64,000 bases of DNA from contig OZ005695.1 of the NCBI GenBank assembly GCA_963930775.1, forward strand, positions 3,038,001 through 3,102,000. Direction: 5' to 3'. The position numbers were made by a program, and so were the translations under genes. Origin of the DNA: Cliona cf. orientalis. Its lineage: Eukaryota; Porifera; Demospongiae; Clionaida; Clionaidae. This document shows positions 1-64,000 of the stretch, piece by piece (positions within the stretch are counted from its first letter, which is position 1; the number at the start of each line of letters is the position of its first letter). Below the pieces are notes generated by a model. It saw only the letters and a list, made by a program, of their open reading frames with translations. It was not told the DNA's origin and searched no databases.

Positions 1-544
1 GTTGCCTTTGCATGTGATGAGAGCAGCTCATCAAGGTATCCCATCCATCATAGCAGGTACCATTCCTTTAAAGTCCCTTGACACAGTGACATATTATGTA
101 ACTACCAGTCATACCAATTAGTATAATAAACTTAGTGTTTCTATATAGCTTCAACGTTCCATAGTTTTGTACAGTGAAGATGTGTGCACAAGGGAGAGCT
201 TGATGTCGATAGGCAATTGCGGATTTGTGGACTACAAAGTTAATTAAGTTATTAGTAATTTTCACCATTGATTTATGATCAACTGACTAACAGAGCAAGC
301 TGCTACTGTAGAATCTGCACCTCTACAAGTACCTTTACTATTAAGTTTAATAAAGATGACTCAGCTCTTGAGCCTGGGTATGAGGCTAATGAGTGCACGT
401 ACCTTTGCAGTAGGTCTGCTACATGGGAACAATCCAAGCTCCTCCAGGCGTGAACATCCCTGCTGTACTACTACCTCTTCTTCAGGCCATGGCACAAACA
501 GATAGACACAACCTTCCCTAGCTCTAGCTTTGACTTCTTTGTAG
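1..544. other. No gene recognised
   Basis: Only short open frames with no recognisable domain are present on either strand. No tRNA, rRNA or clear repeat structure was seen. It may be intergenic or part of an upstream intron of the RALBP1-like gene, whose first exons are not found in this window. Confidence 0.5.
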
Positions 545-664
545 ATGGCAAAATTGTTATGGGTGGTTCAGAGTGCAAGTACTAGCGGCGGCCAACGATG
601 CGCTGCGCCGTGTGAAGTGGGTGGGACCAATGACGTAACCGTTTCAAACAGGGTGAACTTAGTC

Positions 665-1437
665 GATCCCATTTCATCACCAGCACGCGGAAAGAAGGTC
701 TGGGGATTCTGGGCACCACACCTACTGGAACGTCGGCAGAGCCAATGAGATCGCTCAGAATGGTCACATGACCATGCTGCGCCCGCAAATATGCCATTAA
801 CGAGCTGCTCGATTCACCGCTCAGTGTCCGAATTTTACCAAAATCTTGCCAGAAGACCGCTTTGAGGACGTCTATGCACAGATATGAGGACTGCTACTTA
901 AACAGCGATGGTTTGGCTACTTTTTTCTGACTTTTCAGGTATTTTTATAGTGAAAAGACACAGAAATAGACTCAAGCACGGGCTAAGGAGCCGCGCTGAC
1001 TTAGTATTCCAGATTTTGCTACATTTAGGTACTTTATTGATAGCTTTTAACCACTATAGTCCAAACGAGTAGTTCAGGATCATAAATAGCACGTAGAACT
1101 CGAAGGAGGTGCTACAAAAAGTTTTGCGGCAAAATATTGCATTCCGTTTACGTGACGTAAAAATTCCACTGTGCCACGGATTGGTGCCCACTATGCCAGA
1201 ATCAATAATAAGTAGTACAAAAATGCAGACATTGCTATGACTGAGGTAAAGTGTGAGATAAAAAACAAATTTTATAAGACAAAGTAATGATTATGAGTTT
1301 AAATAAAGGCCAATTCAGAGTTAACCAAGTCCATTGGTGGAACAGGAGACTTGGTGGCGTGTCCAATGCTGGAACGAGCACCCCTGATGCATTGTATAGA
1401 ATCCCCAGACCTTTCCGCGTGCTGGTGATGAAATACA
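665..1437. repeat. Imperfect inverted repeat
   Basis: A block at 665-722 reappears inverted at about 1378-1437, sharing the words ATTTCATCACCAGCACGCGG and GGTCTGGGGATTCT in the same order. The roughly 650 bp between the arms has no coding signal. This looks like an old foldback or terminal-inverted-repeat element; its outer ends and target duplication were not identified. Confidence 0.5.
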
Positions 1438-1491
1438 CCCAGCGCTGCGGAATAGGGGTCTGGTTTACGAGACTATGGCCTGCTTCTAAAT

Positions 1492-1710
1492 ACCGTATAG
1501 CCGGAAAATTTGGCGGGGAATTAAATTTGGCGGTTTGGCGGTCTATATTACAACCGCCAAATTAAAATCCGCCAAAATTTCCTACTCGCATATATACGTA
1601 TGGCGATCCCGTACCGAACCGCCAAATTTAAATCCGCCAATATTCCTGCAATAGCGATTTTGGGCTCAACCGCCAAATTTAATGCCCGCCAATATTTCCG
1701 GCTATACGGT
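1492..1710. mobile_element. TA-flanked miniature inverted-repeat element, CCGTATAGCC ends
   Basis: The element begins CCGTATAGCCGGAAA and ends with the complement, with TA directly outside on both sides (1490-1491 and 1711-1712 region). The arms contain several copies of a GGCGG/CCGCC plus AAATTT word. It has no coding capacity. TA flanks suggest mobilisation by a Tc1/mariner-type transposase, which is an inference. A related element with the same terminal word lies at 42031-42603. Confidence 0.75.
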
Positions 1711-1792
1711 AGTCTGGTGTAAGCCGACCTCGCAGGAAGAGGAGGGTCTAGGCTGCCACTTTGGTCTAAAGCTATACTTAGCCTCGAACCCA

Positions 1793-1885
1793 GTACGAGC
1801 ATAGTATAGCTTTAGCCTCGAACCCAGGCTCACTTTCCCCTCCCCCCGAAAGTAGTTCGAGGCTAAAGCTATACTATGCTCGTAC
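1793..1885. repeat. Perfect 31 bp inverted repeat
   Basis: Positions 1793-1823 are the exact reverse complement of 1855-1885, separated by 31 bp. The arms include the word TAGCCTCGAAC, close to the TAGCCTCG terminal word of the hairpin elements elsewhere in the window. A third partial copy of the arm lies just before, near 1765-1788. It could form a stable stem; no gene overlaps it. Confidence 0.8.
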
Positions 1886-1927
1886 AGAAGGAATGTAATT
1901 AGTCAGTAAGTACCCGCCGTGTGTCAT

Positions 1928-1993
1928 ATAGTCTCGTTCCCAGACCCCGCCCCAAAAAGAAGCATTTTGGGGCGGGGTTTGGGGACGAGACTA
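1928..1993. mobile_element. Hairpin miniature element, TAGTCTCG ends
   Basis: A near-perfect palindrome of about 66 bp beginning TAGTCTCGTTCCC and ending with its complement. TGTGTCAT stands on both sides (1920-1927 and 1994-2001), fitting an 8 bp target duplication as made by hAT-type transposases. It has almost no sequence other than the two arms. Relatives are at 19968-20052 and 59745-59827. Confidence 0.75.
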
Positions 1994-2001
1994 TGTGTCA
2001 T

Positions 2002-2421
2002 CAGAGGAGGTTCGACAGGGTCAAAAGGTCACAATTAGCTAATCACGTGCTCCCATATGTTTGTATGGGAGTATTAATTTCTCCGCTGTACCCCAGCTAT
2101 CTTGCTACGAAAGTATCTCTATCATGTTTTTCGTCGTATCTAATACTAGTTCGAGCCCTGTACCCTTCGTGAACGATTTTCTAGTCTACCATATGGCTCA
2201 GTGACCTTTGTGACATTGAACCAGCAAGGCAAGCTGCTGTAGCGAGAATGATGGCATAGAAAAGCCGCCGATTACTTCTAAAATGTCTATCATCCGCCTT
2301 GGAGAAAGCAGCGCCTGTCACCATGATAAATCAAGACTGTCTAAATTCGGGGTCAAAGTACAAGAATGCTCGTTAACGGAGGGTTATTGCTGACCTTTTG
2401 ACCCTGTCGAACCTCCTCTGA
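2002..2421. mobile_element. Terminal-inverted-repeat element, CAGAGGAGG ends
   Basis: The left end, about 30 bp from 2002, is the reverse complement of the right end finishing at 2420, with outer word CAGAGGAGGTTCGACAGGG. TGTGTCAT flanks it on both sides (1994-2001 and 2422-2429), so an 8 bp duplication is supported. The 360 bp interior has no recognised coding sequence. It is non-autonomous. Confidence 0.75.
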
Positions 2422-2547
2422 TGTGTCATACGTACTACATACATCATGTATATGTACGTATACACATTATTGCCATGCGCAAGTACGTGCACAGGGCAAG
2501 CGCGTGCATATTATAAATTTTTATTATTATAGGGATTTACTCTCGTC

Positions 2548-3845
2548 ATGCTAGTCTCGTGCCCAGACCCCAGGGGTCCGGGTGAGGGGTTGTCTCGTCC
2601 CCAGACCCCGGGTAGTTATAAAAAGGGGAACGGGAAATGAGGAAATGGGAAACGGAGAAACGTGGAAATGAAGAAATGAACTGGAAATGGTCGTCAAAAT
2701 GCTGGAGAGGCTAGACAGATACTGTTTATAATGCTACTCAGATCAACTTGTTTACTTCCCCTATATTTATTCTAGCCGCCAAAATGATCGATGCCTATGG
2801 TATCTGAGTGATAGTAATATGAGAGTCACTCCTGCTATTAAAACTTATAGCTCCAGAGTGTATGTAAGACCTCACTGGGCTTATTGAATAGCTGATACAA
2901 GCAAGTCATGACATAGTCTTGCAGGCCAGCCCAGAGAATAGAATATTGAATGTAACATGTCGAATCAAGTCATTGAGGCCCGGTTTCCAAGTCAGTACAA
3001 AATTAATAACAAAAATCGTAGCCTCCTTGGGTAATGATGAAGTAGGGATTGCAGTATCAAAATGTACACTAGAATCAGCAGATTTGTAGGGACAATCATA
3101 TCCACCAGAGTCAGTAATATAGCTATTAGTATTATGTATAGCCTCCCATTAGTTTTTAGTATACATACTTTGCTATCCCATCACCAATTATGACGGTTGC
3201 CCTGTGCATGTACTAGATAGATAGACTGGAATCTTCATCAAATAATTGAAGATGACTGATAGGGTACATTCATAGTAATATGTGTATCAAATTAACTACA
3301 GCTGGATTCAAGTTCTAGGTGTGCACTCATGTCTCGAGTCTCGCAAGCCAGGCTGGGTTAGGCAGACCCTCACACTCTGCAGGGTTTACCAGAAGTTCTT
3401 TCTGAGGATAAACCTGCTGAGGGAGGGTCTGGTTTGTGACACTAGGTGTGCACAAGCCCTATCTATAGCCTGGGCCCACTTGCCCATAAATTTGAGACAG
3501 GATTCTAGCTAAGTACCATCACTGATGAAGAGGCAGGATCATCATTCGGGTCAGTGGTGTATCACTATCAGTACCACGGTGTGCAGGTAGAGCTGTCAAA
3601 ATCCTTAATACCAGATCAAGTTTACTTCAAATGGCGTGCCTGGATAGTATAGCTAGCTCGCAGATCAGGACAGTTTGTGAGTCTCTAATAGTTTCAAGTC
3701 TTAGAGATCAAATGACGACCATTTCCAGTTCATTTCTTCATTTCCACGTTTCTCCGTTTCCCATTTCCTCATTTCCCGTTCCCCTTTTTATAACTACCCC
3801 CAGACCCCACCCTCGAGGAGGAAAAGGGTCTGGTGACTTTGGGCA
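2548..3845. repeat. Foldback-like element with about 90 bp arms
   Basis: The block at about 2611-2701 is repeated inverted at about 3710-3800 with very high identity. The arms are rich in GGAAATG/CATTTCC words. Both arms are bordered by CCCAGACCCC words like those in the hairpin elements, suggesting an older inverted-repeat element with ragged ends. The 1 kb interior has only short open frames. Confidence 0.65.
3309..3452. repeat. Short element between direct repeats
   Basis: CTAGGTGTGCAC occurs at both borders of a roughly 130 bp block that contains GCAAGCCAGGC on the left and GTCTGGTTTGTGA on the right, roughly inverted. This suggests a small miniature element with a target duplication, but the match between its ends is weak. 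Confidence 0.35.
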
Positions 3846-4174
3846 AAAAGCTTGGTCCAGTTGACGACCCGCGGAGGAATTTGCGCGTCCCAATCAGATT
3901 GCAGCTTTAGCCCGGTCATATGACTCGCCTGGGCGCTCTTTCGCGTATAAATGCAATACTGATAGCTCGAATATCAGCCCACCCCCCAATCTTGGCCCAA
4001 TGTAAGGTGCACCGCCCATAGGCCCTCTTTCGCCAGGGTACGGTAATATTAAAAGCAAGCTACACTATAGTCTAGCGAAGCCACGCTGACTGATTTTGTG
4101 CCAAACTCTGACATTACGGCTACCTGTTAAAGCTACATGTATGCTAATTTAAGCTCTGTGCGTGTATGTGGTAG

Positions 4175-4392
4175 TGTAGTGTTATGTGGTTTTGGTTTTG
4201 TATCTTTGGTTATGATGTAATGCTATATCATTCTAGTTAGGCCAGTCAGACCGGTTTTGTGTATTGAGTTCAGTTGCTAATCTTTGTCAGTCATGAAGTA
4301 ACTGTCTTTTTGTAAGTGTAGCCTGTATGTATCTTTGCTAAGTTTACTAAATAAGTATTTGCTAATAACATCAGGAGACCCTGGTCGTTACA
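4175..4392 (+). repeat. 5' LTR
   Basis: About 218 bp, starting TGTAGTGTTATGTGG and ending TTACA. It matches the copy at 11249-11431 at both ends. The two LTRs differ mainly in length through internal insertion or deletion rather than scattered substitutions. Confidence 0.88.
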
Positions 4393-4451
4393 GTTGGCGA
4401 CCCTCTGACAGGATTGAACAGGACTTATGACAAGCAGAGAACTCAGAGCAC

Positions 4452-5656
4452 GGCTGATGGCACATTTAGGGGAGTACTGAAATGACGTCATCATAATAAT
4501 ATATGTATAATACTATTATGTATGTACATGTATTATATCACTATGTACATGGATATTATATGTAGTGCACATGAGTGATACTAAGACAGTGGGACAGTAT
4601 GACAGTGAGACGGTGGGACAGTGGGACACTAAGACAGTGAAGACAGTGTGACAGTATGACAGTGGGACAGTGGGACAGAGGGACAGTAAGACAGTCACGC
4701 CGGGGACAGTGGGACACTAAGACAGTGTGACAGCATGACAGTGGGACAGTGGGACACTAAGACAGTGTGACAGTTTGACAGTGGGACACTAAGACAGTAT
4801 GACAGCATGACAGTGGGACACTAAGACAGTAGGACAGTATGACAGTGGGACACTAAGACAGTGTGACAGCATGACAGTGGGACACTAGGACAGTAGGACA
4901 GTATGACAGTGAGACCGTGGCTAAGACAGTGTGCCGATAGTGGGCCCGACATCGGACACTAAGACAGTGGGACAGCATGACAGTAAGGTGGTGGGACAGT
5001 AAGACAGTGGGACAGTATGACAGTTGGACAGTATGACATGCTGGCCCACTGGCTATCATTGTAATAGGCCTACTGTCCCACTGTCATACTGTCTTAGTGT
5101 CTCACTGTCATACTGTCCCACTGTCTTAGTGTCCCGGCACTATCCCACTGTCGTGCTGTCACACTGTCTTAGTGTCCCACTGTCCCACTGTCATGCTGTC
5201 ACACTGTCTTAGTGTCCCACTGTCCCACTGTCTTACTGTCCCACTGTGATGCTGTCACACTGTCTTAGTGTCCCGCTGTCACACTGTCTTAGTGTCCCAC
5301 TGTCCCACTGTCTTAGTGTTACACTGTCTTAGTGTCCCACTGTCTTAGTGTCACACTGTCTTAGTGTCCCACTGTCTTAGTGTCCCACTGTCCCACTGTC
5401 TTACTGTCTTACTATCTTAGTGTCCCACTGTCATACTGTCATACTGTCCCACTGTCTTAGTGTCCCACTGTCCCACCGTCCCACTGTCATACTATCACAC
5501 TGTCTTAGTGTCTCACTGTCATACTGTCACACTGTCTTAGTATCACTCCTGTGCACTACATATACATGTACGTAGTGATATATACATGTACATACATAAT
5601 AGCATATATTATTATGATGACGTCATTTCAGTACTCCCCTAAATGTGCCATCAGCC
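4452..5656. mobile_element. Foldback DNA element with minisatellite arms
   Basis: About 1205 bp. The outer arms (4452-4600 and 5530-5656) are inverted copies beginning GGCTGATGGCACATTTAGGG. Inside them the left half is a tandem array of GACAGTGGGACACTAAGA-type units and the right half is the reverse-complement array, so the whole element folds on itself around about 5045. CAGAGCAC lies on both sides (4444-4451 and 5657-5664), an exact 8 bp duplication, as in hAT-type insertion. There is no transposase gene. It inserted into the leader of the LTR retrotransposon and is therefore younger than it. The structure resembles the Drosophila FB (foldback) class in form; homology is not implied. Confidence 0.9.
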
Positions 5657-5735
5657 CAGAGCACTCAACCCAACGATCAGCAACACTGACAGCATTTCAG
5701 GAAGCCGAACGATAATCACCCGTCAAAGAGCTAAA

Positions 5736-6095
5736 ATGGGCACTGAAGCGGAGCAACTCAAAGCAAAACTCGAGAAACTAGAGAGAGCACTGACCCAACT
5801 CCAAACCCAGAAGGATGAGGAGATCCAGCAGCTGCGTGACGTAGCCGAAGAGGCTCTAAAGCTAGAGCAAGAGCGTAGTGCCAACTTGGAGCGGGAGCTC
5901 AAAAGCGCTGCGCTGGAGGCTGAACTCGACAGGCACAAAGCTCTGGACGCACTCCGAGCAGAGCATCAGAGAGCCATTGAGAGGGAGCAGAAGAGAAAAG
6001 GCGCGCTCATGACTGGATCAACGACCTCAAATCCGGGTTCGAGCTGGAAAAGAACACTCTCCAGGAGAAAATCTCCGTGCTCGAGGAAAAGCTGA
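5736..6095 (+). CDS. Coiled-coil leader frame of the LTR element
   Basis: A frame starting MGTEAEQLK, rich in Glu, Lys, Leu and Ala with heptad-like spacing for about 85 residues, typical of a coiled coil. It lies within the retrotransposon, just downstream of the inserted foldback, and overlaps the start of the long gag-pol frame in a different frame; overlapping frames are common in this family. Its role is not known; it may belong to the gag region. It is treated as part of the fossil element. Confidence 0.6.
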   Translation: MGTEAEQLKAKLEKLERALTQLQTQKDEEIQQLRDVAEEALKLEQERSANLERELKSAALEAELDRHKALDALRAEHQRAIEREQKRKGALMTGSTTSNPGSSWKRTLSRRKSPCSRKS

Positions 6096-9000
6096 AGACC
6101 CCCGAGTCAAAGTCTGCAGACCCCGCAGGTACTACTGCGCATGTGCCGCCGCCGCCGCCTGACGTCGGGTCGGGTGAAAGGTCAACGGAATCCAGCGGTG
6201 CTAGCGGGACTCCGCCTTCCGATCCTACTCCGCCCACAGACCCTGCCGCGCCTACGGACGCGTCGCGAGGAGCTACGGACCCAGCTACTGCCAGCGCTGG
6301 TGATGGTGGTGCTACAGTGACAGATGCTACTAGCAGTGATACACTTATGAAATCAATGACTGAACTTATTAAGGCACAGGTGCAAGCTATGACCAAGGCT
6401 GCTTCTGTTCAGAGCCTTCCACCATTGGAAAGGTATACTGGTGAAGGAAGTCAAGCCGAAGATGACGGCATTGACAGATGGTTAGAACAGTTCGAGGAGA
6501 GAGCCCACTTAGCCGAGTGGTCAGATGAAGTCAAGCTGTATCAGTTGAAGGTGCACCTCGACAAAACTGCCTCACACGTGTTTAGGATGTTCTCCGCCGA
6601 TGAGAAGTCTGGCTACAAGAAAGCCGCAGACGCTCTCCGCAAAAGATTCCGTCCTGTAGACATAGAGGAATTGCGAGGGCTGGAGTTTCATCGCAAGGTC
6701 CAAGAGAACGAGTCTGTGGAGCAACTTGGACTTGAACTACAGCGTCTAGGCAGGAAAGCCTTCCCCTCCACAGATGGCAAGGATTTTGATCGCATGCTCA
6801 AGGGTCGCTTCTTCCAGGCCCTACTGACGAAGTGGCAGAGGAAGCTTGGCGCCCCCAAGACTTCCGAGACTTTTCAAGAACTTTACGATCGGGCGAGAAC
6901 ACTAGAGCAACACGAGAAACAGTATAATGCTGCTTCAGTAACAGTCCATGGTGAGAAGAAGAGCGAGAAACCTGCACAGCCGAAACAAACCAGATTCGCC
7001 AAGCCCCCTCATAGCAAGGAGCAACCTGCTTCGAGTCCGAATGCAAAGCAGAAGGATGACTCAGAAGCTCGAGCAGAACGAAGCCCTTCAGCTTCTGGAG
7101 GATACAGTCTACGAGCTTACTGTCACAGGTGTGGTCACAAAGGTCACCTTGCTCATAATTGCCGAAATCCTCGACTGAAGCATGAGGCCCCAGGTCGTAG
7201 TGACAATTCAAAAGCAGCAGCCGTTAAGACAATCGAAGCAGAGAGTGAGTTCACGGAGGCCCAGCTAGAAGAAATGCTAGCCCGGTGCAGGCTTCGTAAC
7301 GAACGTGAACATCTCGGAGATGCGTATGCGAACACTTGCACAGTCACAACCGAGTCTCAGGAGAGTAACCCAGTCGTGGGACCCACGCTATTTCTCGACC
7401 TAGAGATCGAAGGGATTCCAGTGGAGGCAGTCGTGGATTGCGGATCTCCAGCGACAATTATCTCCCGGAGGATGCTACACGAGATTGCGAGGAACCTCCG
7501 CCGCACAGGCAAGCCACTTCCAGAAATGAGTAAGCCCTCAATTAAAGTGTATGGTAAAGATGGGAAGAGAGGTGGGCATGAGCTTGTGTGTACTGCCCAG
7601 CTTGAGGTTAATATCCAAGCTGATGGGAAGAGAGCCTGTGTACCTGTGATTGTACAACCGGATAGTGAGCAGGGATGCTTATTGGGTACTAATGCTACTT
7701 CCTTGCTAGGACTCCAGTTTTTGAGAGCAAATAACAAGCCTTTACGCATGGGTACTGAATCAAAAGAGAGTGTCACTCGCGTTCGCTTGGTGAGAACCAT
7801 ATCTGTCCCGAGCCAAGCTAGTAAGATTGTCAAAGCCGAGATTGAAAGTATTAATAGAAAGGGTGAGGATTGCATCTTTGAGCCAGATATGAATGTAGTG
7901 GCGTCGAGTGGCCTGAGTATTCCTGAAACGGTGTTGACAATTGGCGAGAAGGGAAGAGTGTATATTCCATTGCAAAACATGCAAGACACTAGAGTGAAGC
8001 TTTCTAGAGGAGCTGAACTTGGCGTTATTGAGCCTTTTGTAGCCGTGTCTCCCAGTGACCATGCAACTCGCATGAGTGAGGAGAGTCAGCTAGTCGAGAG
8101 CAGTTGTGCTAAAGTCATGGTTGATAAGAAGTTTGACGATGAGCGTAACCGAAAGTTGTTGGGAGCCCTTAAGCTGAATCAGGGTGATCTCACGAACAAG
8201 CAGTTTAATAGCCTCAAAACACTTATGTTAGGAGCATCAGATGTTTTTGCTCTTGATAATTCTGAGCTTGGTTGCACCAATCTAGTCAGGCACACCATAG
8301 ACACTGGTGATAGTCAGCCGATAAAACAACAGCCCTACCGCACTCCGATGATTTATCGTGAGCAGATGGCAGAAATGATAGAGGATATGCAAGCACAGGG
8401 GATAGTACAGCCATCCTCAAGCCCCTGGGCAAGCCCAGTAGTCCTCGTGCCGAAGAAGGATGGTACAGCTAGATTCTGCATCGATTACAGGCGCTTGAAT
8501 GCGGTTTCGAGGAAGGATGTTTATCCATTGCCACGGATTGAAGATATTTTGTCCACTTTAGGAGAAGCCAGATATTTCACGACTCTAGATTTAGCCACTG
8601 GATTTTGGCACATTGAGCTTGACGAGTCTTCTAGACCTAAGTCAGCTTTCACCACGCACAAAAGACTCTACGAGTTCGTTCGCATGCCTTTTGGATTATG
8701 CAACGCTCCTGCTACATTCCAAAGGTTAATGCAGGTGGTGTTAGCAGGGCTAGAATGGAGCAGTTGTTTTGTATACATCGATGATATTTTGGTGGCATCG
8801 AAGACTTTCGACGAGCATTTGGTTCATCTCAAAGAAGTTTTTAGCCGACTCAGGAGAGCAGAATTGCGCCTGAAGCCCAAAAAGTGTTCCTTTCTTTGTG
8901 ATCAGGTCGTTTATTTGGGCCATGTCATATCCAAGGAAGGCATAGCTCCAGACCCAGCCAAAGTTCAAAAGGTTCGAGACTTCCCAGTGCCTACCGATGT

Positions 9001-11074
9001 CAGCAAGCTTCGACAGTTTTTGGGACTAGCGTCTTATTATAGGAGATTTGTTCCAGCCTTTGCTAAGATAGCGGCACCTTTGCACTCACTGACTAAGAAG
9101 AACTCGCCTTTGTGCTGGACGAGCGCATGCGACAATGCCTTCTGTGAGCTAAAGGAATTACTGTGTGATGCTCCCGTGTTAGCCTATCCACGTTTTGGCC
9201 CGAGCGAGGAGTTTGTGATCGAGACTGACGCTAGCACAGTTGATTTAGGAGCAGTGCTTGCACAGAAGCAACCTGACGGTACTGTGCATCCCATTGCCTA
9301 TGCGTCACGCTCTCTACAGCCTGCAGAACGGAACTATGGGATATCCGAGTTAGAAACCTTGGGACTGGTATGGGCTGTCAAACACTTCCGTCCGTACATC
9401 CTCGGTTATCCATGTACTGTGTACACAGACCATGCAGCCTGTCTATCTCTCCTCAGTTCCCGCAATCCATCCACCAAACTTGCAAGATGGGCACTGACTA
9501 TACAGGAAATGAACCTCACTATCAGACATCGATCTGGAAAGAAAAATGCCAATGCCGATGCGTTGTCGAGGAATCCGACAATCGAAGAAACCACAGTGTT
9601 ATCAGTCACTACTGAACACTCAGACGATTCGTGTGATGACACTTCGCCCCCAGAAGTGCAACGACAGTTTGACGACATCAAACGAGAACAACGAAGTGAT
9701 TCTGATCTCTTACCTCTCATTGAGTACCTAGAAACTGGTAATCTCCCTCCCGAGGAGCAGACTTCTAAGAAGATAGTGGCCGAGAGTCCGAAGTTCGACC
9801 TGATCGACGGAGTTCTGTACTTCGAGTATCCGAGCTCTCCCCACCAATGGTGCATTGTTGTTCCGAAGCACCTGCAGCAGACGATGTTGGAGGAAGCGCA
9901 CTCAGGTCAATTTGCCGGTCACTTTTCAGAGAAGAAAGTCTACGACCGTCTCCGCCGCTACTACTGGTGGAAGGGAATTCGCTCCGATGTTCGTCCACAC
10001 TGCCGAGTGTGTCTCACTTGTGTGACCAGGAAGGGTGGACGGAAGCCTACACGACCCCCACTACACCCTATCCCGGTAGGCGGACCCTTTCATCGTCTTG
10101 GGGTAGACGTACTCCAACTTCCATTGACAAGGAACGGTAATCGATATGTTGTAGTATTTGCCGACTACTTAACCAAGTGGATCGAAGCATTTCCAGTTCC
10201 AGACCAGACTGCAGAAACCATAGCGAAGCTGTTAGTTGAGAAGATTGTTTGTGTTCATGGAGTACCGGAACAGTTACTCTCTGACCGTGGAGCTAACTTT
10301 TTATCAGACTTAGTTCTCGAAGTATGTTCCCTCCTCGGTATAGAAAAGTTGAATACGTCTGGCTACCATCCTCAGACCGATGGTCTTGTCGAGAAATTTA
10401 ATTCCACTCTCATCAGTATGATCTCCAAGAGCTCCACCAGGAGTGATGACTGGGACGAACGACTGCCGTTTCTACTTTTCGCCTATAGAGTATCTGCCCA
10501 AGAGAGTACTAAAGAGTCCCCCTTCTACCTTCTATTTGGCAGAAATCCGCGTCTTCCTACGGAAACTACCCTAACTCAGCCGAGATCTATTTACACTATC
10601 GACCTTGAAGACTACAAAACAGCACTTGTTTCACATCTTGGAAGTGCTTGGGAAGCTGCAAAAGCTAACATTCAGTCCGCCCAGAAGAAACAAAAGCTCT
10701 ATTACGACCAAAAATCAAAGGAGACGTCTTTTAATGTCGGAGATCGTGTACTCTTGTACATGCCGAACGAAGTAAAAGGAAAGGACTGGAAATTGAGTCG
10801 ACCATTTCACGGCCCTTATCGTATCATCAATTTAACTGATTGTAACGCTGAAGTCCAACTTGTCGATGGTCAGGAAGAACCAATATTTGTATCACTAGAT
10901 CGGATCCGGCCATGCCCTAGTGAACTAAGCGATGATGTATGTTGGACAGGTTGCGGCAAGAAACGTTCTAAGCGACAAAAACCACGGAAACAGTCGAGCC
11001 AAGTTAAAGATAAAGCTCCTGTTCGTACTATCGGACCAGTTACGAGGTCCATGACCCGCAATGCAAGTCAGTAA
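6077..11074 (+). CDS. Gag-pol polyprotein of Ty3/Gypsy element
   Basis: A continuous frame of about 1665 residues. Visible domains in order: Pro/Asp-rich start, gag-type helical region with retrotrans_gag-like sequence, CCHC knuckle (CHRCGHKGHLAHNC), aspartic protease (VVDCGSPATI), reverse transcriptase with YIDD, RNase H (ETDAS), integrase zinc region and DDE core (GVDVL, DRGANF, HPQTDGLVE). No chromodomain was recognised at the end. The length and order fit Ty3/Gypsy. The element looks whole. No envelope gene was seen. Confidence 0.93.
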   Translation: MLEEKLKTPESKSADPAGTTAHVPPPPPDVGSGERSTESSGASGTPPSDPTPPTDPAAPTDASRGATDPATASAGDGGATVTDATSSDTLMKSMTELIKAQVQAMTKAASVQSLPPLERYTGEGSQAEDDGIDRWLEQFEERAHLAEWSDEVKLYQLKVHLDKTASHVFRMFSADEKSGYKKAADALRKRFRPVDIEELRGLEFHRKVQENESVEQLGLELQRLGRKAFPSTDGKDFDRMLKGRFFQALLTKWQRKLGAPKTSETFQELYDRARTLEQHEKQYNAASVTVHGEKKSEKPAQPKQTRFAKPPHSKEQPASSPNAKQKDDSEARAERSPSASGGYSLRAYCHRCGHKGHLAHNCRNPRLKHEAPGRSDNSKAAAVKTIEAESEFTEAQLEEMLARCRLRNEREHLGDAYANTCTVTTESQESNPVVGPTLFLDLEIEGIPVEAVVDCGSPATIISRRMLHEIARNLRRTGKPLPEMSKPSIKVYGKDGKRGGHELVCTAQLEVNIQADGKRACVPVIVQPDSEQGCLLGTNATSLLGLQFLRANNKPLRMGTESKESVTRVRLVRTISVPSQASKIVKAEIESINRKGEDCIFEPDMNVVASSGLSIPETVLTIGEKGRVYIPLQNMQDTRVKLSRGAELGVIEPFVAVSPSDHATRMSEESQLVESSCAKVMVDKKFDDERNRKLLGALKLNQGDLTNKQFNSLKTLMLGASDVFALDNSELGCTNLVRHTIDTGDSQPIKQQPYRTPMIYREQMAEMIEDMQAQGIVQPSSSPWASPVVLVPKKDGTARFCIDYRRLNAVSRKDVYPLPRIEDILSTLGEARYFTTLDLATGFWHIELDESSRPKSAFTTHKRLYEFVRMPFGLCNAPATFQRLMQVVLAGLEWSSCFVYIDDILVASKTFDEHLVHLKEVFSRLRRAELRLKPKKCSFLCDQVVYLGHVISKEGIAPDPAKVQKVRDFPVPTDVSKLRQFLGLASYYRRFVPAFAKIAAPLHSLTKKNSPLCWTSACDNAFCELKELLCDAPVLAYPRFGPSEEFVIETDASTVDLGAVLAQKQPDGTVHPIAYASRSLQPAERNYGISELETLGLVWAVKHFRPYILGYPCTVYTDHAACLSLLSSRNPSTKLARWALTIQEMNLTIRHRSGKKNANADALSRNPTIEETTVLSVTTEHSDDSCDDTSPPEVQRQFDDIKREQRSDSDLLPLIEYLETGNLPPEEQTSKKIVAESPKFDLIDGVLYFEYPSSPHQWCIVVPKHLQQTMLEEAHSGQFAGHFSEKKVYDRLRRYYWWKGIRSDVRPHCRVCLTCVTRKGGRKPTRPPLHPIPVGGPFHRLGVDVLQLPLTRNGNRYVVVFADYLTKWIEAFPVPDQTAETIAKLLVEKIVCVHGVPEQLLSDRGANFLSDLVLEVCSLLGIEKLNTSGYHPQTDGLVEKFNSTLISMISKSSTRSDDWDERLPFLLFAYRVSAQESTKESPFYLLFGRNPRLPTETTLTQPRSIYTIDLEDYKTALVSHLGSAWEAAKANIQSAQKKQKLYYDQKSKETSFNVGDRVLLYMPNEVKGKDWKLSRPFHGPYRIINLTDCNAEVQLVDGQEEPIFVSLDRIRPCPSELSDDVCWTGCGKKRSKRQKPRKQSSQVKDKAPVRTIGPVTRSMTRNASQ

Positions 11075-11248
11075 CTGTAAGTACAATGTCATGCATTTTC
11101 TGAATTGTCGTGTATTGACTGAATAATAGTATAATATTATTATTATTGTTTATTGATTTGTGTTAGGTCATTGATTTAATTATCTTTTGTTAGCTTATTG
11201 ATTTGTGCTATGATGTCGAGGACGACCTCCCATCTTGGCCGGGGGAGA

Positions 11249-11431
11249 TGTAGTGTTATGTGGTTTTGGTTTTGTATATGCTTGTATCTTTGGTTATGAT
11301 GTAATGCTATATCATTCTAGTTAGGCCAGTCAGACCGGTTTTGTGTATTGAGTTCAGTAGCCTGTATGTATCTTTGCTAAGTTTACTAAATAAGTATTTG
11401 CTAATAACATCAGGAGACCCTGGTCGTTACA
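11249..11431 (+). repeat. 3' LTR
   Basis: About 183 bp, starting TGTAGTGTTATGTGG directly after a GGGGGAGA purine tract and ending TTACA. GTAG follows, matching the GTAG before the 5' LTR. Confidence 0.88.
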
Positions 11432-11435
11432 GTAG

Positions 11436-12056
11436 CTGCGGTGTGTCTCTTTCGTCTCAAGTTAGCTTTAGGCTTTTCTGTGGATAGAAGTAAATAGGGA
11501 AGGTTTATTTGCCTTGCGTGTGCTGGTGTACGTGTGTGTGCATATGGTGGTGATGTAGGCTGTAGGCATCAGTTACGCAAACACGCCTCGTATTATTTTG
11601 GTCACGTTGACATGGTAATGATGTCTGATTGCCTTGTAGTACAGCATACAGCATGCCTTGTAGTATTGTGTACATGGGTATTTTTGTTGGGACGCGATGC
11701 GTTGTCACCGATAACATGTTAGTTGAGTACAATGCTTCTCTTCACTTTGCTACCCCCATATAAGGAGACAATACATGTATGTATATATACATGTACATGT
11801 GTGTGTACATGTGACTGCATGCTTAAAGGTCAGCAGACATACATGTACCGGTACTGTACTGTTGTAGAACAGTTATGATAGCACCTTGTTGAGCTACATG
11901 TACACTGAGAGAGAGCTTGATTTGCTGGTATTAAATAACTATTCTTGTGTATAGTGGTGGGACTCACCTTGCACTTCAGGACTAGATCTAATGTACTTGT
12001 GCATGTACATGTACTGTACATGTACTCATTTTGGTATATTTTTTATCCCCTGTCAG
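11436..12056 (+). other. Likely intron upstream of the RALBP1-like GAP exon
   Basis: No coding exon was recognised. The stretch is rich in ACATGTACATG-type palindromic words, which recur through the following introns. It ends in a pyrimidine-rich tract and CAG acceptor at 12056. Confidence 0.5.
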
Positions 12057-15000
12057 ATTTGACAGTATTTGGTGTGACTCTGGAGCTGGCTATCCAGAGG
12101 AGCTTGTTAGGAACTGATGGAATTGAACTACCGACAGTTTTCAGACTCTGCATTGACTATCTAGAGGAAAATGGTAAATCACAACACTATAATATTACAG
12201 CTATAGCTGTAACCAGTAAAACTTGAATGACTGGTAGAAATTCTATTATTTGTTATCTATTATCGTCTACTCCCAAAGTTTGTGTGCTTGTTATCGAACG
12301 ATCGTTATGATAAATCTATTCCAGAATCGTCTTGCTAAAACACGACCTCTTGGGTACACTTCCTTTATGTACAGTATCATAGTAGCTGAGCTGTGTTACA
12401 AACAGTTTGGAAACGCCACAATATTCCCCCCCCCCCCCCCCCCCCCCCAAAAACACACATGCGTGCTCCATACATAACATGACATACCCTAATACTCCGT
12501 ACATGAAATGAGATCTTCCTTTTGTGATTTTCAGCCCTGGATCATGAAGGTCTGTATCGTTTGGCTGGTGTGAAGAGCAGGGTGGAGGACGCTAAGACTA
12601 GATTTGACAGAGGTACAATACTTTTACATACACACACGTACATATATAAAATATTGTAATGACATCACTTGCTTGCTCATGGCTGGTTGGGTGTGTTTGT
12701 GTTCATCTGTGATGTTATTGTGGGGGTTGTATTGTCCATGCGCCAAAAGATATGGCTATGAATGGATACCTCTTTTGGGGGTACAGTTGGGTGGTGATTA
12801 TTTCTCAAGGGTTGCTTTGAATATGAACATTAGCTGCGTAGGCCAAGTGGAACGACTTGGGAATAGGCCACTAGGGGGTATAGGCTAAGCTACTTCAGGG
12901 CTCCAAAGAAAAACCACTATGCTGTACATTCTAGTACAGTGTACATGTACATTGTGGTCCAGCTCCACATGTACATGTACATGCACATGCACATGCACAT
13001 GTTAAGCTGCCCTGGGTTTTTTTTCATTCACTAATATACATTATTTTAGATGGGATGTGATGCTCTAGTACTGTTTGGCTGCTATCAACATAGCCATAAA
13101 AAAATTAATGAATGTTAAGGCCTCCATCCATATTAGCCTGAACTATCATGATGTACACATGATGCTGTTGTATATGGGAATTGATTTTTGGAAGATAAAC
13201 TACATGTATGTGCATGTAATTTGGCCGTATATTATTCTGTTGTGCTCTGTTTTCCTCCACGTTGTGTCCAGGTGAGGTTGTTGATCTGTCAGACTACGAC
13301 TACAACGCAGTGGCTAGTCTGCTGAAGCTCTACCTGAGAGAGCTGCCCGAGCCACTCATACCTCAAAGACTCCTCACAAAGATGGAAGCAGCTACACAAT
13401 GTGAGTCGACCATGTGTGTCCAGTTACATATGTACACTGTACATGTACATGTGTGTGTGTGCGTTTGAAGTATTCAGGTCATTAGCAGCTGCACACTGCA
13501 ATAACCAAAGTTTTGAAATCTATTTCCAGCCACTTACTGCTTACATGTACATGTAGTTCAAGCTCCGCTCACTGACCTCTAGCTACATATAGCCACTGAG
13601 TTTGGCGCATGTGTGACCGTTTTAGCCAGCATTAGCCCATTATATCAACAGTGTACGTGCGTACCTGTATCCACTCTTGGTACCACTTAGTACAGTGTAC
13701 TTTTTCTTAATGACATGTTAATAGCATGTTCAAATACAAGTACACATGTAGGCACACGTCATACATGTACATGCATGTCACGTCATATCACTGCACATTT
13801 TGTCTACTCTGTATGCATAACCTGACCACATGTTTGCTGCTTTTAAATAATAATAATTATACAGCCACACTGCCGTTATTTCGTTAGCCTGTGACTCATT
13901 GTTTCCAAACTGCTCATTGGTGGTACTCTCCCATTATCGTAAATGAGATCACAATTAAGTGAATTTCGGGAGCAAAATTGGCAGTATAATAGATGACATC
14001 ATAGTAAATATTTACTAGTGTGTTTCAACATAGTTTGTTGGGACTAGTGATAATATAATTTTTATGACTGATTAATGACAAATATTTCTGGGGTGATTTC
14101 CTCGGGGATTTATGGAAGAAAGGATTTTTGAACTTTATGTACTCTGTCCCCCCCCCCTCCCCCTCTCTCTCCTCCAGCCCCCTCCCCAGCAGACCAGGTG
14201 TCTGTACTGGAAGATACTTTCGAAGAAGTACCCTTAGCAAACACGCTACTTTTATCATGGCTGTTTAAGCACTTAAGTCACTTGGCTGATAAGGTAAGCA
14301 CTTGTGCTTCACTAATTTAAAATAGAGAGGGTGAGTACTGTAACAGTTATTAGGAAAGCTCTTGGGTGAATGGTGAAAGTGGTTTCTAATAGGAAATCGT
14401 AGCATTTCATTGTTATGGCATATCCAGTCCATCCCTATACTTACAGAGTCTACTGGCTCTAATGATAATCTTAGTCGAATGGTGAAAGTGGTTTCATCAT
14501 AACTTTGCCTTGTCATGCTGATTATCATGCCGATTTATTGGAACTTGGTGCAGGGTGCAAGTACCTGTTATTTCCTTTATGGACTAAATTATCAGTAGCT
14601 ACATACATGTACATTTATGCATAACTGGGTTGTAGATGGTGAATGTGGCAGGATGGGTGAGGTCTGAGGTCAATATGTACATACATAGAAAATTTGTTGA
14701 TTAAATGATTACATCATAATTATACCCATGTTGATTCCAAAGTATTTCCATAAGATTGGAAAGGGAGAGAGAGACTATGTTATTATACAGCACTGTGAAC
14801 TATGACGCACAGTATGGTCTAGAGTACCTGGCACCCACTTGAATGTTGACACTTCATTACCTTTCGGTACTTTACATCATCTTTCCTTGTTTTCCATTTC
14901 GCACGCAGTCTGATGTCAACAAGATGCACATGAGCAACATTGCGATAGTGTTCTGTCCCACCCTCCAACTCTCCGCTCCTCTCTTTCACCTCATCTACAA

Positions 15001-18000
15001 CAACTCACAGGTACTCTTCGAAGAAGTAGAACTCAAAAAGTAAGTCATCACTTGCAGCATCAAGAGTACCAGTGTTTCCCCCAGCATACCTGAATCAGGG
15101 TGGGCCACCCGGTTTGACTTTGGGATAATTATAAACATCAAAGAAATGGGTGGAATTTAAAGCCACAACTTAATTAAAAGCCTATGAATATCATTAAGCA
15201 CCCAGATTGGATTCTGTTCTGGGGGAATCCCTGGAGTAGTATAGTATATGTACATGTACATGTATGTAGCTGCTCAGTGGAACAACTCTATGCTATGGAC
15301 ATGTCACCCTTGGGACTGCATGAAGTGTTAAAGGCACTGTGTCACGATATAAGGGCCGCGCGTTACTATTTTTAAAAACATTTGAAATCAACCGCAAAAC
15401 GTGACGTTGAATCACGTCACGCGCGCGACCGCATGCCATGTGTCACGCCCATAGCTATCGATCGAGCGAGCCTAGGGCACCTTATGATGGTAGCTAATCC
15501 TAAAAAAGAAGGCTAAACATAGAAAGAAGAGTTAAACTAACCTTCTTGCTTCGTTTAGTATCATCGCGAAGTCGATTTCATCGAGGGACGCGGCCGATCG
15601 CTTAAACCAGCCGGCCAGGCACGGGCGCCCCGAGCAAGTGGCGTGATCGCAACGTCACAAAACCGCATCGCCCACGTTCTTGATTAAATATTGGGGATCC
15701 TCATCCGGCTTCCGTTACTAAAAATACGCTTATACCGTGACACAGTTCCTTTAAGGGGTGTCTTTTCCTTAGGGCTACCATTATTTGTGGGTACAAATTT
15801 TAGCGGATTTCGGAAACAGTGTCTTTAGTGGGTACTCATTTTAGCACTATTTATTCGAAAATGTTGAATAATTTAATATTCGTGGGTACAATTCTTAGGC
15901 AAATCGCTCATTTCGCTAAATTTAGTACCTGCAAACAAAAGTATCCTTAAGGTATTTTATTGCCATTTCTACCCACAAGTTTTGCCATCTCCACTTTGCC
16001 TCCCTCTTCTTGTACATTTAGCAGTGCTGTTATTGATGTTCACTGACAGTTCTAAGATATTGAGGTTCTTGGTTGGGTAAATAGATACTAATACGCATAG
16101 CAAGTACGCTCGTTCTTGTTACACCAACACTGGCAGAATTGAATAATAATATTCTTGGCAAGAATATTATTATTCAATTCTGCCAGTGTTGGTGTAACAA
16201 GAACGAGCGTACTTGCTATGCGTATTAGCACTGACAGTTCCTTATGGTCTTGTTGTTTATAGAGAATCAGAGAATCACATGTAGTATTTTTATCATTTGT
16301 GTTAGGTATACAAAGCCGGTAATTGAAAAGAAGGAGGGAAGAAGTAAAGTGTCAAATCTTCAACAGTTGGAAGATCTAGAGACAGAAGAGTAAGGACTGT
16401 ATAGTAACCTATAAAACTAGCCTCATCTGCCAGCCATTTTCAATATTGTACACTGAAGTGCTTAAAAAGCTGGGAGGGAGACGAGGCTACTAGCTTAAGA
16501 TGTCTTTTACAATGTACACATACATAAAATTGTGTGCGTGTGTGTATTACAATAATCGGAGTATGCATTACATAGTATGTACAATGTACATGTACAGTCA
16601 CATGAATCATTAATAAAATTGCCCATAAAAGTATATTATAATATACATGTACATAATAATAATATTGAGCATGTTACAGCAGAACCTATTGCATAATATG
16701 CTATTGTGTACACAGTGTGCACCTGTACCTTGTACAATGTACTAATTGTCTTGTTGTCTTGTTTCCAGGGAGATTACTGCTGAGCTCGACAGATTGACAG
16801 GAATCCTCGACAACTTACACTCCAAAATGGCAGGAAAATATGGCGAGGTGAGCCCTACTGATCAGCTGGGAGGGGTTCTAAAAATAGAATGATAGCCTTA
16901 TATGGAGGAAGGTTTAATGTCGGGTTGCCAGACTTGTCCTCCCTTTTAAGGAATTCTGATGCTACTATTCATGCTTGTGATCATTTTTGCGTCTTTGTGC
17001 AGAGAGATGAGAACATATGGGAGATACAGAGAGCTATTACAGTATTACGAAGAAAGGTACACTAAGTAGATCCAGTAACATTGCTAGATAATTTCATAGA
17101 CTTTGTTTAGTCGAGCCTAGCATGAAATCTTCAATAGATACATATAGGATGGGGGTTCCATACTGTGTAGTGGGAAGCAACTCATGCCTGCATTCTTCTC
17201 TGTACAGAAAAAGAAAGCAACTAAGATGTCTGCTCATCTGAACAACTCTCAGCATGGAAGTGAGATGGGTAAGGTTTAAGCTCACTTTGAAGTAGCTTTG
17301 TATTTAAATTACATGCACAGATTACAAACATACCTTTTACTGTATTTGTGTCTTTCTCTCTTATCCTAGAGTTCATGAAGACCCTGACTTTAATGGAGGC
17401 AACCTTAGAGGCAGAAAACGAGGTAAGTAAAGTACCCTCACCCTGGACACAAAGATATACCCTCCCTTATTGGTTAGGGTATTAAGTGTTGGAATGTGAA
17501 CTGTGGTTTGATGGTCAATGTGCTTTTCCTAGGAACTGCAAGCCAGAAAAGAAGACCTCCAGTTGGCAATTAGGAGGGAACAGGAACTCATAGATCAATA
17601 CCAGGTACTGCCTATTGCGTCATAAGTACATGTGTAGCTACATCAAACTTACTACTGTGAGCTGTACCGATATCAATGTGTAATAATATAGACTCTACTT
17701 GTTGGGTGGATTATGGTATTACTGTGATTTGTTCTTTTACATGGCTATACAGAGAGAGCTTGAGAAGTGCAAGAAAGCGATAAATGGAGTGGATCCGCTT
17801 GCTTCACAGTCTGACGATGACCTATCAGTGGTAAGTTATGTGTACATGTACGTACCGGATTACTAGACTCATATAAGATAATGTTGCTATCTGAAACTGA
17901 AGACTGTGTCTTACAGCGTTAAGTGTGTGTGCATGCATGCCTAATGACTGTACCTATTGATACTGGCGGAAGTGACGACCCTTTACCTATTTGTCATTTG

Positions 18001-18343
18001 TGATAATATACCCTCCGTTTGCTACAGGAGGATGATGCTGAACTGGCTAAAAAGTTAGCTGCTTTGAAATGGCATGGGAAGGAGCTTGAGGTGAGCTGCA
18101 TACTATAATGTGTAATATCAGAAACACTGTCTGTTTGAAAGTAATGCTTTAAGTTAAATATACTGGAGGGGGGTTGATAAGGACAGATGTGGACAAGGCT
18201 TACTGATTGTTTTTGTGTACTACTTTTAGCTTCGGAACAAGACTCTGGTGCAGGGCATCAGAGATGAGGAGGAAGAGATTATGCAAATCAAAGTCAAATT
18301 AAAAGTACTGCCACTAAAACAAAAGTTAAACGTTGATGAATAG
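12057..18343 (+). CDS. RALBP1: RALBP1-like RhoGAP, 3' fourteen exons
   Basis: Exons 12057-12173, 12535-12612, 13272-13400, 14178-14293, 14909-15039, 16306-16389, 16769-16847, 17003-17056, 17208-17268, 17370-17422, 17533-17604, 17753-17830, 18028-18090 and 18230-18343, all with GT-AG borders and matching phases, ending at TAG. They give about 409 residues. The first five exons form a RhoGAP domain: VFGVTLELAI, EGLYRLAG with the arginine finger, ASLLKLYLRELPEPLIP, and MSNIAIVFCPTL with the conserved Asn. The rest is coiled coil matching the human RALBP1 Ral-binding and C-terminal region (WEIQRAITVLRRK; EEEEIMQIKVKLK). Known role of the family: a GAP for Cdc42/Rac and effector of Ral GTPases in endocytosis. 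The basic N-terminal part of RALBP1 was not found; the first exon here starts in phase 1, so an earlier exon must exist, probably beyond the window with the retrotransposon lying in an intron. Confidence 0.9.
12426..12449 (+). repeat. Poly-C tract in intron
   Basis: A run of about 23 cytosines in the first RALBP1-like intron, followed by A-rich sequence. Its length in the assembly may be unreliable. Confidence 0.8.
15332..15750. mobile_element. TTAA-flanked miniature element
   Basis: Left end AGGCACTGTGTCACG and right end, inverted, AGGAACTGTGTCACG. TTAA lies on both sides (15328-15331 and 15751-15754), the signature of piggyBac-type insertion. The 419 bp interior has no recognised gene, so it is non-autonomous. 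It sits in the intron between RALBP1-like exons 5 and 6. Confidence 0.75.
16089..16227. repeat. Perfect 139 bp palindrome in RALBP1 intron
   Basis: Positions 16089-16157 are the exact reverse complement of 16159-16227, with one base (16158) at the centre. It lies in the intron about 80 bp before RALBP1-like exon 6. ACTGACAGTTC occurs shortly before and directly after it. Such a perfect palindrome is unusual; it could be a very recent hairpin element or an assembly artefact. Confidence 0.9.
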
Positions 18344-18645
18344 TTTGGGCACAACAGTTACTGTCTCATTCATAATAATTATTTTTATGTCATATCACCT
18401 CACTTAAATTTAATAAGAATTATTGTTTTCGCTTTCGCCTGTTGCGTTTTAATGATACAAAATGCACTCCTTGTCACATGCAGGTGTTAACAGAATTAAA
18501 ATTATTATGTAATTCCAATTCAATGATGATATTTTCATACAAAAATTGTTCTATAATAATATATTATTACAGTAATGAAGGGGGTGCAAACAGGATTAGA
18601 TTACAAGGGTATAGCATGGTGCAAGTGGTCAATATGAAGTTCGGA

Positions 18646-19268
18646 GTGGCTATTGATCCGGCAGTCGACGGCAAGCGAAGCCGGGTAGGTCTAGGGTTTG
18701 GGGTAGGTTTGGGGGTTCTTCTAGGGTAAAATTATGGGTTTAGGCTAACCGTTGGGGTCTAGAACTTGCCTCGCTGCTCACAAAACGAGATACAAGCGAA
18801 TCGTGATTGCGCATGCGTCGACGATCTCCATAGGCAATGTATTAGGCCACACAAATAAAATTACTTGTTTCTCAGGCCCGCCCGCCTCGTTTTTTCCTAC
18901 CCGCATGGGCCTTTTTATTTCGCATTCTGAAGCTTTTCCGGTAAAGGTCGTCAGCACTAAAAGTGTTGGCTATTAGGTAAGAGGCCAGTTTACATAGGAA
19001 CCTGACCAATTTACATAGAAACTGACCAATATACATAGGAAATTGACCTATATACATAGAAACTGGCCATTTGCATAGGAAACTGACCAAAATAAAGCTT
19101 ATTGTCTTATTTTTCAATATGTTTGCTACGTATTATACTTTGCCTTAAAAAAAAAAAGAAATTTAATTAAAAAAAAGCCTCATCCCCTCATCGATTTGAG
19201 AAGAAATATGCCTGAGAAACAAGTAATTTTTTTTGTTCGGCCTTACGGACTGCCGGATCAATAGCCAC
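18646..19268. mobile_element. Terminal-inverted-repeat element
   Basis: GTGGCTATTGATCCGGCAGTC at the left is repeated inverted at the right end near 19248-19268. A second inverted pair inside (ACTTGTTTCTCAGGC near 18863 and its complement near 19210) supports a folded structure. No coding sequence was recognised. It starts about 300 bp after the stop codon of the RALBP1-like gene. Confidence 0.65.
18989..19090 (+). repeat. Five tandem copies of a 20 bp unit
   Basis: The unit is of the form TTTACATAGGAAACTGACCA, repeated about five times with small changes. It lies inside the terminal-inverted-repeat element. Confidence 0.75.
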
Positions 19269-19958
19269 GGCGTATTAAGTTTTGCTGGGGGGAGGGCTGG
19301 GGTGGCTATAGGCATAGGTCTGGCGATGTTTATGCTAGCTACGGTAGTACCAGTATAAAGGTCGATGTTATAGGATATGCAGGGGTCAAGAGATTTGTAT
19401 AATAACAGCGCCCTATTATTATGTGTTCATGCTACATGTACACATAATACCAAGCTTGATAATACGTATACCCACAATCATCGCTGTGATCATATATTAT
19501 AGGCCTAATGGTTATGGTGCATACGTACAGGATATTGTGTGTACATTATTTGCATAAAATTTATTCAGTACAGTGTCTCTTGAATCGATCCAACAATCAA
19601 GCTCCAGAAGTAGTATGCTGCTTGTGATGAAACCATTCCATGCGCTGCCCCACTCTACTGAGAGAGCAGAACAACGTATGGGGCCCTCGGGCACACCCCC
19701 GTCATCCACTAAGCACTCGTACTGAGTGACTGCGTGGTCGCTGTTGACAGAGGTAGCCTTTGAGCCAAAGAAGGTGGCGGGACGGGTGCCTCAAAGCATT
19801 ACTGCTGAGAGAACGAAGGAAGCGAAGTAAGCGTTACGGCTGTGTCCATGCAGTAGGCCATGGACGAAGGAAGCGTAGGGCACTCAGTCCACCAGAGAGT
19901 TTTGCCATCAGGGTAGACTCTCGGGCTGTTCTGGACCGGGTAGGGGCGATCCACTGCT
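19269..19958. other. No gene recognised
   Basis: Only short open frames on both strands, with no domain or repeat structure recognised. Confidence 0.45.
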
Positions 19959-19967
19959 GTTTCGGTC

Positions 19968-20052
19968 TAGCCTCGTCCCCAGGCCACTCCCACGTTTTCA
20001 ATGTTTCTGCGTGTAACATTGAAAACGTGGGAGTGGCCTGGGGACGAGGCTA
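19968..20052. mobile_element. Hairpin miniature element, TAGCCTCG ends
   Basis: An 85 bp element made almost only of two 38 bp arms that are exact reverse complements, with a 9-base loop (TCTGCGTGT). It starts TAGCCTCGTCCCCAGGCC. GTTTCGGTC stands on both sides (19959-19967 and 20053-20061), fitting an 8-9 bp target duplication. Same family as 59745-59827 and, more distantly, 1928-1993. Confidence 0.88.
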
Positions 20053-20134
20053 GTTTCGGTCAACTGTGAATGACTGGGCATCTGCATCGGGCTCCCTTTT
20101 ATACACTAAATTTGCTGATTCAGATCATCTGATC

Positions 20135-20965
20135 TGGGCGCGCGCGTATGGCACGCCAAATGTAACAAAATTAAACGACGACTTCTTCCCGTTATATGAC
20201 GACTTCCTCCCGTTATATGACGACTTTCGGGGAAGTCGTCGTATTCCATCAGGAAGTAGCAATATGACGCCAGACTCAAAATCGTGATTTTGGAGTGGGA
20301 CATGTGACCCTTTTACGCATGCGCACTTGAGCATCTCGAGCACCGCATTCCTTGGCATAAATGGAGCAAGAGCAAGGACTCAGTGTAGTGGATATTCTCT
20401 TTGAATTCAGTTACGGTGGCTGATTCACTGCTGTTCAAACTACTCTCTGCAACTGTTGTGCGCAGTTGATAGAGTACGCTTTCTAGACTTCCACACGCAA
20501 TCTCAATCCGTTCGAGGGCATAGTGGCTGAAAGATTCATTGGCAGTGCCGTGTTGACGATTCAATGAACGCAGAAATGAAGATAATTCCTCAAAAAATAG
20601 CTCCCATCCCCACATAGGTCCTCTTGTGGTCATATTAAATGTATCTCGGACTATAACGGCCACGCCCCACAAGCCGCACCCCATACGCGCACCCATGTGG
20701 TTCCCGGTAACCCGCCATGTTCGTTCGACCTTTGTACGCGCACGCGCATATCGCATACGTCCCTGGCGCCGCGCCGCGATATCACATTCACATTCCATGG
20801 CCAGACTCCGGTGTCTGAAAACACCGTTGCGACTTTAAGACGTAAAATAGCGACTTCTGGAAAAGTCGTATTATTACGGCAGGAAGTTGCAATATTACGT
20901 CAAGAAGTCGCGAAATTACGTCTTTAATTTTGTTACGTTTGGCGTGCCATACGCGCGCGCGCGAA
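20135..20965. mobile_element. Terminal-inverted-repeat element with CGCGTATGGCACGCC ends
   Basis: The left end at about 20135-20175 (GCGCGCGTATGGCACGCC, then AAACGT-type and ACAAAATTAAA words) is found inverted at about 20925-20965. Several ACGACTTC/GAAGTCGT words lie inside both arms. The middle holds a 161-residue minus-strand frame. The target duplication was not resolved. Confidence 0.65.
20313..20798 (-). CDS. 161-residue frame inside the inverted-repeat element
   Basis: Starts with ATG at 20798. The first third is Arg/Gly-rich; the middle (FFEELSSFLRSLNRQHG, then ALERIEIACGSLESVLYQLR) looks helical and protein-like. No family was recognised. It could be an exon captured by the element, part of an autonomous relative, or chance. 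Splicing at either end cannot be excluded. Confidence 0.3.
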   Translation of the reverse strand: MECECDIAARRQGRMRYARARTKVERTWRVTGNHMGARMGCGLWGVAVIVRDTFNMTTRGPMWGWELFFEELSSFLRSLNRQHGTANESFSHYALERIEIACGSLESVLYQLRTTVAESSLNSSESATVTEFKENIHYTESLLLLHLCQGMRCSRCSSAHA

Positions 20966-21595
20966 GCCAAGTCATAGTTCCGTTCTATATTTAGCTTAGA
21001 TTCATTACGAAATAGTGACGTAAATGGTCGGTTATGTGCGCATGCGTACTTTTCTGGCGGGAATTTGTAATCAGCTGCTAGGTACGTTGCCATAAATCCC
21101 TGGCAACCGTGCTGTAAGTACTATATATCCCACTAGCCTCGTACCCTATGGAACGCCATAGTGGACAAAATTCATGTTTGTACAATCGCATCGATGTTTC
21201 CATACATCTCGATCACTGATGTTCATGTATCGATCATCGATATCGATGTTTCGATCATCGATATCAATGTTTCGATCACTGATGTTCATGTATCGATCAT
21301 CGATGTCGATGTTTCGATCCATCTTCGGAGGTCTGGGGTCAGAATGCGCGCGCATGACATGACACACCCTAGTCTCGCGCGCCACACCCCCCAAGCCCTT
21401 GTTCGTGCATGTGCGATATATACGCGGTACGCGGTTAGTCGCGCCAGCCCCTCCTACGAAGTTGGAAACATAGACACTAGTGATAGCGATAGCAAACGTA
21501 TATCACAGGAGCCAACATCCACATCAATAGAAGAGATCGAATCATAGCTATCCAAGATCGAAACGTCGACATCGATGATCGATACATGAACATCA

Positions 21596-24391
21596 GTGAT
21601 CGAAACATCTATCTATGACCAAGAGATACTCCCTACAAACTACAACATATATCGCAGGGACAGACCCTCACGTGAAGGTGGAGTACTGATTGCCATCAAA
21701 GACACCATCCCTGCCTCAGTTATTCCTTCCCACCTGACTAACAATGCTCCAGAAATCATAACAGTTATGTTAAATCTTCGCAAATCCACTATCCTCAGTT
21801 GTGTATATCTTCCACCCTGTCCGAGCGACTCCCTCATGACTAACACAATTTCAAGCCTGACACAAGTCATCCAATCAAACCCATCAACTGACACCATAAT
21901 CGTCGGTGACTTCAACTTACCAGATATCCAATGGGACACACTCTCCTCCGCCTCCTCCTCATCAAATGCCTTCTGTGACTTTGTCTTTGACAACTCACTG
22001 ACCCAATTAATTGACCAACCAACACATATTAAAGGCAATATCCTTGACCTAATACTCTGTAACTCATGCGACTGTGTCACTAACATAATTTTGGCCTCTG
22101 ATAACAACTGGATATCCTCGGATCATTTTGCAGTTACTTTCCACCTTTCCCAACTCATCCACCCAACTCCAACTACAACTCCCAAATATGTATTTGACTT
22201 CCCCAAAGCCAATTACAATGGCATTCTGTCATATTTGTTCGACTTCGACTACTCCTCATGCTTACACAGTCAGGATGTTGACTCCATATGGGACATAATA
22301 AAGAATTCTATCTACACTGCGATGAATACCTTCATACCCAAGGTTCGACTTAGACGTCACCAGTTTCCCTGTTGGTATACACCCGAACTGAGACACCTCT
22401 CAAAATGCCTGCAATCCTCTAAAAAAAGGTTCTCTAAACACCCCACAACTCACCTCCATCTCAAAATAAACAATCTGGAATTGGAATACCGCAACAAAAT
22501 CCTACAGGCTAAATCCAGCTATGAATCACACCTAGTTCATTCATTTGCTGGGTCACACAATGCCAGAATATATGACTACATTCGCTCCTTAAGCAAGAAA
22601 AGTACCATCCCTTCTACTGTATCTCTTGATAACTGCAGTGCAACCTTGGACTCAGGAAAGGCTGAACTCTTCAATACTTTCTTTCATTCAGTCTTTACTA
22701 GAAGCTCTTTCTCTCTACCAAATATGAGTTCTCTTCCCCTGCCTTCCTCTTGCATTTGTTCTTTAACCTTCTCTGACACGGAGGTATTTGAAGCCATTTC
22801 ATCACTTGATCCTACAAAATCCAGTGGATGTGACGGCATTGGCCCCAAACTATTAAAACACTGTGCCTTAGCTCTTTATGAGCCCTTACATCATCTCTTT
22901 TCAGTAAGTCTATCCAAGCACTCCATTCCTTACGAGTGGAAATGCCACTCAATAACCCCAATCTTTAAATCAGGAGATAAATCCCAGGTCAAAAACTATC
23001 GACCCATATCATTGCTATGCATAGTGTCTAAAGTTCTTGAACACCTCATCTACAGCAAAGTCTGCAAATTCATTACTGACAACAATATTCTCTACCACCA
23101 CCAATTTGGTTTTCGACAGCACCACTCCACGACTCAGCAGCTACTAATTTTTCTAAGTAACATCCTCGGTGCTCTTAACAACTGCTCCCGATGTGACATT
23201 GTCTACCTCGACTTCAAAAAAGCATTCGATAGTGTTCCACACCAAGAACTGCTGCTGAAATTGTGGGAGGTTGGTGTAGTGGGAAGCCTGTGGAGATGGT
23301 TCCGTGAATACCTAACCAACAGATATCAGTGTGTATGCATTAATAATTGTAACTCTTCAACTCTGCCAGTAATCTCAGGTGTTCCCCAGGGAAGTCTGCT
23401 TGGTCCTCTCCTCTTTCTTATATACATTAATGATTTACCATCCTCTTTGAACCACTCTGACACTTTTCTTTTCGCTGATGATACCAAATGTCTCCGACCA
23501 GTATGCTCCCCTCATGACTGTTCTCTATTGCAATCTGATCTTGATGCTTTATCCTCTTGGAGTACCCACTGGAAACTGATGTTCAACGAGACTAAGTGTT
23601 TTCTCCTTTCTATTGATTCTGGACATACATCTACTGATCAAAGTGACCATCAATATCACATCAATGGACTATCCATCTCCTCAAGTAGCCAGCAGAAAGA
23701 TCTCGGCATCATAATATCCTCTGACCTATCATGGTCTGACCACATATCCAAAATAGTATCAAATGCTTACAAAATACTAGGCCTGCTTCGCCGATCATTC
23801 TGTTCTCCAAACAATACTACCACCAAGAAAAGACTGTACATCTCTCTTGTTAGATCGCAGCTTCTCTATGGGTCCCAAATGTGGAGACCCCTGCAGCGGA
23901 AAGATATGAACAAAATCGAATCAGTACAACATCGAGCCACAAAGTTCATACTCAATGACTATACGTCCGACTATAGATCAAGATTAATCGACCTCCATAT
24001 TTTACCGCTCTCAATGCTGCTTGAACTCTGTGATATCTGTTTTTTTGTAAAGTCGCTAAAACTCACTTCATCCAACATCTCATTCAACATCTTAAACTAC
24101 ACCTCATTCAGCCAGAATTCAACCAGATCTAAAAGCTACAGCAAACTAGTACAGCCCCTTATCAAGAACAACAGAGACAAGCAATTTTATTTCAACAGAT
24201 TGCCTTATCTATGGAACTCATTGCCACCGATTGATCTAAGTCTCTCCTTCACTACCATTAAAAGTAAACTAATGGTCATCTTTTGGGATACATTCATTTC
24301 AAAGTTCAATCCTAATAATTATTGCACATACTTCTTCTCATGTCCTTGCCCTAGGTGTTTTTCCCATCCAAAGTCATGCTTCTCTATATAA
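21596..24391 (+). CDS. LINE endonuclease (partial) and reverse transcriptase
   Basis: 931 codons open to a TAA. The first codons come from the host repeat. LINE sequence begins around residue 5. The exonuclease-endonuclease-phosphatase domain lacks its N-terminal part with the first catalytic Asn and Glu; GDFNLPD (residues 104-110) and SDHF (175-178) are present. The reverse transcriptase spans about 455-700 with YLDFKKAFDSVPH (537-549), GVPQGSLLGP (595-604) and FADD (626-629). The C-terminal region matches the usual CR1/Jockey extension. No RNase H was recognised. It has no stop or frameshift over its length but cannot encode a full endonuclease. Confidence 0.88.
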   Translation: MIETSIYDQEILPTNYNIYRRDRPSREGGVLIAIKDTIPASVIPSHLTNNAPEIITVMLNLRKSTILSCVYLPPCPSDSLMTNTISSLTQVIQSNPSTDTIIVGDFNLPDIQWDTLSSASSSSNAFCDFVFDNSLTQLIDQPTHIKGNILDLILCNSCDCVTNIILASDNNWISSDHFAVTFHLSQLIHPTPTTTPKYVFDFPKANYNGILSYLFDFDYSSCLHSQDVDSIWDIIKNSIYTAMNTFIPKVRLRRHQFPCWYTPELRHLSKCLQSSKKRFSKHPTTHLHLKINNLELEYRNKILQAKSSYESHLVHSFAGSHNARIYDYIRSLSKKSTIPSTVSLDNCSATLDSGKAELFNTFFHSVFTRSSFSLPNMSSLPLPSSCICSLTFSDTEVFEAISSLDPTKSSGCDGIGPKLLKHCALALYEPLHHLFSVSLSKHSIPYEWKCHSITPIFKSGDKSQVKNYRPISLLCIVSKVLEHLIYSKVCKFITDNNILYHHQFGFRQHHSTTQQLLIFLSNILGALNNCSRCDIVYLDFKKAFDSVPHQELLLKLWEVGVVGSLWRWFREYLTNRYQCVCINNCNSSTLPVISGVPQGSLLGPLLFLIYINDLPSSLNHSDTFLFADDTKCLRPVCSPHDCSLLQSDLDALSSWSTHWKLMFNETKCFLLSIDSGHTSTDQSDHQYHINGLSISSSSQQKDLGIIISSDLSWSDHISKIVSNAYKILGLLRRSFCSPNNTTTKKRLYISLVRSQLLYGSQMWRPLQRKDMNKIESVQHRATKFILNDYTSDYRSRLIDLHILPLSMLLELCDICFFVKSLKLTSSNISFNILNYTSFSQNSTRSKSYSKLVQPLIKNNRDKQFYFNRLPYLWNSLPPIDLSLSFTTIKSKLMVIFWDTFISKFNPNNYCTYFFSCPCPRCFSHPKSCFSI

Positions 24392-24488
24392 ATTATTCAT
24401 CAAGCTTAATTCTATGTATCATTTATTATTGTTTTTGTCAGGCTGTTACAGTATTCTTTGTAGCAGGCCTTCAGCTCAGCTGTAAAGT

Positions 24489-24542
<54 letters not shown>
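21608..24542 (+). mobile_element. 5'-truncated CR1/Jockey-group LINE
   Basis: A non-LTR retrotransposon copy of about 2.9 kb. Its left border falls inside the endonuclease domain, where ATCGAT-repeat sequence of the host element stops, so the 5' end is missing. The 3' end carries a TAA-repeat tail (24491-24542), common in CR1-like elements. No clear target duplication was seen, which is usual when the target is repetitive. The intact reading frame suggests a recent copy. Confidence 0.85.
24491..24542 (+). repeat. TAA microsatellite, LINE tail
   Basis: About 17 repeats of TAA directly after the LINE 3' end, bordering the ATCGAT arm of the host element. Confidence 0.9.
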
Positions 24543-24543
<1 letters not shown>

Positions 24544-24671
24544 TCGATGATCGATACACTGATCGAAACATCGACATCGATGATCGATACACGAACATCA
24601 GTGATCGAGATGTATGGAAACATCGATGCGATTGTACAAACATGAATTTTGTCCACTATGGCGCTCCATAG

Positions 24672-24976
24672 TACCCAGGCCCGGAAGGAGGAGGAAAGAG
24701 GGCCTGGTACCTATTGCACGCGCATGCGCCAACTACCCCAAGAAAACCTGGGGTGTCGCGAACGACTGTATGCTTGTTCGCCGTCCTCTCGCGGCCTAGA
24801 GCACGAGGCTACACCGATATGACATCGCTTCGTACCCTACGCGCGAGAGGAGAGCGAAAAGGCGTACAGTCGTTCGTCGCACCCCAGGTTTTCTTGGGGT
24901 AGTTGGCGCATGCGCGTGCAATTGGTACCAGGCCCTTTCTCCTCCCCCTCGATCAAAGGGCCTGGATGCGAGGCTA
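24672..24976. mobile_element. Palindromic miniature element with CCAGGCCC ends
   Basis: About 305 bp. The left half (from GGGCCTGGTACC near 24702 through CGCGCATGCGCCAACTACC and AAGAAAACCTGGGGTG) recurs inverted in the right half up to about 24950. The right end reads GGGCCTGGATGCGAGGCTA, the complement of the TAGCCTCG hairpin-family end. It abuts the right arm of the LINE-split element. No coding capacity. Confidence 0.75.
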
Positions 24977-25550
24977 ATATCCCACCTGATTGGCCGAAAG
25001 TCACATGCGCACCATAGTGTACTGTACTACATGCATAGCAACAGAATGAGGTGAAACAAGAATAAATAACAACTCTTGGGTGAACCATGGCTATTTGAGT
25101 CAACCAGTGTCGAGCCAGACCAGTGCTTCAGCTTTCCGTGAGTGGAAGACAGCCAGAGTTGGGGGGATGGGGGAACAGTTTCCCTTATTCCACATTTTAA
25201 TAAGGGATCATATAGCCCCATCCCCCAGTTCGTTTGTTTTGAATGCATATGATTGAGTCAATTATCCGATGTTTGGGTTTTGTCTTCTACCTGCCTTATA
25301 CACCACTGGCATGATATATAATACTAGCAGGGCATTTGGGGGCGAGCCTGAGCGAGCGCCGAATTCTGTCAAATTTTACTTTGAGGTGTGGCTGTATACA
25401 TAGCTGCCATGCGATAGCCCCCTCCGCCTAGTGTCTATTCTATGCCGTAAGTGTATGCCAACAGTGAGCCTCGTCCCCAGGTCGCCAAGTTAGCTAGCTC
25501 GTGCGCGCATGCGTATACCATCACGTGATTTCATAGATACGCCCTTAGCG
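24977..25550. other. Region upstream of Plavaka-like gene; no gene recognised
   Basis: No protein-coding exon was recognised. It may contain the 5' end of the transposon whose gene starts at 25551, but inverted ends were not found. A partial hairpin-family word (GCCTCGTCCCCAGG) lies near 25468. Confidence 0.4.
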
Positions 25551-28500
25551 ATGATGGAGTTCGTCTGCGAAATTTGCACTTGTTCATTCTCCTGCAATTC
25601 TAAGTTGGAAAGACACCGCAGAAGTAAAAGCCATATTTCATTTTTGGAAAGCCTATCGTTGCCCGTTCCTACAGTTGAACAAAATGGTCCTACTGTCAGC
25701 TATGAAACTCCGAATCCGATGCAAACAGATTTATCTTCTAATGTCCGTGTTGAGGTGAGGAAACATTACCTTCATCTTGAATCTAATAATTTAATATCAT
25801 AATTTTTCATATTTATTAATAGGTTGTTCTGGGTGTGAATTACAACTCCTTGGACACAGTTAACGTTAACTCTGCTGCCCAACATCAATCTGATGATGAT
25901 ACTACTAGTACTGTCGATTCAGATTGTTCACACACTCTTGAAGATACAGGTATATTATCATGTCAAGCTTATTATGGTATGTATGACTATACCGGTATAT
26001 ATTAATAGATTATGATGGTATTATGACGGTAATGATGACTCATAATCACGCAGGTGGAAAGGACTACTACCCATTTCCCAACAAAATTTTTGCTCTTCTG
26101 TACATGCTGGTTCACAGCCCTAGAAGAATAGTATGATCAATATCATGACGCTACAAATAATATTGTCACATTATTGTATATACTTGAATTGTAGGGTGAT
26201 GTCAGCTTAGAGTACTTACTATCCGTTGTAAGGCTCTGTGGAATTTCAGCACCAAGTTTGAAAACATTGAAAGCCTTTAATCTGCCTGGATTCCTTCCTC
26301 CTCGAAGGGTACAATCTTATACAAAGCTTGATTAAAATCATTGAACTAGCTATCCATTGACAGTGTGTTGCTGTTTCTGGACTACCTTTCTATGTCAACA
26401 ACTTGTCAAACATCATAAAACAAAACATGGGAAATCCCGAAGTAGCAAAACAACTGGCTAGATATCCAATTGAGCCTCAAAACTGCTACAAGTACGTAGT
26501 GAATCACAAGATACTGAGTCATTAATAATGCAATATCGTAAAATATTAGGGAACTATTCCATGGTGAAAGGTGGAGAGAAGATCCAAGATTTGCGGCACC
26601 AATGGCAATTCTGGAAAATGGCGATAATGTTTTTCTGCACGATTGTGTATACCTTCACCACCCAATAGGAGTCGTAATGGCAATAGTGTGTCATTTCTTT
26701 CAAAGGGTATATATTAATAACTAACACAATCACGTATACTATAAAATAAAATTTTGTATATTATATATAGGAAGGACAAACGGATGTGTTTGCTGAGGTT
26801 GACATTATTTTAGACATGGCAACCTTTAAGGCTATGGTCCCTGAAAGTGTCCTTTACTATCTGCAACCAGGAACAATGATCTTATTTGACCACATCACTG
26901 TGTCTACATCATCATTCATATGCTGTGTTGCTGATCATGAGCGGCCAGTTTCACTTGTAATCTGACCAACAAAGTTTGAATCAGATGCAGCCCGAGGTAT
27001 TAATTTTGATAATTCTAATGCGTGTGTGTGTACATAGCATAGGCCAACTCTATAACCAACCCCCATGCAATCAATTAGTTCACCAAGGCATATATATGCA
27101 CATCAGCGGGGTTCCCCATACCCCTAAAATCGCTAGTGAAATAGGGACATTGTGGTGTCATTTCACTGGCTTCTGTAGAATTGTATCAATGGAGCTCCCT
27201 CTTCTTGTCATACTCAGTAATTAGAGTCTTAACCACCTACCTGCCCACATGTACTTGAGATAAGAGATACTAATTAACTTGTGGTGGTCTACTATACTAA
27301 CAAAACAGGAATGTAGAGCCAAACTTGTACCCAATAAATGGAAGACAGCATCTATGGGCAAACCTGTGGTGATGCTACCACTGTGTCTATTCTCAGATGA
27401 CACTAGCGGCAACAGGTACCATCTATTTCAACATCTCCGTATAATATTATATACAATGTTCTTTTACTGAAACAGGTCAAAAAAGTGGCACAAATTTGAC
27501 TTGTGGGCTCTCTTGTTTGCTGGGTTACCACGACATGAAAACAGCAAACTGGAGAATATTCACCTGATATGTTGCTCAGATAAAATTTCGGCTCTTGAGA
27601 TGTCCCAACCAATATCAGATGAACTTCTTCAACTTGAGTTGGAGGGAGTAGAGGTGTACGACTCCTACCTCAAGCAGAATGTCCTCGTTGTGGCACCGCT
27701 GTTGTTATTAATGGCTGACAATCCAAGGGCATCTGAGTTAATAAACCACATGGGAAGCAGTGCAAACTATTTCTGCAGAATATGTCTGGTACAAGATACA
27801 CATTTTATAAAGTTTGTACAATTATACCATGGAATTGATGCAGGTTAACAAAGATGAGGATCCAACAACAAGTGGAGCACTTCGAACATCTGGTAACTCA
27901 CTGAGACAGATCATTGATATCCGTTCTCAAACCCTAGAGGTGGAAAAGAATTCTCGTAGGAAAAGCAGTGGACTACGGGAATGTGAAAACCCTCTTCTGA
28001 TGCTACCTGCTGATTTATTCCAGTAAGTATAGTCATCTTGTACACATGTGGTTTTACCTTTTTAACCACAACGTTCTCTTTGTACAGAAGTTCACCAATT
28101 GAAGTACTGCATACTGTTTTGCTAGGGCCATACAAGTACCTGCTTCAAATAGTCATGCCAAAATTGACTGCTCTGCAGAAAAGGGAGATTAATGCCCGCA
28201 TAAGTGCCTTCACTTTCTCTGGATTTAGAACAAAGTTGAAGGGCAACATCTGCCGGTAGGAAATATTAGATAAAGGAAATAACAATAATGATGTAATAAA
28301 TATTATATATAGATACTACAACTCGTACTTTGGAAGGGATTACAAAGCATGGGCACAGATGGCACCGTTTATCATCATGCCCTATCTCAGTGATGTGGAA
28401 AAGAAAGCTTGGATGGCATTGACCAAGGTATTTAAAGTGATTCACGAAAGTTTACTATATAGCATCAGATTCTATACTTATATATATGCATACCTTTAAA

Positions 28501-29727
28501 CGACTCCAAACAGGTGTTTCAGCTCTGCTATTGTAACTACTTTGAACCTGACTGTGAGGAGGAATGGAGAGCAATGTGCAAGGACTTTGTAGACAGTGTT
28601 ACAACTGCATATCCAGAGCTGTCAAGGAAGCAGAAGTATTTTTACACGTTGTTGACAGCATGAAGGCATTTGGACCTACCTCTTCCTATTGCACAGAAAG
28701 GTACAATACAAAATCCACAAACCATGCACAACTTCAATGGACACTGTCCTACATACAGGTGTGAAACTTTCAACGGACTGATGAGGGAGCAAAACATCTA
28801 TGGAAACCATCAGGCACCAAGCCGAGACATCGCCACTAGATTCGCTCTCATGGATCATGTGAGATATCTGTGTGATGGGGGACTTTCTGAGAATAAAATG
28901 ATGTAAGATTCACTATTACTTTTAACATAATTATGTGATAAACCTATAATGCACAGTGTTGGGAGAGACCTAAAGGAATTGTTCACAACAAAACAAGTGC
29001 AGAGATTCTTCAATGGCACACCAGCTTGTATGGCCGAGGACAAAGGCATATACCAACATGGTGCAATGCGTATGGTACGTCTACCATTGCTAATTCAATT
29101 CAAGTATGTGCACATAATTTATAGATCTGTTACCGCTACATGTAGCAAGGCAAACCCAAGGTGCTCAAAGATATTCTTATCCATTGGGATGAACATGGAG
29201 ACGTTGACATTGGATCGCTAATGGAACTGGACAATGCAGAGGAGAGGGTGATTCCATTCAAGGCCATCAACTTGATGTTATCGAATGGTAGGACAGCCCT
29301 GGTTCATAATGGAGAATTTATTCAACATCAACTTGATGTGAGTTTGTACCATGGTTGTTATAACGATGAAATCAACTACTTTTCTACGCAGGATGGGTTT
29401 GCTCTGGGCCAACTTTTGATGAGCTATCGCAGTCCATCGGAAGGTGATTGCTGTCTTGTGAGGCCATATGATCCAGTCACGATACCTGACGGCACCATTA
29501 TAAGAAACGAGTTGGACTGCCCTCTTGTCGAACGCGACAACCATATCATATCCCTGCCACCACAAAGTATCTTGAGATCAGTCTCCATCGTCCATGAATG
29601 CCTAAGTACGTGTGTGTTCAGGGAGATGGAAAAGATCCAAACTGTTGAAAGAGAGTGCGTAAAATTAATTTTTGAACATGACTGGAGCAATCCCCATTAC
29701 TGTTGGAACAAATATTGCATCAGTTAA
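25551..29727 (+). CDS. Plavaka/CACTA-like transposase gene, 16 exons
   Basis: Exons 25551-25754, 25823-25949, 26054-26130, 26195-26308, 26364-26491, 26550-26706, 26771-26956, 27309-27415, 27476-27788, 27844-28022, 28088-28255, 28313-28427, 28514-28700, 28759-28902, 28957-29074, 29146-29727; about 968 residues. The phases fit throughout except in exon 13. It starts with a C2H2 finger (CEICTCSF...HRRSKSH). Motifs known from fungal Plavaka transposases follow: YYPFPNKIFALLY, ELFHGERWREDPRF, PLCLFSDDTSGNRSKKW, HTVLLGPYKYL, GPTSSYCTER and YGNHQAPSRDIA. In exon 13 the frame shifts by one base at a short T run near 28640, where one more T would restore agreement with the family; this may be a mutation or a sequencing error. 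Introns are mostly 50-100 bp. It is either a transposon near intactness or a domesticated copy; the transposon ends were not found. Confidence 0.82.
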
Positions 29728-30077
29728 CTTTCTATTTATCACTGCATGCACACTTCATCATCCACTTGTTTATTCTCACCTTCATATGCCATAATATTAT
29801 TATGTCACAGGATTCATCTGTGTGTAGTAAATTTCGGGATCGTGTCGACATCTCATATTGCAGTATCAAATCGGTATCATCATAAATTCTTGTCGTTCCG
29901 AGATCGAGATTCTGTATTGAATCGGGAACGGGGATTCGACATCGATACAGTCTTGCGCCGCAGATTCCCGAACCGATACATATGGTACAGGGTCGATTCA
30001 ATACAGTTTTCGATCCCGAATCGAGAATTGGTTTCTGGGTGTGTAGGTTCAGCTGGTCCATGGCCTGATGTGAAAAG
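29728..30077. other. Spacer between transposase gene and next gene
   Basis: No exon was recognised. Two similar GATTCGAC/GATCGAGATTC word groups occur at about 29895-30020 in opposite orientation, possibly the edge of an inverted-repeat element. Confidence 0.4.
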
Positions 30078-31229
30078 ATGTCCAAAGCCCAGCCACTGGA
30101 CAAAGAATGTCTTCTCTTCACGTCGAGGCACGCTCACCACAGTGCCGTGTGGTGTATAGAAGGCTTCTCTCTTCCCAAGCTTTGTGTAGCTTGTGCTACA
30201 GAAAGACTAGAAACTAAAGATGAACTCCAGATACACGTCAAGAAGGTTCTCTCCGAGTTCCAAGCCCTGCTGAGTGCGTCTAGTGAGGGTGACAGAAGTG
30301 GCTGTAGGCTATGTGGCGTTTCTGGAGCACCTATGTGGACTCCTCTTTGGTATGTTCTTATTGTACTAGTCAACACCCCTGAGCGATATCTAACCAAGCC
30401 TTCACATACAGGGCTGCTGTTATCAAAAGATGTATCCATTGCCCAACTCTCATTGGGAGGTAATAAACTACCTTTTCATATGGCATATTTGTACATGGTA
30501 CAGACACAAATTTATTGCTTGGTTTCCAGTGCTGATGTTGTTACTTAAAATGACCATGACGCCGGATTTGAATATACCTAGAAAACTGATGGAGAGAACT
30601 ATACACACTGTAAGCTGTGCATGATATTGAGTCTATAGGCACGGCCAATTCTTTATTATATTTTTTGTAGACGATGACATCTCATAACTTCCAAACTTCA
30701 CTCCCTCTTCTGGTGTTCCTGGGTCAGCTACTTCAGTCAAGTGACCAACTTTGTTCAGAAATCACCAGTGCCTTTAGTAAGTATAGTGTGTCGTGCACGT
30801 GCATGTGACATGAATTAAAGATTAATTGAATCTTGATTAGACACTATTTGACATAATTATCACTTGATTGTTTATTTACAGGTAGCTTTTTTGAGTTCTT
30901 AATTGGAGGGTTGACCTATCCCGATGAGAGTGTCAAGTCAGCAGTTGTTCACATACTGGCACGAGTGTGCAGCCACTCACCTCCCAACAGCCTGCCTCTT
31001 CCAATGATGCAGAATATCTGTAAACATGTATCCACTAATTTGGCCAACTCCAAATTTAAGGAACTGACAGCCAATTTGTTAGGTATAGTAGTAATATCAA
31101 TAGCTGTAATTTATGAGATGAGTCTTTTGTTGGCATGTATGTATTCAGATTTTGTTCAGAACATGTTGAAGAATAGTGTCTATACCCAGTGCTTACTTCA
31201 GGCGGATCGACTCAATTCCGAAGCAAAAG
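30078..31229 (+). CDS. Unrecognised helical-repeat-like protein, 5' five exons
   Basis: Exons 30078-30459, 30530-30609, 30671-30776, 30882-31082 and 31149-31229, joined by GT-AG introns with matching phases, about 283 residues, continuing past 31229 in phase 1. It starts at ATG 30078 (MSKAQPLDKECLLF). The protein is rich in Leu/Ser helices (LPLLVFLGQLLQSSDQLC; SVKSAVVHILARVCSHSPP), the look of an ARM/HEAT solenoid. The start has several Cys (CVACATERL; CRLCGVSGAP). A relation to meiosis inhibitor MEI1 came to mind but cannot be shown from sequence alone. The first exon may begin further upstream. Confidence 0.6.
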
Positions 31230-31442
31230 GTGCATACTCCCTGCCCTCATAATCTATCTTCATTGCTGTATCAGTGATATAGTCTATAATATTATAGCCC
31301 CTTGGGCTTTGCATAATACTATATGAGGGGCTACTACTACCAGACTATCACTCTGTATGCATTGATTCATCACATAACAATCATATAACAATAGTCTCCA
31401 CTAAAACAAAATGAAGTATTGGGCCACAGTATTGTAGCAGTA

Positions 31443-31615
31443 CCTAAATTTAGGTTGTGGCTGGCCACCACAGGTGCCATTGTGGTACCTAAATTTAGGT
31501 ATCTACCCCTATAGCGTGCTCCAAACTGTGAATATTGGGCCCTAGTATTGTAGTATAGTGCCTAAATTTAGGTAGTAACTAGCAATCACTGATGGATTTT
31601 ACTGTGGTGCCTAAA
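31443..31615. repeat. Repeated CCTAAATTTAGG palindrome
   Basis: The 12 bp palindrome occurs exactly at 31443-31454, 31488-31499 and 31561-31572, with a partial fourth copy near 31597. GTATTGGGCC-type words precede the first and third. It could be a small tandem unit of about 115 bp or a cluster of binding sites. Confidence 0.6.
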
Positions 31616-32519
31616 TTTTTGGCGTCTGGCTGCCTCATATTCAGGACCTCTAATAATTTTGCTTTCATTTGGACAAAAATTGTTGTCATCTGTACATCTT
31701 TGACGACCATGCTTACGTTAATGTCAGTATTCTCTCTTCTGTAGGACACCTATAATAATATTAACCTGAGCTGTCTTTGCACTTAAATTCAACTCACTGT
31801 CTGATATTTCAAGCAGTGATGCTCAAGGGAGGACATGGAGTGTGGAAACTAATAGATGTTTTTAAATATGTTTCCTTTTGAGAAATATTTTGTTGATCTT
31901 TTAGGTGCCATACTAAAAATTTAAGAAATTTTTTGTATTCTCTTAGATTGTAGTGTTCCTGAAAGAATTGAGAAGAATCATTCCTATTTTGACAATTTGT
32001 TGAATTACTATCACTTTACATCATTTTTTCAGCATCCATGCTAAAGAAATAAATGATTTTTACTACCTTTATTAAAAAATGCTAAGAAAATAGATAATTT
32101 TGGCCCAGATCTTGCAAAAGAGAATTGGATGAAATAAAAGAGAACGTGTTTAATCAGGATTAGGTTAATACGGTACTACATATACTTGCATGGTACCAAT
32201 GTCCTACTTCTTTTTTAATACCACTTAGACTATGATCTAATAGAGCCAGCTATATACAAGTCAGCAAGTGAGTCTCTGATTGATAGCAGCCTCATTCTTA
32301 CATCATGACTAGCTAGGTAGACCAAGTGATGTTTTTAATTCATCAATCCTCTGCCAGCCTTTTAGCATTTAAAAATCACATTTGTAGCCATGAAAGTTGG
32401 ACAAAAATTGAATCATGCTTATTGTGCATTTGGGGGCGTGGCACTCCAGTAATCCTCCACTCCAGTAGTCTACTCCACCGTTCCATTCCACCATTCCAGT
32501 CCACCGAATTCACATACCC

Positions 32520-33600
32520 ATTTCATCCTCTAATATCTACAGAAATAGCGTGCTATTTCTTCTATTATGCTATTTCTTCCCTTAACTCCTACTTAGAAAT
32601 AGTGTGCTAATTCTGCTATTATGAATTATGCTATTTCTTCCCCTAACTCCTACTTAGAAATAGTGTGCTATTTCTGCTATTATGCTATTTCATCCACTAA
32701 TATCTACAGAAATAGCGTGCTATTTCTGCTACATAGAAATGGCTTACCTTTTCTGCTATTCATCCCCTAACATCCTGGAGACTAACACTGCCATATAAAC
32801 CTTGCAGACTAACCATGCTGCTATATATACAAACCTTGCAAACCAACCCTGTCATACAGACTCTGGAGACTAACCCTGCCACACAAACCTTGCAGACTAA
32901 CCCTGTCATACAGACCCTGGAGACTAACCCTGCCACACAAACCTTGCAGACTAACCCTGTCATACAGACCCTGGAGACTAACCCTGCCACACAAACCTTG
33001 CAGACTAACCCTGTCATACAGACATACAGACACTGGAAACTAACCCTGCCATACAAACCTTGCAGACTAACCCTGCCATACAGACTCTGGAGACTAACCC
33101 TACTAACCATTTATACCCGGAACCCAGTCCCTGACCCTCCAGAACTAATGTACCGTACTACTCTATACTATTCTAGTTGACTATGGTGGGTGGCATAGAT
33201 CTACTTTATTATTATGGCGCAGGTGGTCCAGGTAATTTGGGTACTGTTATCAGTACACAGTACACTGGCCACAGCGCAAAAAATATGAGAAATAGCATAA
33301 TAGCAAAAATTTCACGGTACACATCACTGTATTGCATAAAAAAAAATTAATAGCAAATTAAGTGATATTTCTACTATTGCGCTATTTCATTGATCATGTG
33401 CTATTACTGGTATTTCACCCTCTGAGAAATAGCATAATAGCAGAAATAGCATGGTGTCTCTAGTGGATCGATGAAGATATTTATTAAATAAAAAAATCGA
33501 GTGCTATTTCTGCTATTATACTAGTTCATTGATTCCCTAACCTATACTTAGAAATAGCATGCTATTATGCTATTTCATCTGCTGAGAAATAGCAAAAATG
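32520..33600. repeat. ATAGCA-rich inverted block around a minisatellite
   Basis: Words such as GAAATAGCGTGCTATTTC and CTATTATGCTATTTC are repeated many times at about 32540-32760 and again, largely inverted, at about 33285-33600. The 32.8-33.1 kb minisatellite lies between them. The overall form, inverted arms with a tandem-repeat core, is like the foldback elements at 4452 and 61355, but target duplications were not found. Confidence 0.55.
32786..33105 (+). repeat. Minisatellite with 54 bp unit
   Basis: About five to six copies of a 54 bp unit made of two related halves (AACCCTGCCACACAAACC and AACCCTGTCATACAGACC). Because 54 is a multiple of three, long frames stay open on both strands; the resulting repeated peptides are best read as by-products of the repeat. 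Confidence 0.85.
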
Positions 33601-33809
33601 GCACGATGTCTCTAGTTTCTGCGGGTTGGCCCCAAAACACAAAATTATATGCTTGCATAGAACATTAGAATTTGTCGATCCTGTACCATTTCTATAAGGT
33701 ATGTGGTAAAGGGTTGCAAAACTCTAACGTTAAAAATTGCATCTTGGAACCAATCCTCAAACGTGAAATGGAGTCCATGGTATTTAGTTGTGGTATGTGT
33801 TGGGTGCAG

Positions 33810-33957
33810 GTGATGGAAGTGGTATCCATGGCAACCAGTCTTAGCAGCAAGGAGCAACAGAACAAGTTTTCCCAGCTTTTATTTAAGACCCACATGAGCT
33901 ACTCAGACACAGAGGAAAATCAAACAAGTTTGATCAATCCGGCTACACTTTCAGAAG
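33810..33957 (+). CDS. Possible exon of the 30078 gene
   Basis: A 148 bp open stretch bounded by a GTGCAG acceptor and a GAAG-GTAAAT donor, encoding VMEVVSMATSLSSKEQQNKF and a Ser/Thr-rich end. It is helical at first, like the preceding gene, and on the same strand. Its phase (0 in, 1 out) means an intermediate exon would be needed. It could equally belong to another gene. Confidence 0.4.
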
Positions 33958-34218
33958 GTAAATAAACCATAAATCTAGGATTCTATGTAGCTAATAACTT
34001 TATTCAAGCTTCACAGTTCAATACCAAATGCCCTAAGTATCAGTCAGTGGTCATCAATGGCGGAAAAATTGAAGTTCTATATCTTCACTGACTGGTTTAC
34101 TGTGTAATTCAATGATAATAATTTGTCCATCATATAAAGTTTAATATCATGATGCATGGTATGTTACAATTTTCCTTTGTGTCAACTTCATTGCTCTTTT
34201 CATGTGGGACTCCTCAGC

Positions 34219-34580
34219 AATGAAATTGAAGGATGAAGTAGGGATGGGAGGCCCAACAAGTACACAAACAAGATTTGTAGGGATCATTATGTCCACTATA
34301 CATCCCTGCACTTGCTTTTTGAGTAGGTGCAGAAATAACTAACCAGGCAGTAATGTGATGGTCATCCCCCCACCTGTACGAGCCATAATAATAGCTATAT
34401 ATAGGGAAAAACATGAATTTCTCTTGGTTAAGGATAGCACTAACGAATCACTATCAGCAGGCACATGATAGCTAATCAAGAAAGAAAGCGTAGGGATGTT
34501 TAGTGACATGATTATCCCTACAAATCTTGTTTGTGATTTTTTGGCCCTCCCATCCATACTTCATCCTTCAATTTCATTGT
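34219..34580. mobile_element. Miniature inverted-repeat element
   Basis: Left end CAATGAAATTGAAGGATGAA is found inverted at the right end near 34560-34580. Inner words (AAACAAGATTTGTAGGGAT and its complement) are also inverted. A half copy lies at 44905-45060. There is no coding capacity. It lies just downstream of the SELENBP1 stop codon. Confidence 0.7.
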
Positions 34581-34634
34581 TTTTTTATACTTGCATCAAT
34601 TTCAACAATATCATGCTACAAATCTCTCATTAGT

Positions 34635-37600
34635 CTAGAGCCATATATCAGAGGTACAGTCCCCTCCAGGATAGCGTATCTCGCGTGCCATTGACGGACC
34701 GTCTGGCTCCTGACCAAAGTCAATAAAGAAATCAGTGTTGAGCTTCAGACCTCCTTTCTCAGTGTCCACATTGCAACATAGTAGGAAAGACCCAGACCTG
34801 TATTTTGTAAAATTTCTGATTATATTATTATTATGAAGCACCCCAGCCATATTATAGCGAATAGCTTGCAACACTATTCATGTGTAAACTGGTGTAAGTG
34901 GTTTCCACAGAAGTTTAGCCCAGCTTGCAATAATTTTGAACATGCAAATGTAGATACAGTGGAACCTCTGCCTTAGCGGTCACCTGGATAAGGTTGTCAC
35001 CTCCTCAGGTCCCAAACAGCCACAATACAAAACAGCCACAATGCATGTACTATGGAATGCAACCTGGATAAGACGGCCACCTGCCTATTGCGTATGCCAA
35101 GCAGTTAGCCAGGTCCCAAGGTGTTTAAACTATATAGTACAAATTTAATTAGCCTGCCTATGGTGGCCACTGTAGGACAGCCCCCAGGGAAACCCCACTT
35201 GGCTGCCAGGTACAACTTGTGGCTATGTTAGACCACCTGCTAATCGCGCTTGCAGGCATTCCCAGCACTTGATAGCGGCTGTATTGCAGCCCACAGTTGC
35301 GTTTGCAACCACTTAGGCCTCACTTCTCCTACAAGCCACACCCCCTCTGTTTTGCACAATATTGCAGCCACCTCTCTAATGCAGCCACAGATATTTGGCC
35401 TAGTGGTGACTGCTTTAGACAGGTTCCACTGTAATGATACCAGATCAAAGTTTTATAGGAGGTTTATATTATAGCTATAAATATTAGCTATAGCTCATTA
35501 ATTCCTCTCACTTGACAAGGTTGGGGTAGAACTGGTTATCCCATGGGCTGAAGAGGGAGGTGGTAACATAGAGCCTCTTGCCGTCCAGGGACAGCTGTAT
35601 CATCTGGGGTCCTCCCTCCACCCTCTTCCTGTTGATGAAGATGGGGTCTGGCTGCTCTGAGAGCTCCTTGTCCTCTATCACCTTCACACTGCTATCCTTG
35701 CAGATTTGACCTCCCAGAAATATCTATCAAAATAATTACCAAGGTAATCTCCCTCTCTTTCTCTTTTCTGCCTCCTTTCATCCCTTACTTCTGCCCTTAC
35801 TCATTTCCTCCCTCCCCTTTGTCTTAACAGTTTATCTTTTTCTTTAACAGTTTATCTTTTTCCGGGAGACCATTCAATACCTACTTAGTCTACTCAATCA
35901 ATTAACTTAACGAGATTACTTATTGAGATCGTGATGGCCACAATCGACCCAAGTGTTGGAGTAGCCTTGTTTTCTGCCACAATACGTGCAGTACAGACAT
36001 ATCGTTAAGCATACAGTTAGACTAGTCTATGTCTACCTTACTATTTAGACGAGGGTGAGATAAAGAGTTCTACTAACCATGGATCGACTTGAGATGGCGA
36101 TGGTTTGGAGGTAAGTAAGCTTTTAAGCTTTCATGAGAAATAGCATACTATATGTACATGCGAAGCTAAAGTAATGAACTACGAAGGTTGTACAATGACT
36201 CTTTTGTGTGAATAAAGCATCCATATATCTATATATGACAACCGTTCTAGGACGCTGTATAAATGGGTGTGGCATACCAAAAATTTTGTGGAGAAACTTT
36301 CGTCGGTGGCTATAAAATAGCAAAATTCATGAAGGTTTTCTCCCTCGAAAGTTTCCCACTATATGGTAGCTGCTCACCTGTCCAATTAGCTTTGGATTGG
36401 CACGGTCAGAAACGTCATACTGTCGGATGTCTCCATGTAGCCAGTTGCTGAAGTAGCAGAACCTGTCATCCAGTGAGAGAATGATGTCTGTGATGAGCCC
36501 TGGCATCTCCGGCAGTGCCCAGCCCTCCACCTTCTTGTTAGGAACATCAATCACTTTATCGGCTTTCCATGTTCCCCCATTCTCCTGCGTAATCATTAAT
36601 CATGTTAGGTTACTAACAGTATGCCCAGACAGGACTATCTATCTAGTATTAATGTATGTTTATGGTGTTACACAATGTAGTTTAAATTTCCTCCAGCAAC
36701 TACAGCTCTGAAGAGCACATACCCCATACCCTCTGTAGCCACTGTTGAATAGCATTGCGACACTACTTCAGAGCTGTTTTATGACTTGATGACCCTTTCC
36801 AACAGTGAGCTTGAGCATGCGCAGTCACATAAGCACTTGCCTGTGGAGTGGGTTGGTCAATAAACCACTGGAATGCTAAACAGAAAATGCACGACCTGTA
36901 GCACTAGTATGCCTTTTCGAGCAATTCAAAGCATGTATAAACCAGTTTTTCACCGATATCTACCAATGCTTATAGCACGCACAGATGCCTAGAATGCAAC
37001 ATCTGGCGATTTTCGTGCCAACGATGACAATGAATGACGACGACAGACATACAAACCGATTGCTTTACCCCTTGCGCAAATACATGCACTAACAGCTAGC
37101 ATGGCCTCTCCACCCCCACCTCTCTCCCTCCAATTTCGTAACTTTTATGTTGAACATACAGCCAACAATGCTGACCAACCTGTGTTTTATAGAATCTGAA
37201 GATATTGGATGAGAGTGCAACGCCGATGTAGCCCTGAGTCTCATTGGGGTCGTGAAGGAACCTCAGCTCCAGAGGAATCATACCCTCCTCTCCCAGATCA
37301 ATATCCTGAATCACCTTGTGCTCATTCCAGTCCCACACATGCAACTGACGACCATATTTGTCTGAAATGAAACATTTCTAATATTACACAATCATATTAA
37401 TTTTAACGTCGTGCAATACTAAAGGTAGCTAAGCTGTAATTCAGTTGTTTGAGGAGTTTGTCACAATATCACGTGCATAGGGATGGGCCATTGTGTGTCA
37501 GTAGCAAAACCCTGTAATCACAAATCTGGGTTAGCTTATGTAAAACTCTAGAAACAAGAGCTCTGTAGAGCACATACCCCGCGCGCTCTGTAGCCACTAT

Positions 37601-40600
37601 AGCGTAGTATTGCAACACTCTGAGATATACATGTAGCTGTTTCATGATGTGACGACCCTTTCCAACACAGTGCTTGAGCATGCGCAATCGCATCCGCATA
37701 CTAAAATAGTGGGTGTGGTCGATAAACCACAGGCATGCTGAACAGAAAATGCACAATTTGTAGCACTAGTAAGCCTTTTTGAGAAATTCGAAGCGCGTAC
37801 AAACCAGTTTTTCACCGATATTTACCGATTGATTGTGCTTACAGCACGCACAGATGCCTAGAACTCGAGATCTGGCGATTTTCGTGCAGACAACAGACGG
37901 ACAAACCGATTGCTTTACCCCTTGCGCATGCGCGCGGGGTAATTAGATTATCACATATTACTATCCATTTCACCTTCTGCAACATGTGCTGGATTGAATC
38001 CTTTAAAGAAGATATTGCTCCCACTGCTGACCATCACATTGTGTCGAGGCTGGTACCAGAAGTCATAGCCAGGGGTGGAGTTACCATCAGCCTCCCAGTT
38101 ACCCTTCACCATGAATGTGTCCCCATCCACCAGCACAAAGCCCCCTACAGAATAAACAAGGAACTGAGGTCATGATCATTAATGCATGTTATCCCTACCC
38201 ACCAGTGACTAGTAGCACAAAATCATATATTATAAAAAGGTCAAATAATAACTCATAATGGTCATATTATGCATAGAAGATTGGGTATCTAGTGGTTACG
38301 TAGAGAGATTACTGGTAATGATATTCACCAGTCACTCATGGGTTACAGACAGCCCATTCCAGGCCTACATGACCAGACTGAGTATGTCTCCACCCAGATC
38401 ATAATATAATTTAAACCACATCAATCATTAGTACTTTGTAAGTGTAGTGCTGTGATTGCAGTAATAATATTAAATTTTAGTGCATCAGTCAGATAGCGAT
38501 CAATAGTAATTTAGCATAGTGCAATAAATGTGGTGCAGCTGCCAATTAAACACACTCTGGCGTTTGATCTATAGCTAAGACCACAAAATTTTTACCCTAA
38601 AAGCAGCAACTGATTCAGGGGCGGATCCAGGGGGAGGGAACAGGGGGCCAATCCCCCCCCCCCTCAGCTGTGAGCTTTTCATTCAACACAATTGATCCAT
38701 AAACTTCAACATTCTATAGTGTACACTTGTTCTGTCATAAAACATACCAAGCTCTGCTTAAAAGTTCAAATCTTCGTCGAAACAGAGCATTTTGCTGCCA
38801 GAAAGCAAGTGGTCGCGGCAAATAGGAGGCGTGGTTTATCGATTTTTGGGGGTGTGGCCTAAAATTTTGCGCGTGCACTTTGCGCGCGTCTTCATTGTGC
38901 CACCCCTTCCTCAAAATCCTGGATCCACCCCTGCTGATTCCATCAACTTGTCTACTCCAATGGGACACTCTCAAAATAGTACCCCCTTATACACATCTCT
39001 ACTCCATTCTTCTCTCTCTCCATCCTTCAAGCATTAAGATTCCCACTCTCTATCTCTCTCTTACATACCCTTAGTATTTTCATCTGGGTCTCCCATAGCC
39101 GAGATCATGATCTCTCCCGAGCCAAGGCAATGAGTTTTGTGTAGAATAGAGAGCTTAGTCTTAGTTTTCACCTCATCGGGCTCAATCACGTTGGCGAAGG
39201 TAGGGGCCTTTGGATTTGTCTCTGTGTCGATGACATAAATTCTTGACGACACCATGCTCGGCAGAATAAGCCTGTTACGTTTCTTGCTAGCATCTCCAAA
39301 GCAGCTATGATAATAACATTATGAGGGATGATGATAGGATAGGGATACATCTTGATAGCAGTTTTTGATGCCAAAAAATGCTACAATGCATGTAGTAATA
39401 GCAGTTAAATTAATCAAAAGCCTCAACATTTGAGTGACCATTAAGAAGTGGGTGTGCACTCCTTAATTAACTAAAGGATCATTATACTAGGTAATGTTCT
39501 CTTGGTGATCTCTTCCTTCTCAGGTCTGTTAAGGCATGATCAGTAGTGTACTATATATAACACAAGAATGGGTAAACATGCTGATACAAAGTATTGAAGG
39601 AAACAACAAAATAATAAACTTTGTTCATTATAATACCACAAGTACACATCCACAAGGATGCATAATGAACAAAGTTCATTAGAAACATAGTTGCCATGGT
39701 TGCACCGTTTAATTAATTAGATTGGTGGGGGTCAAAAGTTGACTGCTGTAACTACATTTTTGCATTTTCTGGATACGAAAATGCTCGAGTACACCGTTGA
39801 AATGGACATCAGCAAGGTCCTAGCAATGTAAAGAATTCAAAATCACCTGGAAACACTGCACAGATCAAAGTGCATTGGAGTTACACAAGAGGTGCACCTA
39901 GACGTATCTACGAACTAATTATGCATTCATGAAGGTACTGTCAATGGTAGGTTGAAACAGAATACAGTTTCCACCCTCTTCTGAGCTCAGTTATCTACAA
40001 GAGGCCTTCGTCCAGTTTCATTTTTGTACCCGGAAAGTTGCTCATACCGTACATCGGGAAATTTTCGTGTAAAGAAACTTTCGTATGATAAATTTTTGTG
40101 TAAAAAATTTTTCGTAGGAACGACCCCTTACCGCATTAGCGTTAATAGTGCATGCTAATTTTCGTAAGATTAATTTTCGTAGCCACCATCGACTACGAAA
40201 ATATTTTTACAACGAAAATTTCCAGATTTACGGTAGCTCCCAATCTCCACTATGCACGGCAGCTTCTATACAAAGTATATAGGGATTGCTTGGGATTCAT
40301 GATCATGTAATTGACTGATACAAGCTGATAAACCTATGTCTGGTGTCCATGCCTTAACTGTCCTGAACTGGAATATGATTGTTAAGGATAAATTAGGTGG
40401 AAGCTAATAAATAAACAACCTGGTGTTAAGAGTACACGATGAGAAGAGGAGGGAGAGGGGAGGAGCGTGACACAACCACGTACTTAATTAAAATATAACT
40501 ATTACCCACGCTAGTTGTGTTACTAAATTTAGCATGTTTATTTTCAAGACGAAAGCAGAGAAGCTTGGAGTTATGACTTGTATGGCCAGATGACAAGGCT

Positions 40601-43135
40601 TTGGGAGCCTTTCCTTGGATCTGGTATATATCGTGTCGAAGTTGACCGAAGGTCTGAACAACAGATCTGAAGGGAGCCTTGAGATTGTCTGTAAGTTATT
40701 CTAGCCGTGCCGATTCAGCCATTGGCGTCGATCGGCCAGAAACGATGCTTGATTGTTCTTCTCTCATAGCCTCAACTCTAGGCTCCCTTGAAAGAGAGCT
40801 TAGAATCGCCAAAGCTACTAGAATTCACCATCAAGCATCGTTTCTGGCCAATCAACACGAATGGCTGAACCGGCACAGCTAGAATAGCTTACAGATGATC
40901 TCAAGGCTCCACAAAAAACTTCGGGTCTGTTCCTTGGACCTTTGGTAAGCTTCCAAAAGCCTTGTCATCTGGTCATACAAGTTGAAACTCCAAGCTTCTC
41001 TGCTTTCATCTTGAAAATAAACATGCTAAATTTAGCAACACACCTAGCATCAGCATGGGTAAAAAATTTAATTAAGTGCATGGTCGCATCACACTCCTAC
41101 CCTCTCCCTCCTCTTCTCATTATGCACTCCTGCTGGTGTACCGTAGTTAATCGAATACAACACATGATCCAATTTAACATAATAAATACCACAAATTCTC
41201 GTAACGTTTTATATGGAGCGATTGACGACCTTTACCAGAGAAACGCGCATTTTTCAAAATTGAAATTATATTTTCCATGCGTAGTATTAGATTAAGTACG
41301 GTATAATAATAACTATATAGACTGCTCAGATGCACTTGGCTACATATCACTTGTATCAGGAGTAGATAAGGTTTAGGAGCGTTAAACTATTGTAGGTAGT
41401 ATACTTAGAATAGCATTCCGGAAACTTGACGTCACTAGTGCAGTACTTGCAGCAGTTATTGCTGTCACTTTCATAACAAGTACATGGTGCTAAATAAGCA
41501 CTAACTGAGTTTCTAGTCACCGAACGGTCTGAAACCTATGCTACATGTGCTAACGTGGTCTGCCCACATGATCCTTAGGTAGTACAACATTATGATACGA
41601 CTACAGCTATCAGTAGTTTATAGATACAGTACCTGCTGCAGGTGTTCCATCCACTGTGGTGTAGCTCATCATTAACATAGGTCATAGGTAGCCTGTGTAT
41701 CACCTATACACAGGTGCATGTACAGATTATAATTGTTAACATCAACTCAATTAGCAAGATAGTTCATGGCATTGCATGTAGTGCTGCATTATACAGCATG
41801 CATCGAACATGTGTGCTTCCAGATACAGCTAGCATCAGAACCCACACTGACTAGTTTGGCTGTAAGGGCAATTTGCGTACTAGCTTCACTGGTAGCTATA
41901 CGGAAATCTTTGACTAACTGTTAGTACCGGTACTACCGAGTGGATGATCCACCGTTTTAATAATTATTATAATCAGTATCGACTTTACACATCTTAAGCA
42001 CTCTTTATTGCATGCATCCTCCCACAGATACCGTATAGCCGGAAATTTTCGCCTGGAGAAAATTTTCGCCTTTTTCGCCCAGACGCGTCGTGGGCGAAAA
42101 TTTTTTCGGCGAATTATTTTACCCAGTGAAAATTTTGTCACACTGAATTTTTTTACACGTGGCTGCCAAGCAGTACTAGTAGTGCCTCATGATCATCGAT
42201 CAGCTGTTTTACCTGGTATTCAAAACCTCTTGAGACTTCTTTCTCGATCTGCAGCCTAGCTTGATGTCGCTACTGTCGTACTGTACACCTCGGGTTTGTC
42301 TGATCCTGCGGGACCCCTATCGTCGAAGCTATAGCCTTCCGCCATCGCAGAGGCCAATACTGTTGTGAACGGTGTGTAGCAAGCTAAGACCAAGGAAACA
42401 AAGAAGCGAGAGATCGATCGTGCCGAGGATCGTACGCGATATTCGGGCCCGTGCGTGGCGTGTTTATTCGAGAGCTCCACCCACTACTTCCTGGTGAGCA
42501 ACCCGCGCTGTGGGCGAAATTAAATTCGGCGAAATTTTTGTGCCAATACAAAGTATGAGCATTGAGCGAAATTTTTATCCAGCGAAAATTTGTGCTATAC
42601 GGTATTATGGATACTTGTACATGTACACATCATGCACCCAACAAAGGCTCTTTATTAGTCTCACTAGCCAGCTATTATGGCTCATGCAGGGAGTCTGCAT
42701 GGTTGATACTGCTTTGCATCATGAATTGAAGTTACAGCATGTTGTAAGCATTGATTATGGTTAATGGGAAACTGCACTATGTGATATTTACAACCTGTGG
42801 TGTTACTGTAGCTATGTCAATCATTAACGTGCAGTGAAAATTACCACAACATCTCTCTCCCTCCCCCTCCTCTCTTTCTCTCTTGTATACAACTTTGTAA
42901 AATTAGCTCTGTCTACTAGCAAGCATCCATATAATAATATTATAGTACACTTCCCAGCCCACCTGGCCAAACTGAGGAGAAATGGGGTCACAGTCGATAG
43001 TAGCGAGATAGTCAGGCTTCTCGGTGGCAGTGCCATGGTAGATGCAGAGAATGTAGAGCAGCTTCTCCCTGGGACCCTTCATGGCCTCCAGAGGACTGGA
43101 GTAGCCAGGCCCACACCCAGAATAGTGGCTGGAAG
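34635..43135 (-). CDS. SELENBP1: Selenium-binding protein 1 / methanethiol oxidase
   Basis: Exons, in coding order: 43135-42963, 41703-41633, 39304-39069, 38144-37974, 37361-37180, 36584-36378, 35723-35512 and 34797-34635, all GT-AG with consistent phases, ending in TAG; about 470 residues, close to the human 472. A short first exon with the start codon was not identified. Conserved blocks are [94 protein letters not shown] and [13 protein letters not shown]. Known function of the family: copper-dependent oxidation of methanethiol to H2S, H2O2 and formaldehyde in the cytosol. The residue aligned with human Cys57, reported as a selenium-binding site, is Gly here (SPQFGQ); the Cys of LCIYHG is kept. 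The introns hold many miniature transposons. Confidence 0.95.
34957..35431. mobile_element. TA-flanked element with CAGTGGAACC ends
   Basis: Starts CAGTGGAACCTCTGCC and ends with GGTTCCACTG, flanked by TA on both sides. The ends resemble Tc1/mariner-pogo (Tigger-type) termini. About 475 bp with no transposase. It lies in the last SELENBP1 intron. A larger element with similar ends is at 51226-52721. Confidence 0.75.
36703..37085. repeat. Repeat family A, copy in SELENBP1 intron
   Basis: About 383 bp, starting GCTCTGAAGAGCACATACCCC and ending in GCTTTACCCCTTGCGCA. The same order of words (GACCCTTTCCAACA, GAGCATGCGCA, GTAGCACTAGTA, GATTTTCGTGC) is found at 37555-37940. The family recurs at 46790, 47490, 61130 and 63470. 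Confidence 0.75.
37555..37940. repeat. Repeat family A, copy in SELENBP1 intron
   Basis: About 386 bp, starting AGAGCTCTGTAGAGCACATA and ending CCCTTGCGCATGCGCGCGGG. The short inverted end words ACCCCGCGCGC are visible at both ends, so it may be a miniature DNA transposon. It lies directly before a SELENBP1 exon. Confidence 0.78.
38617..38932. mobile_element. hAT-like miniature element, AGGGGCGGATCC ends
   Basis: Starts AGGGGCGGATCCAGG and ends CCTGGATCCACCCCT. The flanks ACTGATTC and GCTGATTC match at seven of eight positions, an 8 bp duplication as made by hAT transposases. About 316 bp, no coding capacity, in a SELENBP1 intron. Same end family as 43987-44392 and 53031-53494. Confidence 0.78.
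40047..40233. mobile_element. TA-flanked miniature element, CCGTA ends
   Basis: Starts CCGTACATCGGGAAATTTTC and ends with GAAAATTTCCAGATTTACGG, with TA on both sides. The arms are built from repeats of an ACGAAAATTTTCGT-like word. About 187 bp, no coding capacity. Confidence 0.75.
40428..41140. repeat. Long hairpin, about 350 bp arms, in SELENBP1 intron
   Basis: From about 40428 to 41140 the two halves are inverted copies of each other around about 40785, with scattered differences. Shared words include GATGAGAAGAGGAGGGAGAG, TAAATTTAGCATGTTTATTTT, GAAGCTTGGAGTT and ATTCTAGCCGTGCCG-like sequence. It lies in the SELENBP1 intron between the exons at 41633 and 39304, so it is transcribed with the gene and could fold into double-stranded RNA. 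Possible identities are a foldback element or a source of small RNAs. Confidence 0.8.
42031..42603. mobile_element. TA-flanked miniature element, CCGTATAGC ends
   Basis: Starts CCGTATAGCCGGAAATTTTC and ends GCGAAAATTTGTGCTATACGG, flanked by TA. The arms contain repeats of a GCGAAAATTTTCGCC-like word. About 573 bp; the middle is GC-rich without a recognised gene. It shares its terminal word with 1492-1710. Confidence 0.78.
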
Positions 43136-43986
43136 CTGTAGTATACACCCACGTACGGAACAGAAATTAAAATTAAATCCAAGAATCTACATAATTATTT
43201 TACTATCAAGGGGAATGATTACATACACCAAGGTTGTGGGAACACGACAGGGAAAGTTGTGGGATCAATCATTCAATAAGATTTCTGCCACTACTCACAG
43301 TCCAAAGGTGAGAGTGTTAGTAACTTCATTAGATGATTGAAATGAACGTTCAGACTGTCCTATGGGCATGATGAAAATTTAATAATGGGTGAATTACGAG
43401 ATGCCCTATTCCATGGACAACTCTAGGAGGGCCATCAGCACTGATTGATGGAAGCCCCTTCCGTGTCTAGCACCAGTTATGTCAAGCAGCCAAGACGGAG
43501 GAGCGATGGTAGGCCGAGTTGAAGTAGTGGCATCAGTACTAGTACCAGTGTGATTGCACCAATCAATCATCAACGATGCCCTCCAACCAGTTTGCTACAA
43601 CTAGTCATAAGCCACCACAAGCCAACAGTATTACCAAATCTCCTGATAAGAAGCTAATCAAATTTAAAGGCATTATGCCCACATATAAGGCGTAATTGCT
43701 TCTGAATGAGCTCATTAGTTCAAAAATTCAATTAAACTGGGCACAGAAAGTATCACAGTATAGTCCACGGAAGTACGTGGAGATCGAATGCATGCAGTGC
43801 AAAAAATGTTTGTGACAGTTGAGTTGAGAAGCTTGCAATCTTCGGTTAGGGTAAAGGGTAAAAATACCATAGGGTGACAATTACTTACAGGTACATTTTT
43901 CTGTGGTTTTGGCTTAAATGTGTTGTGTGATTACTAAATTTGCGAATTATATGCGAAAATGGTACAAGGTCGATACATTCTAATGC
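43136..43986. other. Upstream region of SELENBP1; first exon not located
   Basis: The first visible SELENBP1 exon starts at an acceptor at about 43136, so a short start-codon exon and the promoter must lie upstream. No convincing ATG exon or promoter motif was recognised here. Confidence 0.4.
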
Positions 43987-44392
43987 AGGGGCGGATCTGG
44001 GGGGGGGGTTGCTGGGGTTGCAACCCCCCCAAACGATTTTGAGCAGCCCCTCCCACTTATATACTATAGCTTAGCACAGTAGTTGCCACTGTATGGTTAG
44101 CAGCAGACAAGCTGTGTAGTAACATAATTGGCCTCAAACCAACAGGTGGTGCACGGTGGTTAGTGGTATATACATCCTGAACATGGCTTCAGCTATGAAT
44201 AATCTACTGTAGACCACAAGAGTCAGCTGTGGTGCTAGGCGTGGTAAAGCTCTATATTTAATACAGTGCCTTACTAGGTCACAGTCACACTCTGGGGCAC
44301 GAGAGGGTGATTAAAAGTGGGCGTGGTCGCAAATTTTTCACGCGCAATTATACCTACAACCCCACCATACTAAAAATCCTAGATCTGCCCCT
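43987..44392. mobile_element. hAT-like miniature element, AGGGGCGGATC ends
   Basis: Starts AGGGGCGGATCTGGG and ends AGATCTGCCCCT. Its interior matches the element at 53031-53494 over nearly its full length. The flanking duplication is imperfect (TAATG on both sides). No coding capacity. Confidence 0.8.
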
Positions 44393-46159
44393 GTAATGTC
44401 CTATAGTGCGTATAACTAATGTTAGAGGGTACAAAATTTGGGCCAATATACCAAAATAATTATCAAACATTAGTACCCACAAAAAGTCACCTTATGGTAC
44501 TAATAGCTTACAAGATACTAGAAAGTTGAACGCCTAGCAGAGCGAGCCTCAGCGAGCAGATTTGAATATACACGCAATTGCAGGGACTATACATTATCTT
44601 TCAGATGGATTGGAAACGCGCATGCCGCCCTATTACAAACTACACATTTCTGTTTCTGCAATCATCGTTACGGGTAAAAATATCGCGAGCGGTAAGAAGC
44701 TACAAAGGTTGCTTGGAAACACCAGGGACTATCAGTCTCAGTCTGCACGAAGGGGTCAAATTTCTTATTCGCGCGGAAGTGAATCACGCACCCAGAAGTT
44801 AATTTACACTATGGGGATTTTGTATGGGCGAATTCCAACATGGCTGACAGAACAGGCGGTCTACTCCTATGCATGTCATAGAGGGGGGGGGGGTTAATCA
44901 GCTTCGATTGTCGTATTACTTCCTGCATGGTTAGTTAATTCCTGCACCTACTAAAAAAACTAGCGTAGGGATGTATAGTGAATGTAATTATCACTACAAA
45001 TCTTGTTTGTGTACTTTTTGAGCCTGCTATCCCTACTTCATCCTTCAATTTCATTGTTTTTTATACTTGTTTCTGTTCCCTTTTTTATTCCGGATCCTCT
45101 TTTAAATTAGGATAATTCATTAGTGCCATCTGACATGATTTTCCCATTAACTCATATAGTTATGTAGAAACTGAGTAGGGTTGGGTATTTTCATGACAGA
45201 GGCTGTTATTAATGAATGCCTCGCACATAATTGCATTTATGATCAATAGTATTGTAGTCTTTCACAATGCAGGGTACGAGGCCGCAACTGCATCTCATTT
45301 TTGGTGGGGTGCATCCACACAGAAGCTGCACAGCACCACTCTCAACATTTCCCACTTTTGTTTCATTGTAGTCCAAAAGCTGTTTTCCAATATTGGCTAA
45401 GATTTCTCGGACCACACCAAGCCATCAATGTTTTCTCAATATTCAAGAATGCATGGAGTATTTTTTTAGGAAAGAGCTTCTGCAGGTAGTTTCCGAGTGA
45501 ATATTGCATTACTTTACATATTCACCACTCAAAGTCAATCATTAGTTTCTGGTCACACCAGTTGTCTCAAGTACATGCGGGCGGGCGGATGGTTAGGACT
45601 ATGGGACTAACTAATTGAATTAAGACGATCACCATCATGGAATGTGCAGCAGGCAATGAACTGCTCGAGATGTATGATCTTGAGAGTATATCATGTGGCT
45701 CAATACGTCGTTCTACATCATTTTATTATGAATATTATCATTATAGTAATTGGCTCTTCAAAATATCATGTGGGTGGGTGACCAGAAACTAATGATTTTG
45801 GAGTGGCCTTAGCTATTGTTTCACAATTTTTAGATGGATCTTCCAATCTATAAGTAGGATGCAAGAATGCCTTCTATATTATTGCATTTGATGCCATTTA
45901 CGTGTCATGTATTCATGATAGTAGCAATTTTTTTTCACCCTCATCTGGTAATGACACGCACCATTGTCTGCTCTGAACCAGCAGTACTTGCACCCTGCAC
46001 AATCGGAGGTGGGTGGAGCCACATGCAGGTAGGCTACTTGCTGCTATAGATTCTATGATTCTATGTTGCTGCATGATAGCGCATATTAATTAGCGATCTA
46101 GTGCTGCTTGTTTTGTTGGTGATCAAAGTATTATAGCGCTACCTTGGGCCACGCGCGAC
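44393..46159. other. Repeat-bearing intergenic region
   Basis: No gene recognised. A half copy of the 34219 element is at 44905-45060. A pair of inverted words (ATTAGTTTCTGGTCAC near 45540 and its complement near 45785) outlines a miniature element at about 45528-45808. A G run occurs near 44883. Confidence 0.55.
45528..45808. mobile_element. Miniature inverted-repeat element
   Basis: CCACTC...AATCATTAGTTTCTGGTCAC near the left edge is mirrored by GTGACCAGAAACTAATGATT near the right edge. About 280 bp, no coding capacity. Confidence 0.65.
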
Positions 46160-46740
46160 CTCATCGATCGTGTGCGCGCAAGCGGAGCTGACAGAAGGCA
46201 CTCAGGCTCACACTAGGCCATGAAAAACTTCTGTTTAGGGAGCAAATCTTAGAAGCCAGTAAGTTTATTGCCTGGTAGTAACTTCACTGGGCCTGGGATA
46301 GAGTTGAGTTGGCATATTTCGAACAGCTAAGCCCAGAGTGCGAGTAGCTAGCTAGAACGATCGATGCGGTCGCACACGGCGCCATGCCAGTATCACATGA
46401 CTTTACCATGGTTACCAACACAATATTATGAGCATGCGCATTATAATATTATGATAAAATGGCAATTCAGACACACCCACTCGCAAAATGTGCTGAACAC
46501 ACCCACAATTAAATTGCTATCCTGATAACACAAAACGAGCATGCCACATACGTGCGCGCTCCAAAACGGAAAGGATTTATACTCGGAATCAAGGTGAACG
46601 ATTCAGGGAGTCTTGAGTTAGCCCTGGAAAAACAAAGATTGAGATTTTAGCACTTTTTGTGATTTCTTTACACAGCTTGTTCTGGTATACCTGATTGTTT
46701 CCATGGATGTTTTGGGGCTTTCTAGATAGATACTCAGACG
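46160..46740 (+). repeat. Repeat family C, copy 1
   Basis: Shares with 51780-52500 the ordered words ATCACATGACTT, CCATGGTTACCA, GAGCATGCGCAT, GAGTCTTGAGTTAGCCCTGG and CCTGATTGTTTCCATGGATG. The copy here lacks the 350 bp insertion found in the other. No protein domain recognised. Confidence 0.7.
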
Positions 46741-46789
46741 TAGATTACAGTCTACTGATAGCTACCAGCGCAGCCAAACGTGTGCCACT

Positions 46790-47132
46790 AGCATTATTGA
46801 CGCCCTTTACCAGTCCATAATATTCATGTTATGTGCATGAGCTGAAAGCGCAAGGCCTGCATGCATAATGCATTGAGTGGGCACTGTTGATAGGTGTGGT
46901 TATGAAGGCAAACCAAAAGGCACTATTTGTGACGCTCGTGGACCATATCCCTTGATTCGAAGCACACTGAAGCCCGTTTCGCCAAATGCGACTGATTCAT
47001 TGTGCTTACTAGTCGCTCAGGTGCCTTGACCTCGAGATATGGCAATTTTTGTGCTAACAACTACAACAACGACAATGACAACAATGATGACACAACCGAT
47101 TACTTTACCCCCTTGCGCATGCGTGCGGGGTA
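46790..47132 (+). repeat. Repeat family A copy
   Basis: Contains ATGCATTGAGTGGGCACTG, AAAAGGCACTATTTGTGACGC, CTGATTCATTGTGCTTACTAG and CCTTGCGCATGCGTGCGGGG in the family order. It ends at the usual GGGGTAA border. Confidence 0.7.
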
Positions 47133-47489
47133 ACTAGGGTTTATAGACCCCAAAGGGGGAGAGGGCATGTAGCTGCCATAGTGTCCTATGTACTTAGCAA
47201 AATTCAGATCAGATACTATTAGTGGTTTGTAACTAATTATAGTAACAGCTGCAGTCTGGCTTTCACTGTGCATATTGAGGAGTTTTACTGTTTTTTAGCT
47301 TACATATGAATTTTGCCAGGTGCCTACTTACATCAGTGCTCTCTTCTCCTTTAGGAGTCTATATAAGCCCTTGATAATAACTATTATAGCGCAAAGCTGG
47401 CTTTATTAATTTTATCCATGGGATTATGTATGCAAGCCAAGAGAGCACATGATACCCTTTTTAATACTTCGTGAATAAATCATCAAGAA

Positions 47490-48657
47490 ACTAGAGCTCT
47501 GTAGAGCACATGCACATACCGTAAAGTCTGGTTAATAAGCGCACATGCTTATTAAGCGCATATATTTTTTTAATTAGCGCATATTTCCTTCCTGTTGTTA
47601 ATAAGCACATGCGCCCAATAAAGACGGCAGTAATATCCACTGTTTGATCAAGAGTATTCCATGGTCTACATGGCTAGAACTATTTTCCCAAGCTATTTTC
47701 GGATAGCCAGATGCATGAGATCGGCTATACTCAACACTGCGATGTCCCACTGAGACGGATTCAGACTCTTGACCTTGACTTTGAAGCGAGTCTCGCCAAA
47801 GAAGTCGGCTATTTTCCATGATTTTCTTTCAGTGATGGCTTCCAATCATATATACTCCCATGAACTATTACTTAGCTTATTCCAAGAATTGCTGTATTCA
47901 TAATTTGCTAGCTTTATGATTGAGCACTCAAACGTGCTGGCAGTGGGCAGGGCCAAAAATTCACTCTCTATTAAGCGCATATCGTCTAATAGGTGCACGT
48001 TTCCTTACCACCGAGAGTGATAAGCACATGCACTTATTAACCAGACTTTACGGTACCCCACACGCACATTGTCCAATTTATAGATAAACTTTGTGTGTAT
48101 GGTCATAATTAGTGGAAATTTTGGTGGGTGGCAGAGGTCACAGTGATCCGTGGTCAGCCAAGATACCACTCAGCGCTGATTCCCTCTCTGTAGTTACCAG
48201 AAGATATGGACTGCTACTACCTACATTTATTAATAGCTATCTTACATTCTGATTCGGTTCCATAGGGCTTTACATTTCAGTTTGCTATATGTAGCAGCCA
48301 AACAGTACGTCATGAGCATATTTAGAACATTTCAACGATCTTTATATACCAGTTCAGCACTTAGTTGTGCGCATGAGCAGAAAGTATATATATGCATTAT
48401 GCATTGAATGGATATGTACAAACACTGTCGATAGGCGTGGCTACGATGGCTAACAAAAAGGCACTATTTGACACTCATGGATCGTGCTCTTCGATTTGAA
48501 ATACACTGAAGCCAGTTTTTTGCCAAATGTGACTGATTCATTGTGCTTACGAGTCGCTTAGGTGCCTAGGTCTCGAGATAAGGCAATTTTTGTGCTCATG
48601 ACAACAACAATGATACGACCAATTACTTTCTTCCCTTGCGCATGCACGTGGGGTAAT
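47490..48657 (+). repeat. Repeat family A copy interrupted by a miniature element
   Basis: Left part GAGCTCTGTAGAGCACATGC at 47497 is separated from the rest (CCCCACACGCAC from about 48056) by the element at 47519-48053. The right part runs through AGGCACTATTTGACACTC and CTGATTCATTGTGCTTACGAG to CCCTTGCGCATGCACG near 48640. The insertion is therefore younger than this family A copy. Confidence 0.72.
47519..48053. mobile_element. TA-flanked miniature element, CCGTAAAGTC ends
   Basis: Starts CCGTAAAGTCTGGTTAATAA and ends with the complement, flanked by TA on both sides. The arms contain repeated ATAAGCGCAT words. About 535 bp; a minus-strand frame of 73 codons inside has no recognised domain. 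Confidence 0.8.
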
Positions 48658-48669
48658 AAGCTTAGAACA

Positions 48670-51600
48670 TCAGACGCTAGTCTGTGTATTATCTCTACCT
48701 GTGAAATATTTTCCCTTCGGAGTAACTTTTTTCATATATATATGTTCACTTGGCACTGAATCCGAGCCACTATGCAAACTTTTATTAGCAGTCGGTTGAC
48801 CAGCCTCCAGGTTGCCTTTTTTCAATGAAACATTGTCACTCTCTAGTGAACTGGACTGTTTGTTGTCAGGTTGAGTTCCACCTCCCAGTTTCAGTGAATC
48901 ATCCTTTCTCTCCAGTGAGCTAGGCAGTTTGCTGTCTAGCTCACTTTGCTTCAATGAAGCATCATCACTCTCCAATGAGCCAGACAATTTGTTGTCAGGT
49001 TGAAGTCCACCTCCTAGCTTGCTTTGTTTCAAAGAATCATCCTCTGTCTCCATTGAGCCAGACAGTTTGTTGTCAGACAAAGCCCCATCTTCTAGCTTGC
49101 TTTGTTTCAACAAAGCAATCTCGCTTTCAATTGAGCCAAATGGTTTGTAATTGGACAGAGCATGGTTTTCCAGGTCGCTTTCAGATTGAGCCTCAGTACT
49201 ATCTTCATTGCTTTGTTGTTTCAATACATTTTGATGTGCAGGGTTAGAATTCAGCCAGCGTCCTTGAGCAGACTTCATTGTTGAGCTAACAGATTCATCA
49301 TATAAATCAGCAGAGTCTTGCACATTTTCAATCTCTGATTTCTCAGATAATTTATCATCGTCAGATAACTCCTATACGTATAACAATGCAATATAATTAT
49401 CGCAGAATATTAATCCCGCAATTATGTCCTCCCCTCATCATGCGTAGCCCCCTTGCAACTTTTATCTCGAGTACCTTTTTGTCTCGCATATAAGCCTCCC
49501 TTCTAACTGTAACATTAGGGTCCAAGAGCCAATTAATGAATGCACTGGTGCACAGAACCCTCACCCCTACATGGATTTATGACTCATGCATGTGTATAGC
49601 ATGGCTCACTGTGTATGGGGTAAAAACATACCCTGCACCTGAACAGGGTTCTGGTACTATTGAGTCAGTGTATGATCTAGCAGTAGAGGGAAGGTTCCTG
49701 GTTATGTTACTACAGTGGTTTATGATAATAGCCAGTAATATAGTAATATTTTATACAAGTATGTTTGATGTCACAATCACTGGATAATGTGGCAGATATG
49801 CATATATGAGCTATTTAATAACGACGTACTCAGAGTAAATTTAAAGTTAAAACGGCATCATCTCATTAACAGTGCCTGGTTAGTACAGTGGGCAAGTGTT
49901 TATGAGAGCTGTATGAACTCCATACCACAAAGAAGTTCGCAAAGGTGACGTTCTCACTCTTCTCAAGTGTCGAATCTATCACCAGACTATTGACAGGTGT
50001 GACAAAGAACAGACCCTGCCTCTCGCTTCGCTTTAGACTCTGTGGCCTGCTCAGGAGGCCTCTTAAAATGTACAGCACTTTGTGCTATTCATTCAAGAAT
50101 GCATCTCTATGGCCACCCTCGTTTGTGCTCATGGACACTACAATTCTGACGACACATGAGCCTTCTGAACTTGTAGCAAAGTGTATCTTTTGTGCCCTCA
50201 AGGATGACACGGACTATAAACAAACATGTCACTCTGAAAATATTTTTCATTATATAATACAACAAGTATGTTTGATGTTATAATCACAGGATAACTTGAT
50301 GAGGCTAATAATATTATGCATGAGATACTAGTAGTATGCTAGGAGAAAATCTAATGTAATCTCATAGCTAGCAGCATGTCAAGATAGCCTGTTAGAATAG
50401 TGATAGTGCGCACATGCAGATGAGAGCTGCATGAACTTTGAACCTATTATTGCATAGACCATACCACCAACAGCAGCTACTCAAATCTCATCACTAAGGA
50501 GGCGATGTTCTCACTCTTTTCAAGCATCGAATCTACCACCACACTATTGATAGGTGTGTGTATGCCCCATTGGTCGATTAGTAATTTCTTATCAGAAAGA
50601 GTCCCAATACATAATGCGGGTGGGCGGGTATTACCCTAATTACTGCAAACCACAGATATACAAACACTAGAGAGCCATCCAGTCACTTAAAACTCTAATA
50701 TTACTGACCAGGCAGCTGAAAAATGTTTGAAACCTGCTGATGAGTATTGTCAGAAAAACTACTGTAATAGTTCAGCTTGCGGGATATCATGCTTGAATCT
50801 TAAAACTCAAACAGAACTTGACAACAATGGATCACATGACAAGATACACCCCTTTATTGCGTCATTGGCATACAGTAGTTGATAAATTGTACCTAAAGAA
50901 TTGATGCGCGCAGCTGATGAGAAACTAGCAATCATTGAATTTGGACCTCACGTCATACGCAAGCGAACACTCGCCCCCATGATGAAATATATCACACTAG
51001 TTATAGCAACTAACCATGACTCCTTGATGCTCCACTTCCATATTACTGGACTGTGACAGTGAGGATGTGTCATTATCACTAAGTAATTCTTTAACTTTGA
51101 GTCGGGGATTACTTCCTGGATCACGCCCTGAATAATCATGTATAATCACTGATTTAGTATTTTTAGTAACAATTATACAGATACATAGCACCAAATACAA
51201 TCTTGCTAGTGCCACCAAAGTAATACAGTGGAACTTCTCATAACGGACCCTCCCAGGAGCGACCACCCACTATATAACGGACAATCGCTATGGAACGGAT
51301 TGAATTTGCCATAGACTTAGTACATTACGAACCTCCGAGGAGCAGACAACCTCTCAATTCACTATAACGGACGGATTGTTCGGATCCGATTGAATCTCTC
51401 AGTATCATTTTACTTCTAAATAGCGGACGGCCAGCAAGCCACACCCCTTTTCGCGGCCAGTGACGTAATTGCTGGCGCCATGATCCTGGCCAGGCCTTCC
51501 CCCTTCGTAGGAGGGGCGCTATCTTGAAGAAGTAGACTCATATCCAGCTCATATCCTGCTTTCCTGTTGATTCTTTCTCCAGTCACCTCAAGAACTATCT

Positions 51601-54600
51601 ATGACTCTACATAGGCAAGCTCTAGATCTTGGCATAGCCTCGTTCCCAGACCCAGAGAAGCTGCTACCAACATTGAACTTACTAACCTTTTAGGTTTGCT
51701 TCCGACTAAATAGAAGTTTTTCACGGCCTAGCTCGTTCTCCAGGTCCAGTCTGCCCGCGCCCGCGTGATCGATGTGGTGGCGCGCAGCGGCAGCGCTTAA
51801 ATCCTGTCACATGACTTCACCATGGTAACACATTATGAGCATGCGCATAATATAACAAAATGGCGAATAAGACACGCCCAATCGTACAATGCGCTGACCA
51901 AACCCACCATTTAGGCCACTATTGGTTGAAAATTAGTTTCTCATCCCCCGCCTGCATGGAATTTTGCCCCCGCTTCAATCTCGTCATTATGCCATTATAT
52001 GCTACTACGCATGCGCAGATCTGTCGCGTGTGGATAGAGTGGGTAAAGGTCGTCGGGCAAAAAAGGGGATAGACTATATCTGACCGCGCTAGTATTGCTT
52101 CTTTGTGTGTACATTTTGTTATTTTAAGGATCAAGAAGTGTTTACATAGCACATTTCCTGGAATGCACTAATGTAAATAATGGCATAATGGTAATGTACC
52201 GCCCGCCCGCATACAATTCTGGGAAAGTCCCTGATGAGAAACTATTATTCAACAAATAGTGGCCTTAGTAACGGTGTCATGATAACACAAAACTAGTGTG
52301 ACACTGCACTGCGCGCTACAAAATAGAGTGGATTTATATGTGAACTAAGGTGAGCGGTCCAGAGAGTCTTGAGTTAGCCCTGGTAATGAAAAAGAAAGAA
52401 AGATTGACAATTGGCTATTTTTTACATGGCTGGTTCAGGCATACCTGATCGTTTCCATGGATGTGTGGGGGCTTAATAGATAGATATTCTGGCGTAGATG
52501 ATGAATATGAGAGTTAAAAACCTTAAAATTTAAGTTGCACTGAGTTATTCAAGTTTTTGTAATGTATTACATATATGGCAATATCCGGGCCATCCTTACT
52601 TATAGAGTCGGTATTATTATTGTGTATATAAAGTGTCTCCGCTTCTGTAAAAGGACAACTACCTCCATATAAAGGACAAACGGCCTGCTCCCAATGTGTC
52701 CGTTATTCGGAAGTTCTACTGTAATGGAATATTATGCTCTTCATATTTGAAAAGTAACCGTAGTTACTACTAATTTCAGCGTCGCTGGAGTGCGGCTACT
52801 AGTCGAGGGCGGCTTTAACTATACTTTAATAGTAATCCTCTGTGTGTTATTTGTTACATGATAGACTATTTTTTTAGGGCTGCTTTTGCATTAGAGACAT
52901 GATCAAAGGATAAGCAAAAGAACCAAAGCCAAGTGCATCATCTACCATCCTCTTGCCTCACACTATCATTCATGGCCTAGGATGCGGCTTCACCTGTTGA
53001 ATAAATTGACTGCATGCTTCTTTAGTAACCAGGGGCGGATCTAGGGGGGGGGGTTGCTGGGATTGCAACCCCCCTAAACGATTTTGAGCAGCCCCTCCCA
53101 CTTATATACAAGGCCTACTATAGCTTGGCACAGTATCTGCCACTGTATGGTTAGCAACAGACAAGCTGTGTAGTACATAATTGGCCTCAAGCCAACAGGT
53201 AGTGCACGGTGGTTAGTGGTACACCCTGAACATGGCTTCAGCTATGAATAATCTACTGTAGACCACAAGAGTCAGCTGTGGTGCTAGGCGTGGTAAAGCT
53301 CTATACCTACAGTCATATGCATGCTACAGTGTTACAGTACCTTACTAGGGTCACAGTCACTCTCTGGGGCGAGATATGATGATTAAAAGTGGGCGTGGCT
53401 CATTAAAAGGGGGCGTGGTCGCAAAACATTTCGCTCGCTTCGTGCGCAATTATACCTACAACCCCACCATACTAAAAATCCTAGATCCGCCCCTGAGTAC
53501 CTAGTTTGTAGTCCTCTTCTAGAAGCCTAACCACACCAGTAGCAGCATATAATGATGATTCTGAACACTCAGATGGAAAGATTGGTAATTGAGGTGATGG
53601 TTGTTCTGAAGGAGGGGAAGAAGTATTAATTGTATTCCTATTGGATTCTCCAGTATCTGTTCGCATGTTAATCACCAGATCTTTCACATTTTCTGCATAA
53701 CTTTTGTAGCCAGCTTTTTCAAACACTTTGATCAGATTGTTATAAGTGGCAGCAGAACCACGCTTTTGTTTCCACATCTCTAATGCTTTTCTCCTATATA
53801 AATGAAGGGAAAATACATTAAAATTCATATCCAATTATATTATGAGAAACGTTGTTATGCATGGTCCAATAACATGCACTGTCATGGTTCTTGAAGTGGG
53901 ATCCAGGCCACCCCTTCAAGTCATCCCCTCTCTGTTGTGCACAGACGTAGCTACAAAGGCATGCAAATATCATTCACCAACATTTAACTTACGTTTGTAA
54001 TTTTAAATCTGTAGGATACTGTGTGTTGATAGCCGCAATATCAGCTGGTGTCAGACCCAGGTGGTCGGCAATAGATCCCTTCCAGTCACACATTTTATCA
54101 GCTATTTGTCCAAGGTGTAGAGAAACTCCATCATTATTAATATCCAATACTTGATCCCCAAGTACTGGATACACAAAATATAAATTTGGTGAATAACATA
54201 CCAGTGGTATAAATTTAAAATAATAAAGTTTTGTTTCTAGGTAGTAGGCAACTAGGGTCAGATAAGTCTTAACTTAAGTGTGCAACCATTGATCTGCCTT
54301 GCAGGATCAGCTACAGTATAATATTATTTTAGATATGAGCTCTTTGATCATAAAGGCACAAGTTAGAATTAAAGTAATAATAATAGTGGGCAGACAATAA
54401 TAATAGTCATACAACTATGCCAGTGGTCCCAACCATAATACAGTAATTATTGTTGCACCTAGTTGCTCAACCCATGATCTGCTTTTTGATTCAGGCTGAG
54501 CATCATCAACAATAATTTTCAAAAGACAACGAGTTATTAAACCTTGGCGCATGTGCGAGGGGTACGGTAGTCGTTCTGTGTGTGAGTGTGTGTGACATGT

Positions 54601-57600
54601 GTGTCTGTCTGTTACCATGCCAGCTGCTACTGGTTTATACGATGCAAACAAGGTGCCATTAGGCTTCTTACGGCATTTTCAAGGTGTGTATTGTGTGGAT
54701 TTTGTTGAAAACGCTTCATTCAATAGTTTTTGGCGACATTTGCTGACCACCATGGCCTTCTTTGCTTCTTGACGAGCTCTCGATCGATGAAAGAGACAGT
54801 GATGGCTTCATTTCGATGTTAGTAGTGTGTAGCTCTAGCGATAGCTCATATAACTCATCATAACTCAGTGGCTATCAAGTATCATGACTACGCTTCTTGG
54901 CTTTACTTTACTAGATCTGCTGATCCACGTAGTACTATTACATAATACTGTGCAATCTGTATAATTATTAGTGCATTCTTGTAACTACATAGCTATTGCT
55001 ATTGCACTGAGGGTTTTGTACTCTATAGTGCTTCATTGCCATCTGATAATGGCAAGCTTGAGACTAATTTTATCATTTAACTAATTCATTTCAGATTGCC
55101 CAATACGTGTGTACAGTAGCAAGAAACATGCACATATTATACATAGCGGCCTCGTACCTTGGTTGTTTTTGTGATTAGGAAAACCGGGTGTCTGACACAT
55201 ATTAATAAAACAGCTTACATACATATCAGAGGTGCACAGACAATCTCAATCCTAAGGTCACTAGAACTATTATCCTGCTGTATACTATAGAGTATAATAA
55301 TATTATTATACAGATGCATGATCATAGTTACCTTGTTGACTTTCAGTCCATAATTTATAACCATCTGGTAAGTGACTGTCTTCACCTGTTATTTTGCAAT
55401 AAAGTGTATTTGTATCCCAGTCAATCTTAGCTGGATGTGGACGTCCTTTGCATTCAGATCGTGTGCAGTTGAAGGCAAAAACAAAATAATCACGGAATGA
55501 ACCATGAAATTTCATATTTATGTCCCTAATAATCCTCTTGATCCGTTTGAAAACTTTTTCACAGGTAACAGTAAATCTATCCCTCAGACTCGATTCATGA
55601 TCAGCCATTGCTGATTCAGGACAAAAGCAATGAACTTCAATATGAGTGGATCGAATCTTGAGGATAATACGAGCCACCCCAACACTAAAAGAAACTTGAT
55701 TTCTAAATACCCCCCTTTGATTAAGTTTCCAAGAAAACGATTTTATTTTATTATCCATGAGAGATTTTATAAGTATTCCAGAAATGGCTCTTGGACAAAA
55801 TCCATCTTTACATGTGATTGATATGGGTGGTGGTGCCTTGATTGAGCAATTTGAAATATTTGATCCTTGCTTCTCATCAGGAGCATGACAAAGCACACAT
55901 GGAAAAAAATATTTCTCTTCTCCATTTTGATCTTTGAAACAAACAGCTATTCCAAGATATTTAAGAATTTCTAGAGTCCACTGAAATGGAAGCTGTGAGT
56001 CAGAATAATTCTTTAAACTAATCGTTCTCATGGCTTCTATTGAGAATATGCCCCTTTTTTGAAGATCGTCAATTTCTCTTACACTGGCATGATCACTAAT
56101 AAACGTTTCTACTATCAGTTTAGTGATTGTATCAAACAAAAGATGAGGATCAATAATCACACTATCATTAAGTCCTTTGACAGGGAAATATCGTATTAGG
56201 CCAAGTCTATGGTGAATGAAAAGTAGTGCTTTATTGAAGTCTTCTTTGTTTGATATTCCACAGCTCTGTGCTACAGTACGACAGTCATAATAAGTCAAGA
56301 CTCGACTTGATTTATGCTTTGCTTGAAGGACAAGGCTGAAAACTAGCCAGGAGCAAGGGCATGGTATTGTGAATTCTTGTTGCCTTTCAATCATTCTTTG
56401 CAAGGCTGAACGGATCTTTTGAAAATCATAATCCTCTTCATCAAGATTGTTAACTGTAAACATAAGCTGATCACTACCCTCAGCACATTGAATCGAATCT
56501 TGCTGAAGTGATGCTTGCTTGACAATATCTTGAAGTTGCTTGTCGATCTCCTGGATCATATCATTAGCTGAGGACTCTGGCAGTTGATCTTTATAAGTAC
56601 CAATAAAAAATACTTTAGGCTTAATACGCTTATGGTCAACCTGCTCTAATTGAGGTCCAGTGCATTCTAAAGCTGCTATAGTGGCAAGAGTCTGAAGTAT
56701 CTCATCCTTTAAAGTGAAGGAAGACAAATAGGTTTTCTCAGTACCATTGGGATATTGATACCGTACAGTGTAAGGCTCATCGAGCTTACTGTTTAGAGGA
56801 AACGTAACAAAAAATGCAGAGGGTCCACAGACAAGGAGCGGTAAAAGTTCCTGAAATTCCAATTGACCTCCTGTGTTTGTCAGGTAGAGGGACCATGATG
56901 ACTCAAGGTGTTCACGAAGTGCATGCATGTGTCGCAATTCAATAGCACGTTTGAAGATATCCATAGGTCCTTCACGTAAGCTGAACTCTCTTAAGTACAA
57001 TGGGTTTGGCATTCCTGATGATGGTATATCATCATAGTGAGGATAAGTTATAGCTCCCTTAGCTACTTCTGGAATTGCTTGATGACTGTCAATTTTGCTT
57101 TCACTTTCTGTTTCATTTTCACTTTCTCCGTCACTTTCACCTGTAATAAGTATTACTGCAGACTGATAATTAACGGATCCAACTATTGGAGTAATTAAAT
57201 CTGGTATAGGCTTGGTTTTTCTTCCTTCGTCAGTGAGTGAAGCAATATGAGTTAGTACAGTGGTCATCATTAATTCAAGGGCTTCTTGATCATACTCTAA
57301 CTTTGTCCATTTCAAATTAGTTGTAGCTGCATCCATTGTACACACTTTCTTCACCTCCACTTTAATTACGTTCTCTAAAACACCAGTACTAGGTGAGATT
57401 GAGCCATGATCAGGAGGACCTTTGCCCATTAAGCGATCCATGAGAGAATTTTTTCCAGATCGTCCAGGACCAATAATTACACCGTGAACTACAGTGTGAC
57501 CGATTTCCTTCTCCTGTCTTACTAAGTCTTCCATTGTTTCTACAAAAGTTTTGTCAACTTCTGACTCATATTCTTTGTCCACATGAAGGTTCAAGCCAGT

Positions 57601-59676
57601 AAAAATGCCGACAAGAGCACAGACAAATAGAGACCCTGGTTCTCCTAAATCATTTCTAGAAATGTCTAATTCCCGTAATTTACGGCAATGACTCAAAAGA
57701 GATGATGCGAAAGTCTTAAGAAATTCAATGTTTTCTTTTGCACTACAAGTAAGTGATGCTTGCAAGAGCAATACCTCCAACTGCGCCAAAGAACCACATT
57801 CAACAGTATCTTGCAATGCTTCCAAACCAGAGAGTTTCAAAGGATTAAAAGACAAGTCTAGCTGAGTCAAACACTTCAAAAAGCATAGTGCTTTCATGGT
57901 GTACGAGGCTTCTCCAATCTTTTTGCCAATCTTATTATTACGGAGAGAAAGTTTTTCTAACGTCTGAAAGGCCGTCAATGCCTTGTTTGTTTTGTTGAAA
58001 AGGTCAGCTACTTTCTTTTTTGGTAGGTTAAATTTGTTACTCAAATCTAAAGATTTAACTTCAATTTTGTTATCCTTTGTCAGTATTTTTGCTAAGTCAC
58101 AAAGCTGCTGTTCTTTGAAATTACAATCCTTGAAGTTTAGCTCTAGTTTGGAATCAGATTCTATCTTTCTCACTTGTTCAATAACATACAGAATAGCTTC
58201 ACAATCATGAGTAGTTTTGGGATCACCGAAATGTTTGGAGTCTGATAGGGTACTAAGTACTTTGATAGCTTTTTTATCGACAATAGACATTTTGGCTTCG
58301 AATGCACAGTGACAAATTAGACATCGAAGATGATTAAATTCTGATAATGATTGAATGGCACGCTCCAGCAGTGCTAAATTACTTCTATTCTGTCCACAAA
58401 TTCCGAACAGAAATCTCCAAAAGTTGGTCGATGATTTCTTTGCACCCAATGTCAGAATCCACTGATCTTGCAAGCACGTATCGGAACTGTGACACTGGTT
58501 TGCAACATGGAGGGCAGCAAGATATTCTTGAATTACTGGATGAAGAAAATGACACTTTGCTTCATTTATGATCTCAACTAATCCAAATATTACTAACATA
58601 TCAAACTTAGACAATTGTGATAAACTGATCTGCTGAGATTTTTGAACTGTTTGGAAAGCAAGCTGACACAGATTCCACCATGAACTTCTCAATTCCTCCG
58701 GCAGGCTTTCAACATTGGGTAGGTGTGAAATGCGCCCATATTTATCTACTTTCTTGATGCTATGAAGAACAACGTTCAAAATCATCTTGGTGCAGAGCTC
58801 TGTCATGGTGGTTAAAAGTTTTCGTTTTCGAGATTCAGTGCGCCACAAATGACAAAGAGTGGCACAGTTCAAGGGAATACGACACATGCTCTTTATTAGT
58901 GGATTGCAGTCCACTGTCTCCAAAAGGTGATCTGACTCTTGTTGATCGTCGATAAATTCAAGCCGAATGTATTGCCTGATACTTTTATCATCAAAGCCAT
59001 GTATGCTCAATAATCTGTCAAAGCATCCATTTTTGCATAGCCAATCAGAATACGATGGCCTGGAGGTCACAATAATTGAAGCAAGCTTAAAAGTATGACC
59101 AAATAAAAGATTGCACAAGAAGGACTTTGAACATTCTGGTGCATGAAGTTCATTCCATCCATCAGCGATAACAAGTACACCTTCTCCATTAGTCTTCTTT
59201 ATACTGTCAGCTATGGAAGCTGATAAACTTTCAGTCCCTTGCAAAATTTCTATCAATTCAGCAAGTGAGCTGGTGGCTGCTATTCTCTTTTCATGAAGAT
59301 GTAATAAGAGAAGCACTTTAAATTCTTGAAAAAGATTTTCCTTCGCCCATTCTTCCGAGATTGTTGAACAGAAAGTAGTTTTACCAATTCCAGCGCCACC
59401 CTCAATAAGCACCTTTCTAACTACCTGTTCTCTCTCTTTCTTAAATATGTCACTGTAAGTCACTAGTTGAGTGTCTGAACATGTACTAGTGGGTTTGTGT
59501 TCTCCTCTTTTACTAGTGGGCTTGTGTTCTCCTTTCTTCATAACAAATTCTAACTTGACCGGCTCACTTGAGTAATGAGGCGGGTATTGTTTCTGGTCAT
59601 GACTATTAGTAGAGTATTTAGTCTTGATAGTGGTCAAAAATTGATCCATTCTTGTTTGGTTAAAATAATTTCTAAC
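48670..59676 (-). CDS. NACHT-LRR-Roc-COR-Death fusion receptor
   Basis: Exons in coding order: 59676 (possible acceptor) or ATG 59649 to 55332, then 54164-53993, 53793-53501, 51127-51015 and 49371-48670. From ATG 59649 they total 5598 bp, exactly 1866 codons, and every junction is GT-AG and in phase. Order: NACHT with Walker A GGAGIGKTT (84-92), Walker B VLVIADGWNEL (158-168) and VTSRP (194-198); LRRs at about 500-690 (LDLSN, LEKLSLRNN, LTQLDLSFN, LRELDISRN); Roc-like GTPase with G1 GPGRSGKN (727-734), G3 NTGGQ (925-929) and G4 TYKD (1018-1021); COR-like part (FIHHRLGLIRYFP, SVIIDPHLLFDTITKL); Cys/His-rich stretch at about 1395-1415; Death domain at about 1455-1540 (DWKGSIADHLGL, RRKALEMWKQK-type helix); then an acidic Ser-rich tail with repeated SLKQSKL/DNKLSGS units. 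The Roc G1 has Asn for Ser/Thr and G3 has Asn for Asp. Known roles of the parts: ligand-induced assembly and death-fold signalling. An N-terminal exon may exist. No exact family match is known to me. Confidence 0.82.
49750..50560 (+). repeat. Repeat family B, two copies in tandem
   Basis: Copy 1 starts TATACAAGTATGTTTGATGT-like near 49752 and includes TCGAATCTATCACCAGACTATTG-type and CTCGCTTCGCTTTAGACTC words up to about 50255. Copy 2 starts AACAAGTATGTTTGATG near 50257 and is shorter. A third copy is at 59828-60345. They lie in the last intron of the NACHT gene. Confidence 0.7.
51226..52721. mobile_element. TA-flanked element with CAGTGGAACTTC ends, carrying nested repeats
   Basis: Starts CAGTGGAACTTCTCATAACGG and ends CGGAAGTTCTACTG with TA on both sides, similar to Tc1/mariner-pogo ends. 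Words such as TAACGGAC recur near the left. About 1.5 kb, but no transposase; much of it is a family C copy (51780-52500). It lies in an intron of the NACHT gene. Confidence 0.7.
51913..52268. mobile_element. Miniature element nested in a family C repeat
   Basis: Left AGGCCACTATTGGTTGAAAA and right ATTCAACAAATAGTGGCCT are inverted, with inner TAGTTTCTCATC and GATGAGAAACTA also inverted. It interrupts the family C copy that is continuous at 46160-46740. About 355 bp, no coding capacity; GCCCGCCCGC near the right end. Confidence 0.78.
53031..53494. mobile_element. hAT-like miniature element abutting a splice donor
   Basis: Starts AGGGGCGGATCTAGG and ends CTAGATCCGCCCCT; the interior matches 43987-44392. 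Its right border lies six bases past the GT donor at the end of the NACHT gene's 53793-53501 exon. The flanks TAGTAACC and GAGTACCT are only partly alike, fitting an aged 8 bp duplication. Confidence 0.8.
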
Positions 59677-59744
59677 CTGTGAGAATTTACATTACAACCA
59701 CCGATCATTGCCTTACTTTTTTTCTATACACATAATTATACAAG

Positions 59745-59827
59745 TAGCCTTGTATCCAGGCCATCCCATGTTTTTCAACGTCGCGTGCAACGTTGAAAAA
59801 CATGGGATGGCCTGGATACAAGGCTAT
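59745..59827. mobile_element. Hairpin miniature element, TAGCCTTG ends
   Basis: An 83 bp element made of two perfectly complementary arms of about 37 bp and a short loop around CGCGTGC. It starts TAGCCTTGTATCCAGGCC. TATACAAG stands on both sides (59737-59744 and 59828-59835), an exact 8 bp duplication. It inserted in the start of repeat family B copy 3, just upstream of the NACHT gene on that gene's 5' side. Confidence 0.9.
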
Positions 59828-60345
59828 ATACAAGTATGTTTGATGTCACAATCATGGGATAATGTGATTGAACACTACTAACAGCATGCTATATATGTAC
59901 AATCGAGTGCCAGTTAGTACAGTGCGCATGCGCAGATGAAAGCAGCATGGTGTAGACCACACCCCTCACTGCAGGCCAAGAGCAACCGCTCAAACTCACC
60001 ATGTAATGGCGACATTCTAGATCTCACTCCGCTCGAACGTCGAATCTACCACCAGACCATGAAAAAGAGCAGACATCACTTCTCGCTTCGCTCGAGGCTC
60101 GGTGGCCTGCCGAGCAGGCCTGTCGAAATGCGTGGCACTTGCGCTGCTCATTCAAGCTCGAGAATGGATCTCCAGTGATCTCTATGGTCCCTAGGCCCTG
60201 GCAACCTTGTTTGTGCACACAGCCCAACAATTCTGACCAATTGTGAGTCTTCTGAACTTGTAGAAGAGCGCATCTTTTATGCATGCCCTCCAGATTAGGA
60301 CACAGACTATAAAATTATTATTATAAGAAAATTGATCGTCTAAAA
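59828..60345 (+). repeat. Repeat family B copy 3
   Basis: Begins TATACAAGTATGTTTGATG and continues with CATGGGATAATGTG, TCGAATCTACCACCAGACC, CTCGCTTCGCTCGAGGCTC and TTCTGAACTTGTAGAAGAGC, in the order seen at 49750-50255. It lies upstream of the NACHT gene. Confidence 0.72.
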
Positions 60346-61129
60346 AATATTCTAGTTTTGTTGTGTATAGTATAACAATTATATATCAGCCGGTGGTAAA
60401 ATACGAGCTGGCGCTCTTTATTAGACAGTGAGAAGTGGCTTTTGGGTGCAGACTCTGTTCATACCAGCGCTATCTGAGATCACGCCAAAGCAAACTAGCA
60501 TGTGCATGCAATGAATCTGTTGAAAAGAGAACATGCCAGAGAGAGTGGCAGTGATCCCTGTTCCTATGCACCCATTGCAAGCCCTACACAGGATTTCTGA
60601 CTTTGAAAAAGACCAGCTACGACACAGATTTGACATAATTTATTGCCTACTTCACAGCCATCGAAGAAATTTCATTTAATACAACTGTGCAAGTTGGAAA
60701 CTCGTCACAGAGTTGCCATTGGAAGTACGTACACAAATGAAATTGCTGGAAAAACCTTCACAGACTATGTAGCTGAGTCGCGCCATCAGCAGCTATTTCT
60801 AAAGCTCTAGCACACCAAGTTTGTCTCACTGTTGATGGACAGCTCGAGGGAATACCTACATCGGACACGCCCACCTAGTACCTTATGAAGTCTATTGCAC
60901 ATGATCGAGCTTCCGGAGTCTACTGCGCATGCTCGAACTTTATTCTTCTAATGTCATTAATTTTGTGATTGTGAGTAGCAAGAGATTAAAATTCAAAGAA
61001 TAAAGGCCTCTATGAAGAGGCATGGCCATGGGTGATATTGCCAGGGCACGCGGGGTACGTGCTCTATGAGCTCTAGTTCTACACAGTAACTCTTTATACA
61101 CAATACTTTTTGCCCCGCGCGCATGTGCA
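60346..61129. other. No gene recognised; possible 5' region of NACHT gene
   Basis: If the acceptor at 59676 is used, an N-terminal exon of the minus-strand NACHT gene would be expected in this direction, but no NLR N-terminal domain (Death, CARD) was recognised here. Only short frames are present. Confidence 0.4.
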
Positions 61130-61354
61130 AGGGGATAAAGTAATCGGTCGTGTCATCGTCGTTGTTGTTGTAGTTACCCCGCGCGCATGCGCAAGGGGTA
61201 AAGTAATCGGTCGTGTCGTTGTTGTTGTCATCGTGAGCACAAAAATCGCCATATCTCGAGATGTAGACGTCTAAGCGACTCGTAAGCACAACGAATCAAT
61301 CGAATTCGGCGAAAAACCGGCTTCAGTGTCCGTCAAATCGATGGATACGGTCCA

Positions 61355-62814
61355 GGTCGTACATTAGAATACTTAAAATTAGAGGAAATTCCATGGGTTA
61401 TACATGGGATTGATTTAAGTCAAGGATCCCATGGGTTATACATGGGACTGAATTAAGTCATTTACTCCATGTGTTATACATGGGATTGTTTTAAGTCAAC
61501 TTAGTTTGACTTAAATTGCCGATATAATACGTGTACCTTAACTATTATCAGGGCAGATTTTAAGTCAACCTTCAAAAACACTAAAAACAGTACAAAACGT
61601 CTTAATTTGAACTTTGACTTAAAATGCTCCCAATAGCAAAGATAACGTCACACCTTTGTGAGTAAATGCCAAGCATTTATAAGCCTTGCACAGCAGACGA
61701 GTGTGCGGACAATTACAGTGTATATGCACGCTGATTAGCTCCACCCACTCATCTCAAGGTACGGCTCCCGAACCCAAATACACCACCACTGCTGCCGCTG
61801 CTGTAGATCTAACCTATTTTGTCACGATTATAATATACACGTGCACCAAACAGCAATGATACTAACCCTGCTAACCATACGATACCCAAAACCCAATCCT
61901 ACCTAGCCACTCTGCCGAACTAACCCTGCTAACCATACGATAGCCGAAACCCAACCCTACCTAGCTACCCTGCCGAACTACGATACCCAAAACCCAACCC
62001 TACTTAGCTACCCTGCTAACCATACGATACCCAAAACCCAACCCTACCTAGCTACTCTGTCGAACTAACAAACCCAACTCTACCTAGCTACCCTGCCGAA
62101 CTAACCCGGGCCTGCATACCATAGCCGAAACCCAACCCTTCCTACCTATATACCCTACAGAATCTATAATCTATGGCCGAATTAACCCCGCTAACCATAC
62201 AAATTATAGCCAAAACCCGGCTGCTACCACAGCACATTTTAATAGCAATTACTCGTTGCCATGAACTAGTAATTATTATACGTAATTATTAGAATCTGCT
62301 GTTTAATATGTAGCTATAGCTGAAAATATCCCCAGAATTTGCAGTGTAAAATTTAATAATGATACTAGCTATAGTTTCATGTGCCACATAAAAATTTAAT
62401 TATATAGCTATATAGCTGGCTAGCTACTTCAGTGGCAATTATATTATTATGATCAATTGCAAGTGGACCTATATAGTATAAAATATAGTGGTGGCCAGAC
62501 AAAGTCTACATATATAAGATATCTTATTGGCAACATTACTTATTTTAAGTCAGAGTTCAAATTTTGACGTTTTATACACTTTTTGGAGTTTATGAAAGTT
62601 GACTTAAAATCTTCCCTGATATAAGTCAAGGTATACGTCTAATAAATCGGCAATTTAAGTCAAACTAAGCTGACTTAAAACAATCCCATGTATAACACAT
62701 GGAGTAGATGACTTAATTCAGTCCCATGTATAACCCATGGGATCCTTGACTTAAATCAATCCCATGTATAACCCATGGTATTTTCCCATCCTTTAAGTAA
62801 AGTTGTGCATGACG
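61355..62814. mobile_element. Foldback DNA element with repeated arms
   Basis: About 1460 bp. The left arm, to about 61590, and the right arm, from about 62590, are inverted copies, with three direct repeats of CCATGGGTTATACATGGGA-type units and TTTAAGTCAA words in each. Between the arms is a minisatellite (61855-62225). TACGGTCCA stands on both sides (61346-61354 and 62815-62823), an exact 9 bp match that fits an 8-9 bp target duplication. No transposase gene. Confidence 0.88.
61855..62225 (+). repeat. Minisatellite in foldback core
   Basis: Irregular repeats of about 50-60 bp made of ACCCAACCCTACCTAGC, TACCCTGCCGAACTAACC and CTGCTAACCATACGATA words. It lies inside the foldback element. Confidence 0.78.
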
Positions 62815-62982
62815 TACGGTCCATGGGCGTCACAAATAGTGCCTTTTTGTTAGCGAACGTAGCCACACCTATCGATAGTGCCTACTCAATGCATAATGCA
62901 TGTTATTGTAATGTAAGACGGCTATACTATTACAACAGACTATTGGACGTATCAGTTCATATCTTCTAGTAGTCTAGATCTA

Positions 62983-63327
62983 CCGTAATTGATCTAATTA
63001 ACGCGCCTCTCTAATGAACGCGCCACCTACGCTGGAGTCCTAATTTTCGGGCTCTATTAAAGCGCCATGTGGCCATGCTAATTATTTTTTCAGGCGTGTT
63101 CTAATTAGAGCGGTACCGGCATACTTACAGCTGACAATACCTCGATAGTACTGAATATCTCGTACGGAGTACTGGAAGCTATGTTCTCCACACTTTCGCT
63201 CTAATTACAACGCGCCTCTCTAAAAGATGCGCCACCTGGACCTGAACGTTAATTTCCGGGCTCTAATTGTGCGCCACCCAAGATCGGTAATTATTTTTTA
63301 GTGGCGCGTTAATTAGATCAAGTACAG
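62983..63327. mobile_element. TA-flanked miniature element, CCGTAATTG ends
   Basis: Starts CCGTAATTGATCTAATTAAC and ends GTTAATTAGATCAAGTACAG, flanked by TA. GCGCGCC-type words recur through the arms. About 345 bp, no coding capacity. Confidence 0.75.
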
Positions 63328-63469
63328 TAGTACAGATAGAGTGCTTTTGTCACCGGGACCTCCGGTAGCTATGACATTGTACATGATTAGCTAAGCAGCA
63401 TTTCCACTAATTTTCTGAAGTTCGCAAAATTATAGCCATGCACACAAAGCAATTCTATAGATTGTGCAA

Positions 63470-63800
63470 TGTGCGCACGGGGTATGTGCTCTACAGAGCT
63501 CTAGTTGTTAATTGTTAGCAGAAAAATCGCCATATCTCGAGGTCTAGGCACCTGAGCGACTAGTAAGCACAATGAATCAGTCGCATTTGGCGAAAAACGG
63601 GCTTTAGTATGCTTCGAATCAAGGGATATGGTTCACAAGCGTCACAAATGGTGCCTTTTTGTTAGCCTTCGTAACCACGCCTATCGACAGTGCCCACTCA
63701 CTGCATTCATGCAGGCCTTGTGCTTTCTGCTCATGTGCATAACTTATGGAAGGTAAAGGTCGTCAATAATGCTAGCAGCATACGCTTGGCTGGTAAGCTA
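63470..63800 (-). repeat. Repeat family A copy
   Basis: Inverse orientation: GCACGGGGTATGTGCTCTAC and AGAGCTCTAGTTG at the left, then AAATCGCCATATCTCGAGG, AGCACAATGAATCAGTCGC, GCGTCACAAATGGTGCC and CATGTGCATAACTTATGG. The remaining bases to the window end show no recognised feature. Confidence 0.7.
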
Positions 63801-64000
63801 TCCGCAGACTGGAATGCAAAGCCCCATCGAATCAGAATGTAAGATACCTATATGTACCTAGTTTAGATCTGGTGCAGAGAGAGAGTCAGTGGTGTTTTTG
63901 CTGATATCACCAAGAGCCCTATATTATACAACCAAGAGCTTATGGGGGTCTAAAGGCCCTTGATACAACCAAGCAGCAACAAAAGCAGTTCTATAGGTTG

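Follow-up and report, generated by a model that had tools for sequence, protein, structure and literature searches.

A candidate receptor family combining NACHT-LRR, Roc-COR and Death domains in the sponge Cliona cf. orientalis

NLRs (STAND ATPases) and Roco proteins (GTPases) are two main large nucleotide-switch families of innate immunity and cell death, and they are usually studied apart. A gene in the stretch of 64,000 nucleotides of Cliona cf. orientalis analysed here (the window) raises the question of whether both can be encoded in one chain and, if so, whether both nucleotide sites still work as switches. The preliminary description of this DNA had proposed a single chain composed of an NLR core, a Roc-COR module and a Death domain, and the domains, their order and the conservation of that order in a family were demonstrated by sequence and structure models, with the Death domain attached through predicted exon joins.

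Gene layout and the NACHT-LRR half

A stop-free frame of 1461 codons at window positions 59691-55306 of the minus strand encodes NACHT, LRR, Roc and COR (open reading frame and domain search), and the claim that these four lie in one uninterrupted exon is borne out by Pfam and by Roco and NLR folds. The acceptor-like TTCTCACAG, read from the sequence, ends at 59677, so that the large exon begins at 59676. Every exon junction of the gene is predicted from sequence.

55332..59676, minus strand: large exon (start Met 59649; inside the open frame 59691-55306; acceptor and donor from sequence)
53993..54164, minus strand: Death-domain exon, first half (downstream of the large exon in 30/30 copies; in-frame join)
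53501..53793, minus strand: Death-domain exon, second half and linker (in-frame join; Pfam Death)
51015..51127, minus strand: predicted linker exon (44 aa align at 75% identity with sequence downstream of copy L002; 3' end assigned by hand)
48670..49371, minus strand: predicted last exon (open frame including the stop; low-complexity tail, 233 aa; 53% identity over 199 aa with a stretch downstream of copy L005)

The outer limits first proposed for the gene (48670 and 59676) fit this exon evidence. The Death domain is divided between two downstream exons, which, when joined in frame (54164-53993 and 53793-53501), match Pfam Death with E 9.9e-12 and 45.3 bits (cut-off 22.6); in three copies the first half shares the same open frame.

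58948..59415, minus strand: NACHT, residues 93-248 of the window protein P0001 (Pfam E 8.9e-18; NLRP3 E 2.1e-13; fold)
57592..58179, minus strand: LRR region, about residues 505-700 (Pfam LRR_6 E 9.9e-10; structure models)

The AlphaFold2 model of residues 15-720 (pLDDT 85.4, pTM 0.85) has NLRP3, NOD2 and NLRC4 as its top PDB matches, and with these the window protein has the NACHT-LRR fold and motifs in common. Its Walker A reads GGAGIGKTT, and among 120 aligned family members the Walker A Lys and Thr/Ser are conserved in 118, the sensor Arg in 117 and the HD1 Pro in all; the WHD His is present in just 88 and the second Walker B acid is variable. Judged by sequence, the NACHT motifs are canonical, and the LRR stands C-terminal to NACHT as expected of an NLR. 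Standard NLRs carry their output domain at the N-terminus. A Pfam search found no N-terminal effector domain in the large exon, nor was any conserved coding stretch seen in the 1.5 kb upstream of it when compared with three close copies. The window protein differs from NLRP3, NOD2 and NLRC4 by adding Roc-COR after the LRR and by placing its effector domain C-terminally. The NLR repertoire of the genome is large, with at least 104 NACHT matches.

It had also been suggested that the LRR could serve both halves. It does adjoin Roc, yet by type it looks like the NLR's own, since the model of residues 540-1461 gives, through its LRR and at ranks 35-50 of the PDB list, weak matches (E 0.005-0.025) to NLRC4, ribonuclease inhibitor and 3un9; the last is annotated in that list as an immune receptor and is presumably NLRX1.

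Roc-COR half and its nucleotide site

56392..57495, minus strand: Roc domain with variable insert, about residues 733-1100 (fold; Pfam Roc in 15/38 relatives)
57445..57471, minus strand: Roc P-loop GPGRSGKNS, Asn748 where Ser/Thr is expected (alignment)
56863..56883, minus strand: Roc G3 LTNTGGQ, Asn939 where Asp is expected (alignment)
56587..56601, minus strand: Roc G4 GTYKD, GTHKD in the majority of members (alignment)
55897..56358, minus strand: COR-A, residues 1112-1265 (Pfam E 1.1e-7, below cut-off; fold)
55357..55881, minus strand: COR-B-like region, about residues 1271-1445 (position within the Roco-matching model)

Neither Pfam Roc nor Pfam COR-B matches the window protein, and COR-A, with 32.3 bits, falls slightly under its cut-off of 35.3. 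The reading that Roc is missing from the chain was nevertheless overturned by the fold and by the relatives. The model of residues 540-1461, covering LRR-Roc-COR (pLDDT 76.3, pTM 0.75), has 32 PDB matches at E<=0.001, all of them Roco proteins (LRRK1, LRRK2, C. tepidum, M. barkeri), while among 38 relatives COR-A is matched in every one and Pfam Roc in 15 at E<=0.1 (best 1.3e-4). The Roc-COR assignment of these residues therefore stands as a Roco tandem by fold and by the relatives' Pfam matches, not by Pfam Roc on the window protein. The Roc insert is large and variable, and model confidence in it is low.

The Ser/Thr of the Roc P-loop and the Asp of G3 are magnesium-ligand positions. In all 120 aligned members the former is Asn or Asp and the latter Asn, so the G1 and G3 expected of a working GTPase are not canonical, whereas the P-loop Lys, the G2 Thr/Ser, the G3 Gly and Gln, the G4 Asp and the guanine-recognition Thr and Asp are each conserved in 120/120. 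Relatives that have Ser and Asp at the two positions exist, including L041 and L043 in the same genome. The states of G1 and G3 are paired in 277/277 scoreable relatives; on the trees one switch with a single G3 change suffices, and repeated independent co-variation of the two positions is unsupported. This sequence pattern suggests a Roc that probably binds nucleotide in a locked or slow manner, for which Ras S17N is the comparison case. Of the two stacked nucleotide-binding switches that had been envisaged, the NACHT one keeps canonical motifs, but the canonical dual switch was downgraded, given the altered Roc sites and their pairing in relatives.

Two other readings of the Roc site have to be weighed. 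Roc may be a scaffold without nucleotide binding, so that Roc-COR merely dimerises and positions the Death domain; the loss of both Mg2+-ligand positions and the large, variable, poorly modelled insert speak for it, but a dead site need not retain the invariant guanine-recognition residues and P-loop Lys, and we regard it as unlikely. It is also rather unlikely that both switches work, with Roc hydrolysing GTP through a rearranged Mg2+ site and gating the NACHT half, the site being rebuilt, for example, from the P-loop Asn/Asp, the Ser/Thr that follows it and the retained G2 Thr. Such a site would agree with the invariant Lys, G2, G3 Gly/Gln and G4 residues, with the Ser (85 members) or Thr (35) next to the altered P-loop position and with frame-wide purifying selection; yet both ligand positions are altered in every aligned member, although relatives with Ser and Asp exist.

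Proposed mechanism

The best explanation, in which our trust is evenly balanced, is that an NLR was grafted onto a Roc-COR-Death relay with a locked or slow-binding Roc and a C-terminal Death output. On this reading the gene product, predicted at about 1865 residues, would be an intracellular receptor of hybrid build, in the order NACHT-helical domains-LRR-Roc-COR-Death-low-complexity tail. The NACHT-LRR half would act like an ordinary NLR, held closed by ADP until a trigger at the LRR leads to opening and clustering. The Roc-COR half would dimerise and serve as a relay, binding guanine nucleotide but lacking the normal Mg2+-dependent hydrolysis cycle, so that control would lie mostly with the ATP switch. 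Clustering would then gather the C-terminal Death domains, and these would seed a death-fold platform that signals inflammation or cell death. Locked GTPases frequently behave as dominant negatives, and this habit, together with the size of the NLR repertoire, would suit a protein that restrains other death-fold receptors, as a brake or decoy, rather than activating; the NACHT catalytic motifs are retained, however, and such a role appears improbable.

Family, origin and known systems

The Cliona genome has 30 near-full-length copies, spread over 11 contigs; 26 are free of internal stops and four contain stops. Among the other database matches listed, NACHT and COR-A occur in one predicted protein in 115/119. 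Whole-frame dN/dS is 0.18-0.44 in six pairs, which indicates from the sequences that the whole frame is under purifying selection; the window copy has values near 1 (Roc G1-G2 0.85 and 0.98; COR-B 0.92 vs L003), with few synonymous changes. On sequence grounds, NACHT-LRR-Roc-COR-Death is a conserved gene family. The NACHT-to-COR part of the fusion had been argued, assembly errors aside, not to be a gene-prediction artefact, and this holds. The Death domain is encoded outside the large exon, in exons of its own, but a merger of neighbouring genes in the assembly, or of unjoined transcripts, is ruled out for practical purposes by the same order in copies on 11 contigs, by database relatives and by the constant downstream Death half, in three cases within the same frame.

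As to origin, an NLR core was probably joined onto a Roc-COR-Death protein whose Roc was already altered. Of two trees, the smaller supports the NACHT clade inside the switched group with 0.805 and the larger with 0.42, and five Roc-COR-Death proteins without NACHT carry a precomputed Pfam Death. The C-termini of L034, P0161, P0163 and P0171, taken by eye for Death domains, have no Pfam Death at E<=0.01. For a possible common origin with the C-terminal region of ankyrin-type relatives, the Death domain gave a weak profile match (probability 1.2%, P 0.045), with a profile that lacked 4/9 intended proteins.

LRRK1, LRRK2 and bacterial and archaeal Roco proteins share with the window protein the LRR-Roc-COR order and, by the models, the fold, but are without NACHT or Death, and the LRRKs carry a kinase. 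DAPK1 is described as the third Roco group, in which a Death domain stands C-terminal to Roc-COR as in the window gene (there by predicted exon join), but with an N-terminal kinase and no LRR where the window gene has NACHT-LRR (PMC6337361). No Pfam kinase matches the window protein. Roc-COR fused with immune domains, as here, is known in animals from the sea anemone (LRR-Roc-COR-TIR, kinase-Roc-COR-Death-TIR) and Aplysia (TIR-Roc-COR), although in the excerpts the partner is TIR or kinase and NACHT is described in none (PMC5094078, PMC9334734).

The exact order was not known to the preliminary description. In a 2026 paper on Dysidea avara NLRs, COR is listed in the legend to Figure 2 among the domains drawn, the sole trace found in the open literature searched, so the combination may already be drawn there; the main text mentions neither Roc, Roco nor GTPase, and its excerpts describe neither the full order, the family nor the Roc site (PMC12909245). 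We propose, tentatively, a large family of animal receptors, not described so far, that would couple an ATP-driven NLR switch in a single chain to a Roco module converted once into a binder of guanine nucleotide that lacks the usual Mg2+ site, with the death-fold output at the C-terminus.

A multi-copy NLR-Roco fusion under purifying selection would mean that both switch types can act in one pathway. Natural Roc domains altered at both Mg2+ positions, beside same-genome relatives with Ser and Asp, would offer test material for the role of GTP hydrolysis in Roco proteins, e.g., LRRK2 and DAPK1. If the proposal is true, Roc would signal the state of its nucleotide or keep dimers locked, with no hydrolysis, giving two-input (ATP and GTP) death receptors. 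An LRRK-type frame of the same genome (L036) retains GKT and DFGGQ.

Domains and folds of the large exon

The large exon is read in one open frame (59691-55306, minus strand) of 1461 codons with zero stops. In the window protein Pfam finds NACHT (E 8.9e-18), leucine-rich repeats (LRR_6, E 9.9e-10), COR-A (E 1.1e-7; 32.3 bits, under the cut-off of 35.3) and, weakly, NLRC4_HD2; no Pfam match to Roc was obtained in this copy. Residues 85-396 align to NLRP3 (E 2.1e-13, phmmer against PDB sequences), FLHPVIQEYLAA being paired with FIHMTFQEFFAA. The AlphaFold2 structure predicted for residues 540-1461 (pLDDT 76.3, pTM 0.75) matched Roco proteins and no others in all 32 PDB matches at E<=0.001, including LRRK1 (2.4e-16), the C. 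tepidum LRR-Roc-COR (7.7e-15) and LRRK2, and its TM-score against M. barkeri RocCOR was 0.74 (target length). For a second structure model, of residues 15-720 (pLDDT 85.4, pTM 0.85), there were 91 PDB matches at E<=0.001, the best 50 of which are led by NLRP3, NOD2 and NLRC4, the remainder being entries for further NLRPs or for oocyte lattice/SCMC complexes, which contain NLRPs. Whole-chain TM-scores in these 50 are modest (0.28-0.51, query length), as is expected of multi-domain chains in different states. The preliminary description had placed NACHT, LRR, Roc-like and COR-like regions in a single uninterrupted exon, and this is borne out by Pfam for NACHT, LRR and COR-A together with the Roco fold match; as to the Roc and COR models themselves, in the window copy COR-A is recovered below cut-off and Roc is recognized by fold and not by Pfam.

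The COR-B-like region ends (P0001, the window protein, residues 1409-1432; window ~55467-55396, minus strand) with a C-x4-C-x4-H...C pattern that 111-118 of 120 members retain; judged by eye, it is perhaps a zinc site.

The Death domain and the gene family

Two exons, 54164-53993 and 53793-53501, continue the large exon in frame at predicted joins, and the joined product matches Pfam Death (E 9.9e-12, 45.3 bits, cut-off 22.6). The joins were checked by comparison among genome copies in place of RNA. The first half of Death lies downstream on the same strand within 1.5 kb in 27 of the 30 near-full-length copies and in longer downstream sequence in the other three (L004, L005, L013), which supports the proposal of a Death domain on the same chain. 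Of the 30, 23 showed the second half at first, and it was then recovered in L004, L005 and L013, plus the window itself; that belonging to L002 is located in L035, and none was found for L010 and L017 in the downstream stretch examined. A scripted splice-site search gave a compatible donor-acceptor pair at the first junction in 23 of the 28 copies evaluated (L015 and L028 left out), a phase-1 choice being available in every one of the 23, and no compatible pair in L009, L010, L018, L021 and L023; a phase-2 intron within Death was recovered in 23 of 24 copies evaluated, the exception being L009. Since the script is permissive, this agreement supports the joins without proving them. In L012, L024 and L028, and likewise in the database protein P0025, the first half of Death shares one open frame with COR. 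Two further predicted exons complete a predicted protein of ~1865 residues:

51127-51015, minus strand: linker exon, 75% identical over 44 aa downstream of L002
49371-48670, minus strand: last exon, 53% identical over 199 aa downstream of L005

Within the short flanks searched, neither matched other copies. Upstream, blastn between copies revealed no N-terminal effector exon in 1.5 kb; beyond the start-codon region, only a 42-47-base piece is common to the window (60375-60421, minus strand), L002 (1401-1446) and L003 (1396-1436). The gap between this piece and the large exon is ~100 bases in L002 and L003; in the window it precedes the start codon by ~730 bases. In L002 it adjoins TATAAAG, and it may represent a core promoter or 5' untranslated exon. 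An inverted repeat of 40 bases (59745-59826), near-perfect and with a 2-base loop, precedes the start codon by ~100 bases, and 21-base terminal inverted repeats, 434 bases apart (53025-53500), directly at the donor predicted for the second Death exon look like a small transposon that has inserted at the exon edge.

A protein database search gave 322 matches at E<=1e-3, and the best 120, one being the window's own protein, were examined. NACHT and COR-A are both precomputed in 115 of the 119 others (exceptions P0053, P0055, P0068 and P0082); seven are the same (>=98%) as one of the 30 genome copies and 112 are unmatched, these being protein entries, not species. In the source genome (216.8 Mb, 149 contigs) tblastn located at least 34 places, of which at least 30, spread over 11 contigs, are near full length, a lower bound from 32 of 911 candidates scored; 26 of the 30 lack an internal stop. 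An assembly or gene-prediction artefact (the preliminary description had doubted the latter) is rejected on the 30 copies on 11 contigs and the 115 database proteins carrying both NACHT and COR-A. Whole-frame dN/dS in six pairs was 0.35, 0.44, 0.34, 0.21, 0.27 and 0.18. In the window copy it is near 1 for Roc G1-G2 (0.85 against L002, 0.98 against L003) and 0.92 for COR-B against L003, each with few synonymous changes, and one pair rises to 1.30 in the Roc insert. These sequences form a real, conserved hybrid receptor family, whose architecture is secure at the DNA level, with the exon joins predicted.

The genome's repertoires of COR-A (at least 150 matches; scoring covered 150 of 290 candidates) and NACHT (at least 104; 103 of 490 scored) are very large. 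On one contig, at ~5.4 and 7.7 Mb, paired NACHT matches in single open frames (2612 and 2443 aa) suggest tandem-NACHT proteins.

The Roc nucleotide site and its history

Across the 120 aligned members (P0001 and P0003-P0121), the position following GK in the P-loop, Ser/Thr in other GTPases, is Asn in 98 and Asp in 22, and the G3 Asp is replaced by Asn in 120/120; all 30 genome copies read GKN or GKD plus LTNTGGQ. The P-loop Asn aligns with the Thr of GKT in the M. barkeri and C. tepidum Roco proteins (PDB alignments). The two changed positions hold Mg2+ in Ras-like GTPases, and the P-loop change may be compared with Ras S17N. Kept throughout are the P-loop Gly and Lys, G3 Gly and Gln, and G4 Thr and Asp; G2 is Thr in 119 and Ser in one.

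Among 294 Roc-COR proteins pooled from three protein searches, the pairs (P-loop+G3) are N+N 204, D+N 38, Q+N 1 and S+D 34, with 17 gapped at one or both positions, and the pairing holds in 277/277 scoreable rows. On a FastTree of 287 sequences (7 short rows excluded, midpoint root, gaps as a letter) one change falls at G3 and 22 in the P-loop letter, and the Asp-at-G3 rows form one clade (35 leaves, support 0.99); the association is therefore read as one switch, after which G3 stays Asn and the P-loop alternates mainly between Asn and Asp. In the 229-sequence tree (S+D root) the clade of the NACHT set (151 leaves, including 32, mostly partial proteins, that the second search supplied; support 0.805) is nested in the switched group; its support is 0.42 in the larger, midpoint-rooted tree. 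In the genome, L036 is an LRRK-type frame (Pfam LRR, Roc, COR-A, COR-B, kinase) with GKT and DFGGQ, L041 and L043 have GKS with D, GKN or GKD is paired with N in L038, L039, L040 and L042, and L037 contains a second Roc-like frame with DFSGK at G3. L037 comprises two adjacent LRRK-like frames, that with DFSGK having a kinase-like part (by eye) and the other an odd P-loop, GSPESGKHT.

Relatives without NACHT (~37% identity) include ankyrin-Roc-COR proteins. In the source genome the 3022-aa frame L034 combines an extended ankyrin array with Roc (GKD, NTGGQ) and COR-A. Its C-terminus resembled Death by eye, but Pfam gave no Death match in it or in P0161, P0163 and P0171 (E<=0.01). Pfam Death was matched at E<=0.1 in 8 of 38 relatives (the 38 including the window piece), and is precomputed in five Roc-COR relatives without NACHT (P0285, P0287, P0289, P0291, P0293). 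Predicted Roc-COR-Death proteins without NACHT exist in S+D (P0285, P0289, P0291) and switched-pair forms. The simplest history would be that the NLR core joined a Roc-COR-Death unit after the switch. The lack of Pfam Death support in ankyrin-type relatives slightly weakens the best overall explanation, an NLR grafted onto a Roc-COR-Death relay, which stands at about even odds, and the boldest reading, that of death receptors with both ATP and GTP as inputs, which stands somewhat lower; comparing the profiles of the two Death types gave a signal too weak to establish common origin.

Proposed mechanism and published record

NACHT retains Walker A Lys and Thr/Ser in 118/120 (two gaps), Walker B Asp in 119, the sensor Arg in 117, HD1 Pro in 120 and WHD His in 88; the second Walker B acid is variable. 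Of the two nucleotide switches proposed earlier, the NACHT motifs and the Roc guanine-recognition residues stand, but the Roc residues at both Mg2+ positions do not. We infer that the NACHT half would be autoinhibited by bound ADP, and that an LRR trigger would cause its opening and clustering. Guanine recognition kept with Mg2+ positions changed suggests that Roc-COR may be a tight or slow nucleotide-binding, dimerising relay; a Roc with a rearranged active site, or Roc-COR as a dead scaffold, is possible. The output is likely death-fold recruitment through the Death domain, as it is the sole known signalling domain detected in the predicted protein.

The preliminary description knew of no such domain order. 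In open-licence PMC full text the closest match, in the portions available, is a Dysidea avara NLR paper of 2026, the Figure 2 legend of which lists COR among the drawn domains and whose main text has no whole-word match for Roc, Roco or GTPase (PMC12909245). The accessible parts of a Roco review contain no match for NACHT, NLR or sponge (PMC6337361), those of a brown-algal ROCO paper none for NACHT (PMC11378527), and those of PMC8075586 nothing relevant. Excerpts describe Roc-COR joined to TIR or kinase in sea anemone and Aplysia (PMC5094078, PMC9334734), and the LRRs of bacterial GTPase-COR proteins have been likened to NLR LRRs (PMC8195603, in part).

Elsewhere in the window there are two retroelements, the first with an apparently intact frame:

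5981-11074, plus strand: LTR-type retroelement, 1697-codon frame with zinc knuckle, protease-like, reverse transcriptase, RNase H and integrase matches
21590-24391, plus strand: non-LTR retroelement, 933-codon frame with endonuclease and reverse transcriptase
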